Assembly (NCBI RefSeq): GCF_002952775.1
Contig: NZ_CP025066.1
Span: 620,001 to 684,000 of the forward strand
Reading direction: 5' to 3'
From: Halalkaliarchaeum desulfuricum
GTDB lineage: Archaea; Halobacteriota; Halobacteria; Halobacteriales; Haloferacaceae
Length of the DNA stretch: 64,000 nucleotides
Part shown: positions 1-64,000 of the stretch, piece by piece
Layout: each line of letters starts with the position of its first letter
Numbering within the stretch: position 1 is the first letter of the stretch
The notes under the pieces: model-generated
Databases searched by the model: none
Told to the model about the DNA's origin: nothing
What the model saw: only the letters and a program-made list of their open reading frames with translations
Translations under genes and position numbers: made by a program

Positions 1-1
1 A

Positions 2-127
2 GCGGGCGTCGAGGAACTCGCCGACTTCCTGGAGTCGAAACGGAACGGGCACGATCACGGTCACGACGACGAGCACGATCACGGCCGCGATCACGGTCAC
101 GACCACGGCCACGCCGTGCACGAGTAG
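2..127 (+). CDS. C-terminal end of a HypB-like nickel/GTPase maturation protein (partial)
   Basis: Only the last 41 residues are in the window. They read as a short helix (AGVEELADFLESKR) followed by a His/Asp/Gly tail with about ten histidines, ending VHE. The helix resembles the end of HypB GTPases, where a 'TGEG-like' loop precedes the last helix. The gene ends only 4 bp before hypF, so co-transcription is likely. HypB delivers nickel to [NiFe] hydrogenase precursors. Its metal-storing His stretch is usually N-terminal, so a C-terminal one is unusual. Another His-tailed metallochaperone is possible because the G domain is outside the window. Confidence 0.5.
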   Translation, partial: AGVEELADFLESKRNGHDHGHDDEHDHGRDHGHDHGHAVHE

Positions 128-131
128 GCCG

Positions 132-2498
132 ATGGACAGCGATCGAGTTCGAGCCGACGTCACCGTACAGGGCGTCGTCCAGGGTGTGGGGTTCCGGCCG
201 TTCGTCTACCGACGGGCAACCGAACACGACCTGGCCGGGACAGTCCGAAACACGGGTGACGCCGGCGTCGAAATCGAACTGGAAGGGGACAGCGGGAGCG
301 TGGAGGCGTTCCTCGAGGACCTCCGCGAGCGACCGCCACCGCTCTCGCGGGTCGAGTCGGTCGAGGTCGACCGGAGAGACGTCGACGGAGATTCGGGGGG
401 GCAAACGGACGGCGAGTTCCGCATCCTCCAGTCGACCGACGACGACGGTGGATCGGGAACGATCCCGCCCGATACCGGCATCTGTGATCGGTGTCTCGGG
501 AACGTCCGGGATCCGGAATCCCGGTATCACCGCTACTGGGCGACCTCCTGTGTCGACTGCGGCCCCAGATACACAGTCATCAGGGAGTTGCCCTACGACC
601 GCCCGCGGACGTCGATGGACGCGTTCCCGATGTGTGACGCCTGCCGGACGGAGTACGAGAACCCTGCCGATCGCCGCTACCACGCCCAGACGATTGCATG
701 TCCGGACTGCGGGCCGACGCTGTCGCTGCTGGAACCGGGGGAGTCGGCAGGAGACGGCGTCGGTCGGCGAGAGTGTGCGACCGGAACGGACGCGATCGAC
801 GAAACCATCCGCCGGCTCGCCCGCGGGGAGATCGTCGCGATCCGGGGGGTCGGCGGCACTCATCTCGCGTGTGACGCGACGGATCCGGCAGTCGTCGACC
901 GGCTCCGAGAGCTGACGAACCGGCCAGGGAAACCGTTCGCAGTGATGTCGCCGTCGATCGGGCAGGTCCAGTCGTTTGCGCGTCTCTCGGATACAGAACG
1001 GTCGCAACTCGAGGACGTCCGGCGACCGATCGTCGTGCTCGAACGATCTGACGACGGTTGGCTCGACGCCGTCGCTCCCGGCCTGCACACGGTGGGCGTG
1101 ATGCTCCCGTACGCCGGACTCCATCACCTGCTGTTCGAAAGCGCCGAGTCGGGCGAAAGAGACGACAACAGTGGTCTCGACGGACCGCTCGTGATGACGA
1201 GCGGGAACATGCCCGGAAACCCGATGTGCACCACCACCGAAGAGATATTCGACCAGTTGTCGGAGGTGATCGACGGCGCACTGGTCCACGATCGGGAGAT
1301 CGTCGCCCGGTGTGACGACAGCGTCGTGCGCGTCGTCGACGGCGACCGACGGTTCCTCCGTCGATCGCGGGGATGGGTTCCACAGCCATTGCCGCGACGC
1401 GCCGAGGGACAACCCGTGCTGGCGCTGGGGGCGGAATTCGACGGGACCGTCGCGCTGGCTCGGGATGAGGCGGTGTTTCCCTCCCAGCATCTCGGCGACG
1501 TCGACGATCCGACGACCGAGGCGTTCCTCCGGGAGACAGTCGATCACCTCACCGGACTGCTGGGGGTCAATCCGGCCGTCGTGGCCTGCGACGCCCACCC
1601 GAACTTCCTCACCAGTCGAATCGCAGAGGAGTACGCCTCATCGACCGACGGAAGTGGAGGTCCGGTCGCCGTCCAGCACCACCACGCCCACGCGGCGTCA
1701 CTTTTGGCGGAGCACGACCGCAATCGGGCGATCGTCATCACCGCCGACGGCACCGGCTACGGCACCGACGGGACGATCTGGGGCGGAGAGGTGCTCGATT
1801 CGACCCGGGAATCGTTCGAGCGTGTGGGCGGCCTCGGGACGTTTCGCCTACCGGGCGGTGAGCGGGCGATCGAACAGCCCGCACGGATCCTCGCGAGCCT
1901 GCTTTCGGATCCGGATCGGATCGACGAACTGCTTTCCGATCGGACATCGTTAACTGCCGAGGACGCCACGACCGTCCGACAGAGCCTGGATGTCGGCGTC
2001 AATGCCCCCCAGACAACAAGTGCAGGGCGCTTCCTGGACGCGATCGCTGCACTCGTGGGTGTCGGGACAGAGCGACGGTATCAGGGAGAGCCGGCGATCC
2101 GACTCGAGGCGACTGCTGCCGGGGGCAAACCGGTCGATATCTCGGTCCCCTACCGGAAACGGGACGACAACCGAGTGATCGACGTTCATCACCTGACCGA
2201 GCGTTTGGACGACCTCTCACGGGCGGAGTCCGCCGCCGATGTCGCCGCCACCGCCCAGGATACCCTGGCGAGAGGGCTCGCGGAGATCGCAGTCGCGGAG
2301 GCAACCGATCGGGGAGCCGACGCGGTCGGGTTCACCGGCGGCGTGGCATACAACGAGGCGATCTCCCGGCGGATTCGGGAAACGGTCGAGTCAGCGGGCC
2401 TTCTCTGCCTCGGTCACGAGCAGGTTCCGCCGGGCGACGCCGGGATCTCGTACGGGCAGGCGGTCGTCGCATCGGTTGAAAGGGGCCAAGTCGAGTGA
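132..2498 (+). CDS. hypF: HypF, carbamoyltransferase for [NiFe]-hydrogenase maturation
   Basis: 788 aa, full length for the family. HypF uses carbamoyl phosphate and ATP to carbamoylate the C-terminal cysteine of HypE, the first step in making the CN ligands of the hydrogenase iron. The domain order is canonical. An acylphosphatase-like domain comes first (residues 8-100, VQGVVQGVGFRPFVYR). Two zinc fingers follow (C118/C121/C140/C143 and C168/C171/C190/C193). A YrdC-like domain (about 215-400) and a Kae1/HypF C-terminal domain (about 430-780, with HHHAHAASLLAEH and an FTGGVAYN motif) complete it. The ATG lies 4 bp after the HypB-like gene, so this is probably the distal gene of a hyp operon running in from the left. 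No hydrogenase structural gene is visible here. Confidence 0.95.
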   Translation: MDSDRVRADVTVQGVVQGVGFRPFVYRRATEHDLAGTVRNTGDAGVEIELEGDSGSVEAFLEDLRERPPPLSRVESVEVDRRDVDGDSGGQTDGEFRILQSTDDDGGSGTIPPDTGICDRCLGNVRDPESRYHRYWATSCVDCGPRYTVIRELPYDRPRTSMDAFPMCDACRTEYENPADRRYHAQTIACPDCGPTLSLLEPGESAGDGVGRRECATGTDAIDETIRRLARGEIVAIRGVGGTHLACDATDPAVVDRLRELTNRPGKPFAVMSPSIGQVQSFARLSDTERSQLEDVRRPIVVLERSDDGWLDAVAPGLHTVGVMLPYAGLHHLLFESAESGERDDNSGLDGPLVMTSGNMPGNPMCTTTEEIFDQLSEVIDGALVHDREIVARCDDSVVRVVDGDRRFLRRSRGWVPQPLPRRAEGQPVLALGAEFDGTVALARDEAVFPSQHLGDVDDPTTEAFLRETVDHLTGLLGVNPAVVACDAHPNFLTSRIAEEYASSTDGSGGPVAVQHHHAHAASLLAEHDRNRAIVITADGTGYGTDGTIWGGEVLDSTRESFERVGGLGTFRLPGGERAIEQPARILASLLSDPDRIDELLSDRTSLTAEDATTVRQSLDVGVNAPQTTSAGRFLDAIAALVGVGTERRYQGEPAIRLEATAAGGKPVDISVPYRKRDDNRVIDVHHLTERLDDLSRAESAADVAATAQDTLARGLAEIAVAEATDRGADAVGFTGGVAYNEAISRRIRETVESAGLLCLGHEQVPPGDAGISYGQAVVASVERGQVE

Positions 2499-2719
2499 TT
2501 TCCTGGGCTTCAAAAGGCAGTCGGTACCATCACCGCGATATGTGTGCTGGTTCGCATTGGTTTGCTCCGATCGAATTACGTAATTGGATTGACTGCCGGT
2601 AGCTACACCGCAAGATATGCCCGATAGTAAAGACCTGGCCTCACCTGGACAAAGGGCGATCGAGCTTTAGAAATTGATGGAACCGGGGGATGGTTGGTCG
2701 GAGGTAGATCGGTTGATAG

Positions 2720-3478
2720 TTATCTTCTCTCAGTATCAACTGTCCCGCTTTTGTTGCGAGTTCGGCCGAGTTTGTCGTAAAGCCAGACTCGAAGCCTTTC
2801 CATAGCCCTGTTGAAACGTGGAACCCGCGATCGGATGTGACTGCTTCGCCAGACTACCTCGCCGGTGAGATCAATCGCGTATAAGAGTTTCTCAGTTTGG
2901 TCATCGATGACATACAGGCGATCACCGGAGTCGTCAAAGGCGATTCCGTTTCTCCGTCCGTGTTCGATTTCGTGTCGGACCGTCCGTTTGCCGGTCTCGG
3001 TTTCATAGACGTACACACTGCCGTCCGGGTTCAGCGTCACGACGCTGGCATAGGCCCCGTCATCGGTAATGGCTGTCCCGTGAACGTTTGAATTGAATGC
3101 GTCGGCGACGACCTCACTGCCGGTAGCGTCGATGATTACAACATCTCCTCCAGAGGATTTGATACTCCCGGCATCAACCACGATAGCTGTGCCGTCGTCA
3201 GCAATGCGCGCCTCGGTCGGCCGTTCAAATGGCTGCGTGGTAACAAGTTCTTCTCGATGGAAGACAAATATACGACAGCTACCGCCGTCCAGAGATCGAC
3301 CGAAGGCGATTAACCAATCCCCGTTTGGGGAGGTGATCTGGCTGCATTCGAATCGGTGATTGTTGTAGGAAACCTCCCGACTTTCGCCATGGTCGAACTG
3401 CCAGGTAAGCTCCGAGACGTCAGGGGGTTCCTCGTCGGTAGAACCGGACTCCCCCTGTCGGCGTGACGAGAAAGTCAT
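2720..3478 (-). CDS. Hypothetical beta-propeller-like protein
   Basis: 252 aa, acidic, without a signal peptide. It has several recurring beta-blade-like segments of the type 'ITDDGAYASVVTLNPDGSVYVYETETG' split by turns, such as DDSGDRLYVIDDQTEKLLYAIDLTGEVVW. These resemble WD40/YVTN or PQQ-like propeller repeats. About four blades are visible, fewer than a closed propeller needs, so it may oligomerise or be truncated. The last 45 residues are basic and helical (RFNRAMERLRVWLYDKLGR). It sits alone between convergent hypF and the phn operon. I do not recognise a specific function. Confidence 0.6.
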   Translation of the reverse strand: MTFSSRRQGESGSTDEEPPDVSELTWQFDHGESREVSYNNHRFECSQITSPNGDWLIAFGRSLDGGSCRIFVFHREELVTTQPFERPTEARIADDGTAIVVDAGSIKSSGGDVVIIDATGSEVVADAFNSNVHGTAITDDGAYASVVTLNPDGSVYVYETETGKRTVRHEIEHGRRNGIAFDDSGDRLYVIDDQTEKLLYAIDLTGEVVWRSSHIRSRVPRFNRAMERLRVWLYDKLGRTRNKSGTVDTERR

Positions 3479-3753
3479 ATTCTATACTAACGACCGATGA
3501 TCAAAATACCTGGTACGCTGGGGTGAGGGATCCGCCATTGTAAGAGCCATCCTTCACGACATAAGCCTATGACTTGTTTTTTTGGAACACATAGTGTTGG
3601 AAGGGCGAGTTACCAGGAGATCGTACGAACCAGATTTCAAGGGAGCATGGTAATTCGGGAAAGAGCACATGTCGGATCGGGGGGTGAATTTCTGACCGCT
3701 ATAACTCACACATCTGGAGACACTATCAACTGTGTCAACTTTTCGTCCGGTAT

Positions 3754-4569
3754 TCAACTCACTTTCTTTCGGAAGTAGGCTGAGAGGAGTTCACTGATTA
3801 TAACGATCCCGAGAATCGCAAAGAGGACGGTGAGGACGCCCCTCCAGTTCAAGAAGTTGACTTGAGTGATCAACTCCATACCGATTCCGCCAGCACCGAC
3901 AAACCCGATAACCGTCGCTTCCCGGACGTTAATGTCCCATCGGTAGGTAGAGATGCCGACGAAGAGTGGCTTTATCTGTGGGACGACGCCGTAGAGGAGG
4001 ATAAGTGGACCTGACGCACCCACTGCTCGGATCCCTTCGACCTGACCCGGATCGATTTCTTCGATACCTTCTGCAAGCAACTTCGCACAGAACCCGATCG
4101 ATCGGAACGCGACAGCAAAGACACCCGCAAGTGCTCCAGTCCCGAACATGACCACGAAGATCAGCGCCCAGATGATGACATTCACCGATCGGGAAGCGAC
4201 AATGATGAATTTCCCAAGACCATAGGTGAATTTATTGGGGGTCGTGTTTTCGGCGCCAATGTAGGCGACAGGAGCCGCCATGATTAACGCCAGGCCTGTG
4301 CCAAGGATGGCGATGTTGACTGTATCTATCAATGGGCCTATTATTTCTGCAGAATAGGCGACGTCTGGTGGGACCATTCTGACAATCAGATCCCAAAGGG
4401 CCCAGGGAGCGTCAATAACGTATTCATACCGGATATTCAGCTCCCACCAGGAGAGTACGCCGATAACCAATGCAACCAAGACCAGGACATATCGAACAAG
4501 CTGATATTTTGAGTCGTATTTCTTCCACTCTCCTTCCTTGACACCGGATTGTGCGTCTGGGTGTGACAT
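3754..4569 (-). CDS. phnE: Phosphonate-type ABC transporter permease (PhnE family), second copy
   Basis: 271 aa integral membrane protein with about six hydrophobic segments. The permease coupling (EAA) loop is visible as SKLLAEGIEEIDPGQVEGIRAVGA-like sequence, followed by VVPQIKPLFVG and YRWDINVREATVIGFVGAGGIG, typical of PhnE. I start at the ATG at 4569, which overlaps the stop of the upstream permease by one base (TAATG), rather than at an in-frame GTG 24 bp upstream. It is the last gene of phnD-C-E-E, and the two permeases probably form a heterodimeric channel. Substrates in this family include phosphonates, phosphite and phosphate esters; the sequence does not tell which. Confidence 0.9.
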   Translation of the reverse strand: MSHPDAQSGVKEGEWKKYDSKYQLVRYVLVLVALVIGVLSWWELNIRYEYVIDAPWALWDLIVRMVPPDVAYSAEIIGPLIDTVNIAILGTGLALIMAAPVAYIGAENTTPNKFTYGLGKFIIVASRSVNVIIWALIFVVMFGTGALAGVFAVAFRSIGFCAKLLAEGIEEIDPGQVEGIRAVGASGPLILLYGVVPQIKPLFVGISTYRWDINVREATVIGFVGAGGIGMELITQVNFLNWRGVLTVLFAILGIVIISELLSAYFRKKVS

Positions 4570-5384
4570 TACTTTACCCTCCTTCGCCACCAAGCACTCG
4601 TTGCCTCTCCAACCAGAACCACAGCGATTATTGCCAGAATGATGGTCGCGCTCAGGTCGTAGTCATAGTTGTCGAAGGACGTCAATAGCGTCTGTCCAAT
4701 GCCCCCAGCGCCGACGATACCGATGATTGTCGCTGCGCGAATATTGATGTCCCACCGGTAGATGGCAAGTCCGATGACCCGTGGCATTACTTGGGGTGCG
4801 ACGCCATAGAGTAATACCTGTAAGGTACTTCCACCGGTGGCCCGTATCGCATCGACTTGCCCTGTGTCGATATCCTCCAGATCTTCTGCCAACAATTTCG
4901 AAAAGAAACCAGGAGTTGCAAAGACCAGTGCAATCACGCCCGCAAGTGGGCCGAAACCAACTGCGATCACCGCGATGATTCCGAGCACGAGTTCGTGGAG
5001 ACCACGAGAAATCGAAACAATTGCTCGCCCAACGTAATACACTGGCCTTGGAACCAGATTCTCCGCGGCCATCACGGCCACAGGGGTACTCAGGGTGACT
5101 CCGATCAATGTCGCCACGATGGCCATCGCAATACTTTCAATCATCCCTTCCCAGACTCGGTCCGTCGCAGTCGGACTCAAATCAGGCGGATACATCCCCG
5201 AGACAAGACTGTAGGCGCCCTCAATTCCCGCCAGTAGTCGCTCCAGACCGATACGCATCTCCCACGCGCTCCACAAAACAAACAGGATTATCACTGCGTA
5301 AATCAACCACTTCACCGTTTTATTGTAGAAAACGGTCGGTCGTTCCCATGTCGAGGGGACAGCCTCACTGGATTCACCAGTCAT
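4569..5384 (-). CDS. phnE: Phosphonate-type ABC transporter permease (PhnE family), first copy
   Basis: 271 aa membrane protein, paralogous to the downstream permease. The shared signature is LLAEDLEDIDTGQVDAIRATGG, then VAPQVMPRVIGLAIYRWDINIRAATIIGIVGAGGIGQTLL. It lies 43 bp after phnC and is joined to the second phnE by a one-base TAATG overlap, implying translational coupling. Together with PhnC and PhnD it makes a complete importer. No C-P lyase gene (phnG-M) or phosphonatase is next to it, so use for phosphite, organophosphate or another oxyanion is equally possible. Confidence 0.9.
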   Translation of the reverse strand: MTGESSEAVPSTWERPTVFYNKTVKWLIYAVIILFVLWSAWEMRIGLERLLAGIEGAYSLVSGMYPPDLSPTATDRVWEGMIESIAMAIVATLIGVTLSTPVAVMAAENLVPRPVYYVGRAIVSISRGLHELVLGIIAVIAVGFGPLAGVIALVFATPGFFSKLLAEDLEDIDTGQVDAIRATGGSTLQVLLYGVAPQVMPRVIGLAIYRWDINIRAATIIGIVGAGGIGQTLLTSFDNYDYDLSATIILAIIAVVLVGEATSAWWRRRVK

Positions 5385-5427
5385 CGCGGAAACACCTCAG
5401 TATAAGTGATTGTTCCGTACATAGATC

Positions 5428-6258
5428 TCAGAAGGAGGTTTCTTTCTCGACCTCCGTGACTTCCGCATCAGACCGCTGTTCCCGTTCTGCCGCCCGCTGT
5501 TTTTCTAGTGCTTCTCTGGACTCGCCGCCGCGATAGATGTGATCCCGTGCATCCTCATCCAACTCAGTGGCTGGGCCTTCAAAAACGATTTCCCCTTCAC
5601 GAAGGCCAATAATTCGATCAGCGAATTCTGTCGCGAGATGAACCTCGTGAATATTGATCAGAACGGGAATCCCTTCGTCCTTGGCGATCTCGGTTAAGAG
5701 ATCCATGACCTTACGTGAGGTCTCTGGATCCAGACTGCTTGTCGGTTCATCCACCAGGAGAATTTTTGGACGCTGAATGATCGCCCGTGCAATCCCCACA
5801 CGCTGTCGCTGTCCACCTGAAAGTTCGTCAGCCCGATCGTCCTCATGACCGGCCATACCGACGCGGTCAAGTACTTCGTATGCATGGCGGATGTCCTCCT
5901 CGTCGAAATTTCGACGGAAGGCCCTCCAGGAACTCATATACCCAAGCCGCCCAGAGAGTACGTTCTCCATAACCGTGAGCCGTTCTACGAGGTTGAACTC
6001 CTGAAAGATCATTCCCATGTCTCGACGGGCATTTCGCAATTCGTTCTTCGAGAGATCGGTAATCTCCTGCCCGTCGAGAACGATCGATCCTTCCGTCGGT
6101 TCTGTCAGCCTGTTAACACACCTGATCAGCGTGCTTTTGCCGGCCCCACTCGGGCCAATAATCGAAACGATCTCGTCGCCCTCAATATCCATAGTCACGC
6201 CCTTGAGAGCTTCTTCACCGGTTGGATAGATTTTTACGAGATCTGATACACCAAGCAT
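5428..6258 (-). CDS. phnC: Phosphonate-type ABC transporter ATP-binding protein PhnC
   Basis: 276 aa ATPase subunit. Walker A is GPSGAGKST (about residues 35-43), the Q-loop is [11 protein letters not shown], the signature is [14 protein letters not shown], Walker B is [16 protein letters not shown] and the H-loop is INIHEVHLA. The last 30 residues are a charged haloarchaeal extension ([22 protein letters not shown]). It follows phnD after a 281-bp gap that contains no other gene and precedes both phnE genes, the usual phnD-C-E-E order. The size of the gap suggests phnC may have its own promoter or a processing site. Confidence 0.92.
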
Positions 6259-6539
6259 TGCTAACAGATGATATACTGTCGCAACATAAAAAATTGTGCA
6301 CTATTTTCAACCAAAACGGCGATACACCTGACTGCAGGGAGTATCACAATCCGGGGCAGACATACCTGATTATTTTGTTAGCCAGTAAGGATAAAGTATG
6401 GTAATCGGCCACCAGTACCCAAAATAACGAAGAATCTCGCACGGATTCAGTACTTGCAGTACCCTCTGTGTAGATTTCATCCGGGACAAAACCTAGCAAA
6501 GAAGTAAAATTTGTCAAATTGGGGGAACCAAGTCGCTAT

Positions 6540-7649
6540 TCAGATTTCGTCGACCTCATAGGTAATGTCATTGTCCTGGTGGGTCAGCAGTATCCCATTC
6601 CAGTGTGTAGCGTAATCAATCTCTGCGAACCTCCCACGTCCGTCGAAGTGGTCGGCATACTCAGTACCGAAATACTCATGCTCCAACAGCGTTCTTTCAA
6701 TTCCTTCACGAACCTCGGGGACGAGATTGTATCGGTAAGAGTAAGCTGTCGTCGGAATCGGATCGCTCGACCAGACCACCTTGATGTCGTCAGGATCTGC
6801 TTCGTCTTCTTGGAACGGAGGAAGTATACAGTAGCTACACACGGGCGTGGCATCGTAGTCCCCATGGTAGACTGCTAATGCCTGCGTCACATGGTCATCC
6901 AGATGACTGATCTCGTAATCTTCACCAGGTTCAACCCCGAACATTTCGCCGAACAGGGCACTGGGCATCAAATGCCCAGAGTTCGACGCTGGATCTCCGT
7001 GAGCAACCTGTAGTCCATCAAAGTCCTCGACCGAATTGACGTCTTCATTTTCGACGTGAGTGATCGCCCATAGTTTGTAGCCAAATTCTTCCTCCCCAAC
7101 TTGGATTCCAACCGGTACTGCGCCTGCGAGATTGACCGCGAAGGGCAGTGGACCCGTCGAGAAGCCTGCGACGTGTAGGCGTTCAGCCCGCATCGCTTCG
7201 ACCTGGGCAGCATACGTTTCCGCACCGAAATACTCCACTTCCCGGCCAGTTTCTTCCTCCAATGTGTCCATCAACGGATCTGTCAAGTCCTCGTAGATGG
7301 CTGGGTCTTCAATCGGTGTCAGCGAAAACACGAGCGGATCCGGGTCGATGAGTTCATCTTCGTCGGTCGGGGGTTCCTGAACAGGGCCCCCATACACAGG
7401 TTCATCTCGTTCTTCGAAATCGTCCAACTCATCGATGTGACCGAACTGGAAGCGGTGCTCCATTAACGTGGACAGTCGCTGTGGGAATACCGGATCTTCT
7501 GGATCGAAGTCCTCAAACTCGATTTCGTCAGTGTCCACCCCTTCGTCATCGCCTAGACAACCCGCGATGCCGGCTGTGACTGTCGCACCCGTCGCTGCGA
7601 GGACATCCCGTCTGCGGATTCGGTTGTGTGGATTGGTGTCGTTGGGCAT
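6540..7649 (-). CDS. phnD: Phosphonate-type ABC transporter substrate-binding lipoprotein PhnD
   Basis: 369 aa. The N-terminus has a Tat/lipobox signal: twin arginines in RIRRRDVLAATG, then AGIAGC with the lipidated cysteine. An acidic haloarchaeal linker of about 80 residues follows. The binding fold then starts at DPLVFSLTPIEDPAIYEDLTDPLM, as in PhnD/PtxB-type type-2 periplasmic proteins. The hinge motifs AGAVPVGIQVG and VAHGDPASNSGHLMPS are also typical; the latter is the phosphonate/phosphite-binding loop. It heads the operon. An AT-rich stretch just upstream is the likely promoter, shared divergently with the gene at 7841. Confidence 0.9.
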   Translation of the reverse strand: MPNDTNPHNRIRRRDVLAATGATVTAGIAGCLGDDEGVDTDEIEFEDFDPEDPVFPQRLSTLMEHRFQFGHIDELDDFEERDEPVYGGPVQEPPTDEDELIDPDPLVFSLTPIEDPAIYEDLTDPLMDTLEEETGREVEYFGAETYAAQVEAMRAERLHVAGFSTGPLPFAVNLAGAVPVGIQVGEEEFGYKLWAITHVENEDVNSVEDFDGLQVAHGDPASNSGHLMPSALFGEMFGVEPGEDYEISHLDDHVTQALAVYHGDYDATPVCSYCILPPFQEDEADPDDIKVVWSSDPIPTTAYSYRYNLVPEVREGIERTLLEHEYFGTEYADHFDGRGRFAEIDYATHWNGILLTHQDNDITYEVDEI

Positions 7650-7840
7650 TTCACATGATTGTTAACATTCTTTATTGAAGTATTTATTGGTAGCCCCTTG
7701 GGTAACGTTCAACACACCTGGACGGCCGACTGTATCTTATCTACATCCCTGCTCCCTACACTTTTTACGTAACCTTTTCTAGACTACTGCCTAATGGATC
7801 TCGGTAAGTACTATCCATATAAGGAGAAAAATCAGTAAAC

Positions 7841-8767
7841 ATGACAGATTCAAAAATTCGGAGTAGGGATGACGTCCTCGGCACGGACTTAGAAGTTAGA
7901 CGGTACGGTAACAGCGCCCTGTACGCATATCGTGAAGGCGACGATCATGTCATCGTATTCAAAGGGAACGAATCATGGACAAAACGGATTCCTGCACGGC
8001 GGAACGCAACGGTACCCAATGAACGGTTATGGACAGTTCCCGAAAACTGGGTGCCGAAACTAGAAATCAAAGGAGACGGCGATCGGGACTACACTGTATA
8101 CCGAATCCCCGAGAATAAGGTTGACGTGTTAATTTCGGTTCCGGTAACGGTCGACGCGGACGAAGCATGGTATGGTGTAGAATCCGTTGGAAAACTCCGG
8201 TTCAGCCTGGACGAAACACTCGATCAGTACGAGTTCTCTGCTGCACTGAGCGATATCGAAGCCCAGAGCAATCACGACGAAGACGTACTGGAAGCCCTGC
8301 GGAGGATCGAAAGAAAGTGGCTGATCTTCAAACGGGAATACGAAAGCCGAGTGGACGATTGTTCGCCGGACGTGTTCTGGGATGCGGTGGAAAGCAACGG
8401 GACGCCCCGCATCGACGGCCGATCAGTCGATCCCTGGGAAGATTCGTTCGACGTAGCTCACCTCCTTGAAGAGATACTCGATATCGACGAGAACGTTTCA
8501 AGGACCGTCAAAGAGATACTCGAGGACGTCGACGCGATTCCTGTTACTCCTTCTATCGAAGTGACCGTCGAGGAGGACGATTCGTTCGCCGATTACTTCG
8601 ATTTCCAGGGACTGATCGAGGCGGGCTGTTCGCCCGCCGAAGCGGTCGATTACGCCATGGTCGTTCTTACGGAACGTACACCGGAAGAATGGGCCGCGAC
8701 ACGGAACGTGGATCTGAATACCGTCGGAGAGAACATTCAGAAAGCGAGACAGCAGTTACATCGCTGA
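7841..8767 (+). CDS. Hypothetical haloarchaeal protein with C-terminal helix-turn-helix-like segment
   Basis: 308 aa, acidic and soluble. I do not recognise the N-terminal 250 residues. The last 60 residues (AGCSPAEAVDYAMVVLTERTPEEWAATRNVDLNTVGENIQKAR) look like the sigma-region-4-like HTH seen in many haloarchaeal proteins (Pro-Glu-x-Trp then Asn-x-x-x-Val-x-x-Asn). A DNA-binding role is therefore possible. It is divergent from phnD across a 190-bp AT-rich gap. A CCATATAAGG box lies about 25 bp upstream of the ATG, consistent with a leaderless transcript. A regulatory link to phn is a guess from position only. Confidence 0.6.
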   Translation: MTDSKIRSRDDVLGTDLEVRRYGNSALYAYREGDDHVIVFKGNESWTKRIPARRNATVPNERLWTVPENWVPKLEIKGDGDRDYTVYRIPENKVDVLISVPVTVDADEAWYGVESVGKLRFSLDETLDQYEFSAALSDIEAQSNHDEDVLEALRRIERKWLIFKREYESRVDDCSPDVFWDAVESNGTPRIDGRSVDPWEDSFDVAHLLEEILDIDENVSRTVKEILEDVDAIPVTPSIEVTVEEDDSFADYFDFQGLIEAGCSPAEAVDYAMVVLTERTPEEWAATRNVDLNTVGENIQKARQQLHR

Positions 8768-8837
8768 CAGCGGGAATCGAACATCTGGATGATAAAGAAC
8801 TGGCTTACGATTGATTTACGCTCAATTTGAGCAGTAG

Positions 8838-8847
8838 AAATAAATAT
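8838..8847 (+). promoter_or_regulatory. TATA box of the LigM-like methyltransferase gene
   Basis: AAATAAATAT is centred 28 bp upstream of the ATG at 8871, the spacing of a leaderless archaeal promoter. This supports the chosen start. Confidence 0.6.
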
Positions 8848-8870
8848 CTCTCCGGCGATGCCAAAAACCG

Positions 8871-10220
8871 ATGGTTTCAGACAGCCTCGAAGCGGCGCTC
8901 GCAGCGTCCGAAAACACCGTCGATTATCTTCGAGAAAACCCAGGGAGACATCCCTATCCGGTATCCTCCGAGCACACGAACTGGATCGAGGAACAACAGA
9001 GCTGGCGAGAGACGTGCTCGCTTTCGGATCTCTCACACCACCAGCGAGACTTCTACGTCGAGGGCCCCGACGCGCTCGAGGTATTTCTCGACTGTGGGAT
9101 CAACGACTTCAGCGAGTTTGAAGTCGACCAGGCGAAGCAGTTTGCCGCGTGCAACCCCGACGGCTACCTGATCGGCGACGGTGTGCTGTTTCACCTCGAC
9201 GACAATCGGTTCAAACTCACCGGGACGCCGGTCCCGTCGAACTGGGTGGAGTACAACATCGAGACCGGAGACTACGACGTCTCGATAGCAGTGGACGAAC
9301 GGTATTGGGACAAAGACGACCCCGAAAACGACGATCCACCCCGGACGTTCCGATACCAGCTCCAGGGACCGAACGCGGTCGAGGTCATGAAAGCGGCGAC
9401 GGAAGAAGGCCTCTCTGAACTCCCATTTTTTAACTTCGAGGCGGTCACCATCGCCGGTCGGACGGTCAACGCGTTGCGACACTCGATGATCGCGGAGCCG
9501 GGGTACGAGATCTGGGGGCCCTGGGAGTATCGCGACGACGTAAGGGGGGCGATCCTCGAGGCCGGCGAAGAGCACGGGATCCGCCAGCTCGGCGAAAAAA
9601 GCTACAAGGCCCAGGGCCAGGAGAAAGGCTGGGTGGCACGCCCGCTCCCGGCAATCTTCGGCGAAGAGATGCGATCGTACAGGGAGTGGCTCGACGCCGA
9701 CTGCTACGAGGCGACCAGCCCGATCGGCGGCAGTTTCTACGCAACGGACGTGAGTGACTACTATCTGGACCCGGTCGAACTGGGGTACGAGCGGTTCATC
9801 GACTGGGATCGTGACTTCGTCGGCAAGGAGGCCCTCAAGCAACGCGCCGAAGACCCCGAACGAACACGTGTGGCCCTCGAGTGGAACGACGAAGACGTTC
9901 TCGACATTTTTGCCTCACTTTTCCGGGAAGGAAAGACGTACAAGTACTTCGACCTCTCGATGCCGTACTGGGCTGTGTTCCACTACGACGAGGTGCTAGT
10001 GGACGGTGACCACGCCGGCGTCTCGAAGTACTTCGGCTATTCGTATAACGAACGGTCGGTCCTGTCAGTCGGCATCGTCGACGTGGATCACGCTGAACCG
10101 GGTACCGAGGTGACAGTCGTCTGGGGGGAGAAGGGAGGCGAATCGCCGAACCCGAAGGTCGAACCCCACGAACAGACTGAGATCCGGGCGACTGTCCATC
10201 CTGTTCCGTACGTCGAATGA
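8871..10220 (+). CDS. GcvT-superfamily methyltransferase/demethylase, LigM/DesA-like
   Basis: 449 aa, longer than glycine-cleavage GcvT (about 365) and close to the tetrahydrofolate-dependent aryl O-demethylases LigM and DesA (about 460-470). The layout matches that subgroup: a DLSHHQRDFYVEGPDALEV segment near residue 55, AKQFAACNPDGYLIGDG, FRYQLQGPNAVEVM, and LPAIFGEEMRSYREWL followed by GGSFYATDVSDYYLDPVELGYERF. Such enzymes move a methyl group from an O-methyl or other methyl donor to a folate. The substrate here is unknown: a methoxyaromatic, or a methylated compound brought in by the adjacent importer. It is convergent with the Pot-type ABC operon (45-bp gap), a conserved-looking association but not proof of shared function. 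Confidence 0.75.
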   Translation: MVSDSLEAALAASENTVDYLRENPGRHPYPVSSEHTNWIEEQQSWRETCSLSDLSHHQRDFYVEGPDALEVFLDCGINDFSEFEVDQAKQFAACNPDGYLIGDGVLFHLDDNRFKLTGTPVPSNWVEYNIETGDYDVSIAVDERYWDKDDPENDDPPRTFRYQLQGPNAVEVMKAATEEGLSELPFFNFEAVTIAGRTVNALRHSMIAEPGYEIWGPWEYRDDVRGAILEAGEEHGIRQLGEKSYKAQGQEKGWVARPLPAIFGEEMRSYREWLDADCYEATSPIGGSFYATDVSDYYLDPVELGYERFIDWDRDFVGKEALKQRAEDPERTRVALEWNDEDVLDIFASLFREGKTYKYFDLSMPYWAVFHYDEVLVDGDHAGVSKYFGYSYNERSVLSVGIVDVDHAEPGTEVTVVWGEKGGESPNPKVEPHEQTEIRATVHPVPYVE

Positions 10221-10265
10221 GCAGTTGACGGTGCGTATCAACAGAAAGACACCGAGAGCGCGCTG

Positions 10266-11291
10266 TCAGTTCGAAAGGACGTGTATCTCCGTCGGATCGA
10301 GTTCGAGCTCGATTGTGTCGTTTTCACTGAGCCGGCCCATTGACTTGTCGAGTTCGATCGAGAGCTCCTGGCCGTCGGGAAGCAAAGCGGTGGCCTGGAT
10401 GGTTTCCCCTGCATAATAGATGTCCGAAATCGTCGCTTCGATAGGGCCGCGGCCGACAGTGATACCTTCTGGCCTGACGACGACCGTCACGTCGCCGTCG
10501 GAAACCGACAACCCATCCGTCCCGAGTTGAGCAAACCCGAGGTCGATCTGGCCGTCGTGGATCGTTCCCTCGAGGACGTTTGCCGTCCCGACGAACTCGG
10601 CGACGAACTCGTTTGCCGGCTGTTCGTAGATCTCTTCGGGCGAGCCGACCTGTTCGATGTGACCGTCGTTCATGACGGCGATCCGGTCACACATTATCAT
10701 CGCCTCGCGCTGGTCGTGGGTGACGTACAGTGCAGTGATCTCGAGTTCTTCGAGCAACGTTCCGATTTCGCGTTCGAGCCGATCTTTGAGTTTGGCGTCG
10801 AGACCCGTCATCGGTTCGTCCAGAAGGAGGATTCGTGGTTCGATGGCCAGCGCACGGGCCAGACCGACCCGCTGTTGCTGACCACCCGAGAGCTGTTTTG
10901 GGTTTTTGTCGGCGTGTTCCTCGATGCCGACAAGCTCCAGCAGCTCGTTCGCGCGCGTTTCGCGCTCCGCTTTCGCGACGCCCTGCATTTTCAACCCGAA
11001 CGCGACGTTGTCGAGCACCGTCATGTTGTTGAATAGGGCGTACGACTGAAACACCAGCCCCACGTTTCGATTCTCCGGCGGGACGTCGGTGACGTCCTCG
11101 CCGTCGAACAGGACGCGTCCGTCAGTCGGGGTTTCGAACCCCGCGATCGTGCGAAGGGTCGTCGTCTTCCCGCAGCCGGAGGGACCGATGACCCCGAGTA
11201 CTTGACCGTCCTCCACGGTCAGCGTAATGTCGTCGACCGCAATCTCCTCGGCGTATCGTTTCGTGACTGAATCGAGTGTTACTTCTGCCAT
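10266..11291 (-). CDS. Pot/Fbp-type ABC importer ATP-binding protein
   Basis: 341 aa. Walker A is GPSGCGKTT (about residues 33-41), then LVFQSYALFNNMTV, signature LSGGQQQRVGLARAL, Walker B ILLLDEPMTGLD and H-loop YVTHDQREAM. From about residue 240 a TOBE-type beta domain closes the protein (TVVVRPEGITVGRG, IELELDPTEIHVL). This is the PotA/FbpC/UgpC layout. It is the last gene of the four-gene operon, 40 bp after the second permease. The substrate class cannot be read from this subunit: polyamine, ferric ion, 2-aminoethylphosphonate and glycerophosphodiester importers all use this type. Confidence 0.88.
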   Translation of the reverse strand: MAEVTLDSVTKRYAEEIAVDDITLTVEDGQVLGVIGPSGCGKTTTLRTIAGFETPTDGRVLFDGEDVTDVPPENRNVGLVFQSYALFNNMTVLDNVAFGLKMQGVAKAERETRANELLELVGIEEHADKNPKQLSGGQQQRVGLARALAIEPRILLLDEPMTGLDAKLKDRLEREIGTLLEELEITALYVTHDQREAMIMCDRIAVMNDGHIEQVGSPEEIYEQPANEFVAEFVGTANVLEGTIHDGQIDLGFAQLGTDGLSVSDGDVTVVVRPEGITVGRGPIEATISDIYYAGETIQATALLPDGQELSIELDKSMGRLSENDTIELELDPTEIHVLSN

Positions 11292-11331
11292 CTGTCGTAG
11301 TTCTCCCGTGTGGTGACTCCTGGCATAGTTA

Positions 11332-12228
11332 CTATTGTTCCTCGACGGTGGTGAATCCTGCCTTCCCGGCGGTCTGGAGGATCAGTATTGCTGCCGTCAC
11401 AATTGCAAAGTAGACCGAGACTGCGGCGGCCCCCTGGAGCACCGGCGAGCGGGTAATGTTCTCGAAGAGGAAAAGCGAGAACGGCCGCGGTCCGCGCGCG
11501 TGTACCATAAACGTGAAATTGAACTCCGCCGCAGCGAGCGTCCAGGTGATGATGCAGCCGGCGATGATCCCGTTTTTGGCGTTGGGAACGATCACCGTCA
11601 GGAACGTCCGGATCCAGGAGGCACCCAGGGATCGGGCACTCTCTTCGATCTGCTGGAGATTCATCGCCTGGAAGGAACTCTGGACGGTCAACACCATGTA
11701 CGGTGATTTCAACAGCGCGTAGCCGATGATGAGGCCGAACGCTGAACCCCCCATTTCGGGATAGGTCCTGAGGAACGCGACCGCGAGCACGATCCCGGGC
11801 ACGATCGGCAAAATCGCGAGGGTGTTGATGTAATCCTTCGCGAAGAAGTCGTATCGCGTCAGCGCATAGGCGATCGGGACGCCGACGATGACGTTGATCA
11901 CCATCCCGCCTGTCGCCAACAGCGTGCTGAAGGCAAGCCCGGAGATCACGCCCTGCCGGACGCCGACCCCCTCGGCCAGTCCCAGCACGGTGAGCCAGTT
12001 GTCGAGGTTGAAATAGCCCCGGGGGAGAACACCGGTCCACGTCGTCCCGAACGAGGCGACGATCGTCATGAAGATCGGGAGCATCAGGAACACGAGCGTC
12101 CCGACCAGAACCAGTGTGACGAGTTTGCGACCGATCAGGCTGCTGACGTCGAGCCGGTGAATACGGCTCCGCTTTCTGCGACTGGTCCGGAACTCCTCCG
12201 TGTCGGATTGGGAGTCGTCTCCGGTCAT
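11332..12228 (-). CDS. Pot-type ABC importer permease (PotC position)
   Basis: 298 aa with a charged cytoplasmic N-terminus (RTSRRKRSRIHRLD) and about six membrane spans. The coupling loop reads IEESARSLGASWIRTFLTVIVPNAKNGIIAG, the EAA motif of the binding-protein-dependent permease family. Its start overlaps the stop of the preceding permease by four bases (ATGA), so the two are translationally coupled and likely form a heterodimer. Confidence 0.87.
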   Translation of the reverse strand: MTGDDSQSDTEEFRTSRRKRSRIHRLDVSSLIGRKLVTLVLVGTLVFLMLPIFMTIVASFGTTWTGVLPRGYFNLDNWLTVLGLAEGVGVRQGVISGLAFSTLLATGGMVINVIVGVPIAYALTRYDFFAKDYINTLAILPIVPGIVLAVAFLRTYPEMGGSAFGLIIGYALLKSPYMVLTVQSSFQAMNLQQIEESARSLGASWIRTFLTVIVPNAKNGIIAGCIITWTLAAAEFNFTFMVHARGPRPFSLFLFENITRSPVLQGAAAVSVYFAIVTAAILILQTAGKAGFTTVEEQ

Positions 12229-13154
12229 ATTTTCAGTGCCTCGTTATCGAGCAGTTTGACGCCTGCGAACGTAAACGAGAGAATGAAGAAGAAATAAATC
12301 AGGCCGATCGCGGCGGCGATCTGACTGTTGAACCCGAGCGACTGGATCTCAAGGGAGATCCGGAGCGTCGCGACGTTCAAGGCGGGTAACACGAGCACCG
12401 TCCCGAATATCGCAAGCGCAGTGCGGAACGTGAGTACGAGGGCGGCGACGATTCCCGGCCAAACCTGTGGGAGTGTCACGTAATAGAACGTCAACAGGGG
12501 ACTCGCGCCCAGCGAGCGGGCGGCCTCTTCGGCGTCCTCGTTGATCTCGGCGAACGCCCCACGCAACACCATCGTCGACCGCGGGATCAGGGAAAACGAG
12601 TAGCCGAGAAACAGCCCGAAAACGCTCACCGCCATCGCCAGATCGATCGGGCTCTGTCCGGTGAAAAACGCAACCAGGTTCGTCAAAAGCCCCGTGCGTC
12701 CGAAAAGGACGATGATCATGAATGCGACGACAATCCCCGGCAACGCGATGGGGAACGAGATTAATGCGATCAGCGTGTTCTCGAAGGGGAGGTCGTATTT
12801 GGCCAGCGCATGGGAGATCGCGACCCCGATGACGACGCTGAACACCGTCGTTGCGACCGCAAACCACAGTGTATTCCAGGCGACTTCCCAGTAGACGGGT
12901 TCAGTAAGCAGCGTCCGCCAGGCTTCCATGGTGAAGCCGGCGTTTTCGAAGCGCTCGGTCGAGACACTCATCCTGGCCATGATTGCCAGCGGGACGAAGG
13001 CGCCGACCGCCGCCAAAGCGAAGTACGGGAGACACATGATGACGATCCGGCGGCGCTCGCGGTCGGCTTCCGTCTCAGGGAACGCGGCCGACTGCGCTTT
13101 CGCGACGACGCCACTCGGGTTTCTGGTGTCAGCCGAAGCGGTCGAACCGGACAT
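12225..13154 (-). CDS. Pot-type ABC importer permease (PotB position)
   Basis: 309 aa with six predicted membrane spans and an EAA loop (INEDAEEAARSLGASPLLTFYYVTLPQVWPGI). It follows the substrate-binding gene by 18 bp and overlaps the next permease by four bases. The arrangement solute-binding protein, permease, permease, ATPase is the polyamine/iron/2-aminoethylphosphonate layout. Confidence 0.87.
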   Translation of the reverse strand: MSGSTASADTRNPSGVVAKAQSAAFPETEADRERRRIVIMCLPYFALAAVGAFVPLAIMARMSVSTERFENAGFTMEAWRTLLTEPVYWEVAWNTLWFAVATTVFSVVIGVAISHALAKYDLPFENTLIALISFPIALPGIVVAFMIIVLFGRTGLLTNLVAFFTGQSPIDLAMAVSVFGLFLGYSFSLIPRSTMVLRGAFAEINEDAEEAARSLGASPLLTFYYVTLPQVWPGIVAALVLTFRTALAIFGTVLVLPALNVATLRISLEIQSLGFNSQIAAAIGLIYFFFILSFTFAGVKLLDNEALKI

Positions 13155-13172
13155 AAAACCAGTGAGCGCGCC

Positions 13173-14315
13173 TCAGGCCTCCACACCCGGCAGCGGGCTC
13201 TGGTCGATGATCTCAGAGACGATGTCTTCCTGTTTTTCAAGAAGTTCGATCTGATCGATCTCGAAGGAAGCCGCCGAGTATTGCTCCTGGGGCGGGAACT
13301 CGTCGGGCGCGTCCAGTTCGTCAGCGCGGATCGGACGCACGAACCCGTCGAAGAAGAGTTGTTGAACGTCCGGTGAGAGGACGAAGTCCATGAACAGTTT
13401 CGCAGTGTCGGGGTTCGGTGCCCCTTCGAGCAGGGCGTAGCCGTACGGTGCCGCCACGGCGCCTTCGCCGCCGTCGGGACCGGTCGGAATCATCACGCCC
13501 ACGTCTTCTTCGGCAATGTCGTCGTCGTTGTACTTCGTCGAGAGACCGCCGAAGTCGAACTCGGCGTAAGTCGAAATCTCGCCGGCAGTGAACTGCCGGT
13601 CGAGGTTTCGCCTGTGTTCCGCGCCATGGTCGGCGATCTCCTCGAGGTACTCGAAGAGCGGATCGAGATCGTCGAGGTCACCGCCGTACGCGTGGTTGAT
13701 CGAGAGCATCGCGTTCAGCCCCGCCCCTGCGCCCGGGACGTTGATCGCCATGTCCTGTGCGATGTCGGGGTGTTTGAGGTCCTCCCAGGTTTCCGGCTCG
13801 TCGAGGCCGCGCTCCTCGTAGACGTCTCGCCTGTAGTTGATTGCCACGGTCATCTGCCGGGTCGCCGTTACGTGGCCGTCGTCGGTCTTGAACTCGTCGG
13901 GGACCTGGTCCCAGCCTGCAGGCTTGTAGTCCGTAGTGAAACCGTCCTCCCACGCCTCCAGCCCCACTGGATAGAACCCGTTGTACGCCGAGTGGGTCTG
14001 ATTGTTGGCGTTGGCCCGGATGTTCGAGAGCGCCTCACCCGAGGTCCGCTGGTCGTCGTGGAGAGGGATCCCGTATTCGTCCTCGAACGCCTCCATGACC
14101 GCGTCCCAGTTCGACCAGCCGGTCTGCACCGCGTAAATGAACAGTTCGTCCGGGAAGTCAGCGGAGCTTACTTCCTGTTCGTACTCGCCGTGACCTACTG
14201 TGTACGTTTGGACGTCGTCGTCGGGTTCTTCCCCGAGACAACCCGCAATCGTCCCGCCGAGTGCCAGTGCACCGGTCGATTTGAGAATCCGCCGTCGGTT
14301 TGTGCGTTGCGGCAT
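13173..14315 (-). CDS. ABC importer solute-binding lipoprotein (family 1, PotD/Fbp-like)
   Basis: About 380 aa. I start at the ATG at 14315 because it gives a proper Tat lipoprotein signal: RTNRRRILKSTGALALGGTIAGC, lipid attachment at the cysteine. The longer frame upstream would put the signal internally. An AT-rich TATA stretch is centred about 29 bp upstream. The mature protein has a family-1 binding fold: ELFIYAVQTGWSNWDAVMEAFEDEYG near the start, then LINVP-like hinge and FMDFVLSPDVQQLFFDGFVRPIR at the end. Proteins of this shape bind polyamines, ferric ion, 2-aminoethylphosphonate or related small ligands. The neighbouring HAD phosphatases, glycerol-kinase-like gene and phosphodiesterase make a phosphorylated or choline-type ligand plausible, as inference only. 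Confidence 0.85.
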   Translation of the reverse strand: MPQRTNRRRILKSTGALALGGTIAGCLGEEPDDDVQTYTVGHGEYEQEVSSADFPDELFIYAVQTGWSNWDAVMEAFEDEYGIPLHDDQRTSGEALSNIRANANNQTHSAYNGFYPVGLEAWEDGFTTDYKPAGWDQVPDEFKTDDGHVTATRQMTVAINYRRDVYEERGLDEPETWEDLKHPDIAQDMAINVPGAGAGLNAMLSINHAYGGDLDDLDPLFEYLEEIADHGAEHRRNLDRQFTAGEISTYAEFDFGGLSTKYNDDDIAEEDVGVMIPTGPDGGEGAVAAPYGYALLEGAPNPDTAKLFMDFVLSPDVQQLFFDGFVRPIRADELDAPDEFPPQEQYSAASFEIDQIELLEKQEDIVSEIIDQSPLPGVEA

Positions 14316-14524
14316 ACCATGGCTAATGAATTCATCATATATAATATTTATTGACACCCTTCAAAGTAGGAATGAATAACCCCGCGACCGCATTCCACGT
14401 CACCGATTTTGACACTCGTATTGGGTGGAATAAATGACGGTGTTTCCATCAGTTCCATCATCCTGGAACGAACGTCGGACGGTGTTCTCAACACTTTTTG
14501 TACCCGGAGATGTTCTCTGCGATA

Positions 14525-15235
14525 ATGGCTGACGAACCGTCGGGCAGAACCGCCACCTCCCCCGTATTGTTAGACATGGACGGCGTTCTGCTCCGGGGAC
14601 GGGAGACCGAACCATGGGTGTACGCCCGGGCCGCCGACTATGTCATTGAGGAACTGGACCTCTCGCCGAGCGACCCACAGCGGGAGTTGCTCCGGAAGCA
14701 CCGCTGTGATGAAGAGATCGTCGCCGTCTGTGAAACGCTTGGCGTTTCGCTGGAGACGTTTTGGGAACGGAAAGAAGCCCACGCCAGTCGAATCGAAAAC
14801 AGGAGAATTAGAGACGGGGAGAGAACTCCCTTCGAGGACGCCGAGGCCGTTTTCGAACTCGCCCGGGATCGACAGCTCGGGGTGGTCTCCAACAACCGTC
14901 ACGAAACGGTCGAGTTCGTGGCCGAGTATCTGGAGTTCGACGAGGTTCTCGAGTACGTACGGGGACGCGATCCGACCGTCGAGGCGTTCCGACAGCTCCG
15001 TAAACCGAACCCCCACTACATCTTCGAGGCGCTGGCGTCTCTCGACAACTCCGACGGCTGGTACGTCGGCGACCGACCGAAAGACATGCTGGCTGCAGAA
15101 CGCGCCGGATTGGACGGGATATTCCTCAGAAGGACATTCAACCAGAAGGAAACACCCGACGTTGAACCCACACACGAGATCGACTCGCTGTACGAACTCA
15201 AAACGGTGCTTCCTCCCGAAAACGACGACTGTTGA
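14525..15235 (+). CDS. HAD-family hydrolase (phosphatase-like)
   Basis: 236 aa from the ATG at 14525; an alternative upstream in-frame start adds nine unhelpful residues. All four HAD motifs are visible: DMDGV near the start (motif I, nucleophile Asp), VVSNN (motif II), RKPNPHYI with the conserved Lys (motif III) and GDRPKDM (motif IV). The helical cap sits after motif I, as in phosphoglycolate-phosphatase-like HADs. It is divergent from the ABC operon and upstream of a second HAD gene on the same strand, so it may dephosphorylate an imported or intracellular phosphoester such as glycerol phosphate. The substrate is not readable from the sequence. Confidence 0.85.
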   Translation: MADEPSGRTATSPVLLDMDGVLLRGRETEPWVYARAADYVIEELDLSPSDPQRELLRKHRCDEEIVAVCETLGVSLETFWERKEAHASRIENRRIRDGERTPFEDAEAVFELARDRQLGVVSNNRHETVEFVAEYLEFDEVLEYVRGRDPTVEAFRQLRKPNPHYIFEALASLDNSDGWYVGDRPKDMLAAERAGLDGIFLRRTFNQKETPDVEPTHEIDSLYELKTVLPPENDDC

Positions 15236-15457
15236 TCTGGAGTCCCCAAGGAAGGGGTCAAATTTCGATCCTCTTCCCCACCTCTCCGTACTACCGAACC
15301 CGGGAAGTGTTGGCCCGAATCGCCGTTCAAACGCACAACTGCGTGAGAAAAACTTATTCGGTAGGATCCAGAATTGTTTACTCATGACTACGTTGGTACA
15401 GATAACTCAATCGCCACTGTCGGCGACCTTGAGCCACCTGTTCGGACCATCGGCGGG

Positions 15458-16279
15458 ATGGATTCGGATGCAATGGCGACCGAACAGATGACGAGTCCCG
15501 AGTACGAAGCTGCGATACTCGATCTGGACGGCACCGTGTATCGGGGCGGTAAACTGCTCGATGGAGCCGCTCAAAGCGTCGACCGGTTTCGAAAATTGGG
15601 AACGGAGGTCCTGTTTCTCACGAACAAGGCGATCGCACGGCGAAGCGATTACAGCGAGAAGCTCACGAAGTTGGGCATCGCCGCAGACGTGGACGACGTC
15701 GTCAACTCAGGGTGGGTGACTGCACGCTACGCGGCGAAAACGTACCCTGACCGAACGGCGTTCGTCATCGGCGAAACCCCGCTGGTGGAGGAACTCCGCA
15801 GTGCCGGGGTCGAGACCACGACGACGACTCCAGGCGATCTCCTCGTGGTATCGATGGACAGGGAGTTTACCTACGAGAAGCTCGACCTTGCGCTCCGGAC
15901 GCTGGAGGAGGAAGTCCCGTTCCTGGCGACGAACCCGGACCGGACCTGCCCGACCGAAAACGGCGCGATCCCGGACGCCGCGGGCATGATCGGTGCCGTC
16001 GAACGAGTGACCGATCGGACCGTCGACGTGATGCTCGGAAAGCCTTCCGAGACCATGCTGGAGACGGCCCTTTCCGAGGTGGGGAGCGATCCGGCCCACT
16101 GCCTCGTAATCGGCGACAGGTTGGAAACTGATATCCTGATGGGAGAGCGCGCCGGCATGACGACCGCCCTGGTTCTCTCGGGAGTCACCGACAGAAAAAC
16201 CCTCGAGGAGGCAGATGTGTCACCGGATTACGTTCTCGACTCGCTTGCGGACATCAATACGGTGTTTTCGGGCAAATGA
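15458..16279 (+). CDS. HAD-family hydrolase, NagD/pNPPase type
   Basis: About 273 aa. Motif I is ILDLDGTVYRG, motif II FLTNKA, motif III region MLGKPSETML and motif IV VIGDRLETDILMGERAG. The cap between motifs II and III is the alpha/beta C2 type of NagD, AraL and phosphoglycolate/glycerol-phosphate phosphatases. The frame is open upstream to a TTG at 15374. I prefer the ATG at 15458 (MDSDAM) because conservation starts just after it; ATGs at 15473 or 15488 are also possible. Members of this family hydrolyse glycerol-3-phosphate or 2-phosphoglycolate, which fits the neighbouring glycerol-kinase-like gene. Confidence 0.82.
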   Translation: MDSDAMATEQMTSPEYEAAILDLDGTVYRGGKLLDGAAQSVDRFRKLGTEVLFLTNKAIARRSDYSEKLTKLGIAADVDDVVNSGWVTARYAAKTYPDRTAFVIGETPLVEELRSAGVETTTTTPGDLLVVSMDREFTYEKLDLALRTLEEEVPFLATNPDRTCPTENGAIPDAAGMIGAVERVTDRTVDVMLGKPSETMLETALSEVGSDPAHCLVIGDRLETDILMGERAGMTTALVLSGVTDRKTLEEADVSPDYVLDSLADINTVFSGK

Positions 16280-16372
16280 TAGCAACGATACCGTCGGCTG
16301 AAGAACAGACCACACGCTACTCTCGACGGAAATTATGAGTGAACGGAAAGTATTACCCTGGAGTAGCCAAAC

Positions 16373-16377
16373 AGGAG
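16373..16377 (+). promoter_or_regulatory. Shine-Dalgarno site of the orc1/cdc6 gene
   Basis: AGGAG lies 6 bp before the ATG at 16384. A clear ribosome-binding site is uncommon in this mostly leaderless window and supports the start. Confidence 0.55.
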
Positions 16378-16383
16378 TAAAGA

Positions 16384-17571
16384 ATGGATCTCGCTGAGCG
16401 GATCGCTCGGCGTCGGAGTCAGGCGACCGAGGACCGTCTCGTCGTCGACTGGGACGCGTTGAACCCCGGCGTCCACCTGCCGGAACCGGTCGGGCGGGAG
16501 GCGCTATTTGAGGCGCTGTTCGACGCGATCGATCCGGTTTTCGACGAGACGCTTCCCCCGAACGTGTACGTGTGGGGACCACCGGGATCCGGGAAGTCGG
16601 CAATCGTGAGCGCGCTTATACCGACGCTGAAGGAGGTACTGTCCCGACACCAGCCAGTCTACACTGCGACCCGGGGCGGGAGCGAACTCTCCGGAATGCG
16701 GTTCGTGTATATCGACGCGAGACAGGCGTCGAGTCGCTTTCGCCTGTACCGACAGACACTGGACGCGATTCGAACCGGGGCCGTACCTGAGCGAGGGATC
16801 GGAACCGAGGAACTGCACGAACAGTTACGAGAGGAACTGTCTGTGGTCGAGGGGGCTTTGCTCGCGATCGATCATCTCGAGGAATCGAATACCCCCTCGC
16901 TCGAACAGGTCGCGGACGTATTCGGGGACCTCGAGAAGGTTTCCTGGATGGGGATCGGCAGAACACCGCCGGAAGATCTCGCTGTGGCTCCCCCAAGCGC
17001 GGGCGTACATATTCCGCCATACTCCTACGAGCTGGTGGACATCCTCACGGTTCGTGCCACTCGTGGACTGTCCCGGAATCTCAATCACGTCCACGCCCGA
17101 CGGTTGGCCGAATGGGCCGATGGTAACGCCCACGACGCCCTCGGCGCGTTGTTAGTGGCCGCAGTGAGTGCCACGAACGCCGGGAGAACCAGGATCCACG
17201 CGGAAGACATCAACCGCGGAATCGATGAGATACCCGCCGACGGGGTTCCCCTCGGACGGCTCGTTGCGCTTTCTGAGAACGAACGGACGATTATCCGGAA
17301 GCTGCTGGATCGTCCACACGAAGATGCGCGAACGATTGACGCCCTCGCCGATGACATCTCCGCACAGACGGACCTAACGAGTAGCACGGTCAAGCGTCTA
17401 CTTTACGAACTCGCACAAAACGACATCCTCAGCCGTGTACAGGTGTCCCCGGACAATCGGGTGGTGGGGCGCAAACCGAGCAAGGTTACGCCAAACTTCT
17501 CCCGGACGCTGTTTGAGCATCTTTACGAACCAGACGTTGGGGACCCCCAGCCCATGTCGGGACGTCCATGA
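16384..17571 (+). CDS. Orc1/Cdc6-type AAA+ replication initiator
   Basis: 395 aa. The N-terminal AAA+ domain has Walker A GPPGSGKS (residues 65-72), a Walker B-like stretch ending GALLAIDHLEE, and a sensor-like region near GIGRTPP. A C-terminal winged-helix domain (about 300-395) contains SENERTIIRKLLDRPHEDARTIDALADDISAQTDLTSSTVKRLLYELAQNDIL. This is the archaeal Orc1/Cdc6 layout. Haloarchaea carry many Orc paralogs and only some sit at active origins. I saw no origin-recognition-box repeats next to this gene, so it may be an orphan paralog. The neighbours are metabolic (HAD hydrolase upstream, FGGY kinase 25 bp downstream). Confidence 0.85.
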   Translation: MDLAERIARRRSQATEDRLVVDWDALNPGVHLPEPVGREALFEALFDAIDPVFDETLPPNVYVWGPPGSGKSAIVSALIPTLKEVLSRHQPVYTATRGGSELSGMRFVYIDARQASSRFRLYRQTLDAIRTGAVPERGIGTEELHEQLREELSVVEGALLAIDHLEESNTPSLEQVADVFGDLEKVSWMGIGRTPPEDLAVAPPSAGVHIPPYSYELVDILTVRATRGLSRNLNHVHARRLAEWADGNAHDALGALLVAAVSATNAGRTRIHAEDINRGIDEIPADGVPLGRLVALSENERTIIRKLLDRPHEDARTIDALADDISAQTDLTSSTVKRLLYELAQNDILSRVQVSPDNRVVGRKPSKVTPNFSRTLFEHLYEPDVGDPQPMSGRP

Positions 17572-17596
17572 ACTGCGTCGACCGACAGGCATAGCA

Positions 17597-19087
17597 ATGT
17601 CCGAGCGACAGTTCATCGGTGTTATCAACCAGGGGACCACCGGTACGCAGTTCGTCGTCTTCGATCGAGTAGAGCCGGTTGCCGAGGCCTTCTCAGCGGT
17701 CGATCGGATGGTCGACGGCTACGACAGGGTGGAGTACGATCCGGAGGACCTGTGGACGAGTACCCTCGATTCCATCCAGCGGGGGCTCCGTCGGGCCGAT
17801 ATCGGTCCGGAGGAACTCGCAGGGATCGGATTCGCGACGCAGCGGCAGACCACCGTCGTCTGGGACCGAAAGACCGGCCAGCCGGTCGGTAACGCGATCG
17901 GCTGGCAAGATCGACACACCGCCGGCGGGATTGCGACGTTGGATCGGGGAGAAATCGAACTGATCCGAAACCGGACCGGACTGATTCCAGACCCGTACTT
18001 CGCGGGTCCCAAATTGAAGGGGCTCCTCGACACCGACGACGCCCTTCGAGCGCGGGCACACGCGGGCGGTCTCCTGTTTGGAACCGTCGACAGCTGGCTG
18101 GTGTACAATCTCACGGGACGCCACGTGACGGACGTGACAAACGCCGCCCAGACGATGCTGTTCGACATCCGCGAGCAGAAGTGGGACGACGACCTCCTCG
18201 CCCTGTTTGACGTTCCCCGGGCGATGCTCCCGGAGGTTCGACCCTCGAGTGATCCAGTCGGATTCGGCAGAACCGATCCCGACGGCGTGCTCGCAACTGA
18301 GATCCCAGTTACGGGCGTCCTTGGTGACCAACAAGCGTCCCTCGTCGGCCAAGCTGGGTTCGATCCTGGCGACGCGAAGGTGACCTACGGCTCGGGGAAC
18401 TTCTTCCTACAGAATACCGGGGACGAGCCCGTACAGGCTGGAGACGATCTCTTGACCACGATCTGGTTCCAAGAGGCGGGTGAGGATCCACTGTATGGAC
18501 TCGAGGGGCCAGTTTTCACGACCGGTTCGATCCTCGAGCGACTCGGAGACGTCGGGTTCCTCGACGAACCGGAGCGGATCACCCGCCTAAGTCGCAGTGT
18601 CGATTCCACGGACGGCGTGTTCGTCGTCCCGGAGTTCGACGGGTTTGGCTCGCAGCGCTGGGGACCGGGCAGTCGGATCTCCCTCGTTGGGTTGGCGCGT
18701 CACACCCGCAGGGAGCACGTCGCCCGGGCAGCCGTCGAGAGCATCGCGTTCGGGACCCGGGCGGCCGTCGAGGCAGCGGAGACTGCCACCGGCGTCGAAC
18801 ACGACCGTCTCCGCGTCGACGGCGGGGCGATCTACGACGACGAGTTCGCCCGGATGCAGGCGACATTAATCGGGATACCGCTGGTCAGGTCAGCGGTGAC
18901 TCAGACCGCTGCCCTCGGGGCCGCCGTGGCGGCCGGCCTCGCCCTGGAGGTCTGGGAGTCGCCGACGCAGGTGCGGGAGCAACGGACGATCGAGGAGACG
19001 TTCCGACCCGAAGGCAGTGAAACCGACGCCGTTGACCGTCGATACCGGGACTGGCGGGACGTGGTCGACACCGTCCGATGTCTCTAG
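17597..19087 (+). CDS. FGGY-family kinase, glycerol-kinase-like
   Basis: 496 aa, the usual length of glycerol kinases. The N-terminal ATP/phosphate loop is NQGTTGTQFVVFD (residues 11-23), followed by VDSWLVYNLTG (164-174), TNAAQTMLFDI and the catalytic-Asp motif GDQQASLVGQ (D244). A GGAIYDDEF stretch precedes the C-terminal adenosine-binding region. The likely reaction is ATP-dependent phosphorylation of glycerol to glycerol-3-phosphate. The start is the ATG at 17597, because an upstream extension would run into the orc1 gene. Several residues differ from canonical GlpK (NQGTTGTQ instead of DQGTTSSR), so another polyol is possible. It runs with HAD phosphatases upstream and a glycerophosphodiesterase downstream. 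Confidence 0.83.
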   Translation: MSERQFIGVINQGTTGTQFVVFDRVEPVAEAFSAVDRMVDGYDRVEYDPEDLWTSTLDSIQRGLRRADIGPEELAGIGFATQRQTTVVWDRKTGQPVGNAIGWQDRHTAGGIATLDRGEIELIRNRTGLIPDPYFAGPKLKGLLDTDDALRARAHAGGLLFGTVDSWLVYNLTGRHVTDVTNAAQTMLFDIREQKWDDDLLALFDVPRAMLPEVRPSSDPVGFGRTDPDGVLATEIPVTGVLGDQQASLVGQAGFDPGDAKVTYGSGNFFLQNTGDEPVQAGDDLLTTIWFQEAGEDPLYGLEGPVFTTGSILERLGDVGFLDEPERITRLSRSVDSTDGVFVVPEFDGFGSQRWGPGSRISLVGLARHTRREHVARAAVESIAFGTRAAVEAAETATGVEHDRLRVDGGAIYDDEFARMQATLIGIPLVRSAVTQTAALGAAVAAGLALEVWESPTQVREQRTIEETFRPEGSETDAVDRRYRDWRDVVDTVRCL

Positions 19088-19092
19088 GAGCG

Positions 19093-20364
19093 TCAGAGGA
19101 ACGAAAGCAGCAGGTAGATGCCCAGGCCGACGATCCCGACGATCGTCATCGGCAGCATGGCCTTCAATCGCATCCGGCCGTTGATCAGTTCCACGAGGAC
19201 GATCTTCGAGGTGAGGCTGGCCATGATTCCGAGCATCACCATGCCGCCGGCTGCCTCGACGCTCGCTGCCCCCTGATTGTACACCGTCGCCGCCGACACC
19301 GACACCGCGGCTGAGGACACCAGTCCGCCCGTGTACGCCGTCGCAAGCAAGCCGACGTCGCCGAACAGTTCCTGGGCGGCGACGGAGACGACCGTGATCG
19401 CGATGTAGATGGCGGCGAACTTCGCGGCCGACCTGAAGGAGAAGGGGGAGTCGATCTCGATGTCGAAATCGTCGTACTGCTCACCCCACTGAAACAGTAC
19501 GTACGCGATCGCGAACCCGATGACGATCATCACAACTGCCGGCTGCCAAATCGTCCAGAAGATCGCGAACGCGAGGATCGACGCCAGTCCGACGTTGCGA
19601 ACGATCATCGAGATCACTGACAGCATAATTCCCGAGGAGGCGGAATCCAGGGCTTCTTTGGACTGGTTCGCCATCCGCGCCATCACCGCAGCTGTAGCGA
19701 ACGAATTGGCCATCCCCGCAAGCAGGCCCGTGATCTGGAGTCCCTTCGAACCCCCGAACTGACGCATCGAAACGTACGCGGCAAACTCGATCAGCAAAAC
19801 GAAGATCGCAAAAACCAGGACTTCTCGGAGGCTCACGACGCCGTAGGGGTCGATCGGTTCGGTCGGGAGTATCGGGTACAGGATGAACACCAGCGCGGCC
19901 AGCTTCAGGGAATCAGTAAGTTCCTGGTAGGTGAGGTTCTCCACGTACGACCGCATATGGCGCTTCTTGGCGAGGACGAACACGGTGATGATCGCAATCG
20001 AGGAGGCTTCGACGTATCGCCCGTATCCCACGAGGACGCCGAGAAGCGCAACGAGAAACACCGTAACCGACGTGGTGAAGCCGAGATCTTCCCTGGCAAC
20101 GCTGTAGCGCACGGCTGCGACCCCTATCGCGAGGACGAGCGCCAACGTGAGATAGAGACCGGTGAGCTGGGGGTACCCGCTGAGCTCGCCGTAGTAGACG
20201 ATCACCGGGCCGGATCCACACAGGAGCGCCAGTGTACGCAGTCCGGCGTACTTTTCCTCTTCTTTTTCACGCTCTAGACCGATCAGCCCGCCGATAGCGA
20301 ACGCCACGAGGAACTGCAAGAGGACCTCGGGTACGTCGAACACGTTCGCTATTTCGACCGGCAT
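19093..20364 (-). CDS. MgtC/DUF4010-family membrane protein
   Basis: About 423 aa, highly hydrophobic, with roughly 12 membrane segments. The N-terminal third has the MgtC/SapB signature (FAIGGLIGLEREKEEEKYAGLRTLALL). The rest is the DUF4010 domain (GLQITGLLAGMANSFATAAVMARMA; GGLVSSAAVSVSAATVYN). The family is suspected of acting in magnesium or ion homeostasis, but transport has not been shown for most members. I start at the ATG at 20364 (MPVEI), not the TTG 15 bp upstream. Its end is 5 bp from the end of the kinase gene (convergent). Confidence 0.85.
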   Translation of the reverse strand: MPVEIANVFDVPEVLLQFLVAFAIGGLIGLEREKEEEKYAGLRTLALLCGSGPVIVYYGELSGYPQLTGLYLTLALVLAIGVAAVRYSVAREDLGFTTSVTVFLVALLGVLVGYGRYVEASSIAIITVFVLAKKRHMRSYVENLTYQELTDSLKLAALVFILYPILPTEPIDPYGVVSLREVLVFAIFVLLIEFAAYVSMRQFGGSKGLQITGLLAGMANSFATAAVMARMANQSKEALDSASSGIMLSVISMIVRNVGLASILAFAIFWTIWQPAVVMIVIGFAIAYVLFQWGEQYDDFDIEIDSPFSFRSAAKFAAIYIAITVVSVAAQELFGDVGLLATAYTGGLVSSAAVSVSAATVYNQGAASVEAAGGMVMLGIMASLTSKIVLVELINGRMRLKAMLPMTIVGIVGLGIYLLLSFL

Positions 20365-20379
20365 TTTCCAATCGCGCAA

Positions 20380-20881
20380 TTATCTCCGGTTGGTTATATT
20401 GGTTATGGTAGTAGAATATATAACTATATAGATCTATACTCTCCAGGCGTGACTGTTTCCGCACAAGGCCAGCGCAGAATGGAGCGACCATCGGTTTCGG
20501 ACTACGTCGCTCGGCATGACAGTAATCAAGTAAATGATATGGTAAATTATGAATTATACATTTTGGATTGTAATAACTCACCTGGAAATAAGGTCTTTAA
20601 ATATCCATCTTTACCGTCTTTTTGATCTAAATAACACCTAGAAACAACCATATTAGTAAATTTATCTATTTTTAATTATATATATTGTATATTTATAATT
20701 CTTGTCTACGTACGGCCGATGGACCGAATCAGGCGACCCCCACGAACGTCTCGCTTGCAGTCAGAGAAGGCGAGGAACACGCCGGTCTAACCGCCTATCG
20801 GCCAGAAGCGATTGCCGTCCTCATCAAAAGGGATATGGTATTATATATCCATATATGCCAGTACTGAGCAACGAGTGAAAG
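20380..20881. other. AT-rich intergenic region, no gene seen
   Basis: About 500 bp, strongly AT-rich (long A/T tracts around 20390-20440 and 20640-20700), between the divergent MgtC-like and glycerophosphodiesterase genes. It holds several TATA-like stretches suitable as promoters in both directions. I looked for origin-type repeats because of the orc1 gene nearby and saw none. Confidence 0.4.
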
Positions 20882-21592
20882 ATGGGGCGAAGTCAGATCC
20901 AGACCGGGCGGCGCCGGCCTCACGGTGTACCGGCTTTACGAATCGGCCACCGCGGCTGTGCGGACCAGTATCCGGAGAACACTGTTACGGCAATCGAGCA
21001 GTCGGCACCACACCTGGACGGCTTCGAGATCGACGTCCGCCAGTGTGGCTCCGGTGAGCTCGTCGTCTTCCACGGCGAAACGCTCGATCGGGTGACCGAC
21101 GGAACCGGTCGCGTCGACGAAACCCCACTCGAGAAGCTCCAGGAGCTCGACGTCCTCGGGTCGGGAGCGTCGATTCCAACTCTCACGGAATTGCTTTCGG
21201 CGGTGCCCGACGGGCTCTCGGTCAACCTCGAGCTGAAGGAGCGAGGAATCGTCGACGAGGTGCTGGAGGTCTGTCGCAACGCCGACGTCGAGGTGCTGTA
21301 CTCGACGTTTTTCGTCCGTGTGCTGCACGAACTCCGGGAAGCCGACGAAACGGCACCGATCGGAGTGCTGTGTCACGAGGGGGTCGATGATCGGCTCGCA
21401 CTCGCCGAGGAGCTCGAGGCCGTCGCGTTCCACCCGTCAGTCGAACTGGCTCTCGAAACCGACGTCGTCGAGGCGGCACACGACCGCGGGCTTGCAGTGA
21501 ACGTCTGGGCTGCAGAAACCGAATCCGAGGTCCGCCGGCTCCGCGAGCGAAACGTCGATGGGATCATCGCCGATCGGTGGGACGTTTTTTAA
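20882..21592 (+). CDS. Glycerophosphodiester phosphodiesterase
   Basis: 236 aa, compact GDPD family (UgpQ size). The active-site features are in order: HRG at H23-R24, ENT beginning E32, metal ligands E49 and D51 in GFEIDVR, and the second catalytic His H64 in VVFHGETLDRVTDGTGRVDE. The usual HD at that point is HG here. PSLxELL-like and ELK segments follow (IPTLTELLSAV; NLELKE). The enzyme splits glycerophosphodiesters into sn-glycerol-3-phosphate plus an alcohol such as choline. No signal peptide is present, so it acts in the cytoplasm on imported or internal substrate. Its products would feed the nearby kinase/phosphatases and the choline-oxidation genes. Confidence 0.88.
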   Translation: MGRSQIQTGRRRPHGVPALRIGHRGCADQYPENTVTAIEQSAPHLDGFEIDVRQCGSGELVVFHGETLDRVTDGTGRVDETPLEKLQELDVLGSGASIPTLTELLSAVPDGLSVNLELKERGIVDEVLEVCRNADVEVLYSTFFVRVLHELREADETAPIGVLCHEGVDDRLALAEELEAVAFHPSVELALETDVVEAAHDRGLAVNVWAAETESEVRRLRERNVDGIIADRWDVF

Positions 21593-21630
21593 AACGCGGC
21601 GCAGAGACGGCGATCAGCCGGTAGCGGAAC

Positions 21631-23226
21631 TCAATCGTCCTCTGCGGCGGGTTCCTGTGAATCCTGTGGCGCCCGCTGGGTCACGAGGGTGTCCTCCGCG
21701 GTGCCGTCCAGCGTCTCGCGGTAGTAGTCACGGGCGGCGATATAGCTGGCAGCCGCAATCGCCACGATGAACACCGTAAAGGGGAACGCGAGCACCACCG
21801 GGAACGCCTGCATCGCCTCGAACAGCGGAAGCTCGATCGTCATCACGCCGACGAACGCGAGCAGCACGCCCCACCACGCCCGGTTGCGCGGATTGGGGTT
21901 TTCGGTGCCGAGCGTGATCGACGACAGGATGAACACGGTGGAGTCGAGCGAGGTGATGACGTAGCCGGTGATCACCAGCACGAACAGCACCGCGATGAGC
22001 ACCCCAAACTGCGTGAGACTCAGCGCCTCGACGATCCCAGCGGGAATGCCATCGGAAGCGACGGCGTTCGAGACGGGCTCGGCGAAGCCGGGTGAGAGCA
22101 CCCAACCGCCGATGATTCCGTGTTGCATCCAGAGGAGCACGCCCGGAACGCCCACCAAGACGACGAACGTCTCGCGGATCGTCCGACCCTTGGACACGCG
22201 AGCGACGAAGCTGCCGACAAAGATCCCCCAGGCGGCCCACCAGGCCCACCAGAAACTGGTCCAGTAGTGACCCCAGTCACCGGCGGTGGTCGGATCAGTG
22301 TAAAACGACAGTCGGAACATGTTGTTCAGCCAGACCCCCGTCGCGTCCAGCCCGATGTTGATCATCGACAGCGTCGGACCGACGACCAGCAACGCCCCCG
22401 CAGAAACCATCGCCAGAATCACCGTGATCTTCGCGGCGTTCTGGAGCCCCTTGTGAAGCCCCAGCCAGACGTCGGCGAGAAACACCAGCCCGATGATGCC
22501 GAAAAGCACGTACGTGAGCTGGGACCCGGGGAGGGCGAACACGTCATCGAGCAGCGCGGTGAACACCTGGGCCGAAAAGCCCATCGTGGCCGCGATTCCG
22601 CCGACGATGGCGATCAACGAGGCGAGATCGACGAACCAGTAGAGTTTGCCGTAGTCGTCGTTACCCAGGAGCGGCCGGAGCATCGAACTGATCTTGTACC
22701 TGCTGACGTTCTTGTTGTAGATCGTCAGCGCGAACGCGAGCGCGAACGGTGGGTACCACATCGCGAGCCCCGGGAAGACCTCGTGGATGTACATAAAGGA
22801 AAGCGAGAGCGATTCGAGCGAGGACTGCACCGGCCACGGCTCTGGCGGGGGGTACGCCATGATCGAGGCCGGTTCGCCGACTCCCCAGATGATGATCGAT
22901 CCGCTGTATCCGACGGTAAACACCATCGCGATCCAGCCGAACAGGCCGAACTCGGGGGTTGCGTCCTCCCCACCGATACGGATCTCCCCGTACCTCGAAA
23001 ACGCCATGAACGCCGAGAACATGAGCAACGCGAACCCGAGAATCATGAACCACCACCCGAAGTTATGCAGCACCCAGTCGTAGGCGCCGAGCATCGCGTC
23101 GTTGAACCACTGCGGGCTCGCGATACCGATCGTTCCAAGCGCGATCAACCCTGCTCCCGTGAGGAAAAACAGGAGTTTCTCGTTCGTCTCTGCGTTCTCC
23201 AGTCCGAACAGTTTCCAGAAGTTCAT
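21631..23226 (-). CDS. BCCT-family choline/betaine/carnitine transporter
   Basis: 531 aa with about 12 membrane spans. Family features include [15 protein letters not shown] near residue 115, where BCCT proteins carry a glycine-rich betaine-site stretch, and the Trp-rich [31 protein letters not shown] signature. [20 protein letters not shown] follows. The acidic C-terminal tail ([16 protein letters not shown]) is cytoplasmic and short, unlike the long osmosensing tail of BetP. It is likely Na+- or H+-coupled uptake of choline or glycine betaine. It is followed upstream by the alcohol and aldehyde dehydrogenases that would convert choline to betaine. Confidence 0.92.
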   Translation of the reverse strand: [531 protein letters not shown]

Positions 23227-23615
23227 GAGTGCAATCGTGTGAAGTGGGGTTCAACCGCCCCGTGTGTGTGACATCCGCGAGCCATCGACAGCACACCGCG
23301 TGCCGGACGATTACCCGATGTCGGTAGTTGTGACTCGCAGTCGCTACGCTGTCCCTGCCGTTCCCGAACCGGACCTCGGGGTGTTGTCGGCAGACCGTTC
23401 TGCCCGATCATCGTCCGGTGAATGACTCGTGAGTGATTTTCACTGCCACACGGGGGATGGATAGTGATTGATAATAAATCCTTTTATCTATACTGTGTCG
23501 TAGTCTGTCAGAAAATTAATGTCAAATATATTTTATTCGCTAGACAGCACTGCGATCCTGCGTCGAACGAACTGGAGAGCTCTCCGGCAGTCAGTCGTCC
23601 GGGACGGGTTGCAGT
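23227..23615. other. Intergenic region upstream of the BCCT gene
   Basis: About 390 bp. The distal half (about 23470-23540) is AT-rich with TATA-like sequences. I see no gene, tRNA or clear operator. Confidence 0.35.
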
Positions 23616-24815
23616 TCAGTAGGCATCCCTGGCAATCGCAAGGAGATCCTCGGCGTCGGCGTCGCGGGGATTGTCGTGGATCTCGATCGTGTACAGCGCG
23701 TTTTCGGCGATCTCCGGGAGATCGTTCTCCTCGACGCCCAACTCTGCGAGGCTCTCGGGCAGGTCGACCGCCGCGATCAGCTCCTCGACTGCGGCGACTG
23801 CCTCGCGGGCGGCCTCTTCCTCGGAAAGCCCGGAGACGTCCACACCCATCGCCTGGGCGACCTCGGCGTACCGATCGGGCACTTCCTCGAGGTTGTACCG
23901 CATCACGGCCGGCGTGAAGGCAGCGATCGCCTCCCCGTGGGGGATCTCGGGGTACATCCCGCCGGTCACCTCCGCAAGCGAGTGGATCGCCCCGAAGCCG
24001 GCGAAGTTTTCACAGATCCCCGCCACGTTGGAGGCGAACATCATCCGCTCGCGCGAGGCCATCGTCCCCTCCTCGTAGGCCTCCACCAGGTTCGCAGAAA
24101 CCAGTTCCATCACGTTGTACGTGAGCGGCTCCACCACCGGCGGCCGGGCCGAGGAGACGTGGTTCTCCAGGGCGTGCGAGAACGCGTCGAACCCGGTCGC
24201 AGCCGTCTGGCGGGGTGGCAGCGATGCCGTCAGTTCGGGATCCACCAGCGCAATCTCCGCACCGAGGTACGGCCCGCCCGGATACAGCGGCGGCTGCCCC
24301 AGCGCCATCTTGAAGTCGCGCTCCTCGTCGGTGATGACCGCCCAGTAGTCGACCTCGCTTCCGGTGCCGGCAGTCGTCGGGACCGTCACCAGTGGCAGCG
24401 GATCCGTCTGGATCGGCGCCTCCATCACGTCGTCGGCGGACTTGACCTCGTAGTCGGTGATGTCTCCGGGATTAGTCGTCATCAGCGACGCGCCCTTGCC
24501 GACGTCCATCACGCTGCCGCCGCCGACGGCCACGACCGCGTCACAGCTCTCGGATTCGAGCACCTCGGTCGCCTCCTCGACCATCGACGCCGTCGGATTG
24601 GGCTCGACCCCGTCGTAGACGACGTAGTCGATTCCCGCCCCGTCGAGCGACTCCTCGATCCCGTCGAGCAGCCCGACCTCCCGAATACCTTCGTCGGTGA
24701 CGACCAGTACCGACTCCCAGTTCTGGGAGTCGACGAGCGGGCCCACGCGTTCGCTTTTGCCGTTGCCGAACTCCACCCAGATCGGGAACGAGAGCGTGTA
24801 TTCGCCGAAACTCAT
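23616..24815 (-). CDS. Iron-containing (type III) alcohol dehydrogenase, candidate choline dehydrogenase (GbsB-like)
   Basis: 399 aa, normal family length. The NAD-binding loop is GGGSVMDVGK (98-107), followed by PTTAGTGSEV (146-155). Metal ligands line up as D210, H214, H278 and H293 (TGFDAFSHALE; GAIHSLAEVTGGMYPEIPHGEA), so the iron site is intact. Type III enzymes oxidise small alcohols. In Bacillus subtilis the family member GbsB turns choline into betaine aldehyde, with GbsA completing the step. Here the gene is divergent from an aldehyde dehydrogenase and next to a BCCT carrier, the same functional trio. The exact alcohol remains an inference. Confidence 0.88.
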   Translation of the reverse strand: MSFGEYTLSFPIWVEFGNGKSERVGPLVDSQNWESVLVVTDEGIREVGLLDGIEESLDGAGIDYVVYDGVEPNPTASMVEEATEVLESESCDAVVAVGGGSVMDVGKGASLMTTNPGDITDYEVKSADDVMEAPIQTDPLPLVTVPTTAGTGSEVDYWAVITDEERDFKMALGQPPLYPGGPYLGAEIALVDPELTASLPPRQTAATGFDAFSHALENHVSSARPPVVEPLTYNVMELVSANLVEAYEEGTMASRERMMFASNVAGICENFAGFGAIHSLAEVTGGMYPEIPHGEAIAAFTPAVMRYNLEEVPDRYAEVAQAMGVDVSGLSEEEAAREAVAAVEELIAAVDLPESLAELGVEENDLPEIAENALYTIEIHDNPRDADAEDLLAIARDAY

Positions 24816-24974
24816 TCCCGACCCTCCATCGTCGCGGCGGCTGCCGCGTTCGAGACGTTCGAACGACGATCGACGGACTCTCCTCTCCGTTTACGTAGGG
24901 CTTGCCTTCGCATCTCGTTTGGAGGTTTTTCCCGGGCTTCTTAAAAGTATCCGTACGGCGCGTGACAGGAGCAC

Positions 24975-24983
24975 AAATTTAAG
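24975..24983 (+). promoter_or_regulatory. TATA box of the aldehyde dehydrogenase gene
   Basis: AAATTTAAG is centred 29 bp upstream of the ATG at 25008, consistent with a leaderless transcript and with this start rather than the in-frame ATG at 25035. Confidence 0.6.
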
Positions 24984-25007
24984 AACACCTGCGTCGATAC
25001 GCGAACT

Positions 25008-26519
25008 ATGGCAGCGCCACACGGAGAGACAGCCATGCGCGAGCGACACGTATCTGCACACGAGGATGCGACCGAGGGAATCGAGTTTTCCGCCTGGATC
25101 GGTGGGGACCACTACCGGACCGAAGAGGGCGTCGAAACCCGCGACCCCGCGATCGACGAGCCGATCCTCGCGGTCCCGCGGTGTCGGCCCGAAGACGTCG
25201 ATACCGCCGTCGAGGCCGCCTGGGACGCCTTCGATGCCGAATGGGCGTCCACGACGCCCCGGGAACGGTCGAATCTGCTGTTCGAATGGATCGACGTCCT
25301 CGAAGATCACGTCGATGAGCTCGCACTTCTCGAGTGTCTCGACACCGGCAAGCCGATGGCGCAGGCCCGCGGCGAGGTCGAGGGCGCGATCGACACCCTG
25401 GAGTACTACGCGTCGGTGTGTCGCGCCCAGCGGGCCGATCAGGTCCCGGCGGGCGAGGATCTTCACCTGTACACGAAACACGAGCCGTACGGCGTCGTCG
25501 GCCAGATCGTCCCGTGGAACTTCCCGATGTGGGCGGCCGCCTGGAAGCTCGGCCCGGCGCTTGCGGCCGGCAACGCCACCGTGCTCAAGCCCTCCACGGA
25601 CAGCCCCCTCACCACGATCCGGATCGCACAGCTTTCAAAGGGAATCCTCCCGGACGGCGTGCTCAACGTCGTGACCGGGTCGGGCAGCGAGGCGGGAAGC
25701 GCGATCGTCGAACACGACGAGATCCGAAAGGTATCCTTCACGGGGAGCACAGCGGTCGGGTCGGGCGTCATGCACGGTGCCGCCGATCGCGTCGCACCCG
25801 TAACCCTCGAGCTGGGCGGGAAGTCCCCGTTCGTCGTCTTTCCGGACGCCGACCTCGACCGGGTCGCGGACGCGGTCGCCGACGGGATCTTCTACAGCAC
25901 CGGCGAGATCTGTGACGCTTTTTCCCGCGCGCTCGTCCACGAGGACATACTCGAGGAGTTCACCGAACGGTTCGTCGAGAAGGCCGAGTCGTACGTCCTC
26001 GGGGATCCCCTCGACGAGGAAACCACGATGGGGCCGCTCACCTCAAAGAACCAGTTCGAAACGGTGACCGGCTACATCGAAACCGGCACGAAGGAAGCCG
26101 AACTGCTGTGCGGGGGCGGCCGTCCGGACGACCCCGAACTCGCGGACGGCTGGTACGTGGAGCCGACAGTTTTCGGAGACGTGAAAAACAGCGACACGAT
26201 CGCTCAGGAGGAGATCTTCGGGCCGGTCCAGACGATCATCCCGTTTTCGAGCTACGAGGAGGCGATCGAACTGGCGAACGACACCCGGTACGGGCTGGCC
26301 GCCGGAATCGGCACCGAGCGGACGTCGCTGGTTCACAACGCCGCAAGCGACATCGACGCCGGGCTGATCTACGTCAACGAGTACGGGCCGATCCTGCCGG
26401 AAGCGCCCTACGGCGGGTTCAAGGAGTCAGGTGTCGGCAAGGACCTCGGGCTGGAGGCACTGGAACACTACCGGCAGACGAAATCCGTCTACGTCAACCT
26501 CTCTGAACCGACGCTGTAG
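25008..26519 (+). CDS. Aldehyde dehydrogenase, candidate betaine-aldehyde dehydrogenase (GbsA/BetB-like)
   Basis: 503 aa NAD(P)-dependent aldehyde dehydrogenase with all key residues: PWN (169-171), FTGSTAVG (cofactor fold), catalytic Glu E268 in LELGGKSP, and catalytic Cys C302 in STGEICDAFSR. The usual GQ before the cysteine is GE here. The C-terminal PYGGFKESGVGKDLGLEALEHYRQTKSVYVN is typical of betaine- and aminoaldehyde dehydrogenases. It would convert betaine aldehyde to glycine betaine, a compatible solute or methyl/carbon source. It is divergent from the alcohol dehydrogenase and convergent with the IclR regulator. Confidence 0.9.
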   Translation: MAAPHGETAMRERHVSAHEDATEGIEFSAWIGGDHYRTEEGVETRDPAIDEPILAVPRCRPEDVDTAVEAAWDAFDAEWASTTPRERSNLLFEWIDVLEDHVDELALLECLDTGKPMAQARGEVEGAIDTLEYYASVCRAQRADQVPAGEDLHLYTKHEPYGVVGQIVPWNFPMWAAAWKLGPALAAGNATVLKPSTDSPLTTIRIAQLSKGILPDGVLNVVTGSGSEAGSAIVEHDEIRKVSFTGSTAVGSGVMHGAADRVAPVTLELGGKSPFVVFPDADLDRVADAVADGIFYSTGEICDAFSRALVHEDILEEFTERFVEKAESYVLGDPLDEETTMGPLTSKNQFETVTGYIETGTKEAELLCGGGRPDDPELADGWYVEPTVFGDVKNSDTIAQEEIFGPVQTIIPFSSYEEAIELANDTRYGLAAGIGTERTSLVHNAASDIDAGLIYVNEYGPILPEAPYGGFKESGVGKDLGLEALEHYRQTKSVYVNLSEPTL

Positions 26520-26537
26520 CGGGAGAGCGGTCGACGC

Positions 26538-27338
26538 TCAGTCGGTTCCGACTGCTGTAGCGATTTCTGCTTCCAGTTCCTCGACGACGTCCCGGAGTGA
26601 CGCTGGGATGCGTTCCCGGAGGACGTCGCCGGTGAGACGATAGCTCGGCCCCGAGACGCTCATCGATCCGACGGTGTTCCCTGCATCGTCGAGAACCGCC
26701 ATCCCGACACTGCGGAGCCCCTCGGTGTACTCCTCGTCGCCGATCGCAAAGCCCCGATCGCGCGTCCGTTCGAGTTCCTCGAACAGTTCTTCCCTGTCGG
26801 TGATCGTGTTCTCGGTGGGGGCCGCCATCCCCCGGACGTCGAGGATCGCATTCACACGCTCGCGAGAGTACGTCGCCAGGATCGCCTTGCCCGAGGCGGT
26901 CGTGTGGATCGGGTAGTACGTCCCCATCCGGGCGCGGTAGCCGTTGGAACCCCCTTCGGCGTACTTGACCCACTTGTGGTACGACTCCGAGACCGTGATG
27001 ATCCGGCCGTGATCCTCGACGATGAAATCCACTTCCTCGGTCGTCTCCTCGGCGAGTCGGTGGACCGCCTCGTCGATCGCCTGGTTTCCAGGCAGCCGCG
27101 TTCGGGCGTGTTCACCGAGGTTGAGAAACCGGAAGCCGACGTGATACGTGTCCCCCTCCTTGATCAGGTACCCCTTCGCGTCCAGCGTCGCGAGGTGTTT
27201 GAACACCGTACTCACCGCCAGCGAGAGTTCCTCGGCGAGTTCGGTCATCGTCGCCCCCTCGCGACGCTTGATCGCCTCGAGCAGTTCGAGCGATCGTTCT
27301 GTCGTGTCGAGTGTGCTTTCCGGGGATTCAGCGCGCAT
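26538..27338 (-). CDS. IclR-family transcriptional regulator
   Basis: 266 aa. The N-terminal winged helix (about 10-70) reads TERSLELLEAIKRREGATMTELAEELSLAVSTVFKHLATLDAKGYL. An IclR effector domain follows, with GNQAIDEAVHRLAEETTEEVDFIVEDHG and PIHTTASGKAILATYS. Haloarchaeal IclR proteins often control the catabolic genes next to them. It is convergent with the betaine-aldehyde-dehydrogenase-like gene by 18 bp and probably responds to choline, betaine or a degradation product. Two repeated 14-bp boxes sit just upstream of its promoter and suggest autoregulation. Confidence 0.9.
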   Translation of the reverse strand: MRAESPESTLDTTERSLELLEAIKRREGATMTELAEELSLAVSTVFKHLATLDAKGYLIKEGDTYHVGFRFLNLGEHARTRLPGNQAIDEAVHRLAEETTEEVDFIVEDHGRIITVSESYHKWVKYAEGGSNGYRARMGTYYPIHTTASGKAILATYSRERVNAILDVRGMAAPTENTITDREELFEELERTRDRGFAIGDEEYTEGLRSVGMAVLDDAGNTVGSMSVSGPSYRLTGDVLRERIPASLRDVVEELEAEIATAVGTD

Positions 27339-27373
27339 CGTTGTCCGAAGGAACAGACGCTCGGTAATAAAGA

Positions 27374-27414
27374 TTCACGTAAGCGAAACCGGTTCTCGAG
27401 TTCACGTATACGAA
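27374..27414 (-). promoter_or_regulatory. Pair of 14-bp direct repeats at the iclR promoter (putative operator)
   Basis: TTCACGTAAGCGAA (27374-27387) and TTCACGTATACGAA (27401-27414) are 12/14 identical, 27 bp apart start to start, and each is nearly palindromic. They overlap or abut the likely TATA element (CTTTATTACC, about 27363-27372) of the leaderless iclR gene. A binding site for IclR itself is the simplest reading. Confidence 0.5.
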
Positions 27415-27554
27415 AATAAGTCGGTCGGTTACGACACGAAGACGTACAGCAAAAACACACGAGAGCGGACAGAAACACGAATATACGGCGGACCCGGCGA
27501 GAACATCTTGACACTACAATTTCCCTATTCGAAACTGAATCGTCCGGCAACGAT

Positions 27555-29510
27555 TCAGATCTCGGTCACGTAGGTGTACTCCTCGGAGAGCGCCTGGGCG
27601 TCCTCGGGAAGGAGCGCGATGACGAGGTGGTCGACGTACTCCTCGAAGTAGTCGACGACAGCGGCGATGCGCTCGGAATCGATCGCCTCCAGCGAATCCA
27701 GGAGCATCACCGGAAGCATCTCGTGGACGTCGTGGACGAGATACCCCGCGAGCGCGAAGACGAGCCCGGTCACCTCGCGCTCGCTCTCCGAGAGGTTGTC
27801 GACGGTGTCACGGTAGGCAGTGCCGTCCGCAGAGCGGACGACGTGGAGGTCAAACGCCGTCCGTTCGACCGACCGGCGGCCCTCCCGGACAGTCTCCTCG
27901 CGGCGGTCGATCCAGATCCGGTCGATGTTCTCGTACTCCAGGATCTCCAGGATCGCGTCGATGTGCTCGTTGAACGACTCGACCGCCTCGGCCTCCAGTC
28001 GGTCGACCCGGGTCCGGAGATCCGCGAGGTCGTCTGTGATCTCCTCGCGGCGGGTCGAAAGCTCCTCGCGGGCGTCGGTTGCGTTTTCGCGCTCCTGGAT
28101 GTCGTCGACGACGCTCTGGAGTTCGTTTTCGAGCCGCCCGACCTCGAGTTCGAGCCGGTTCGCCTTCCTGTGTCGGTCGAGAACCTCGCTGTAGTCGGTC
28201 TCCTCGAACGAGTCGGTCTGTGCTTCGAGTTCCTCGATTTCGGATTCGAGCGCCTCCCGCTTTTCCTCGAGCGTTTCGATCCGCTCGCGTGAAGACTCCA
28301 GTTCGGTCTCGATCCGTTCGAGGCGGCGTTCGTTGCGTTCCTGCTGGCGCTGTTGCTGTCGGAGCTGTTTTCGCTCGGTGGTGAGGTCGTCGATCCGCTC
28401 TTCCAGCTCGTTGCGCTGTGAGAGCTGGTCTTTCCGCAGGTCCCGGAGGCGGTCGAGCGTCCCATCGATCCTGTCTACCTCGACTTCGGAACCGCAGGTC
28501 CAGCAGACGGTCGTGTCGGCCGAAAGCAGTTCGTCGGTTATCGCCCCGTCGTCGGTCCGGTCGGCGGCGTCCGCCGCCTGGAAGACGCGTTCGACGGTCG
28601 CGTCGTCCCCCTCGAGGAGCTCCTCGTTGAAGCTGATGACGCTTTGGAGTTTGCCGATAGTCCCGTCCAGCGCCCGCTTTCTGTCGCGGAGTTCCTCGAT
28701 CCGCCCTTCGAGCTGTTCGACGCTGCGATCGTCGTCGAGAGCGTCCCCGGTGTCGGCCCGCAGTTCCTCGCGTTCGGCGGAAAGCTCCTGGATCGTCGCC
28801 CGTTCGGTTTCGATCTCGAATTCGACGTCCTCGAGCCGAGACTGGGCGTCCCGGATCTCGGAAAACAGCTCCTCGAGTTCCTCTTTCCGGGTGCGACTCT
28901 CCTCGATGTCGGCATCGAGCCCCTCGAGTTCGGACTCGACTTCCGCGAGTTCCTCGCGTGTCTCCTCCAGTTCCGTCTCCAGGCTCCGTTTCTTCGACTC
29001 CAGTTCGGGGAGGTCCTCCTCGAACCGTTCGAGCCGGGAGATTTCCTGGTCGATCTCGCGTTTCTCGGTTTCGAGTTCGTCGATCTGCCGTTCGATCTCG
29101 GCGGTGTCGACGGGGCGCATGATCACCTCGCGGAGGTCGTCGCCCCGCTGGATCGCCCGCCTGGCCTCGTTGTCCTCGAGCAGGAACGCGAACAGATCCG
29201 CGAGTTCGGGGTCCTCGAAGTAGGGGTCGCCACCGAACGCGACGGTACCGTTTCGCCGGGTCAGCGTTCGGGTGTAGGTCTCCGATCCCAACTGCAACTC
29301 CACACTACCTTCGTCGGCGTCCGCCTTCAGGGAGGGCTTCTCGCTGCCGAACGCCGCCATCAACGCCTGGAGAAACGACGTCCGGTTCGTCGCGTTTCGA
29401 CCGGTCAAAACGGCGACCCCGGACGGGAGAGTTACCTCAGTTCGATCGATTCCGCCGACGTTTTCCGCGGTGACCGAAAGCGTCTCGTCCACAGACTCTT
29501 GTGAGGACAT
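27555..29510 (-). CDS. Archaea-specific SMC-related protein (Sph-like)
   Basis: About 651 aa from the ATG at 29510; an in-frame GTG at 29543 is less likely because the TATA element lies at 29547-29555. It is a Rad50/SMC-like ATPase. An N-terminal head has an altered P-loop (TGRNATNRTS, with Arg where the Walker Lys is expected). Two long coiled coils (about 130-330 and 370-520) flank a hinge/zinc-hook-like CWTC motif. The C-terminal head has LLDSLEAIDSERIAAVVDYF as the Walker B/D-loop region. The family is typical of haloarchaea and sits beside rdfA, as here. In Haloferax volcanii the pair is linked to cell-shape control. Confidence 0.88.
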   Translation of the reverse strand: MSSQESVDETLSVTAENVGGIDRTEVTLPSGVAVLTGRNATNRTSFLQALMAAFGSEKPSLKADADEGSVELQLGSETYTRTLTRRNGTVAFGGDPYFEDPELADLFAFLLEDNEARRAIQRGDDLREVIMRPVDTAEIERQIDELETEKREIDQEISRLERFEEDLPELESKKRSLETELEETREELAEVESELEGLDADIEESRTRKEELEELFSEIRDAQSRLEDVEFEIETERATIQELSAEREELRADTGDALDDDRSVEQLEGRIEELRDRKRALDGTIGKLQSVISFNEELLEGDDATVERVFQAADAADRTDDGAITDELLSADTTVCWTCGSEVEVDRIDGTLDRLRDLRKDQLSQRNELEERIDDLTTERKQLRQQQRQQERNERRLERIETELESSRERIETLEEKREALESEIEELEAQTDSFEETDYSEVLDRHRKANRLELEVGRLENELQSVVDDIQERENATDAREELSTRREEITDDLADLRTRVDRLEAEAVESFNEHIDAILEILEYENIDRIWIDRREETVREGRRSVERTAFDLHVVRSADGTAYRDTVDNLSESEREVTGLVFALAGYLVHDVHEMLPVMLLDSLEAIDSERIAAVVDYFEEYVDHLVIALLPEDAQALSEEYTYVTEI

Positions 29511-29546
29511 ATTGTTGTACAGGCTAATTACAGGAATCGACACTTA

Positions 29547-29555
29547 AATATTTAT
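29547..29555 (-). promoter_or_regulatory. TATA box of the SMC-related gene, overlapping the rdfA stop
   Basis: The AATATTTAT stretch lies across the end of rdfA and about 40 bp upstream of the ATG at 29510. The SMC-related gene may therefore have its own promoter as well as read-through from rdfA. Confidence 0.5.
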
Positions 29556-30163
29556 CCCGCGTCGCAGCCGCAGCCACCGTCGCGAACTAGGTCGACCAGC
29601 GCGTAATCGCGGCCACACTCCTCGCAAACCGCCCGGACTTCCACGAACAGTTCGTACTCCCGGTCGGTGACCTCACCGGAGCGGACGAGTCCATCGAGCG
29701 TAGACTGGGCGACTGCGGCGGTACGCCCCTCCAGCCGCTGGAGGGTCTCTACCTTCTGTTCGGGATCGATCGACCGATTCTCGAGTTCGGCCTCCCGGTA
29801 GTCTCGGAGATACGAATGGACGGCCTGGTGTGTGACGAAGTCTCCCCGGAGATCATCGACGTCGATCCCCTCCCGTTCGAGTTCCCGCTCTTTCCGCAGG
29901 ACGTCCGCCCGGGGGACGTCCTCGTCCGTGAGAATCCGGTAGGTGCTCTCGACATCGTACTCGATGGCGACCACGCCGGCGTCCCGGAGCGTCGCCTCCA
30001 GCACGGCGCGGTTGAACTGATCCGCGAGATCCCGGAGACTGGTCCGTTCTCCGTCGATCCCGAGCCACTCCGCCTCCAGACGGTCACCCCAGCCGTCGAG
30101 ATCGTACTCCTCGATGACGCGGGCAACCTTACTGTCGGGGCGATCAGCCGTTTCCGTTCCCAT
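29552..30163 (-). CDS. rdfA: Rod-determining factor RdfA
   Basis: 203 aa. The sequence has the RdfA layout: DSKVARVIEEYDLDGWGDRLEAEWLG at the N-terminus, a helix-turn-helix-like region (TSLRDLADQFNRAVLEATLRDAG), and a C-terminal four-cysteine cluster (CEECGRDYALVDLVRDGGCGC). RdfA was identified as needed for rod-shaped cells in Haloferax volcanii. Its gene is regularly paired with an archaea-specific SMC-related gene, as here (42 bp gap to the preferred start). The biochemical activity is not known. Confidence 0.85.
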   Translation of the reverse strand: MGTETADRPDSKVARVIEEYDLDGWGDRLEAEWLGIDGERTSLRDLADQFNRAVLEATLRDAGVVAIEYDVESTYRILTDEDVPRADVLRKERELEREGIDVDDLRGDFVTHQAVHSYLRDYREAELENRSIDPEQKVETLQRLEGRTAAVAQSTLDGLVRSGEVTDREYELFVEVRAVCEECGRDYALVDLVRDGGCGCDAG

Positions 30164-30476
30164 ACCGGTCTCCTCGCACGGATGTGTTACAAAGGTAACG
30201 GTGTAATGATGACGCCCATAAGGCTGTAACAGGTCCCATCAGCCCGAGAGCAAAGGTTCCGAACGGGGTCTCGACCCGATCCGGGCACGGAACCGACAGC
30301 GGAATCCAACGGCGTTTGTATGGAACAAATATCGATCGATACAGTCGCGACACTACGTCCTTTGTGTACGTCGGTTTTATTGGTCGTTCGTGCTTCACAA
30401 ACGGGAATGAAACAGTGGCCGGACCAGCCCGAGCAGACGGACCAGCCCGAACAGTTCAAAACGAGGCCGTCTGGAC
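30164..30476. other. Intergenic region upstream of rdfA
   Basis: About 310 bp. It holds a short imperfect tandem repeat at about 30420-30455 (two copies of an 18-bp CGGACCAGCCCGA-type unit) just before the oxidoreductase remnant. No intact gene is seen. Confidence 0.35.
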
Positions 30477-30893
30477 GCTCAGTTCGTCACCGCTGGCGGG
30501 CACTTCCACCCGGACGATCCGGACGTCGACCCCGATGACCCGAGCTCGTTCAGCGACAGCGTCGACCTCGAGTGGGCGACCGACGCGATGGACGCCCTCG
30601 TGGAGATGGCCGACTACTTCGGCCCCGAAACCCGCGTCGCGGAGGGGTGGTCGGGCGTGTACGCGATCTCCCCGAGCAATCACCCGATCATCGAGGAGAG
30701 CGTTCCGGGCCTCGTAAACGACATCGCCCACTCCGGGCGGGCGTTCATGCACGCGCCAGCGACCGGACAGATCGTCGCGGACCTGGTCGTCGACGGAGAA
30801 ACCAACCTCGTCGACCGGACCGCATTACAAACCGACGACGGTGTCGACACGCGGGGACAGCTTCCGATCCCGTACCAGGCGGACATGTACTAA
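30477..30893 (+). pseudogene. C-terminal remnant of an FAD-dependent oxidoreductase (DAO/sarcosine-oxidase family)
   Basis: About 138 codons without a start or FAD-binding N-terminus. The translated piece from QFVTAGGHF to the stop reads VAEGWSGVYAISPSNHPIIEE, then the FAD-contact helix SGRAFMHAPATGQIVADLVVDGE, typical of the end of D-amino-acid/sarcosine oxidases. The frame closes upstream with TGA. It is the fossil of a complete gene. Sarcosine or dimethylglycine dehydrogenases act downstream of betaine, so it may once have belonged to the nearby betaine locus. Confidence 0.75.
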
Positions 30894-31251
30894 TAACAGA
30901 TAACTTATAGTACCTCATTCAAATTTATTTTCTGGTGTTTATTTAAGTATATATACTCCACGACCGGCCGACCGCCGAAATACGGAGAAGATCCCGGAAA
31001 ATAACCGAATCTCCCGTGTAAATCTTTCGAGCCGTTACCTGGATACATCGGAGGTGAAAGCGTATTTAAAAGTGAAAATCCGGCTGACGAACCTCCAACA
31101 CGAGAGAAAGGAGAGTAACGGGCATATTTCCAGCATTCCTCGCGAGATCCAATGAAATACAACTATATTTAAATTACCATTTATAAATAATACTAAAAAG
31201 TAATATATAATGGGTTGTCGGCAGCCCTGGAGGGAACTTCCGATCGGGGTC
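30894..31251. other. AT-rich intergenic region, no gene seen
   Basis: About 360 bp. Long A/T runs at 30895-30955 and 31145-31210 flank a GC-richer core. It contains no recognisable gene and borders the decayed region. Confidence 0.35.
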
Positions 31252-31776
31252 TCACGAGGATCGACCGGCATCGGCTTCGATCTCGTCGAACAGATCCTCG
31301 ACGAGTCGTTCGATCTCCTCGCGGATCCGCACTACGTCCTCGAGCGGTCGACCGTGTGGATCGTCGAGATCCCAGTCCCTGCCCTCTCCGTTCCAGGTCG
31401 CCGGACAGATACCCGAGGCGGAACAGCCCATCGTAACGACGATGTCGACGGCCTCCAGTTCGGCGGGCGTGATCTCCCGGGGCGTTCGATCCGCGATGTC
31501 GATCCCGCGTTCGTACATCGCGTCGACGACGACCTCGTGGACGGCGTCGGCGGGGCGAGTGCCGCCGGTGACGATCCGGACGCGTCCCCGCAACCCGCGC
31601 CGGTCCCGCTCGCGACGGGCGAAGGCGGCGGCCATCTGGCTCCGGCCCGCGTTCTGCACGCAGACGAACGCGAGCGTGACAGGATCGGTCGCGATCGACT
31701 CCGGGTCACTCGTCGGAACCGAACCGTTCGTGGGTTCGGTCGATTCTATAGTCGGTGTGTCGTCGGGCTGTGTCAT
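31252..31776 (-). CDS. Low-molecular-weight phosphatase / arsenate-reductase-type protein
   Basis: 174 aa. After a 30-residue acidic leader, the P-loop is VCVQNAGRSQMAAAF, the CxxxxxR(S) loop of low-molecular-weight tyrosine phosphatases and thioredoxin-type arsenate reductases. A distal VTMGCSASGICPATWNGEGRDWDLDDPHG gives the additional cysteines and the DP general-acid motif typical of the arsenate-reductase branch. In haloarchaea this family often follows pst/phoU genes, as it does here behind the collapsed pst operon (27 bp). Confidence 0.85.
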   Translation of the reverse strand: MTQPDDTPTIESTEPTNGSVPTSDPESIATDPVTLAFVCVQNAGRSQMAAAFARRERDRRGLRGRVRIVTGGTRPADAVHEVVVDAMYERGIDIADRTPREITPAELEAVDIVVTMGCSASGICPATWNGEGRDWDLDDPHGRPLEDVVRIREEIERLVEDLFDEIEADAGRSS

Positions 31777-31803
31777 AGGAGAAGTCGGGATTCGGTAACC
31801 GTA

Positions 31804-32200
31804 TCACTTCTGTCCGTGTCGCATCGCCGCCTGCAGGCCGGCTTCGGCGACGTTTGCGCCGTACCTCGCCGTGCGGCTCACGCTATCCAGAACGATACCG
31901 AAATGATACCCCTGTTCGGGGTCGAATTCGTGCAGCTCCCGATCGAACTGGCCCGCGTCGTCAACGACCGCGTCCGCCGCCGCGGCCGCCGACCGAAGTT
32001 CGGCGTGATCTCCCTCGAAGAGGCCGGTCAGCACCGTCCTGACGACGTCCCGGGAGCGTTTTCCGAGCGTCCGGATGCCGTCTGCGGCCGATCCCTCGAC
32101 GGGGCCGTCGTGACTGCGATTCCAGGTCGTCAGCGTCCAGTGTCCCGGTATCGAGACTGACCGTCCGCCCCTCCCCGCGGTCGGCCTTTCGGGTAATCAG
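31804..32200 (-). pseudogene. Remnants of a haloarchaeal PhoU-type phosphate regulator
   Basis: Two pieces of a PhoU-like protein are joined out of frame. The first (about 32125-32200) reads RKADRGEGRTVSLDTGTL, resembling the end of the AbrB-like N-terminal part. The second continues in another frame as DGPVEGSAADGIRTLGKR, then LTGLFEGDHAEL and GYHFGIVLDSVSRTARYGAN, the C-terminal PhoU helices, stopping at 31804. The central PhoU domain is missing. This and the pstS piece upstream are best explained by deletions within a pstSCAB-phoU operon. Confidence 0.6.
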
Positions 32201-32500
32201 GCGGCTCGCGCTCTGGATGTCCGAGTTCGCGCGACAGAACTCCTGGAACCCGGCACCGGTCCCCTGCGGGTCGACGTCGACGAGCACGTCCGGATACGCG
32301 TCCTGGAAGTTCTCGCCCGCCCAGGAAGTGATCGGCGCGACAGTGTTGCTTCCGGACGCGTCGATCGGTCCCGAGAGACCCTCACCTCCGTCTGCCCCAC
32401 CAGTACAGCCGGCAACTGCAATCGTTCCGACCGCGCCGACCGCAGCGAGTGCTCTTCGCCGGGTGATCCGTCCAACAACAGGTTCCTTGCTTTGTGCCAT
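32201..32500 (-). pseudogene. 5' fragment of pstS (phosphate-binding lipoprotein)
   Basis: About 100 codons from the ATG at 32500. There is a Tat-like/lipobox signal (RITRRRALAAVGAVGTIAVAGC), then the PstS start IDASGSNTVAPITSWAGENF and GTGAGFQEFCRANSDIQSASR, where homology stops abruptly and PhoU-like sequence begins. The remaining two thirds of PstS and pstC, pstA and pstB are absent. The fragment still has a signal and start codon, so a short fusion could be expressed, but it cannot bind phosphate as PstS does. Confidence 0.7.
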
Positions 32501-32693
32501 CACCGAGTCGTAGCTGTAGCGGGGACAAACACTATTGTAATATTGATATATCTTGGAGCAAAGGGGGATAGAACTCGATAGAGGAGTTGATACCGGTATT
32601 GCGGGGTACATAGCCTCAGTACCCCTATATAGTTCTAAAAGTGCTAAATTATGAATCCGAACCCAGAGGCACGTCGGGCGAGTATATCCGACA

Positions 32694-33638
32694 ATGACAG
32701 CGAGAGAGTCCACCCAACCGGAGCTGAACGCCGTGGGGTCGGTCGACGAGTTGATCGGCGACACGCCGCTTGTGCGACTCGATTCGTTCGCGGACAACCT
32801 CTATTGCAAGCTCGAGTCCGCAAATCCCTACTCGGTGAAGGATCGGATCGCCAGAGAGATCATCGACGCCGCCGAACGCGACGGCGCCCTCCAGCCGGGC
32901 GGGACGGTCGTCGAGGCCACCAGCGGCAACACCGGCATCGGGCTCGCGTCGGTGTGTGCCGCCCGGGGGTACGACTGCGTGTTGACGATGCCCGAATCGA
33001 TGTCCGAGGAGCGCCGGACGATGCTGTCGGCGCTGGGAGCCGAACTGGAGCTGACTCCCGCCGAGGACGGCATGGGCGGGGCCAACGAGCGTGCAGAAGA
33101 GATCCTCTCGGAATACGAAAACGCGATCATGGCCCGCCAGTTCGCGAACGAAGCGAATCCCACTGCCCACCGCAAGACCACCGGGCCCGAGATCTGGGCG
33201 GACACCTGCGGCGAGGTCGACGCCGTCGTCGCTGGCGTTGGCACCGGCGGGACGATCACCGGCGTGGCCGAATATATCAAAGAAGAGCAGGGGAACGAAT
33301 CGTTCACCGCAGTCGCAGTCGAACCGGCCGCGTCGCCGACGATCACCGAGCAGTGTTCCGACGGCCACAACATCCAGGGAATCGGGCCCGGATTTCTGCC
33401 GGACGTCGTCCGGACGGAGCTGATCGACGAGGTCCGCGGCATCGAGGACGAGGAGGCGAAGCGGACCGCACGGATGCTCGGAACTCGGGAGGGTATCCTG
33501 GTCGGGATCTCCTCGGGTGCGGCGTTGTCGGCAGCGCGGGAGTACGCGCTGGAACATCCCGACGAACTCGTTGTCGTCGTCCTGCCGGACACCGGCGAGC
33601 GGTACCTCTCGACGGACCTGTTCGACGAGGACGCCTAA
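32694..33638 (+). CDS. Cysteine synthase (O-acetylserine sulfhydrylase family)
   Basis: 314 aa PLP enzyme. The cofactor lysine is K49 in ANPYSVKDRIA. The substrate loop is EATSGNTGIGLA, the phosphate-binding glycine loop is GVGTGGTITG, and the C-terminal Ser of the pyridine-N contact is in LPDTGERYLST. This is the CysK/CysM fold; the acceptor (O-acetylserine or O-phosphoserine) cannot be set from this. An AT-rich TATA stretch (CTATATAG, 32624-32631) lies upstream of a leader of about 50 nt. It is divergent from the pst remnant. Confidence 0.9.
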   Translation: MTARESTQPELNAVGSVDELIGDTPLVRLDSFADNLYCKLESANPYSVKDRIAREIIDAAERDGALQPGGTVVEATSGNTGIGLASVCAARGYDCVLTMPESMSEERRTMLSALGAELELTPAEDGMGGANERAEEILSEYENAIMARQFANEANPTAHRKTTGPEIWADTCGEVDAVVAGVGTGGTITGVAEYIKEEQGNESFTAVAVEPAASPTITEQCSDGHNIQGIGPGFLPDVVRTELIDEVRGIEDEEAKRTARMLGTREGILVGISSGAALSAAREYALEHPDELVVVVLPDTGERYLSTDLFDEDA

Positions 33639-33663
33639 AAACCGTCAATTCGCGCCTGCAGCC

Positions 33664-34185
33664 TCAGGGCAGCAGCACGCCGTCGATGACGTGGATGACG
33701 CCGTTCGAGGCCTCGATATCGGTACCGACGATTTCGGCCTGTTCGTCGTTCAGCTCGGTACCGTCGACGTCGACGTCCTCGCCGTTCAACATCTCGACGC
33801 GCGGTGCGTTGACGACGGATTCGGAGTATCGGCGGCCCGAAGTGACGTGGTAGGTGAGGATCTCAGCGAGCGATGCGCCCACTTCCTCCTCGAAATCGAT
33901 TTCACCGACGTTTTCAGCCGTGACACCAAGTTCGCCGAACGCCTCGTCCGTCGGTGCGAAGACGGTCAACTGACGGTTCCCGCTCAGTACGTCCACCAGC
34001 CCGGCTTCCTCGACCGCCGCCACCAGCACGTCGAAGTCATCATCCGCGACTGCCACGTCGACAATGGTGTCGTCGCCACTTGCACCGGATCGCCCGCTTG
34101 CAGCTGCCGTCCCGACGCCGCCTGTAAGCGCGATTCCCAGTCCCGCCACTCCCCGCAAAACGTTTCGTCTGTTAGTGTATGTCAT
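33664..34185 (-). CDS. Secreted fasciclin (FAS1)-domain protein
   Basis: 173 aa. It begins with a Tat signal (NRRNVLRGVAGLGIALTGGVGTAAA). The rest is a single FAS1 domain: FDVLVAAVEEAGLVDVLSG, the H1 motif QLTVFAPTDEAFGEL, EILTYHVTSGRRYSE and the H2-like NGVIHVIDGVLLP. FAS1 domains mediate adhesion or matrix contacts at the cell surface. The start is the ATG at 34185; the frame is open far upstream but the signal begins here. It is a single-gene unit, convergent with cysteine synthase by 26 bp. Confidence 0.9.
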   Translation of the reverse strand: MTYTNRRNVLRGVAGLGIALTGGVGTAAASGRSGASGDDTIVDVAVADDDFDVLVAAVEEAGLVDVLSGNRQLTVFAPTDEAFGELGVTAENVGEIDFEEEVGASLAEILTYHVTSGRRYSESVVNAPRVEMLNGEDVDVDGTELNDEQAEIVGTDIEASNGVIHVIDGVLLP

Positions 34186-34259
34186 GGTGTTGTACCACAA
34201 CATATAGAGGGTTTTTAAGAGCATAACTGGAGTGCCTGACAAGTCAGGGAACCGGCCGC

Positions 34260-35405
34260 TCAGTGCACCGAGATGCCGCCGATCGACCGATCCGAGGCGG
34301 CGACCGCGAGCAGGTAGATCCCGATGGCGACGACGATGATCGAACCGCCCGGCGGGAGGCTCGCCGAGATCGCGAACGCCAGCCCACCCAGTACCGACAC
34401 CTGACCGAACAGGATCGAGAGAAACAGCGTCTCCCGGAAGCTGTGGGCGATCTGGGAGGCGGCGGCGACCGGGATCACCAGCAGGCCGGCGACCAGGATC
34501 ACGCCGAGGATCTGCATCGCCCCGACCACGACGACTGCGGTCATCACGATCAACAGCGCGTTGTACCACCGGACGTTCAGCCGGGCGACCCGGGCGGCCT
34601 GCTCGTCGAACGTGATGAACAAAAACTGCTTGTAGTTGTATGCAACGAGCGCGACGACCCCCACCGACATGGCGGCCACGAGCTGGGCCCCCTCGGCGGT
34701 GACGATCGCGAGGCTGCCGAACAGGAAGTCCTCGATATCGATCGAGATCGCGACGAAGTCCCGCCCCCAGCTGATGAGCAGGGTGCCGACCGCGAAACTC
34801 CCCGTCAGCACGATCGCCACCGGCACGTCGCCGTAGGCGTCGGTGTGTTCGGCGAGCCACTGGAGCCCGAGCGCCCCAAGCACGCTCACCACCAGCGCCA
34901 CGAACAGAAGCGAGCCCGTCCAGCCGGTCACTGCAATAAAGAGGAAGCCGACCGCGACACCCGCGAACGCGGTGTGGGCGAGCGTCTCGCCGATCAACGC
35001 CATCTGACGGTGGACGAGATACGTCCCGACCAGCGGGCCGACGATCGCGACCAGCACCCCCGTCGCGATCGCGCGCCACATGAACGGGTGCCGGAAGACG
35101 TTCGTCCCCAGCAGTCCATCGAGCACGACGCCGACCGCGAGATAGCGATCGAACGCGAGCGTGCCGAACACTCCCAGCACGCCAGGCGCGTCGCGCAGCC
35201 AGTCGATGCCGATAAACGCGAGCATCACCGCCGCGAGCACGGCAGTCAGACCGATCCCGACGAGCTCGACCTGTTCACGGGGAGTCCAGCCACCGACAAC
35301 CCGCTCGACGGCGGTGTCGGACACGCCCACCGGCTGTTCGGGAGCAACGCTCCCACCGTCGACCGCCGACTCCCTACCGTTTCGATCGGCGTCTTCCCCC
35401 GTCAT
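34260..35405 (-). CDS. Zinc/metal ABC transporter permease (ZnuB type)
   Basis: About 381 aa with eight or nine membrane spans of the ABC-3 family. Typical stretches are HRQMALIGETLAHTAFAGVAVG and GAMQILGVILVAGLLVIPVAAA. The start is the ATG at 35405, which overlaps the stop of the ATPase gene by four bases (ATGA). A charged cytoplasmic N-terminus of about 60 residues is specific to haloarchaeal members. It is the third gene of the zinc-uptake operon znuA-znuC-znuB. Confidence 0.88.
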   Translation of the reverse strand: MTGEDADRNGRESAVDGGSVAPEQPVGVSDTAVERVVGGWTPREQVELVGIGLTAVLAAVMLAFIGIDWLRDAPGVLGVFGTLAFDRYLAVGVVLDGLLGTNVFRHPFMWRAIATGVLVAIVGPLVGTYLVHRQMALIGETLAHTAFAGVAVGFLFIAVTGWTGSLLFVALVVSVLGALGLQWLAEHTDAYGDVPVAIVLTGSFAVGTLLISWGRDFVAISIDIEDFLFGSLAIVTAEGAQLVAAMSVGVVALVAYNYKQFLFITFDEQAARVARLNVRWYNALLIVMTAVVVVGAMQILGVILVAGLLVIPVAAASQIAHSFRETLFLSILFGQVSVLGGLAFAISASLPPGGSIIVVAIGIYLLAVAASDRSIGGISVH

Positions 35406-36145
35406 GGATGGTCGTGTTCGAGGATTCCGGCGCCGACGCCGTACGTCTCGGCGATGGCGTCGCTTTCCATGAACGACACCGTGTCGCCGTGGTGGTGCAG
35501 CTGGCGGTTGATACACGCCACCGTGTCCACGTGTTGGGTGAGCACGTCGACCTCGTGTTCGATGAGGATGATCGTCATCCCCCGGCGGTTGAGATCGTCC
35601 AGTAGCGCGTAAAACTGATCCTGAGAGTCGGCGTCGACGCCGACCGTCGGCTCGTCGAGCGCGAGCAGATCCGCCTCCGACGCCAGCGCCCGGGCGATGA
35701 ACGCCCGCTGGCGCTGCCCGCCCGACAGCTGGCTGATCCGTCGCTCGGCGAGGTGGTCGATGCCGACGGTTTCCAGTGCCTCTGCGGCGGACTCGTAATC
35801 CCGCTCCCGCAGGCGTCCGTGCCCGGCGTGGGCGAACCGGCCCATCAAAACCGTTTCCCGGACGGTGACGGGCATCGCCTCGCCCCGGTCACCCGACCGC
35901 TGGGCGACGTAACCGATCCGCTGTCCGTCCTCGAACGCGTGGGCCGGTTCGCCGAACAGTTCGACCGAACCGCGGTCGGGGCGCTTCAGTCCGATCATGA
36001 GGTGAAGCAGGGTGGTCTTCCCGGAGCCGTTCGGCCCGATCAACCCGAGGAACGTCCCTTCCTCGACCGACAGCGTCACGTCCTCGACCGCGACGGTGTT
36101 CCCGTAGGCGAAGGTGACGTTTTCGACGTCGATGACGGAGCTCAC
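35402..36145 (-). CDS. Zinc/metal ABC transporter ATP-binding protein (ZnuC type)
   Basis: 247 aa with Walker A GPNGSGKTT, signature [15 protein letters not shown], Walker B LLALDEPTVGVD and H-loop LIEHEVDVLTQH. It starts at a GTG (36145), 6 bp after znuA, and overlaps the permease start. The ending is rich in His (HHHGDTVSF and LEHDHP), as in ZnuC-type ATPases. It couples ATP hydrolysis to divalent-metal import. Confidence 0.9.
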   Translation of the reverse strand: MSSVIDVENVTFAYGNTVAVEDVTLSVEEGTFLGLIGPNGSGKTTLLHLMIGLKRPDRGSVELFGEPAHAFEDGQRIGYVAQRSGDRGEAMPVTVRETVLMGRFAHAGHGRLRERDYESAAEALETVGIDHLAERRISQLSGGQRQRAFIARALASEADLLALDEPTVGVDADSQDQFYALLDDLNRRGMTIILIEHEVDVLTQHVDTVACINRQLHHHGDTVSFMESDAIAETYGVGAGILEHDHP

Positions 36146-36151
36146 GGTCGG

Positions 36152-37552
36152 TTATGCCCCCAGTGCCGCCCGGAGCGACGGCAGGTTGATCTCCTCCATC
36201 TGTTCGACCCATCCCCAGCCGTTCTCCTGCCACTCCGGGGTCGTCCCCTCTGCGGGGGTAAGCGGCATCGCCTCCTCGATGTCGGTGTGCTCGAAGATGA
36301 CCTCGACCATCTGCGGAAGCTCCTCGTCCGGATCGTGTGCTTCGAACGGGTCGTACAGAACGGTGTCGATATCGCGCTGCTCGATCACGTCGATGAGCCT
36401 GGAGACGTCGTCGAACGACTCCGCGGCGTCGGCAGTCACGCCGACCGGCGTCCGAAGCTCGAAGCCGTACCGCCGTTCGAGATACTGGAAGGAATCGTGT
36501 CCGGCGAGGACGGCGACGTCGCGATCGGCCTCGTCCACCAGCGTCTCGAACTGGCTGTCGACCTCCCGCAAACGCTCGGCGTACGCGGACGCGTTCTCGG
36601 CGTACTCGTCGGCGTGCTCGGGGTCGATCTCGGCGAGGTCCGCGGCGATCCGTTCGACCGTCCTGACGGCGAGCACCGGATCGGTCCAGACGTGGGGATC
36701 GTGATACTCCCTGGCCCCGTCGGATTCCCCGTCCCCATTGGACCCTCCGGCCGTCGACTCCACCACGTCGACGCCGGCTGGTTCATCGGCCGTGTCGTAG
36801 ACGAGTTCGCCCTCGTAGTAGATCTCGAAGACGACCGCGGTGCTGCCCACCGACCGGCCGTGAAACACGACCCGGTCGCCCCGGGATTCGATCTCGACGA
36901 CGTCGGCGTCCGCGCCGTCGGCCAGCCGTGCGTCGACCCGATACGGCTCGTCGTCGCCGAGCGGGACGACACGCCCCTGCTCGTCCTCGATGACGATCCC
37001 GATCGGCACGGCAGCGTCGACGGCCACGTCGGGGACACCGCCGTGCCAGTGTTCGACGTGCCAGTAGCCGAGTTGCTCGTTCGAGCGCCGGTCGTAGATG
37101 TCGAACTCCTCGAACAGCAGGTCTTCAGGGTCGTACTCGGGACCGTAGTCGGGTTCGGGCATCGGGTCCGTGTCGAAGGGGATCAGATACGGCTCCAGTC
37201 CCTCCATCGCGTCGATCACGTGGACGTCGTCGTAATCCCGTTCGAGTTCCCCCGCGATGTTTTGCGCCCAGGAGAACTCCGGGGTATCGAGATAGAGAAA
37301 ACACTCGGTGCCGGCGATGTCCCGCACGAGATCCCCGTCCGGGCTCCAGCCGTGGCCCATACGGCCGACCTCGACCGGGTTCTCGAACGGGAACCGATCG
37401 CCGCCGACCTGCTGGGCCCAGTCCCACAGCGCGAAAAACGACGCGTAGCCCCGCACGTTGTCGGAGGTGGCGTCGCCGAGACAGCCCGCCGTCGTTCCGA
37501 CCGCGGCGGCGCCGAGCCCCGATTTGAGGACGGAGCGACGCGTGTAGTTCAT
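36152..37552 (-). CDS. Zinc/metal ABC transporter solute-binding lipoprotein (ZnuA type)
   Basis: 466 aa, longer than bacterial ZnuA (about 310). It has a lipoprotein signal (TRRSVLKSGLGAAAVGTTAGC). The N-terminal lobe carries EVGRMGHGWSPDGDLV. A haloarchaeal insertion of about 180 residues (around 130-310, a beta-rich domain ending in an acidic GGSNGDGESDG linker) splits it from EYHDPHVWTDPVLAV. The latter is the metal-ligand His motif of cluster A-I binding proteins. VAVLAGHDSFQYLERRYGFEL holds a further His. The inserted domain resembles nothing I can name. It heads the operon. Confidence 0.88.
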   Translation of the reverse strand: MNYTRRSVLKSGLGAAAVGTTAGCLGDATSDNVRGYASFFALWDWAQQVGGDRFPFENPVEVGRMGHGWSPDGDLVRDIAGTECFLYLDTPEFSWAQNIAGELERDYDDVHVIDAMEGLEPYLIPFDTDPMPEPDYGPEYDPEDLLFEEFDIYDRRSNEQLGYWHVEHWHGGVPDVAVDAAVPIGIVIEDEQGRVVPLGDDEPYRVDARLADGADADVVEIESRGDRVVFHGRSVGSTAVVFEIYYEGELVYDTADEPAGVDVVESTAGGSNGDGESDGAREYHDPHVWTDPVLAVRTVERIAADLAEIDPEHADEYAENASAYAERLREVDSQFETLVDEADRDVAVLAGHDSFQYLERRYGFELRTPVGVTADAAESFDDVSRLIDVIEQRDIDTVLYDPFEAHDPDEELPQMVEVIFEHTDIEEAMPLTPAEGTTPEWQENGWGWVEQMEEINLPSLRAALGA

Positions 37553-37572
37553 ACCCGTACGTACGTGCGGAT

Positions 37573-37611
37573 CCGTAAAAGCATTATTATTTTAGCGAGA
37601 TAATTTAATAA
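37573..37611 (-). promoter_or_regulatory. Palindromic AT-rich promoter/operator region of the zinc-uptake genes
   Basis: Around 37580-37611 the sequence is AT-rich with mirrored arms (ATTATTATTTTAGC and GATAATTTAATAAT). It lies 30-60 bp upstream of znuA and just past the end of the His/Asp-repeat gene. A metal-responsive repressor site is plausible, but I did not match it to a known consensus. Confidence 0.35.
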
Positions 37612-37634
37612 TCCGGAGGGTCGAAGTTCGGGAC

Positions 37635-38333
37635 CTAGTCGGCGTAAACGCGGATCGTTACTGTACCCTCGTGCGATTCGGCGACGGCGTACGCGTCTAT
37701 TTCGTCGCACTCCTCGACGCCATGTTCCTCGTGGTGGAACTGTCCGTCCACGACCTCGACAGTTCCGCCCTGGGTGAAGAATCCGAAGCGGGAGCTGTCG
37801 TCGTGATCGTCGTCGTCGTGGTCGTCGTCGTCGTGGTCGTCGTCGTCGTGGTCGTCGTCGTCGTGGTCGTCGTCGTGGTCGTCGTCGTCGTGGTCGTCGT
37901 CGTGGTCGTCGTCGTGGTCATCGACTTCGAATACGACGTATCCACCGCCGTCTTCGAACGTGACGTCGAACGGCAGGTGAGTGGTGTGGATCACAGGAGC
38001 ATCGTCGCCGGATGAGCCCCCTTCGAGCGATTCGGGTTCGTCGTACTGCATGTGGCCACACGCGTGTTCGATCGCGTGTTCGTCGAGTCCTTCGTCGTGA
38101 TTGTCGTCGTCTTCGTCGTCTTCGTGGTCGTAATCTTCCCCGACGCCCTCGACGAGAAGCGTTACTGAGTGAGTGTCCGGCTCGGGCGTCGGTTCAGGCG
38201 TCGGTTCGGGCGTCTCTTCCGGTTCGTGTGTTCCGTCGGAATCCCCTGGATCCCCCCCGGCACAGCCGGCGAGTGTACCCGCGGCGACGACACCGAGACT
38301 GGACTTTACGAACGTTCTCCGTGATCGCTCCAT
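37635..38333 (-). CDS. Secreted His/Asp-repeat lipoprotein, probable zinc-binding
   Basis: 232 aa. A Tat/lipobox signal (RSRRTFVKSSLGVVAAGTLAGC) is followed by a Pro-Glu-Thr linker. A small domain with clustered His comes next (EHAIEHACGHMQYDE, VIHTTHLPFDVTFEDGGGYVVFEV). Then comes a run of about a dozen HDD/HDDD units (about residues 139-176), and the end again has His (GQFHHEEHGVEECDE). The repeat could bind many divalent ions outside the membrane, feeding the adjacent znu importer. It lies directly upstream of znuA on the same strand. The DNA of the repeat is a near-perfect GTCGTCGTG-type microsatellite, prone to length change. Confidence 0.8.
   Translation of the reverse strand: MERSRRTFVKSSLGVVAAGTLAGCAGGDPGDSDGTHEPEETPEPTPEPTPEPDTHSVTLLVEGVGEDYDHEDDEDDDNHDEGLDEHAIEHACGHMQYDEPESLEGGSSGDDAPVIHTTHLPFDVTFEDGGGYVVFEVDDHDDDHDDDHDDDDHDDDHDDDDHDDDDHDDDDHDDDDHDDSSRFGFFTQGGTVEVVDGQFHHEEHGVEECDEIDAYAVAESHEGTVTIRVYAD
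37798..37920. repeat. GTC/GTG trinucleotide-based tandem repeat inside the His/Asp lipoprotein gene
   Basis: Tandem GTCGTCGTG/GTGGTCGTC units over about 120 bp. On the coding strand they give GAC and CAC codons (Asp, His). It is a low-complexity tract that may vary in copy number between strains. Confidence 0.85.
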
Positions 38334-38893
38334 ACCACGGGAAGGGAATTGTTACTCAAAAGTGTTACTATAATTTCTCTCTATATTATTAATCTGAGCC
38401 AATCTGGAAAGCTCGTTAATAACACGTGGCGGCTGACCGCGAGCACATGCATTACTCGCTATCGGAGGACGGTAGGGGCCCCGCCAGAACATACTCAAAA
38501 CTCGTGGATGACACCATCGGTACGGTCATGTATTCCTACTCTCAGATGCGTAAAAAGTCACCCCCCACCAGACAGTCGCTGAAGGGTGATGACATCCGAA
38601 TCGTTCATCCACGTCCGATAAAGTCGTCGTAACTCATAGGGATCATTGAAGTAGTCCATAGCTTTGCAGCAGATTTGTTTAGAAGTTGCCAGAAACGGTG
38701 CGCAAGATGTAGCGCGCGAGTTTTGCACTGGGATCGTTTCGATTTGGATTCGTATCTTGTCTGGAATGATGTGTATAGACCATGGACACATCAATTCGCA
38801 ACTATTCTTCCCATCCAGTATCCTCTGAAACAGCCGATCAATAGGTTTGCGTATGCATAGATTGCCACAGAGGGTGTCTCAATACCTTCGGTG
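38334..38893. other. Intergenic region with an element boundary, no intact gene
   Basis: About 560 bp between the zinc lipoprotein and the accessory block. Close to the lipoprotein start it holds two TGTTACT boxes (about 38351 and 38367). Further on it holds the 79-bp inverted repeat copy. Short frames exist but none looks like a gene. Confidence 0.4.
38702..38780 (+). repeat. 79-bp repeat, copy A (inverted relative to copy B)
   Basis: It is 74/79 identical to the reverse complement of 62336-62414. After six mostly mismatched bases, another 12 bp (38787-38798) match exactly. Changes in all frames include non-synonymous ones and a stop, so it does not look like a conserved coding piece. It marks the left edge of the accessory block. 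Confidence 0.85.
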
Positions 38894-39367
38894 CTACGGC
38901 AAGCCATTCTGCGCGTTCAACAAGCTCTCATCATGATTTTTGACCGCTGTCCACCACGTCTTCAGTACAGCAATCGTAACGCGTTTTGGTGGTTGTTCAG
39001 CCCCGATACAGGATTGCTTGTGTGCGTCAAGATTAGTAGGTGGGTGAAAATGCCGTATTGGTTTCTTGGTGGTCTTATTCGCTGCCTCGCGTCCGAATCT
39101 AAATTCTAGTCCTTCTTCCCGATAGTGGTATTTGTAGTCTCCATTTTCCCACCACTGGATATCGAAATACCCAGCCTGCTTGTGGATTCCAGGCGTAATA
39201 GTGACTCGTGCTGTTCTCACGTCTTTTCCGTCACGCGGTTTGAACGGTTGCCCTTTCTGGTATCGGAATCGCACTTTGACAACTCCTCTCCCGAGTTGTT
39301 GGTGCATCTGATTCACGCTTTCATCAATCGCTGCTGAATCGATTGGAGAGCCATTCCCCAGTCCCAT
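38894..39367 (-). CDS. Hypothetical protein coupled to an HTH protein (possible toxin-like partner)
   Basis: 157 aa. The core (about 28-95) has VRFRYQKGQPFKPRDG, YFDIQWWENGDYKYHYREEGLEFRFG and KPIRHFHPP. A Tyr/His-rich, RNase- or toxin-like small domain of this kind is paired with HTH proteins in several archaea. I cannot name the family firmly. Its ATG overlaps the HTH gene's stop by one base (TAATG), so translation is coupled. The pair layout (regulator first, small basic partner second, operator at the promoter) is that of a toxin-antitoxin module, but no activity is shown. Confidence 0.6.
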   Translation of the reverse strand: MGLGNGSPIDSAAIDESVNQMHQQLGRGVVKVRFRYQKGQPFKPRDGKDVRTARVTITPGIHKQAGYFDIQWWENGDYKYHYREEGLEFRFGREAANKTTKKPIRHFHPPTNLDAHKQSCIGAEQPPKRVTIAVLKTWWTAVKNHDESLLNAQNGLP

Positions 39368-40044
39368 TATTGGAGTGGGGCCTGATTATTACTGGGTGTT
39401 GTTGTTTGATTACCCGTGCGCCTCTCTTCCGGTTCACCGACGATTGACGCCTGCTCTTTTGCTTCTTTCAGGCGGTATGCCGCTCTGAGGTGGCTTAATT
39501 CTCGTTCTGCTGTCCGCCAGTGAGAGATGTCGTCGAGTTCATTCTGGTCGAGTTCCTTGTCTGAAATCAGAAGTTCCTCTGGGCCATTCACGTCATATTT
39601 GGATTTGTACTCTGTGAGTTCTTGTTTTATTCGCTGGATTTGATTGACAAGCGTTTCGCTGCTGGCGAGTTTCCTGATCTGTTTGAGAAGATGCCACTCT
39701 GGATCTCGGCTGTATAGCTTTCCCGAGTCGGTCTGATGACTTCTAACGATGCCTTCTTCAGCAAGCTTGTTGAGTGTCGTTCTGGCTTTTGTTTCTGAGA
39801 CGAGAGCTGTGTCTGAGATGTCGGACGCCGATTTCGGAGTCGTCGTTCTGTTGATCACCGTGCGAATTCGTTCGTCCGCAGTGCTCTGGTTTTTCCACTC
39901 TGCGGCGGCGAAGTCATCGATGTCTTCAAAGTCGTCGTCATCAACACTGAATGGATCAATAGCATCCACGGTCACCGGTTCGTCCGGGATCTCCTCTTCA
40001 GAGGGGAACTCGTCGGGGCCGTCGGGAGATGGGTCGTCAGTCAT
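39367..40044 (-). CDS. Winged-helix HTH protein, probable autoregulator
   Basis: 225 aa from the ATG at 40044. The N-terminal 55 residues are acidic (DEFPSEEEIPDEPVTVDAID). A winged helix (about 60-130) reads RTVINRTTTPKSASDISDTALVSETKARTTLNKLAEEGIVRSH. A helical C-terminal half follows (KQIRKLASSETLVNQIQRIKQEL and HWRTAERELSHLRAAYRLKEA). This is the layout of haloarchaeal HTH proteins such as DUF7342. A perfect 12-bp palindrome and a half-site over the TATA box lie upstream. A longer frame reaching 40329 lacks support. Confidence 0.75.
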   Translation of the reverse strand: MTDDPSPDGPDEFPSEEEIPDEPVTVDAIDPFSVDDDDFEDIDDFAAAEWKNQSTADERIRTVINRTTTPKSASDISDTALVSETKARTTLNKLAEEGIVRSHQTDSGKLYSRDPEWHLLKQIRKLASSETLVNQIQRIKQELTEYKSKYDVNGPEELLISDKELDQNELDDISHWRTAERELSHLRAAYRLKEAKEQASIVGEPEERRTGNQTTTPSNNQAPLQ

Positions 40045-40064
40045 ACAATACACTATGCCATAGG

Positions 40065-40097
40065 CACATATATATTTTTCCGACACACATATATGTG
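40065..40097 (-). promoter_or_regulatory. TATA box and operator of the HTH gene
   Basis: CACATATATA (40065-40074) forms the TATA element about 25-28 bp upstream of the ATG at 40044. A perfect palindrome CACATATATGTG (40086-40097) starts exactly 21 bp, two helical turns, further upstream. Same-face binding by the HTH protein would block TBP access. Confidence 0.6.
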
Positions 40098-40587
40098 CTT
40101 CAGGGTTTGATATCGATGGCCTTGAGAATGAGAGTAGTAAGTCAACCACCTGAATAGACCGATCTGAATCGTCGATCTTCATCGAACACTCAGTGCAAGA
40201 CTCGCCCATTGTACATATCAAGCTGTTTCTGACAGGATACTGCAATGAGAAACTTCGTCTGTAACACCAATCCTCTACATCTTGCATGGTGATTTCAAAA
40301 TCTATTCTAACTGTCATATTGAAACCCATGAGAATCTCTGCTGATCACTATCACAAACAACGGACGGTCTCAACCCTGTCCGAACATCTGGCGCACAAAA
40401 GGAGAGATGTGTTCAGTGAACATAGCGGCGGTTTTGTCCGGATATGCTGTGAGACCTGAACACGGTTCCGTGCGTTCTGCAACTGTTGAATAGCAGCGTC
40501 GTCGCAAGCGGTCACGGTCGGAGTTGCCGTCTGACCGCTCAAATCAAGATATGCATATGAAGCCCAATTAGGCAATTTCAAATTAGC
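40098..40587. other. Intergenic region between the HTH gene and the ATPase gene
   Basis: About 490 bp. It contains one copy of a perfect 19-bp direct repeat (40377-40395). I see no convincing gene; the open frames are short and lack conserved features. Confidence 0.4.
40377..40395. repeat. 19-bp direct repeat, left copy
   Basis: TGTCCGAACATCTGGCGCA is identical to 42172-42190. The two copies flank the ATPase gene at a distance of 1,795 bp. Confidence 0.9.
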
Positions 40588-40601
40588 CTATTTTGAAATA
40601 G
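40588..40601 (+). promoter_or_regulatory. Palindromic operator upstream of the ATPase gene
   Basis: CTATTTTGAAATAG (arms CTATTT/AAATAG) lies just upstream of a TATA-like TATTATTT (40614-40621), itself about 26 bp before the ATG at 40644. A second inverted pair, ATTTCAAA (40575-40582) and TTTGAAAT (40592-40599), overlaps it. The position suits repression of a leaderless promoter. Confidence 0.5.
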
Positions 40602-40643
40602 ACTATTCGGAAGTATTATTTCTTCTCACGGTGGAATAGGCGT

Positions 40644-42026
40644 ATGGACCACTTCGTGGACCGAGACGATGAACTCTCTCGGCTACGCGGATGTTATGAA
40701 TCCGATGACGCAGAGATGGTCGTGGTTTTCGGTCGGCGACGTCTCGGAAAGACACAGCTCGTCCAACACTCGCTCTCGGACCGTGACGACGCAGTCGTCT
40801 ATCAGGCCACGGAGACCACCTCCCAAATACAGCTTGACGAGTTCGTCGATGTCGCCTCCGAAAGCTTTCCCGGCATCACGCAGATCAAACAGAACTGGGA
40901 AGCGCTGCTCGGGTATCTAGGAGATCAGGACGGGATCGTGGTTCTGGACGAATTCCCCTACCTCATCGACGCCGACGAGAGCCTCCCTTCGGTCATTCAG
41001 CGACTGTGGGACCAGCGGCTCCAGAACACCTCGGGAACGCTCATTCTGGTCGGATCGTCGATCAGTATGATGGAAGAAGCGACGCTTCTCGGGAACAGTC
41101 CATTGTACGGACGGTTCACCGAACGACTTGACCTCCGGCCTCTCAGTTTTGCTGCTGCACAGGAGTTCGTTCCGGACGAATATTCGGCCGAAGAACGGGT
41201 TTTTACGTGGGGCATCTTCGGTGGCGTCCCGTACTATCTCGATGGCGTCGATCTCGAACAGGACCTCGAAACGATTCTCACCGAGGAAGTGCTCTCCCAG
41301 AAGGGATACCTCCATAACGAACCGGAGTACGTACTCCGGACCGAACTCACGGAACCGAACCGGTACTTTGCGATCCTCACCGCCATCGCCGCCGGAAAGA
41401 CAACGTCGAACGAGATCGCCCAGGCGATAGGAATCGATGGAAAGCAGATCTCGGCGTACACACAGAAGTTGGAGCGTCTGCGGCTCATCGAGCGGGAGGT
41501 CCCGATCACCGAAGAGAAGGCGAAGTCACGCCGGGGGCGCTATCGAATCCTCGATCCCCTGTTCCGGTTCTGGTTCCGGTTCGTCTACGGCAAGGAGGAT
41601 CGATACGAACGGCTCGGAGAGAACGCGTACGACGCCGTCATCGAACCGGAGCTCCCGGACTTCGTGAGTCACGAATTCGAGAGACTTTGCCAAGACGCAC
41701 TCCCGGGCCTCTACCCCGACGAAGCGTTCCTGGATCTCGGACGATGGTGGTACAAGGAGCACGAAGTTGACGTCGTTGGATTCACCACGGACGGCACGGT
41801 AGTCGTGGGTGAATGCAAGTTCACCAACGCTCCGCTCAACTACGGAGCTCTTGCTTCCCTCGAAGACAATGCCGCCGAAATTCGCTGGACGCCGGACATC
41901 GGTGAGAAAGACATCAAGTACGCGTTATTCTCCCGGAGTGGTGCGACGCAGTCGGTTCAGGAAGCGGTGTCCGAGCGCGGTGACGTACAACTATTCGAGC
42001 TCGAAGATGTCACGAGACACGCGTAG
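40644..42026 (+). CDS. AAA-family ATPase with DUF234 nuclease-like C-terminus
   Basis: 460 aa of the archaeal ATPase class. The start is FVDRDDELSRLRGCYESDDAEMVVVFGRRRLGKTQLV (Walker A GRRRLGKT). Walker B is GIVVLDEFPYLI, then LILVGSSISMMEE. A winged helix lies at about 260-310 (TTSNEIAQAIGIDGKQISAYTQKLERLRLI). The C-terminal DUF234 domain has EHEVDVVGFTTDGTVVVGECKFTN, which fits the D-x-E-x-K pattern of restriction-type nucleases. Biological roles are poorly known; members are common in mobile and defence regions. It is framed by 19-bp direct repeats and has its own palindromic operator. Confidence 0.88.
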   Translation: MDHFVDRDDELSRLRGCYESDDAEMVVVFGRRRLGKTQLVQHSLSDRDDAVVYQATETTSQIQLDEFVDVASESFPGITQIKQNWEALLGYLGDQDGIVVLDEFPYLIDADESLPSVIQRLWDQRLQNTSGTLILVGSSISMMEEATLLGNSPLYGRFTERLDLRPLSFAAAQEFVPDEYSAEERVFTWGIFGGVPYYLDGVDLEQDLETILTEEVLSQKGYLHNEPEYVLRTELTEPNRYFAILTAIAAGKTTSNEIAQAIGIDGKQISAYTQKLERLRLIEREVPITEEKAKSRRGRYRILDPLFRFWFRFVYGKEDRYERLGENAYDAVIEPELPDFVSHEFERLCQDALPGLYPDEAFLDLGRWWYKEHEVDVVGFTTDGTVVVGECKFTNAPLNYGALASLEDNAAEIRWTPDIGEKDIKYALFSRSGATQSVQEAVSERGDVQLFELEDVTRHA

Positions 42027-42171
42027 GCTACAGTCAAACACCAAAAAAGCTATAGAGCCGCGATAGCCGCTGCTCAGCGCGAACTAATCGCAGGACACAT
42101 TGTGAAATTTTAGTAAAACGGCGTAAGAACGTCCAGAACGCGCGTTTGCGTTCTAGAACTGTTTTCAGCTT

Positions 42172-42190
42172 TGTCCGAACATCTGGCGCA
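42172..42190. repeat. 19-bp direct repeat, right copy
   Basis: TGTCCGAACATCTGGCGCA is identical to 40377-40395. It lies about 30 bp upstream of the TATA stretch of the next gene. A perfect 10-bp palindrome GTTCTAGAAC lies about 20 bp to its left. Confidence 0.9.
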
Positions 42191-42254
42191 TGTTTGGAAG
42201 TGTTCTAGATTTATTCTATAAATACTTATTATCCGACCTTCCGAGACTACGCGT

Positions 42255-42824
42255 ATGCCCAGGAACGGGAGAGAACAGATCAACATCGCCGTCCAACCCG
42301 AGGTCAAGTCCGAGTGGAAGGATGCCATCGAAGAGACCGGACGATACGAATCGATGACCCAGCTCATCCGCGATTCCGTGGAGAACGAACTGAGACGAAT
42401 CGGGTACAAGGAAGGAGTCACCGAGGATATTCCCAGCGGAGATTCCCAGTCGATCGACGTCGATATGAGCGGCATCGAAGACGAGATTGCGGAGATGAAG
42501 GCTGAACTGCGAGGAGTAAACCAACGGATCGAACGTATTAGCCTCGCTACTGACGCTCAACAGGACACCGAACTGATGGACCTGGCGAGCGAGCTTCACG
42601 ATGAACTACCTAGAGTTGCGGACCCTGAAGCGTTATCGGAGGAGCCACCGATCGAGTCCGGAGCCTGGGAGGGTCAACCGTGGCGACTCGCACAGGAGGT
42701 TGACGGGTCAGAATACGATGTTACCCGGGCTCTGGCGCTGCTCGAACACCAAATGAGCCGCGTAAAGAGTACCACCGTCATCGTGGACGGATCCCCCCAC
42801 AACGTGTACTATGTCCAGCAATAA
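42255..42824 (+). CDS. Ribbon-helix-helix-type protein preceding a recombinase
   Basis: 189 aa. The N-terminal 45 residues fit a ribbon-helix-helix DNA-binding fold (EQINIAVQPEVKSEWKDAIEETGRYESMTQLIRDSVENEL). A coiled coil follows (SGIEDEIAEMKAELRGVNQRIERIS), then a C-terminal domain (about 130-189, DVTRALALLEHQMSRVKSTTVIVDGSPHNVYYV). Genes of this layout directly precede tyrosine recombinases in many haloarchaea and may direct or regulate recombination. It overlaps the recombinase start by 14 bp. Confidence 0.75.
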   Translation: MPRNGREQINIAVQPEVKSEWKDAIEETGRYESMTQLIRDSVENELRRIGYKEGVTEDIPSGDSQSIDVDMSGIEDEIAEMKAELRGVNQRIERISLATDAQQDTELMDLASELHDELPRVADPEALSEEPPIESGAWEGQPWRLAQEVDGSEYDVTRALALLEHQMSRVKSTTVIVDGSPHNVYYVQQ

Positions 42825-43866
42825 CGAGGTAGGCGAAAAGCCGGAGGATCTCACCGGCATCCACAAAGAGCTCCACGATAAGTACTGCGCGTTTCTGAAA
42901 GGGAGCGGGAAGGACACGACACTCCAGACGCGACGATCGTGTCTCCGCCAGTGGATGGTCTACTGCCAACGCAACGAGATCGACCCGAAAACGTCTAAAG
43001 AAAGCCACGTTCGAGAGTTCGTCGATCAGAACCTCCACAAGGCAGATACGATGGTTGCCTCACTCCTGTCTACCGTCTCAGTCTTCTACATCTGGGCCTG
43101 TAACCGCAACTACTGTGAGACGAACCCGGCGGAGAACGTCTCACTGGACGACACCGACTACAATCACATAAAGCCGCAAACCTCACAGAAAGTCAAGATC
43201 CTAAAGCAACGCGGTGATACCGACGACGCTGTCATCGCCATCCCGCCCGAGGACGTCCAGAAGATATTCGAGCACCCTGGGTCGCCGGCAATACGAAACG
43301 AACTGCTACTCCGCTTGCTCTACCAAACCGGTGTCCGATCTGTCGAACTGGCGAACGTGCGACTCCGCGACATCGACTTCGGAAAACGCGAAATCCGCAT
43401 CAACTCCGCGAAGGCCGACCCAGGCGACGATAACTACATCCGGTACGTCTACTACCACGAGAACTTGGACTACCTGATGCGAGAATGGGTCGAGAAACAG
43501 CGTCACTCGTACCCAACCGCGAACGAATCGGACTACCTCTTCCTGACACAGCAATCACCACAGATGAGACCGACCTATATCAGCCGGATCGTCAAAGAGC
43601 AGGCCAAGGAAGCGGGCGTCAACGAGCCGATCGGCGAGGACGCGAACGGGAACACGCGATGGCTCGTGACTGCTCACACGCTCCGCCACTCGATGGCCTC
43701 TCACTCAGCGAACGGCACCCATCCCGCAGATCCTGACGAAGACGGGATCCCGGTCCACATGCTCGCCAAAGTGCTCGGGCACCGAAAACTGGATACGACG
43801 ATGAAGTACGTCTCAACCGACTGGCAACAGATCCGGAAGGTCGTTCGAGAGCGCGGTCCACGATAA
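42811..43866 (+). CDS. Tyrosine recombinase/integrase (XerC/D-like)
   Basis: 351 aa. A SAM-like core-binding domain (about 20-110) precedes the catalytic domain. The catalytic residues are visible: R176 (YQTGVRSVEL), H289 and R292 (TAHTLRHSMASH), H324 (VLGHRKLDTT) and the nucleophile Y333 (MKYVSTDW). The lysine is in the beta-hairpin region near 200. It is intact and so probably active. It overlaps the upstream RHH gene and may mobilise the surrounding accessory DNA. No tRNA gene or attachment-site repeat was found beside it. Confidence 0.92.
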   Translation: MSSNNEVGEKPEDLTGIHKELHDKYCAFLKGSGKDTTLQTRRSCLRQWMVYCQRNEIDPKTSKESHVREFVDQNLHKADTMVASLLSTVSVFYIWACNRNYCETNPAENVSLDDTDYNHIKPQTSQKVKILKQRGDTDDAVIAIPPEDVQKIFEHPGSPAIRNELLLRLLYQTGVRSVELANVRLRDIDFGKREIRINSAKADPGDDNYIRYVYYHENLDYLMREWVEKQRHSYPTANESDYLFLTQQSPQMRPTYISRIVKEQAKEAGVNEPIGEDANGNTRWLVTAHTLRHSMASHSANGTHPADPDEDGIPVHMLAKVLGHRKLDTTMKYVSTDWQQIRKVVRERGPR

Positions 43867-43949
43867 ATACAACCGCTTGTGTTGAGCACCGGTTCTGCTG
43901 TGATCCTACAGGTCGAATAGGATCTAGATTGTGTAGTGAGTCACACAGC

Positions 43950-44393
43950 CTACCGAGATTCGTCGGAAGAATCGTATTCTTCTACTTTCTCAACGAGATT
44001 CTCGGCCGGTATGCCTATTTTTCGCGCCCAATTTTTAACCGCTTTATTCTCTGTGTGTAACTTTTCTTCAGGAAGATTTTGCAGTACCTTGAGTCCCTTT
44101 TCTAACTGCGGATCACGCTTTTCCTCCTGCTCCTCGATGAGGTTCTCGATCTCCTCTCGTTCTTCTCGGAGCTGGTTGAGTTGTTTTTCCTTCCGTTCGA
44201 TCTCGCTCTCGATACGATCGAGACGTACCGTGAGTGCGGCCTTCACTTTATGAGGATTGTCACCCTCAGAAAGGTAGTTTTCGATGAGATCGTTAACTAG
44301 CCCTGAGAAATTAATCTCACTTCTGCGATCAACCTCGTCCGCGAGGTTCTCATCGATCGTGACTGATTTTCGTCTCTTACTCACGCTGGACAC
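43950..44393 (-). CDS. Small ribbon-helix-helix/coiled-coil protein
   Basis: 147 aa. The N-terminal 45 residues fit a ribbon-helix-helix fold (KRRKSVTIDENLADEVDRRSEINFSGLVNDLIENYL). A long charged coiled coil (about 50-95, IESEIERKEKQLNQLREEREEIENLIEEQEEK) is followed by a short acidic tail. It is probably a DNA-binding dimer. It is convergent with the recombinase. I cannot assign a target. Confidence 0.7.
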   Translation of the reverse strand: MSSVSKRRKSVTIDENLADEVDRRSEINFSGLVNDLIENYLSEGDNPHKVKAALTVRLDRIESEIERKEKQLNQLREEREEIENLIEEQEEKRDPQLEKGLKVLQNLPEEKLHTENKAVKNWARKIGIPAENLVEKVEEYDSSDESR

Positions 44394-44567
44394 CTCGGTT
44401 GAGTTGCTGCCGGCTGGCGAGTGTTACCGTAATACTGACTCGGCCCAGAATCGATCTCCGTGGGAAAGAGATCAGCGGCGAGAAGACCTCTACGTACGTA
44501 CTTACTGTACTACTACAAATAATACAATAATAATATATCATACTGGCGAGTTCGCCCTCTTTTTCGT

Positions 44568-44756
44568 TCATTCGTCATCCTCCGACTGGGAAATCATCTG
44601 ACGAAGATCCTCTATCTCCGCTTCAAGCTCCTGCTGACGGGCCTCCAATTCCTCTATCCGGGCCACCAGATCGGGAATGATCCCTTGGTAAAGCCCGTTC
44701 ACGTTCTGGTCAACTCGCGTGAGTTCTTCGTTAAGATCGGAATTGTCAGAACTCAC
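44568..44756 (-). CDS. Small coiled-coil protein
   Basis: 62 aa from a GTG at 44756 (VSSDNSDLNEELTRVDQ); an upstream TTG extension is not convincing. The body is one heptad-rich helix (LVARIEELEARQQELEAEIEDLRQMI) with an acidic end. No enzymatic motif is seen. It is divergent from the 522-aa gene and separated from the RHH protein by an AT-rich promoter-like gap. Confidence 0.5.
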   Translation of the reverse strand: MSSDNSDLNEELTRVDQNVNGLYQGIIPDLVARIEELEARQQELEAEIEDLRQMISQSEDDE

Positions 44757-44943
44757 TCCGACCACCCCAGGCACGGACAAGACGTGTTTCGCGTGTGGGC
44801 GCGCTCCCACGCGTGTGGTGCGTGGTGAATGCGTTTTCGTTGTGCGCAACCTCGTCGAGTGTTACTTTCTTGCATTGCAAGAGGAATTTGGGGGGTGTGG
44901 TGTCGGTAGACTGCGCCGGCCCCTTCCTTCCGGCGATGGATTT

Positions 44944-46512
44944 ATGTACCCGCAAAAAAGCCGAGAGGACGTGCGAGATGCAGGACGGACGCACGGAGAG
45001 TTGTTTAACGAGGTGCCCAAACTCGGACCCGCGTTGACGTCGTCGATACCGACACCGCGCGAGGGGCACGGACCACCAATCGAACTCGACGTCGAAGCAG
45101 ACCAGAACCTCAACTCGAAGTACGTATTCTCCGGCACACAGCGGAAGCTGATCAAAACCGGGGACGTGAGTGACCGCTCGGAGCGTAACAAGGGAGTATT
45201 GAAGAAGCGAGACCGCCTCCCAGATCGACTACAGCAATTGATCGAGGATGTCGCGCTCCTTCACGACACACCATACCTTTCGGAGGACCGCTGGGAATCC
45301 GGAAAAGTCGAGAGCAAGCAGACTCAGTCTCGGTGGGCAGATCTTCATCGACAGTACCGCTCAGCCGAGGAGTGGACGGGTATAGAGGATCTTTCTCCAG
45401 AGGAGCGGGAAGTCGAACAATACGAATCACCTTTCGATGGACCTTCTGACCTCTGGGAAGAGTTGATCTCGGTCGATCAACGTGGACAACAAGTCCGAGA
45501 TGACGTGTTCTTCCACGGTAATTCCGTCGCATCGAGAGAAACTCAGTTCGGATACGAGATCGGGAACCTATTGCGCATTCTGCGTCCAGAGCATGACGAA
45601 GATGTTCCAGGCGCTGATTTGATCTGGGGTTTCCTCCTAGCGTTTATCGGACAATCACGTGACTCACTAGATCAAGAACGAGAGAAATTGGATGAGCTTA
45701 TCACAGTTATGAGAGATAATCACGATTCTCGAAAGAAGGATGCCGAACGTGCCCCGGACTTAGACGAACTCAATGCTTTCTTTGGTTCGGCACGGAAGGT
45801 GACTGCAGAGGGAATTGAAGAAGCCGGCTTCGAGCCTCACCCGATACTCGTTCGGGAAGTCCTCCATCATCAGCCGGTTTTGGAAGACGAAACACACCAC
45901 AAGAATGCGGTGAAGCACCTCGTCTCAAAGATCGCGGACACCGTGCCGCTTCGAGAAGTCGATCAGTTATACGCTCAACTAACGGAAGACCAGTCCACTC
46001 TCGAATCACGAAGCGTGCCCGGTATCGAATCGGCACAGCTCGTGATTGAGGGACACATGGCTCAGTACAACTCGGAGTCTCCCGAAGGAGAGACAGGTGA
46101 TGACGATACGGAAGAACAGGAGGGTGAGACTGGGCCCGACGATGAAGAAACGGGAGCCTCTTTTGAAAAGGAAGGAAACGCTGTTCCGGAATTAACCACG
46201 AAGAAGAGGAGTGCAATCGGAAAGTCGATTGGGGTGGATGAAAGTGTGGTTGCAACGATCTTGAATCGACTGTCCGACGAGGGGAACGGGGAACTCTGGA
46301 CGACGCGGCCGATTTTCAAGAAAAAAGACGACGGATGGCGACCTACCCCTTACGGGAGGTTATTCGCTCACGTGGCTCATCGCCGTCATGGGGAGACAGA
46401 TTTGCTCTACTGGTTCGCCCTTGGTCCAGAAGAAGTCACACTATACGAGCGAAAGCTGATTATTGAAGCACTCAACGAAAATGAAGACATCTCTGTGAGT
46501 CCTCACGATTGA
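44944..46512 (+). CDS. Hypothetical haloarchaeal protein, 522 aa
   Basis: I prefer the ATG at 44944 (MYPQKSREDVRDAGRTHGELF). The frame is open 225 bp further upstream, but that part is GC-rich, overlaps the divergent gene and reads poorly. The protein is acidic and mostly helical. It has an Asp/Glu/Gly-rich linker (about 380-405) followed by a C-terminal winged-helix-like stretch (TTKKRSAIGKSIGVDESVVATILNRLSDEGNGELWTTRP). I do not recognise the family. It may be a DNA-binding protein with a large N-terminal partner domain. Confidence 0.6.
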   Translation: MYPQKSREDVRDAGRTHGELFNEVPKLGPALTSSIPTPREGHGPPIELDVEADQNLNSKYVFSGTQRKLIKTGDVSDRSERNKGVLKKRDRLPDRLQQLIEDVALLHDTPYLSEDRWESGKVESKQTQSRWADLHRQYRSAEEWTGIEDLSPEEREVEQYESPFDGPSDLWEELISVDQRGQQVRDDVFFHGNSVASRETQFGYEIGNLLRILRPEHDEDVPGADLIWGFLLAFIGQSRDSLDQEREKLDELITVMRDNHDSRKKDAERAPDLDELNAFFGSARKVTAEGIEEAGFEPHPILVREVLHHQPVLEDETHHKNAVKHLVSKIADTVPLREVDQLYAQLTEDQSTLESRSVPGIESAQLVIEGHMAQYNSESPEGETGDDDTEEQEGETGPDDEETGASFEKEGNAVPELTTKKRSAIGKSIGVDESVVATILNRLSDEGNGELWTTRPIFKKKDDGWRPTPYGRLFAHVAHRRHGETDLLYWFALGPEEVTLYERKLIIEALNENEDISVSPHD

Positions 46513-46633
46513 GAAGTTGGGTTTTGTAGACTCAATTGGAGTCCTCCTCAAGTGACAAATTATGACTGCTGTGTCGATACAGATGAAACAATCAGCGGAA
46601 TAGTCCAAACTATCAGTCGTGTTTTCTAAAATA

Positions 46634-47266
46634 TCAGTGATTAGCTTTATTGATCAAATGATTCAATCTTTCTCGGGGTGGCTTTTCGGTTCCGATAGGA
46701 GGTCTATCAGCCCTCTCTTCAACCAAGGGAGCTAATGTCTCCGCAATAACATCCAATCCATCCCGTTCCAACGACTCAGATCCGTATCTGTCGTCCGCCT
46801 CTTTTAGGGACTCTGGAATAAACAGTGCGACATGAATATCTCTTTCTTCTTCCCATTCGAATTCGTGGATCCACAGCTGTTCTAAGTTTTCTGAAAGAGT
46901 GATTTCGGCGTGAGAAATGTGGTCAATATGTGGAAACACCTCATAAATCCAATCGGGAATTTCTGAACTAGAATAACATACTTCATACACTTCGAGATAA
47001 GTGATCCCATTTTCTTCGAACGCTTTTCTATAATTCAAATCATTTGTTTCATCTTCTTCAGTGTCTTCCGGATCTGGATTGACATCAATAGTAACCATTG
47101 TCCGTATAATGAGCGTACTATCATATAATTTGTCGCTTTCAGTTATATGAATATACACCGAAAGGTATCCTCCTCGGCAAACACTTTGGAGACCTTGACA
47201 CCAGTTGGATGGGAGAGCTGTCGGGTCGCCATAAATTAAGTAGTCTATACCATGATCTTCATACAT
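46634..47266 (-). CDS. Hypothetical protein, 210 aa
   Basis: I start at the ATG at 47266 (MYEDHGIDYLIYG) rather than a TTG 15 bp upstream. The protein is acidic and looks alpha/beta (ITYLEVYEVCYSS, HAEITLSENLEQLWIHEFEWEEERDIHVALFIP), with a basic end (KPPRERLNHLINKANH). Codon use is visibly AT-richer than in the neighbours, suggesting recent acquisition. I do not recognise it. Confidence 0.55.
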   Translation of the reverse strand: MYEDHGIDYLIYGDPTALPSNWCQGLQSVCRGGYLSVYIHITESDKLYDSTLIIRTMVTIDVNPDPEDTEEDETNDLNYRKAFEENGITYLEVYEVCYSSSEIPDWIYEVFPHIDHISHAEITLSENLEQLWIHEFEWEEERDIHVALFIPESLKEADDRYGSESLERDGLDVIAETLAPLVEERADRPPIGTEKPPRERLNHLINKANH

Positions 47267-47442
47267 CACCTTCACAGGCAATTCGGGGTGAATCTCTCTG
47301 TAAGATTCTCATTATATATCTTAACCAGCTGTCAAAAAATTCATTAAGACTAGATAGGAGATTCACCGGTCAATTTGCAATTTTCACCGACCTACTGCTC
47401 CACAGAGGTATCTATCTAAAGAATAGAGTTTCAACAGGACCT

Positions 47443-48600
47443 CTACGAACAGTCCATACATTGAATTCCATTGTTAACGGTCGCAAGTTGAATCTCTCTA
47501 GAGAGCGGCCGGTTGCAAAGATCGCAGTCGATATCTTCCGTAACCCCAACACCACTCCCATATCCGATCGTCAAAGTCACCGAAGCGACATCATCGGCTA
47601 GTTCGAATTCGATGTCACCGCGCTCATACTGAACTTCAGTGACAGTAACAGGGGTAACAATCACTTCTAGCGCATGTCGGTCACGGATCTCACGCTGTTG
47701 GTTCGGATATCCCTGTTCGCGTCGGCGACGCAACTCTGTGAGGTCGGCATCCATCTCCTCAAGTTCCGATCTGAGCTCCCGTCGTTCTTGGAGTACCTCC
47801 ACCCGGTCTTCCTGGTCCACGTTTTCGATCGTCTTGCTCAGATCCTCGATCTGTGACTGAAGACGACCGAGCTTTGCTTCTAACTCCTCCTCTCGTTGTT
47901 GTTGCAGTTGCCGATACTCTTCGAGTTCGGCGTCGGCAGCGCGTGAGGCTTCTCGATGAATCTCATCGATCATCGGCCGAATATCGGAAACAAGCGATTC
48001 ACGAGATGCGTCCACCAATTGCTTTATGCGTTCCGGATCGATTGTGACCCCACTTGTAGAGAGGGAGGTGTTTCCCGGCTTCGTCAGGTCTAGAAGCGTT
48101 CCATCAATATTCGGAAGGACCTCTCCCGAGCGAACGTCGATTCCGATTCCGCGAAGGAACTCCTGCTGATATTCGCTCACGGTTTCGACACTTACTCGAA
48201 AGAGTATGACCAGAGCACTCCGATCGTAATATGGTGTGAACTGGACATCGGTGACCTCGACGTCGCTCTCGCGCAGCCAGTCGGGAATTATGACATCCGT
48301 ATCGGCGGATTCGATCGTGACGTTTCCAACCGGTGCGCGATCCGCGGCGTCATCGAGAACACGCTGAAAGAACGAACTTTCCGGGTGCAGGAGCTCAGCA
48401 TCCTCACCCGCTCCCTCCGTAGAGTCACAAACGAGGGTGAACTCTCCTCTGGGTAGTTTCGTATCGACATCTGATGGAATCGTTATTTCCCACTCTTCAG
48501 CATGAGTTTTCACGTTTACCTGGCAGCCGAGCGATCGAAGATACCGTTCGGTGAAGTCCTCGACGACAGACTGTGTGATGGGGATCGAAGCGTCAGTCAT
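47443..48600 (-). CDS. Coiled-coil protein with C-terminal CxxC zinc-finger-like end, partner of the SNF2 helicase
   Basis: About 385 aa from the ATG at 48600, which overlaps the helicase stop by 8 bases. The N-terminal half is a beta-rich acidic domain with no family I know. The middle has a coiled coil (about 210-300, AADAELEEYRQLQQQREEELEAKLGRLQSQIEDLSK and ELRSELEEMDADLTELRRRRE). The end has CDLCNRPLSREIQLATVNNGIQCMDC, a CxxC-x(19)-CxxC metal site. The gene overlap points to a complex or shared task with the helicase, possibly DNA surveillance or defence. Confidence 0.7.
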   Translation of the reverse strand: MTDASIPITQSVVEDFTERYLRSLGCQVNVKTHAEEWEITIPSDVDTKLPRGEFTLVCDSTEGAGEDAELLHPESSFFQRVLDDAADRAPVGNVTIESADTDVIIPDWLRESDVEVTDVQFTPYYDRSALVILFRVSVETVSEYQQEFLRGIGIDVRSGEVLPNIDGTLLDLTKPGNTSLSTSGVTIDPERIKQLVDASRESLVSDIRPMIDEIHREASRAADAELEEYRQLQQQREEELEAKLGRLQSQIEDLSKTIENVDQEDRVEVLQERRELRSELEEMDADLTELRRRREQGYPNQQREIRDRHALEVIVTPVTVTEVQYERGDIEFELADDVASVTLTIGYGSGVGVTEDIDCDLCNRPLSREIQLATVNNGIQCMDCS

Positions 48601-50347
48601 TGCCGGCCCCCAGATCGAACCCTTCGAAAACCTCACTGTTGAACTCCTCTAGCTTCTCGGCGAGATCGCGTTGCTCCTGGAGATCAACCGCCATCGCGTC
48701 GAAGTCGTTCTCTAGATCGACTTCCGAATCCGCATTAACCAACCGCTCGAAGATCTCGTCCTCGAAGCTTCTTCCGGACTCTTCCATTCTCGTGAGGATC
48801 TCGCTCAGTTCGCCGACGCTCTGCTGGAAGAGATCGATCTTGTGATACAGCCGTTCGAGAACGTACTCCTCAACGGTATCTTTCAACGCCATGTTGAACA
48901 CGTAGACTTGTCGGTTTTGCCCGATCCGATGGATTCGACCGATTCGTTGCTCGACGCGCATGGGATTCCATGGGAGATCCCAATTAACAATTATATTACA
49001 AAACTGTGCGTTACGTCCCTCCGACATTGCGTCGGTTGAAACGAGAATTCCACCCTGCTCTTCGAAGTTTTTGATGATCTCCTCTTTCTCCTGGCTGGAG
49101 TGGCCACCATGGAACGAATGGACAGTGTATCCCTCCGACGCCAATCGTTCCGCGACTCGACGTTGTGTCGCTTTGAACTGCGTGAAGACGATCACTCGTC
49201 CCTTCTCGACGGAATCCCGTGCTTCTTCAACGATATCGAGCAAGCGTTCTTGTTTGGTGACTGTGTCAACGTTCTCGATCAGGTCGAGAATCGACTCCAG
49301 TTCTTCAGTTTGTGTGAGTTCGGATTGGTCGTCGAGTCGTCGCTGGATCGTCGCCTTTAGCGCCTCGGGACTGCTGACGACCTCCTTTTGGAGGAGCATC
49401 AACACCAGTTTCTGCCCTTGGTCCTGACTGTATGCTCCCTTGACGTAGTCGGATACGGCTCGGTAGAGTTCGCGTTCTTCCGGCGATGGATCGAATTTTC
49501 GGGTGTCGATCCGTCGTTCGGTGAAGTCCACATCCGTGTCCTCACGACGGTTCCGGATCATCACCTTGTTCAGTCGGTCTTGGAGTTCGTTCCGGTTGAC
49601 GAGCGTCTCTTGCTCACTGTCCACGAAGTAGTGATGGAACACGTCACGGGTTCCGAACAGGCCCGGGCGGAGCAGTGAGACGATGTTGTAGAGATCGGTG
49701 AGTTCGTTCTGTATCGGCGTCGCCGTGAGGAAAAACGCGTAGTTGTACGAGAGTTGGTCGATCAGATCGTAGCGATCCGTCTCCTCGTTTTTGACGTAAT
49801 GGGCTTCGTCGAGGACAAGCACGTCCCAGTCGCGTTTGAGCACGGTTTGACGATGTCTGTCGCTTTTCGCCGTGTCGATGCTGGCGATGATGTAGTCGTG
49901 GCTGTCGAACCCGCGAAAGTCGTCGTCGTAGTTAGATACGAACTCCAGGCCGAACTTCTCCCGGAGTTCCGCTTGCCACTGTTTGGCCAGTTGGGCCGGC
50001 GTCAGGATGAGCACGGAATCGTCGGTCTCCCGGAAATGCATCTCTTTGAGGATCATTCCGACTTCGATCGTCTTGCCGAGTCCAACCTCGTCTGCGAGCA
50101 ACGCTTTCCCGTCCATCTCGAACAGCGCACGATACGCGGCATCGACCTGATGTTCGAGCATCTTGACCGCGTTCTCGTCAAGCTGTTTCAGAGAGCGAAG
50201 CTCTGAATCCGGCTGTCCTGCCTGCAATCGAGCCGCCTGAACCGAGTAGAGATGCTGTTCCCCCCGGGATCCTTCCGTTAGGTAACGACAGATCGCATCC
50301 GAGTCCTCGTGAGTGATCTCGATGTCCACGAGGTCGTAATCGCCCAT
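48593..50347 (-). CDS. SNF2/RapA-type helicase-like ATPase
   Basis: 584 aa superfamily-2 ATPase. Motif I is LADEVGLGKTIE, II VLDEAHYVKN, III FLTATPIQN, IV FTQFKATQRR, V VSTDAMSEGRNAQFCNIIVNWDLPWNP and VI EQRIGRIHRIGQ. All are intact. The helicase core is compact, without a bromodomain or large insert. The C-terminal end is helical and acidic (DFDAMAVDLQEQRDLAEKLEEFNSEVFEGFDLGAGND). Such enzymes move along double-stranded DNA or displace bound proteins. Genes of this type occur in DISARM-like and other defence clusters. It forms a two-gene unit with the coiled-coil protein. Confidence 0.9.
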   Translation of the reverse strand: MGDYDLVDIEITHEDSDAICRYLTEGSRGEQHLYSVQAARLQAGQPDSELRSLKQLDENAVKMLEHQVDAAYRALFEMDGKALLADEVGLGKTIEVGMILKEMHFRETDDSVLILTPAQLAKQWQAELREKFGLEFVSNYDDDFRGFDSHDYIIASIDTAKSDRHRQTVLKRDWDVLVLDEAHYVKNEETDRYDLIDQLSYNYAFFLTATPIQNELTDLYNIVSLLRPGLFGTRDVFHHYFVDSEQETLVNRNELQDRLNKVMIRNRREDTDVDFTERRIDTRKFDPSPEERELYRAVSDYVKGAYSQDQGQKLVLMLLQKEVVSSPEALKATIQRRLDDQSELTQTEELESILDLIENVDTVTKQERLLDIVEEARDSVEKGRVIVFTQFKATQRRVAERLASEGYTVHSFHGGHSSQEKEEIIKNFEEQGGILVSTDAMSEGRNAQFCNIIVNWDLPWNPMRVEQRIGRIHRIGQNRQVYVFNMALKDTVEEYVLERLYHKIDLFQQSVGELSEILTRMEESGRSFEDEIFERLVNADSEVDLENDFDAMAVDLQEQRDLAEKLEEFNSEVFEGFDLGAGND

Positions 50348-50399
50348 GTTCCCGAGGAGTCAGTTAACGGTGAAATACCTTTTGCGCCGTGAACCGGTC

Positions 50400-51083
50400 G
50401 TGTTTAGTTAGTGGCATTGTGCCATCGAGCGAAGGTTTGAAGCCATGATTCGGCAGTTTCTGGTTCAACGTGACTGAAGCAATTCGAGAATGAGGAGGTT
50501 CGACGCTTTAGTTCTCGGAAGATCCGTTCGACGGCATTCCGATTTCCGTGGCGACGCATCTGAAATCGGAGCCCAGCTCGTTGGAGCGCGATTTGGAGGT
50601 GTTGAGCGCCATCGACGAAAAAGACAGCAGATTCGACATCGTGTTTTTGTCGCAGTTCGCGGAGGAAGATCTGGGTGAGCGATGTTCTGGTCGTCGAAAA
50701 GAGCCGGACGTGGAGCAGGTTGTTAGTTTCCGGGTCTGCGGCGGCATACAGCCAGAATTGCTGGTCGTTCCGAATTACTGTCTCGTCAAGCGCGACCTGA
50801 TTCAGAGATTGGCCAGGTTCTGGCTGTAGATCGGCTTTCTGTACCCAATCGTGAATCGCTTTGCGACTCCGTTGGACACCCAGGATTCGAGTAATTCAAC
50901 GGTATTCAAGAGCGATAGCCTCGCAACGTGCGATTGAATACCGAGCGCCATCGCCGGCTCGGATGTCCGCTCGCGCTCCACAAACACCAAATCAATCCAC
51001 TCTCTATTCCCACTGAGGCGGCTGATTTCTGGCATAGACACCAAGAAACCTGTCCGCCTCACTTTTCACGCTTAACTAAACAC
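50400..51083 (-). mobile_element. IS6-family insertion sequence (frameshifted transposase)
   Basis: 684 bp bounded by perfect 11-bp inverted repeats (GTGTTTAGTTA at 50400-50410, its complement at 51073-51083). No target duplication is visible: the eight flanking bases differ. The transposase covers most of it on the minus strand. Confidence 0.8.
50408..51035 (-). pseudogene. IS6-family transposase with a single frameshift
   Basis: Coding from an ATG at 51035 (MPEISRLSGNREWIDLVF) runs to about 50870, where the frame changes by one base within GVxRSRKAIHDW. It continues as AIHDWVQKADLQPEPGQ. The remaining frame carries the DDE catalytic residues (VALDETVIR, FFVDGAQ, VERIFRELKRR) and stops in the inverted repeat. 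Without suppression the product is truncated before the catalytic core, so this copy is probably inactive. Confidence 0.8.
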
Positions 51084-51103
51084 CGCCAATCAGAATGCCC
51101 CAG

Positions 51104-51114
51104 TATTTATATTA
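51104..51114 (+). promoter_or_regulatory. TATA box of the 1098-aa PGF-CTERM gene
   Basis: TATTTATATTA is centred 28 bp upstream of the ATG at 51137, which also starts the Tat-like signal. This favours 51137 over the in-frame ATG at 51095, which lies upstream of the box. Confidence 0.6.
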
Positions 51115-51136
51115 TTCCTGTACCGCTATCTCGGTC

Positions 51137-54100
51137 ATGAACTCCGGCAAGGGCCCTTCGATCTCCCGACGACGGTCACTGCAACTCTTACCTCTATCAC
51201 TTATTGGACTTGGATTAGGCACCACTCGTGAGGCTGCCTCCGAAGGAGTCCGCTTCAATCCGATCAGTGATAATGTCACCATCCCTGCACCAAATCTGGA
51301 GGAGGCTTTTTTGCCGACCATGAAAGGAACTCCACTAGTTCCGAGATACGAGGTTGATACTGGGTGGGATGAACTCTCTTATGACGAATTTCTCGATGTT
51401 CAGCTTCAGTTCGATCCCGATGTATTTTTGTTCCATCGCAACGCCGGGCGCAGAGGCTCAATCGAAATTGACGGAATTCCGGATAACTTCCGCGAGCTTG
51501 GTCGCATGGCGATTGATACTGGAATCCCCGGACTAATGACCCGATCAAATACGCTGTCACCTTGGCAAGCGCAACCCTGGTATGAAGGACTAAACGAGGA
51601 AGAGCAGTTCACCTATCCTGATGGGTCGGCGGTGACAGAGATCGACGCACTCGTAGCGAAAAACCGAGACGGTGACCCCCATGTTTTAAAAGAAGAGGAT
51701 CAGGGAAGCGTCAAAGTGCTCTCTCCTTTCGCAGACGGAACCATTGAGTTCCTTGCTACGCCGATGATTGAGGCGGTCGAATTCGGATATTCCACCTTCT
51801 TTATCGACTTCGCTAAACTACAACGGCTGGGCGGTCTCGATCATTCGGTTTGGGCGGAATCAGCGTTTCGTGACCACCTCGAAAAGTTGTCGTCTAATGA
51901 ACTTCGAACCCTGGGACTGGAAGATGATGATGTCGATTCGTTCGACGTATCGGAATACTTGACGGACCTTGAACTTGGTAATGATGAACCGCCTGCAGTG
52001 GACCCCATCTACAGGGAATTCCTCCTCCTGCAGCACAAGGCGATTAAGCAGCAGTTCGAACAGGTCATCGACACCGTCCGGTCGGCAGACCTTCCAACGG
52101 AACGTGTTGAATTCTATGCTAACGGGTTCATGGGAGACGACTTCCGGAACACCCCAGACCTCATGCACATTCACGATCCATTTGACCTTGTATTTCTTGA
52201 AGATACACCCTCGGTTCCACCCGATTTTGTCAGGGATTTCGTCTACAAGTTTGGGGTTGCGGCTGGCCATTTCCAAAAACCGGTCATCCTCCACCGGTCC
52301 ATGTGGGAAGGATACGACGCTCTCCAAGGGTTAGATCCGGCGGATGAGTACCCGACCCTATTGCAACTCCAAGTCGCTGAAGCGTACGCTAATGGATGTC
52401 GGAAACCACCTAATTTGTCGGGGGGAGCGGGCCACACTCACCGAGAAAAAGTGGTCAATAACTGGGTGCGTGAAGATGGCACAGTTCCGGACGTCTTGCT
52501 GGACTTCGTTAAGTTTGTGCGAGTTCACGAGCGATTCCTGATGGACCCCGATCCGGAGAACGATGTCGCTGTCGTCTATTCGCTGCCGACGATGCTCTGG
52601 CATTACGCACCCGAGTGGGACTGGTACGCAATGGATCATATTGAGTCGTTCAGGGGCGCAGTACAGATCCTACGTCGGTTGAATTACGCGTACGATGTCA
52701 TCATCTTTGGCCATGATGACCTCTGGGATGACTCTGAACAACTAGACAGACTCGCTCAGTATGATGCAGTATTGTTCCCAAACGTTGCGGCAATCAGTGA
52801 CGAGCAAGTAATGGCTCTTAACGAGGCACTAGATCAGGGTACGACTATGATCGCTACCGGAGGGTTCCCGTCCCGCGACGAGCAATATATGACCACTATC
52901 GACACCGGCGAGTCGGTGACCCACAGGAATTCAATCGTATTTTCCGACGACTTGACGTCGTCAGCGTTGGACACTACGGTTCCGGATGATCTGAACGCGG
53001 CGTTAACAGATTCTGTCACTCGAACGATCCGGTTCTCGGGGGACATTGACGTCGGCCTGACGATCATGGGACAAGCCGACAACGAACAGACTATCATACA
53101 TTTCGTGAATTACGAATACAATCCGACTGACGATTCCATGGCCGTGCATACTAGTCTCAACGTCACAATCGACTTGGAAGCCGTTACTGGTGTTCACTAC
53201 TACTCGCCGAAAGGCCGTGGCGAACTCTCAACGGATGTCAATGACGATGGATATCAGGTGACGATTCCTCGACTAGAAACGTGGGTGTTCCTAGTTGTCA
53301 ATCACTCTACTGAGGATCTTATGCCGCCCGGAAGTGAAGATGAAGCACGAGCCGCGATCGTCGAGGCTGATTCCGCGATCTCGACCGCAGAAGACGAGGG
53401 ACGGACGTACCGGCTGTACCGCGCAACCCGTCGACGTGAGAACGCGGAAGCCTACTTCGATCACGAGTCTTACAAACTGGCTAAGGAGAACGCAACCAAG
53501 GCCAAACAGGAGGCTGAAATGGCCGTTGCGCCGCCCTCTGTCGGATTTTATACCGGACATGATCCGAGAGATCTGTACAGATCAGACGTCATCGATGACT
53601 TGGCCTGGTATTTCCGCGGTGTTGAGTTCGACACTGTGGATCACCTTTCCGATCTCGAAGATGGATCATTCAACCTTTTAATCGTCCCGCCAGCTCTGCC
53701 TTGGAAAGGGAGCAGATACGAATTCAGCACCGCAGATTTAGACTTATTAGAGGAGTTTGTGGACGATGGGAACGGATTATTGATTGTTGGCAGGGGGGAC
53801 ATAGACTCCGACATCAATCTGCTCTTGGAGCGATTCGATATCGAAGTCGATCTGGCGCCAATTGACAGTGAAAGTCGAGACGTTTACGCACGAACTATCC
53901 TTCACCCCCTCAGTAAGTTAACCCCGAAGTTGGATATGACCTTGGGGACTCCGCTATCTACAGTCCCAAACGAAATGACGGTTTTAGCAGAAATTCCGGA
54001 TGATTCGAACGCGTTTCTGGATCATTCTGGAACCGGGACGAAGGACATGGAGGATGAATCTGCTGCTGGAAAACCTGTGTTTGGTTATCGGCCCTACGGT

Positions 54101-54433
54101 GACGGCACCGTCACTTACTTTGGGAACAACACGTTGTTCGAGGATATCAACCGAGACAACTATTCATTAGAAAGAGAGGTTGTGTGGAACTATATCGACG
54201 TTGTCGGACAGGTCCTAGCCCGAACCGATGCAGGAGAATCAAGAGAAAATAATCTCAATGATGAGGATGATACAGATGAATCACAAGACCAAACGGACAG
54301 TGAGGACATCGAGTCTGCGAAGACAGAACAAGTACCAGGATTTGAAATCGGGACAGCAATTGCTGCAATATGTGGGACGTTGTACCTACAAAAACGTCGG
54401 TTCGAAGATAGAAGAAGAGATGAAGATTCGTAA
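51137..54433 (+). CDS. Very large secreted glycosidase-like protein with PGF-CTERM anchor
   Basis: 1098 aa. A Tat-type N-terminus (SISRRRSLQLLPLSLIGLGLG) exports the folded protein. The first 480 residues look like a TIM-barrel glycoside-hydrolase-like domain (FFIDFAKL, FMGDDF, VILHRSMWEGYDA). A domain like the beta-galactosidase trimerisation fold follows (YDAVLFPNVAAISDEQVMALNEAL, about 540-640) with beta-rich parts. A helical pair (ENAEAYFDHESYKLAKENATKAKQEAE) then precedes a second alpha/beta region. The C-terminus is VPGFEIGTAIAAICGTLYLQKRR, a PGF-CTERM signal processed by archaeosortase. The likely role is a cell-surface polysaccharide hydrolase. The exact glycoside family is not assignable by eye. 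Confidence 0.75.
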   Translation: MNSGKGPSISRRRSLQLLPLSLIGLGLGTTREAASEGVRFNPISDNVTIPAPNLEEAFLPTMKGTPLVPRYEVDTGWDELSYDEFLDVQLQFDPDVFLFHRNAGRRGSIEIDGIPDNFRELGRMAIDTGIPGLMTRSNTLSPWQAQPWYEGLNEEEQFTYPDGSAVTEIDALVAKNRDGDPHVLKEEDQGSVKVLSPFADGTIEFLATPMIEAVEFGYSTFFIDFAKLQRLGGLDHSVWAESAFRDHLEKLSSNELRTLGLEDDDVDSFDVSEYLTDLELGNDEPPAVDPIYREFLLLQHKAIKQQFEQVIDTVRSADLPTERVEFYANGFMGDDFRNTPDLMHIHDPFDLVFLEDTPSVPPDFVRDFVYKFGVAAGHFQKPVILHRSMWEGYDALQGLDPADEYPTLLQLQVAEAYANGCRKPPNLSGGAGHTHREKVVNNWVREDGTVPDVLLDFVKFVRVHERFLMDPDPENDVAVVYSLPTMLWHYAPEWDWYAMDHIESFRGAVQILRRLNYAYDVIIFGHDDLWDDSEQLDRLAQYDAVLFPNVAAISDEQVMALNEALDQGTTMIATGGFPSRDEQYMTTIDTGESVTHRNSIVFSDDLTSSALDTTVPDDLNAALTDSVTRTIRFSGDIDVGLTIMGQADNEQTIIHFVNYEYNPTDDSMAVHTSLNVTIDLEAVTGVHYYSPKGRGELSTDVNDDGYQVTIPRLETWVFLVVNHSTEDLMPPGSEDEARAAIVEADSAISTAEDEGRTYRLYRATRRRENAEAYFDHESYKLAKENATKAKQEAEMAVAPPSVGFYTGHDPRDLYRSDVIDDLAWYFRGVEFDTVDHLSDLEDGSFNLLIVPPALPWKGSRYEFSTADLDLLEEFVDDGNGLLIVGRGDIDSDINLLLERFDIEVDLAPIDSESRDVYARTILHPLSKLTPKLDMTLGTPLSTVPNEMTVLAEIPDDSNAFLDHSGTGTKDMEDESAAGKPVFGYRPYGDGTVTYFGNNTLFEDINRDNYSLEREVVWNYIDVVGQVLARTDAGESRENNLNDEDDTDESQDQTDSEDIESAKTEQVPGFEIGTAIAAICGTLYLQKRRFEDRRRDEDS

Positions 54434-54709
54434 ATAGAACCTACCAAACACAACATAACAACGGTATCAATCTGGTGGATTGCTGGTAAACTATAATACG
54501 TTCATTTACAAGATTACCTATGGAGCCCGCTACCTGAGCTAACCACGGCAACGACTGTATTGTTTTTGCTCGTTCAGTGATACCTAATCGTTGTTCTTGG
54601 CGGAAAATCAGCAGCAGGAACTGAGTCGGCAGACAGATCTACCGACAGGCGGGGAGAACGTGAACTGAGAGAGCTGTCGCTCACGCTGCCTGCATCCGGC
54701 CACTGAGCG
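54434..54709. other. Intergenic region before the ISH3 remnant
   Basis: About 275 bp between the end of the large secreted-protein gene and the recognisable part of the transposase. It may contain the element's left end, but I found no inverted repeat. Confidence 0.3.
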
Positions 54710-55816
54710 CCGCCGCACCTTCGACTCCGGGATTCTCCGTCAAACGGTTCTGCAAGCCGCTGTCGATCAGAAGTCCATCAAAGCCGTCACCGACACTACT
54801 CGTGAAAGCTACCCCGACGATTACACCCTTACACAACTGCACACCGTTCTAGCAGATGACCTCGAATCCACCGTCAACACCCTCTTTGCCCAACAGGCGG
54901 CGATGATCCTCGGGCCGGGGCCGAGGATCATCTGCCTCAACTTCGTCGATATCCACTACCACGGCTGTCCACACGCTGAGGCTGGTGAACTCTGCCACAC
55001 GAAACCCCGCGATGGAACCTCCCAGTGCCATCGCTACCTCGTCGGATTCGTCCTCCGTCGAGCCAAACCACTCATCGTTGCAGTCACGCCAGTCCGTGGT
55101 GATGAATCGAAAAGCGACGCGATCGAGCGACTGTTCGACCACGTCGCGGCTCTGCCGTTCACCGTGGCTGGTCTCCTCGCCGACCATGGTTTCTACAACG
55201 ACGCGTCAATCAAGCGACTGGATGCCGTGGCACCAGTCGCTCTTCCGATCATCCGCCGTGGGAAGCAGATGGCCGAGAAACTGGACACGACGGTCTCCTA
55301 CTGGACGGAGTACGTGATGTACAAAGGAAGCGAGCGGGAACTGCACTTCCCGCTCGCGGTCTGTGTCTCCTACAAGCAGGGCAATCGGGGCAAACACGGC
55401 TTGCTCGTGCGGGCGTACGTGGCGTGCGATCTGGCCGATGTACGCCGAAAGAAGTCGAAGCTCTCTACCAGCACCGCTCAGCCATCGAGACAGCCTTCCG
55501 GACGATGCGCGAAGCGCGTGCGCGTACGAATACAACTGATCCGGCCGTTCGGTTGTTGTTCATCCTCGTGAGCTTCCTGCTGCGGAACTTGTGGGTGATC
55601 ATCCGATGGGGCGTGCTCGCCACGCCGCGGCGCGGCGGGCGAGCACTCCCCGTCTGGTTCCGTTTCGAGGTATTCGGGAGTGGGTTGATCACGCTCTCGA
55701 CGAGACGTTACGCCGGAAATGGGAAGCGCCGACCAACGGTGTCGGCATCCCGACAACCTACAGCCAGCTGGACGCGGGCTGAGGCCGCCCGCGTCCAGCG
55801 ATCGTCTCGTGAATAG
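54710..55816 (+). pseudogene. ISH3-family transposase, frameshifted and lacking a start
   Basis: The frame is open from about 54710 without a start codon. It carries ISH3-type stretches: FDSGILRQTVLQAAVDQKS, then NFVDIHYHG, LLADHGFYND, LPIIRRGKQMAEKL. Near 55440 it breaks (VACDLAD, then another frame). The second frame continues as TPKEVEALYQHRSAIETAFRTMREAR (the E of the DDE triad), LATPRRGGRAL and a stop at 55814-55816. At least two lesions make it inactive. It separates two large secreted-protein genes. Confidence 0.75.
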
Positions 55817-55867
55817 AGCGATAGCTGTAGGGTTCGTATAGATAACTTCTGAAGATCCCTCCGACAT

Positions 55868-55878
55868 AATTTATTTAA
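55868..55878 (+). promoter_or_regulatory. TATA box of the 893-aa PGF-CTERM gene
   Basis: TAATTTATTTA is centred about 29 bp upstream of the ATG at 55902, indicating a leaderless transcript and arguing against the TTG start at 55881. Confidence 0.6.
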
Positions 55879-55901
55879 GATTGCCAAGGAATGATCGGAT
55901 C

Positions 55902-58583
55902 ATGTTAGACGATCCGGTTCACCCTCCACGTAGATGTCTTCTGCAGAGTATCGGGGGGATTATCGCGTTATCACAATTCACTGGGATTGGAGGCGGACAA
56001 GAACCCGGAGTCACCGTCAATAAAGACTCTAATGATGTCACGTTATCTAATGAGTTCATCGGCGTAGAATTTAAGCGAGAAAACGGTGGCATCAAACAAA
56101 TTGAAGCACACCAGACAAACACCTACCTTCGTGATCCAGACGGACCCGCACCCGCCGGAATTTGGGAACTTACGTTTTACCATCCAGAATTTGACCATCT
56201 TTCAACTCAATCTTGGCTAAGTGGTGAGCCAAATATTCAAACATCTCAGCAATCGGATATGGCACAGGTCCAACTTTCGTGGGATGTTGATGTCCCAATC
56301 AGGACACATGAAGACGAGAGCTACCAAGAGATGTTTACTGGTGTCGTAACGGTGACTACGACGATCTTCGCTGAAGAACCCACTCTGTATTGGACCGTTG
56401 ACATAGAGAACAATGCTTCTGTAGCTATTCGTGGGGTTCGATGCCCCCATATCACTAATATTACCGAACTTGATTCAAACGGCACGGATGCGATTGTTGC
56501 CCCGATTAGGATGGGTCGTCGGGTCGAAAATCCCATTCCACTGAGTCACAGATACGCTGTTCGGTATCCGTCAGGATTCGGGACGATGCAGTTTACAGCA
56601 TACACCAACCCAAATGGTGGATTCTACTTTTCGGCCCAAGACACTGGTGGGCACATGAAAGAGTTTACCTGGGCATCACAATGGACGGGTGATGAGCACA
56701 TACACTTTCACCATGAGTATAAAACACCACAGCGGCCTGGTGAAGACATCTCTATCCCATATGATACGGTGTTAAGTCCTCACCAAGGAGATTGGTATGA
56801 CGCTGCTGATAGATACCGTGAATGGTTCGGGAATAATGGAATGTTGCCGGAATCTGAGCTTTCGGTTCCAGATTGGTACCGTGAGCGGGGAGCAACAATC
56901 AGAGGGAGAAGTTATCAACGCGAAGAACAATCCGACGAGCATGATTTGACGTTTGCTGAGACTGCAGAGGGAATCATTCAAGCACGGAAACGCCTCGGTA
57001 CGCCCATCCAATTTGACTGGTGGGGTTACCAAACGTATGGAAATATTGGGTTCGGTGATTGGTTTCCTCCAAAAGAAGGTTGGGAGTCATTTCGGGAGAC
57101 TGTCGAAGAGTTGAAAGATCACGATATTTTGCCGTATGGAATTACAAACGTTGCAAACCTCTATGAATCCTCTGATGTTTGGAAAGAACAACCCGAAGAA
57201 GCAGAGACCTGGGTACGCCGGAATCCCGATCAATCAAAAAAGAGCCATATCAGCTCACAGGGAATTAAAACGTTCCGTCCGCACTTTACTTCGAAAGGAT
57301 GGCACGATGTAATCGTAGAAAACTCACAGATTTGGGTAGAGGAAGGGGCAAAACAGTTATGGATTGATGGATTTCCCTGGTATAAACCATTTCGGGAATG
57401 TTATGCTGAATCACATGAGCATCCACCAGGACTCTTTGGAAGTTGGTGGGCAAATGAGTGTAAGCTCAAATTTAATAAGTTACGAGAGAAAATTCATGAA
57501 ATTGATGACACTATTTTATTTAGCGGTGAAGGGATTACAGACTACTTTTTAGGCGAGTTGGATATTCAGCATAGCAGAGATGTAGTCATTGAAACACGTG
57601 GATCTATGGGATTTGAGTCTGAGGTTATCCCACTTACTCAATACACGTTTGGGGACTTTCTTTTGATGCGTGGTATTTTACCTTACTGGCTGAAGACGAA
57701 ACCGTTCACACCAACACCGAAGTATCTCCGCTTGGCCTTAGCGCGGTCAGCAAAATGGGGAGCACTTCCAAATATCCGAGTCGCCCTACGTTCTTACCAC
57801 TTCCAACAAGACGAATTGTATGATGAGGACTTGATGGAATATGCCTCACGAATAGCATGGCTGTTCTCTCTTCATGGCAGACGATTCTTAACTGGTGGAG
57901 AACTACTTCGGAATGTATCAATTGAGTCACCGTCAACAGAAGTAACAGCCACAATAGGAGACCAGACTGAAGGTGAAGAACGGAATTTTATAACATCAAG
58001 TATTCACTCATCAGCCTGGGAAACCGCTGAAGATACAGAAAGAGCAGTATTACTAACAAATATCACAGAAGAGACTGAAACAGTATATGTTTCGCTAACC
58101 AATCATATTTTTGAGGGGGTTGACGAGCCTCTATTTTATGTCATAAGAAATGGAAAGTACAGTAGGCTTAATAATGCGGATACAAGAAAGGTTGAGCTGG
58201 AACTCGGTTTCAATGATGTCGTCATGCTGGTGGCAGCACCAAATACGGACGACCGAGATGCTGCTCTTAACCGCGTAGTTGAGGCTCAAGAGCAATTCTC
58301 ACCGAACGAAGAGGGAACTGAGTTGATCGCTGCACAGCGTGCGTTTGTTGATGGTGAATTTGATGAAGCAATCAGTATAGCAGAAGATGCTATTGATCAG
58401 GCCACAGAAGAAAGTGATGAAGAAGCCGTCGATTCAGAAGATCTTGATGAATCACAAACGCCCGAATACAGTGATACTAGGGTTCCGGGTTTCGGTATCG
58501 GCAAGACACTAGTTGGACTTGGAGGAACTGCATATTTTCTCAAACGTAAACTAAATATTGACAAAAAAGACAATACAAATTAA
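55902..58583 (+). CDS. Large secreted glycosidase-like protein (DUF6259-like) with PGF-CTERM anchor
   Basis: 893 aa. A twin-arginine-type N-terminus (PPRRCLLQSIGGIIALSQF) is followed by a beta-sandwich (about 45-320). A TIM-barrel domain resembling clan GH-D/GH36 enzymes follows (IQFDWWGYQTYGNIGFGDWFPP, LWIDGFPWYKPF with a candidate catalytic Asp, LFSGEGITDYFL). A C-terminal beta domain comes next (AVLLTNITEETETVYVS), then a helical repeat (AAQRAFVDGEFDEAISIAEDAIDQA) and VPGFGIGKTLVGLGGTAYFLKRK, a PGF-CTERM signal. The gene is visibly AT-richer than most of the window. It probably hydrolyses an extracellular glycan. Confidence 0.75.
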   Translation: MLDDPVHPPRRCLLQSIGGIIALSQFTGIGGGQEPGVTVNKDSNDVTLSNEFIGVEFKRENGGIKQIEAHQTNTYLRDPDGPAPAGIWELTFYHPEFDHLSTQSWLSGEPNIQTSQQSDMAQVQLSWDVDVPIRTHEDESYQEMFTGVVTVTTTIFAEEPTLYWTVDIENNASVAIRGVRCPHITNITELDSNGTDAIVAPIRMGRRVENPIPLSHRYAVRYPSGFGTMQFTAYTNPNGGFYFSAQDTGGHMKEFTWASQWTGDEHIHFHHEYKTPQRPGEDISIPYDTVLSPHQGDWYDAADRYREWFGNNGMLPESELSVPDWYRERGATIRGRSYQREEQSDEHDLTFAETAEGIIQARKRLGTPIQFDWWGYQTYGNIGFGDWFPPKEGWESFRETVEELKDHDILPYGITNVANLYESSDVWKEQPEEAETWVRRNPDQSKKSHISSQGIKTFRPHFTSKGWHDVIVENSQIWVEEGAKQLWIDGFPWYKPFRECYAESHEHPPGLFGSWWANECKLKFNKLREKIHEIDDTILFSGEGITDYFLGELDIQHSRDVVIETRGSMGFESEVIPLTQYTFGDFLLMRGILPYWLKTKPFTPTPKYLRLALARSAKWGALPNIRVALRSYHFQQDELYDEDLMEYASRIAWLFSLHGRRFLTGGELLRNVSIESPSTEVTATIGDQTEGEERNFITSSIHSSAWETAEDTERAVLLTNITEETETVYVSLTNHIFEGVDEPLFYVIRNGKYSRLNNADTRKVELELGFNDVVMLVAAPNTDDRDAALNRVVEAQEQFSPNEEGTELIAAQRAFVDGEFDEAISIAEDAIDQATEESDEEAVDSEDLDESQTPEYSDTRVPGFGIGKTLVGLGGTAYFLKRKLNIDKKDNTN

Positions 58584-59278
58584 CTATTTTCTAGGAGAAT
58601 AAGGCGAAGCATTGGCACTAGCTTCCGATTGAAAATAAATCAGCTTTAGGAATAGGTTCTTGGTGAGCATTTATTCCAACATGCATTATATATAATAATA
58701 GTTGAATGATAGATTGCTCCTCTGAACACCTCACTCGTCCCGACTCGTAAATTCAAATTGACATTCGACCGCTGATGTGTACAAGGGGCGAATACATCAA
58801 CTAATGATCCCGAGTCATGCAAATTGATTTGTGTGTGTTTTAGATCAATGACTGGCTTGATCTGTTCCATTTCATCGAGAATCAATCAAATACCTGCTGT
58901 GAGGTAAAATAGCAAGTCTTACACTGACTAGTTCCGGAATCATGGATAGTATTGAAATGATCAGTATAGTATGAATTTACAGTTATCTTACTTACAGCTG
59001 GGAGGGAAGTAAATCGCGTCCGAGTCAGAAATGCGAACGACAACGATTGACTCGCTGCTTAACCTGTCTCCACCCACTTTTTGATTAGTCTCGACCGACT
59101 CTAAAGGGTGCGTGTTGACGGACATCTTTTTGTTCGCACCAATTTTACTACCGACATAGAATTGGACATCTATGGTTCCGTGATTGTCGTGTTTCAGTTC
59201 GACTTGCAGGAACCGCTGAATGTCATCTTGGCGGTGGTCTCTTTACTCACCTCTTGTGGAAGCAAGACCCTGGTGAGA
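58584..59278. other. AT-rich intergenic region, no gene seen
   Basis: About 695 bp downstream of the large secreted protein. It has short frames but none with conserved features, and no repeat or RNA structure that I could recognise. Confidence 0.4.
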
Positions 59279-59794
59279 TTATGCAGATATTTCCGATTCA
59301 CATCGGACAACTAAGCGACGGATGTTTGTGTCGCCAAACAGGCTTGTTGTAATGCCACTACCTTCAATCGTAACGGTGAGTTCAACAATATCGGTCCCCT
59401 CGTCCTCACAGGCGATTTTCCCACAAATATCAGCAGAGTCGCCGGAGCCGAATGATCCTTCATCCCACTCGACATCAACAACGTTGGGCTCTTCGTTGTC
59501 TTGAGTCGCTACTTTCACGTCCACAATCTCTATGGCGGCGTCCTCTTTGAAGCGGTTCTTAATCGAGACCAAAGATCGCTTCTCGTTTTCACCCGCAGTG
59601 ACGACGACTTCAGGGAGATTTTCGTCAGAATTTTCGTCCGCCTGCACCTCATATCCAACAAGCGACTCATCGTCAGGGCCGACCTCGGCGTTTACGGCGC
59701 GCTCGACAGTTCCACTGCTGAATGCATCTGTACCGAGCGTGAGCGCACCGGCGCTCGTGCCGCCAAGGAGTAGGATGAGGGTTCGTCGGTTCAT
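59279..59794 (-). CDS. Secreted DUF1102-like protein, 171 aa
   Basis: 171 aa. The signal-like start (NRRTLILLLGGTSAGALTLGTDAFSSG) is followed by TVERAVNAEVGPDDESLVGYE. That is the motif shared by haloarchaeal DUF1102-type exported proteins (GAF/FSxxxVERxVNVEVxDDxxxLLGL). The rest is beta-rich with two cysteines near ADICGKIACEDE. The function is unknown. It lies downstream of a paralog on the same strand (148 bp gap) and may be expressed with it. Confidence 0.7.
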   Translation of the reverse strand: MNRRTLILLLGGTSAGALTLGTDAFSSGTVERAVNAEVGPDDESLVGYEVQADENSDENLPEVVVTAGENEKRSLVSIKNRFKEDAAIEIVDVKVATQDNEEPNVVDVEWDEGSFGSGDSADICGKIACEDEGTDIVELTVTIEGSGITTSLFGDTNIRRLVVRCESEISA

Positions 59795-59942
59795 GAGAAG
59801 CGGATATAATTTTACCTCGTGGCGTAAGTGATCTCCGAGTCGCGTGTGTCTCCTGTAGGTCCGGTTATCAGGACTCGATACAGGTCATCCCCGTTTCGGA
59901 GACCGGTGGTCTTCCGATAAGGGATAAACCTGTGTTGCCTGC

Positions 59943-60614
59943 TCAGTCAGCGGTGATCGTTATATCGCCACTCATGTCGTTGCGGCGAATTTCGCTTTGG
60001 GCGTAGAAGCTAAGTACCACATATACAGATTCGCCGGGGTCGACGTCTTCGATCGACACCTCGGCGTAATAGTCATCACCTTCGGGGTCGGTGTCTGCGG
60101 GGGCGTTCCCGTCAGAATCGACGAGGATTAACCCGACATTTGCCTTCCGGTTCCTCGAAGGATTATCTCCCTCGAATCGAACGGTAACGTTCTGCTTCTG
60201 CGTGCCTTGATTCCGAATGCTGAATGCGTGATCAGTTTCAATAACATCGTCCTCCTGCTGCACGAGTAAGCGATCTTCCCAGTGTGACGGCTCGTCGATA
60301 TTCTTGGGAGGAGTTCCGAGCTGGTATGTGGAACCAGCGTTAATCCCTGTATCCATGCCATTATAGCCGTTACTGAAATCGATTACAAGCGCTTCTGCAT
60401 CAGCGTCATACCCTCCATATTGTCTCGATTCTGTCGTTACGATGTCGCCTGTCTCCGGTCCCGGTTCTAGACCAAGCAGGCTGACGGAGTCATCAGTGAT
60501 TTCAACGTTAACCGCCCGCTCGACCTCGGCGGCACTGAACGCACCACTACCCATTGCAGCCGCCCCGCCGGCGGCGAGCGATCCCATACCGATCACGAAC
60601 TTGCGTCGTTCCAT
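59943..60614 (-). CDS. Secreted DUF1102-like protein, 223 aa
   Basis: 223 aa from the ATG at 60614, giving ERRKFVIGMGSLAAGGAAAMGSGAFSAAEVERAVNVEITDDSVSLLGLE, an export signal plus the DUF1102-type start. A GTG at 60671 would add 19 residues before the signal and is less likely. The body is beta-rich with ligand-like loops (HWEDRLLVQQEDDVIETDHAFSIRNQGTQKQNVTVRF, DVDPGESVYVVLSFYAQ), like a small cell-surface beta-sandwich. It is paralogous to the next gene downstream. The role is unknown. Confidence 0.72.
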   Translation of the reverse strand: MERRKFVIGMGSLAAGGAAAMGSGAFSAAEVERAVNVEITDDSVSLLGLEPGPETGDIVTTESRQYGGYDADAEALVIDFSNGYNGMDTGINAGSTYQLGTPPKNIDEPSHWEDRLLVQQEDDVIETDHAFSIRNQGTQKQNVTVRFEGDNPSRNRKANVGLILVDSDGNAPADTDPEGDDYYAEVSIEDVDPGESVYVVLSFYAQSEIRRNDMSGDITITAD

Positions 60615-61160
60615 AGGTTCTCTCACCTTCGTTTGCACGCACGCCCATGGCGCGGAACCGCACCGCACCACCCGAGCGCGCTCAGTCCTTCATATACCCC
60701 AAACCCATACTGTATTGACCCACCAGAGAAATCTCAAGCCGTCTTTGTGAGTTGTCGCTGGTTGTTCACGCCGTTCTTGAGTATCGGGAGTTGTGTTTAG
60801 TGACGTATTTTATCCCATTACGCTAAGCCTGACCGCTGACTTATGAATTCTCTGACAAAAAACGAGGTGAATTAATGGAGATAACGAAAACCCCCCGACA
60901 TCGAAAGTACATTTTTGTGGGGCTTATATCGGTTCAACGACTGATCTGGCTCAGGCTTAACCTTCGATCGATTATAGGTAGCTCAGACGGTGCTTGAAAC
61001 CGTCCACGGGATATCACATATGATGGTTCCACCGTTATGGAGGACTACCCGTGTCGCCTTCCGGTAGATGCAAGATGTCTTCTTTAGGACGCCGACCGCC
61101 AGTTTCCTGGAAGAACGCCCTTTAACTTTGCAAGAGATCAGTAAGATACATCGAAGTCCT
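60615..61160. other. Intergenic region between divergent genes
   Basis: About 545 bp. It contains a GTGTTTAGTGA sequence at about 60793-60803 that matches 9 of 11 bases of the IS6 inverted repeat, possibly a relic end. No gene is recognised. Confidence 0.35.
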
Positions 61161-62240
61161 ATGGACGCTTCACGCGAAACACTTATTTCGGAATTGCAGT
61201 CGATTGTCAGCGAACTGGGGCACGTACCACTCCCGGAAGAGCTCGACGAGTACAGTTCCCACGGACTCGGCGCCTACATGGATGCGTTCGGATCATGGCA
61301 TAACGCAATTACGAGCGCCGGATTCGAACAACCAATGGGGCGACGGATACCAGATAACGAACTGCTCGCCGAACTTCGGCGTGTAGGTGAAGAGCTTGAG
61401 AAAACCCCATCGGAAGGGGACATGACTGAACATGGAGGATATGGCGCAGCCACGTATCGAAACCGGTTCGATTCCTGGTCAAACGCGGTAGCAGCCGCGG
61501 GTTTCGATCCACATAAAAGTCGGAAAGAACGCTCACGTGAGGAACTCATCTCAGAACTTCAGCGGTTGGCCGACTCCCTCGATCGGTCTCCATCATACAC
61601 GGACATGGAGGATCAGGGCAACTACGCCCCAGAAACGTACAACAACGAGTTCGGATCCTGGAATGAAGCCCTCGATGCTGCAGGGCTAGAGAGACGCAGG
61701 GTCCAAAAACAATCTCTTGACGAACTGACCACCGAGTTGCAGAGACTGTCAGACCAACTCGAACGCCCGCCACGGAGCATCGACATCGAAGAGCACAGTG
61801 ACTATAGCGTCGGTGTCTTTTACAACCGCTTCGGCTCGTGGGAATCGGCTCTCGAAGCGGCCGGAATCGATCCGCCGCAATCACCGCCCCGAGAGAAACT
61901 CATCGAGGAACTGCAGACCATCGCTGCCGAAACCGATGGCCGGCCTACGGTTGATAGGGTGAATGAGATGGGGACGTATAGCATCTATCAGTATCGCAAA
62001 GAGTTTGGATCATGGGGAGAGGCGGTTGAAGCCGCTGGCTTCGAGTCACGCGAACCGTCACGACAAATCCCGACTGAGAAACTCCTCGATGAGTTGCAGT
62101 TCCTTGCTGATGATCTCGGTCGAACCCCCCGGATGGACGATATGCAAAAGGACGGTTCCTTCAGTCCGACGACATACTACAATCGGTTTGGTTCGTGGAG
62201 TACGGCAATCGAAGCTGCCGGGCTTTCGGAGATGGACTGA
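61161..62240 (+). CDS. Six-repeat protein of the homing-endonuclease-associated repeat type
   Basis: 359 aa from the ATG at 61161. The whole protein is six consecutive units of about 58 residues. Each follows the plan [LR]EELxxELQRLxxxLxRxPxxxDMxxxGxYxxxTYxxxFGSWxxAxxAAGF. The unit is the homing-endonuclease-associated repeat that normally accompanies HNH-type nucleases and binds DNA. No nuclease domain is present, and the sixth repeat ends at the C-terminus. It may be a pure DNA-binding protein, an architectural factor, or a part of a split system. Confidence 0.85.
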   Translation: MDASRETLISELQSIVSELGHVPLPEELDEYSSHGLGAYMDAFGSWHNAITSAGFEQPMGRRIPDNELLAELRRVGEELEKTPSEGDMTEHGGYGAATYRNRFDSWSNAVAAAGFDPHKSRKERSREELISELQRLADSLDRSPSYTDMEDQGNYAPETYNNEFGSWNEALDAAGLERRRVQKQSLDELTTELQRLSDQLERPPRSIDIEEHSDYSVGVFYNRFGSWESALEAAGIDPPQSPPREKLIEELQTIAAETDGRPTVDRVNEMGTYSIYQYRKEFGSWGEAVEAAGFESREPSRQIPTEKLLDELQFLADDLGRTPRMDDMQKDGSFSPTTYYNRFGSWSTAIEAAGLSEMD

Positions 62241-62335
62241 GGATGGGACCCTTTAGCCATCAGACTGTATCAGTATTTCCGTCCGTTCCAGAGAATTCCG
62301 GGCGAAAAGAACGAATCCGAATTGATGTGTAGAAC

Positions 62336-62414
62336 GTCTATACACATCATTCCAGACAAGATATGAATCCAAATCGAAACAATCCCAGTGCAAAACTCGC
62401 GCGTTGTATCTTGC
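62336..62414 (-). repeat. 79-bp repeat, copy B (inverted relative to copy A)
   Basis: It is the reverse complement of the 38702-38780 sequence with five mismatches. The 12-bp extension is at 62318-62329. It marks the right edge of the accessory block. Confidence 0.85.
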
Positions 62415-62797
62415 ATACCAGTACAAATATCATTTTATCAGGCAGTTCCCCCCGCGATCAGTACACACCGCTACTGATCGGTTGAGAGCAAATCTATGAC
62501 ACACTGAATTTTTGAAGGAGTCTCGGCAACTTGACCAGGAAAGAAGACACTTGCCAACCTTACAGATACAGATGTACCGTCTGTTGTAGAGAATGTAGGA
62601 ATCGGCTCAAAGGACGAGGAGAAGGTAGCGCCGACATCGACACGGTGCAAAAGCGCGGGGAGGTGTACGAGTTGAAAGGAAACTGAAGAAGGCGTAGGCG
62701 CTACGGTTTCACAAATGGTGTCGGGCCCTGAGTCAGTGAGACCGACTGTCAGCACGACTATACAGCAATTGCGTTCTAGTCTGTATACTTACATAAA

Positions 62798-62929
62798 GGG
62801 GTGTACGATGTTTTCGGAGTCGAACAGTCTCGTACACAAGGGTCGGACCCCCTGCTGTACACAGGCACACCCCGGCCGTACACCCGTATCAGAGCAGATG
62901 CGTCACCGGTCAAAACGGGGGGTGTACAC
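62798..62929. repeat. Cluster of five GTGTAC/GTACAC motifs
   Basis: The motifs start at about 62801 (GGGGTGTAC), 62832 (GTACAC), 62857 (TGTACACA), 62878 (GTACACCC) and 62922 (GTGTACAC, a full palindrome). Several sit beside G- or C-runs. The density in 130 bp is far above chance for a 6-mer. Confidence 0.7.
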
Positions 62930-62986
62930 TCCACATTATTGTGGTATGTAGTGGGGAAGAGACCCCATTCAGGGGCTGTCCCCAGA

Positions 62987-63892
62987 TTATGATTGAAGAA
63001 TGATATTTGCACGTTTGAACAACCTGAACGCATCGACTCGGTCGCCTTCGACAACTCCCGGAATGGTCCACACCGCGTCATGGGAGGAGTAGTTCGGTGC
63101 GCCCTTTCGACTCCTCTGCAGTCGGTCGTTCACCCGCCGCGGAGACCAGTTCGATGCCCGACCGCCGAAGCGACCGCCGTCAAGCGTGATGATGCCGTGA
63201 TCGATGAGGTGGTTCCAAAACCGTACCATGTGCTGCCTGTTCTCGAAGAGCCAGACTGTGGGGCCGGCTTCCTTCACTCGCCACTGCTCGAATTTGTTGC
63301 GCCAACTCTCCGTTTTTCGGTGGTCAGTCAAAACCTCTACGCGCGCCAGCTGCTCGCCGTGGCTCCACAGCCGAAGATCGGGCCTTTGTGGGAGGTTTAC
63401 TCTCGGGTAGATCTCCACACTGCTGACGCGTTCGAGGTTTCCGAAGAGGTAGGCTGCGGCGAGTGTTCCCTTACGATGTTCCATTAGTTCGTTACCATCC
63501 CGGAATGTCGGCGGCCGCGTGTGTTCGTCGAGGACCCACGGCGGATAGATCTGGTCTTGGTTGGAGAAGATGTGCTCGATGACCTCCATACAGGTCTGCG
63601 ACGGAAGCCACGCACACCGGCGTCCGGCGAGGTAGACGTTTTCGCCTCTCTTTGCGCTTTTGAAGAATCCACGCTCAGTTAGTTGCTGGTGTTCGTCGCT
63701 CCAATCGGGTTCCCAATTCTCGCCGCACAGTTCTCGGAGTGTGGGTTCGTAGCCGCTGGCGATTGACCTCAACTGCCCGTGAACTGTGTATGAGACGCCG
63801 TTGAACCAGGCGGCAACTCGAAAGAGAATCCGGGCCTGTGGTTTAGTGATTCCGTAGGTCTTTGCTTTGTCGAAGGGTGGTCGTTCTCCCAT
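62987..63892 (-). CDS. Hypothetical haloarchaeal protein with possible nuclease-like core
   Basis: 301 aa. The first 100 residues look like a winged helix (ITKPQARILFRVAAWFNG, CGENWEPDWSDEHQQLTERGFFKSAKRG). The middle has RPDLRLWSHGEQLARVEVLTDHRKTESWRNKFEQW, which can be read as a PD-(D/E)xK-like pattern. The end is basic (PRRVNDRLQRSRKG). Proteins of this type are common on haloarchaeal plasmids and proviruses and of unknown role. A CTTTTAAAT TATA box (63913-63921) lies about 25 bp upstream of the ATG, indicating a leaderless transcript. Confidence 0.65.
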   Translation of the reverse strand: MGERPPFDKAKTYGITKPQARILFRVAAWFNGVSYTVHGQLRSIASGYEPTLRELCGENWEPDWSDEHQQLTERGFFKSAKRGENVYLAGRRCAWLPSQTCMEVIEHIFSNQDQIYPPWVLDEHTRPPTFRDGNELMEHRKGTLAAAYLFGNLERVSSVEIYPRVNLPQRPDLRLWSHGEQLARVEVLTDHRKTESWRNKFEQWRVKEAGPTVWLFENRQHMVRFWNHLIDHGIITLDGGRFGGRASNWSPRRVNDRLQRSRKGAPNYSSHDAVWTIPGVVEGDRVDAFRLFKRANIILQS

Positions 63893-64000
63893 ACGGATGG
63901 TTCTGCATCCATCTTTTAAATCTACGCAAAGTTGCGACGCCCATAACCCGGGATCCTGAAATAACTGACGGCTACTGTCGAATCAGAGCCGCGAGCCTCC

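Follow-up and report, generated by a model that had tools for sequence, protein, structure and literature searches.

A predicted surface glycosidase related to GH96 alpha-agarases and a neighbouring DUF6259 protein in the haloarchaeon Halalkaliarchaeum desulfuricum

Two long genes with predicted surface-protein products follow one another in the genome of Halalkaliarchaeum desulfuricum, and the question they raise is what these proteins do outside the cell and whether they do it together. The window analysed here, 64,000 nucleotides in all, covers bases 620001-684000 of this single-contig genome of 3.31 Mb. An earlier note on this DNA described two exported, PGF-CTERM-bearing, glycosidase-like proteins (here P0001 and P0002) that share a helical spacer, are separated by a dead ISH3 copy and may form a polysaccharide-degrading pair imported with an island. 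We consider it probable that P0001 is a surface glycosidase related to family GH96 and that P0002 is an independent surface protein of the DUF6259 family, the two being accessory genes and not a pair (Table 1).

Most of what the note had read directly from the letters was borne out, the exception being the shared helical spacer discussed below. Two long plus-strand reading frames are present at the positions it gave, and each protein has at its N-terminus a twin-arginine motif and, just after it, a hydrophobic segment (SRRRSLQLLPLSL in P0001, PPRRCLLQSIGGII in P0002), while its C-terminus combines a PGF motif, a second hydrophobic segment and a final basic part. These C-termini resemble those of the PGF-CTERM/archaeosortase A system, and another part of the genome has a gene for archaeosortase A (TIGR04125, E 2.5e-93, 312.5 bits, cut-off 75). 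The difference from that system lies in the scores: whole-protein Pfam scans gave PGF-CTERM 14.9 bits in P0001 and 15.9 bits in P0002, beneath the cut-off of 18.8 that local matches exceed, and the NCBIfam scores of both proteins also fell under that collection's own cut-off. Export and surface anchoring are the most likely fate of both proteins, as far as their two ends can be read. The ISH3 copy between the genes, 90 percent identical to another copy in the genome, can be called dead because its pieces are spread over three frames and the first 39 transposase residues are missing.

Leaderless haloarchaeal genes carry a TATA-like box about 27 nt ahead of the ATG, and the region upstream of P0001 contains a candidate leaderless promoter of this kind. 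The reading frame of P0002 can be opened at a TTG (55881), giving 900 aa with the same end at 58583. Given that a TATA-like TTTATTT precedes the ATG at 55902 by about 27 nt, this ATG is probably the start, and each gene seems to have a leaderless promoter of its own. No RNA families were found across the part of the window from 38 to 64 kb.

Table 1. Positions, within the window, of the features of P0001, P0002 and the DNA between them
Feature	Position	Strand	Remark
TATA-like box of P0001	51100..51112	+	TATTTATATTATT, read directly; ~27 nt upstream of ATG 51137
P0001	51137..54433	+	1098 aa; predicted exported and PGF-CTERM-anchored; GH96 alpha-agarase-related
Tat-like signal of P0001	51161..51220	+	SRRRSLQLLPLSLIGLGLG; RR invariant in 7 haloarchaeal relatives
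Putative catalytic barrel region of P0001	51254..52640	+	residues ~40-500, extent inferred; part matched to 9m0b residues 268-430
Asp224 of P0001	51806..51808	+	counterpart of Cm-AGA Asp994; aligned with KLMFD of 9m0b
Glu355 of P0001	52199..52201	+	proposed counterpart of Cm-AGA Glu1129
GATase-like domain of P0001	52640..52970	+	GH42 trimerisation type, PF08532; extent approximate
C-terminal beta-sandwich region of P0001	53050..53320	+	HFVNYEY ... LETWVFLV; third stretch matched, to 9m0b 681-770
Ala/Glu-rich helical stretch of P0001	53333..53536	+	residues 733-800
DUF4350 / IFT52-GIFT-like domain of P0001	53711..54139	+	residues 859-1001; PF14258, E 8.1e-7, 29.9 bits, cut-off 30.4
PGF-CTERM of P0001	54332..54400	+	Pfam local match 20.8 bits; cut-off 18.8
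Degenerate ISH3 transposase	54720..55779	+	
TATA-like box of P0002	55871..55878	+	read directly
P0002	55902..58583	+	893 aa from ATG; DUF6259 protein; predicted exported, PGF-CTERM
DUF6259 domain of P0002	56751..57680	+	PF19773; residues 291-600; E 3e-76, 256.8 bits, cut-off 28.7
Asp496 of P0002	57366..57368	+	QLWIDGFPW; candidate catalytic; invariant in 5 DUF6259 proteins, one bacterial
Glu550 of P0002	57528..57530	+	FSGEGITD; candidate catalytic; invariant in four archaeal members, alignment ambiguous in the bacterial one
PGF-CTERM of P0002	58482..58550	+	Pfam local match 21.5 bits; cut-off 18.8

The glycosidase-like character that had been proposed for both proteins is well supported for P0001, through a remote homology to GH96-type alpha-agarases, and plausible for P0002. 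Used alone against the PDB, P0001 matched no GH96 alpha-agarase, and a profile of seven haloarchaeal relatives placed the alpha-agarase 9m0b at the top (E 3.7e-9). Three related proteins from non-haloarchaeal archaea (711, 906 and 838 aa) came to light when 393 genomes of the phylum were searched; they are only 16-18 percent identical to P0001 and have the barrel, GATase-like and beta-sandwich parts in common with it. When these were joined to the seven haloarchaeal sequences, 9m0b again came first in the PDB, at E 7.9e-16 with the runner-up at 0.0017, and it was also first for the three proteins as a profile by themselves (E 1.4e-5). The matched stretches run from barrel to GATase-like domain to beta-sandwich in the same order as in 9m0b, the middle stretch being weak by itself. 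We take 9m0b to be a GH96 enzyme because Cm-AGA, the GH96 alpha-agarase of Catenovulum maritimum, has the identical KLMFDTQTNSTR segment. Profile comparison thus establishes homology between the P0001 family and alpha-agarase at that level; since P0001 finds no such match alone and the link rests on profiles, we call it GH96-related and not a proven member of GH96.

The resemblance to 9m0b and Cm-AGA takes in the aligned catalytic Asp, a Glu at matching spacing and the domain order, whereas the architecture around this core differs: P0001 is archaeal and has a Tat-like signal, a PGF-CTERM, a helical stretch and a DUF4350 domain. Cm-AGA carries CBM6 modules, an accessory feature that does not define the family, and a Pfam scan at E up to 5 found none in P0001. 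With GH42 beta-galactosidases, P0001 shares only the trimerisation domain PF08532, placed after the barrel, but the barrel itself matches alpha-agarase and not GH42. This domain was matched weakly in six of the seven haloarchaeal members (best E 3e-6) and is present in the other archaea as well. The DUF4350/GIFT domain is an accessory, since it is absent from two relatives of P0001 (L021 and L022). A structural model of P0001, made for residues 40-766 with one relative (L029, from Haloferax marinum, G245, which belongs to the same family as the source archaeon), had a mean pLDDT of 36.7, too low for fold comparison. L029 was the sole locus obtained from a scan of genome contigs, which kept the alignment shallow.

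In Cm-AGA, mutation of Asp994 and Glu1129, the catalytic pair, inactivates the enzyme, and the published primers, which we translated, give the contexts KLMF-D-TQTNSTR and TFLSG-E-LNLGA (PMC11311870). In the Cm-AGA model the two residues are separated by 5.79 Å. The segment of 9m0b that is aligned to the P0001 strand ending in Asp224 is identical to the Asp994 context. The profile alignment stops before Glu355, so the assignment of this residue rests on its invariance, its spacing and an LSGE-like motif. The distance from Asp to Glu is 131-137 residues in the ten archaeal proteins and 135 in Cm-AGA, and two of the proteins from other archaea have YLSGE or YISGE where Cm-AGA has FLSGE. Asp224, Asp350 and Glu355 are unchanged in all ten archaeal sequences; the catalytic acids whose absence the note had named as fatal to its reading thus have invariant candidates in P0001, Asp224 and Glu355.

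As we infer it from the sequence, P0001 would be a glycoside hydrolase that leaves the cell by the Tat route and stays on its surface through a tail processed by archaeosortase, with a catalytic core that shares its ancestry with GH96 alpha-agarase. In the barrel, Asp224 (as general base or nucleophile) and Glu355 (as general acid) could cut an alpha-type linkage, whether the polysaccharide is galactan-like or of another kind. A GATase-like and then a beta-sandwich domain would follow the barrel, and ahead of the anchor the haloarchaeal branch would have gained the helical stretch and, in many cases, a DUF4350/GIFT domain.

P0002 matches the DUF6259 model over nearly its whole length (positions 2-298 of 300), and beyond this domain it has a Tat-like signal, a beta-rich region in its N-terminal part, an Ala/Glu-rich stretch and a PGF-CTERM. 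The beta-rich region was seen ahead of the domain in a low-confidence model (residues 39-790, single sequence), whose mean pLDDT of 38.6 is too low for fold comparison. Our literature search found no paper naming DUF6259, and searches of the PDB with single proteins and two profiles returned chance-level matches only, with no solved relative. The layout of P0002, with its N-terminal beta-rich part, a presumed barrel and an Asp and a Glu about 50 residues apart, may resemble that of the GH101/GH129 alpha-N-acetylgalactosaminidases; no match to these families appeared in Pfam or the PDB. The conserved acids Asp496 and Glu550 would suit a glycosidase, a plausible role for P0002. On this view P0002 is a DUF6259 protein of the cell surface that works independently of P0001 and is itself most likely a glycosidase, which would act through Asp496 and an acid near Glu550, and this uncharacterised Pfam family now has candidate catalytic residues for mutation.

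Some further observations concern the DUF6259 family. Within residues 507-514 of P0002 (CYAESHEH, 57399-57422), Cys507, His512 and His514 are invariant in five DUF6259 proteins and possibly form a metal site. The sole bacterial DUF6259 protein found in the plasmid and phage searches is encoded on a Subdoligranulum plasmid. One apparent relative of P0002 (L003) was rejected, given that only the linker and PGF-CTERM were matched.

A different reading of both proteins, possible and deserving serious thought even if we do not favour it, is that their targets are not food polysaccharides but glycans of the archaeon itself, the exopolysaccharide or the S-layer glycans being trimmed or released. Anchoring at the cell surface fits such remodelling, and so do two gene neighbourhoods: a DUF6259 relative in another haloarchaeon (L025) lies near genes for a UDP-sugar dehydrogenase, a Bac_transf sugar transferase, a GT2 enzyme and a sulfatase, and a GH96-like relative lies in a region (L063) with GT2, AglB/STT3 and UDP-sugar dehydrogenase. 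However, these are the only two neighbourhoods of this kind. The other P0001 relatives stand, by inspection, among apparently unrelated genes, no glycan-synthesis genes were recognised beside P0001 and P0002 in the window, and the bacterial DUF6259 gene (L065), next to a BadF-type kinase gene and two SIS genes, looks catabolic. With the neighbourhoods mixed in this way, two pointing to glycan synthesis and one catabolic in appearance, there is room for self-glycan remodelling and foraging alike.

Two of these regions can be described further. The 906-aa protein of L063 (6923-9643) has N-terminal hydrophobic segments before its GH96-like part and is encoded about 5.5 kb from AglB/STT3. In L065 (Subdoligranulum variabile OY725868.1), the DUF6259 gene occupies 536-5080, and its neighbours, encoding a BadF-type ATPase/kinase and two SIS-domain proteins, hint at amino-sugar catabolism.

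The kinship of P0001 with GH96 also bears on the history of that family. Only nine alpha-agarases had been characterised by 2024, all of them in GH96 (PMC11311870), and, judged by title and abstract, none of the papers in our literature search that mention both GH96 and archaea deals with an archaeal member. Agar is unlikely to be the natural substrate of the relatives found outside haloarchaea. A broader proposal, which we regard as doubtful at present, is that the alpha-agarase (GH96) superfamily has a surface-anchored branch in haloarchaea and their relatives in the phylum, with archaeal glycans at the surface or outside the cell as its targets, and that the alpha-agarases of marine bacteria arose as specialists from an older glycan-processing family. 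An archaeal branch that combines identical catalytic residues with a different architecture would be a new place to seek high-salt alpha-galactan-type activities, and would make it testable how a rare family of marine enzymes originated.

Whether P0001 and P0002 work together is a separate matter. The earlier interpretation, two polysaccharide-degrading enzymes imported as a pair, was partly supported: that the proteins are glycosidase-like, exported and anchored is well supported for P0001 and plausible for P0002, whereas a functional pair now appears improbable. It would suit such a pair that the genes are adjacent and on the same strand, that both are low in GC (51 percent in P0001 and 45 percent in P0002, compared with 60.5 percent for the window's left part), that both proteins have anchor motifs and that neither gene was detected at the DNA level in the one congener compared (G318). 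Nevertheless, in a search of 341 genomes, six genes for P0001-type proteins were spread over five genomes besides the source, G318 having two of these genes, P0002-type proteins occurred in three others, and the co-occurrence that the note had suggested looking for was seen in no other genome; these surveys score few candidates per genome, and relatives may be missed. The insertion sequence lies between the genes, each of which has its own promoter-like site, and GC3 also differs (54 percent in P0001, 39 percent in P0002).

The shared helical spacer gives no support to a pair either. An Ala/Glu-rich stretch is found in both proteins, but the similarity between the two is no better than that of shuffled sequence: 255 of 2000 shuffles scored as high, as did 280 of 1000 with other limits. 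In BLASTP between P0001 and P0002, the sole significant segment was the acidic linker with the PGF-CTERM (E 7.7e-6), and the helical stretch of P0001 does not adjoin the anchor, the DUF4350/GIFT domain lying in between. P0001 and P0002 thus look like separate accessory genes and not a dedicated pair. Finally, it is quite unlikely that they are catalytically dead carbohydrate-binding or structural surface proteins retaining a glycosidase fold, as their several accessory domains and the absence of any reported activity for either archaeal branch in our literature search might suggest, because unneeded catalytic acids would drift, whereas Asp224, Asp350 and Glu355 are kept in sequences as distant from P0001 as the three from other archaea, and Asp496 in five DUF6259 proteins.

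As separate genes for a predicted GH96-related glycosidase and a DUF6259 protein, P0001 and P0002 may still belong to imported DNA. The right part of the window has a GC content of 51.5 percent, lower than the 60.5 percent of the left part, and the left part is collinear with G318 up to about 42 kb, mostly at 83-88 percent identity. The block that holds the two genes looks accessory in its composition and surroundings. The proposed island import is supported in part, by the low GC, by the failure to find either gene at the DNA level in G318 and by the end of synteny beside a recombinase gene; the two genes may have arrived in one event or in several. In the plasmid and phage searches, one haloarchaeal plasmid had a P0001 relative; two viral scans found no relatives.

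Several other genes in this part of the window were noted. Just past the end of the synteny with G318 lies a gene for a tyrosine recombinase (PF00589; 42811-43866, +). Downstream of P0002, two small, apparently exported proteins without a Pfam match (59279-59794 and 59943-60671, both -) have similar N-termini (RR, ...AFS...VERAVN), and a 390-aa protein (61068-62240, +) has six homing-endonuclease-associated repeats (PF18780, E 3.8e-120) and gave no match to an endonuclease domain. Upstream of P0001, an SNF2-type helicase gene (48593-50347, -) overlaps the next gene (47443-48636, -) at its start; the product of the latter has 397 aa and no Pfam match, and the two genes are possibly a two-gene defence-like unit.
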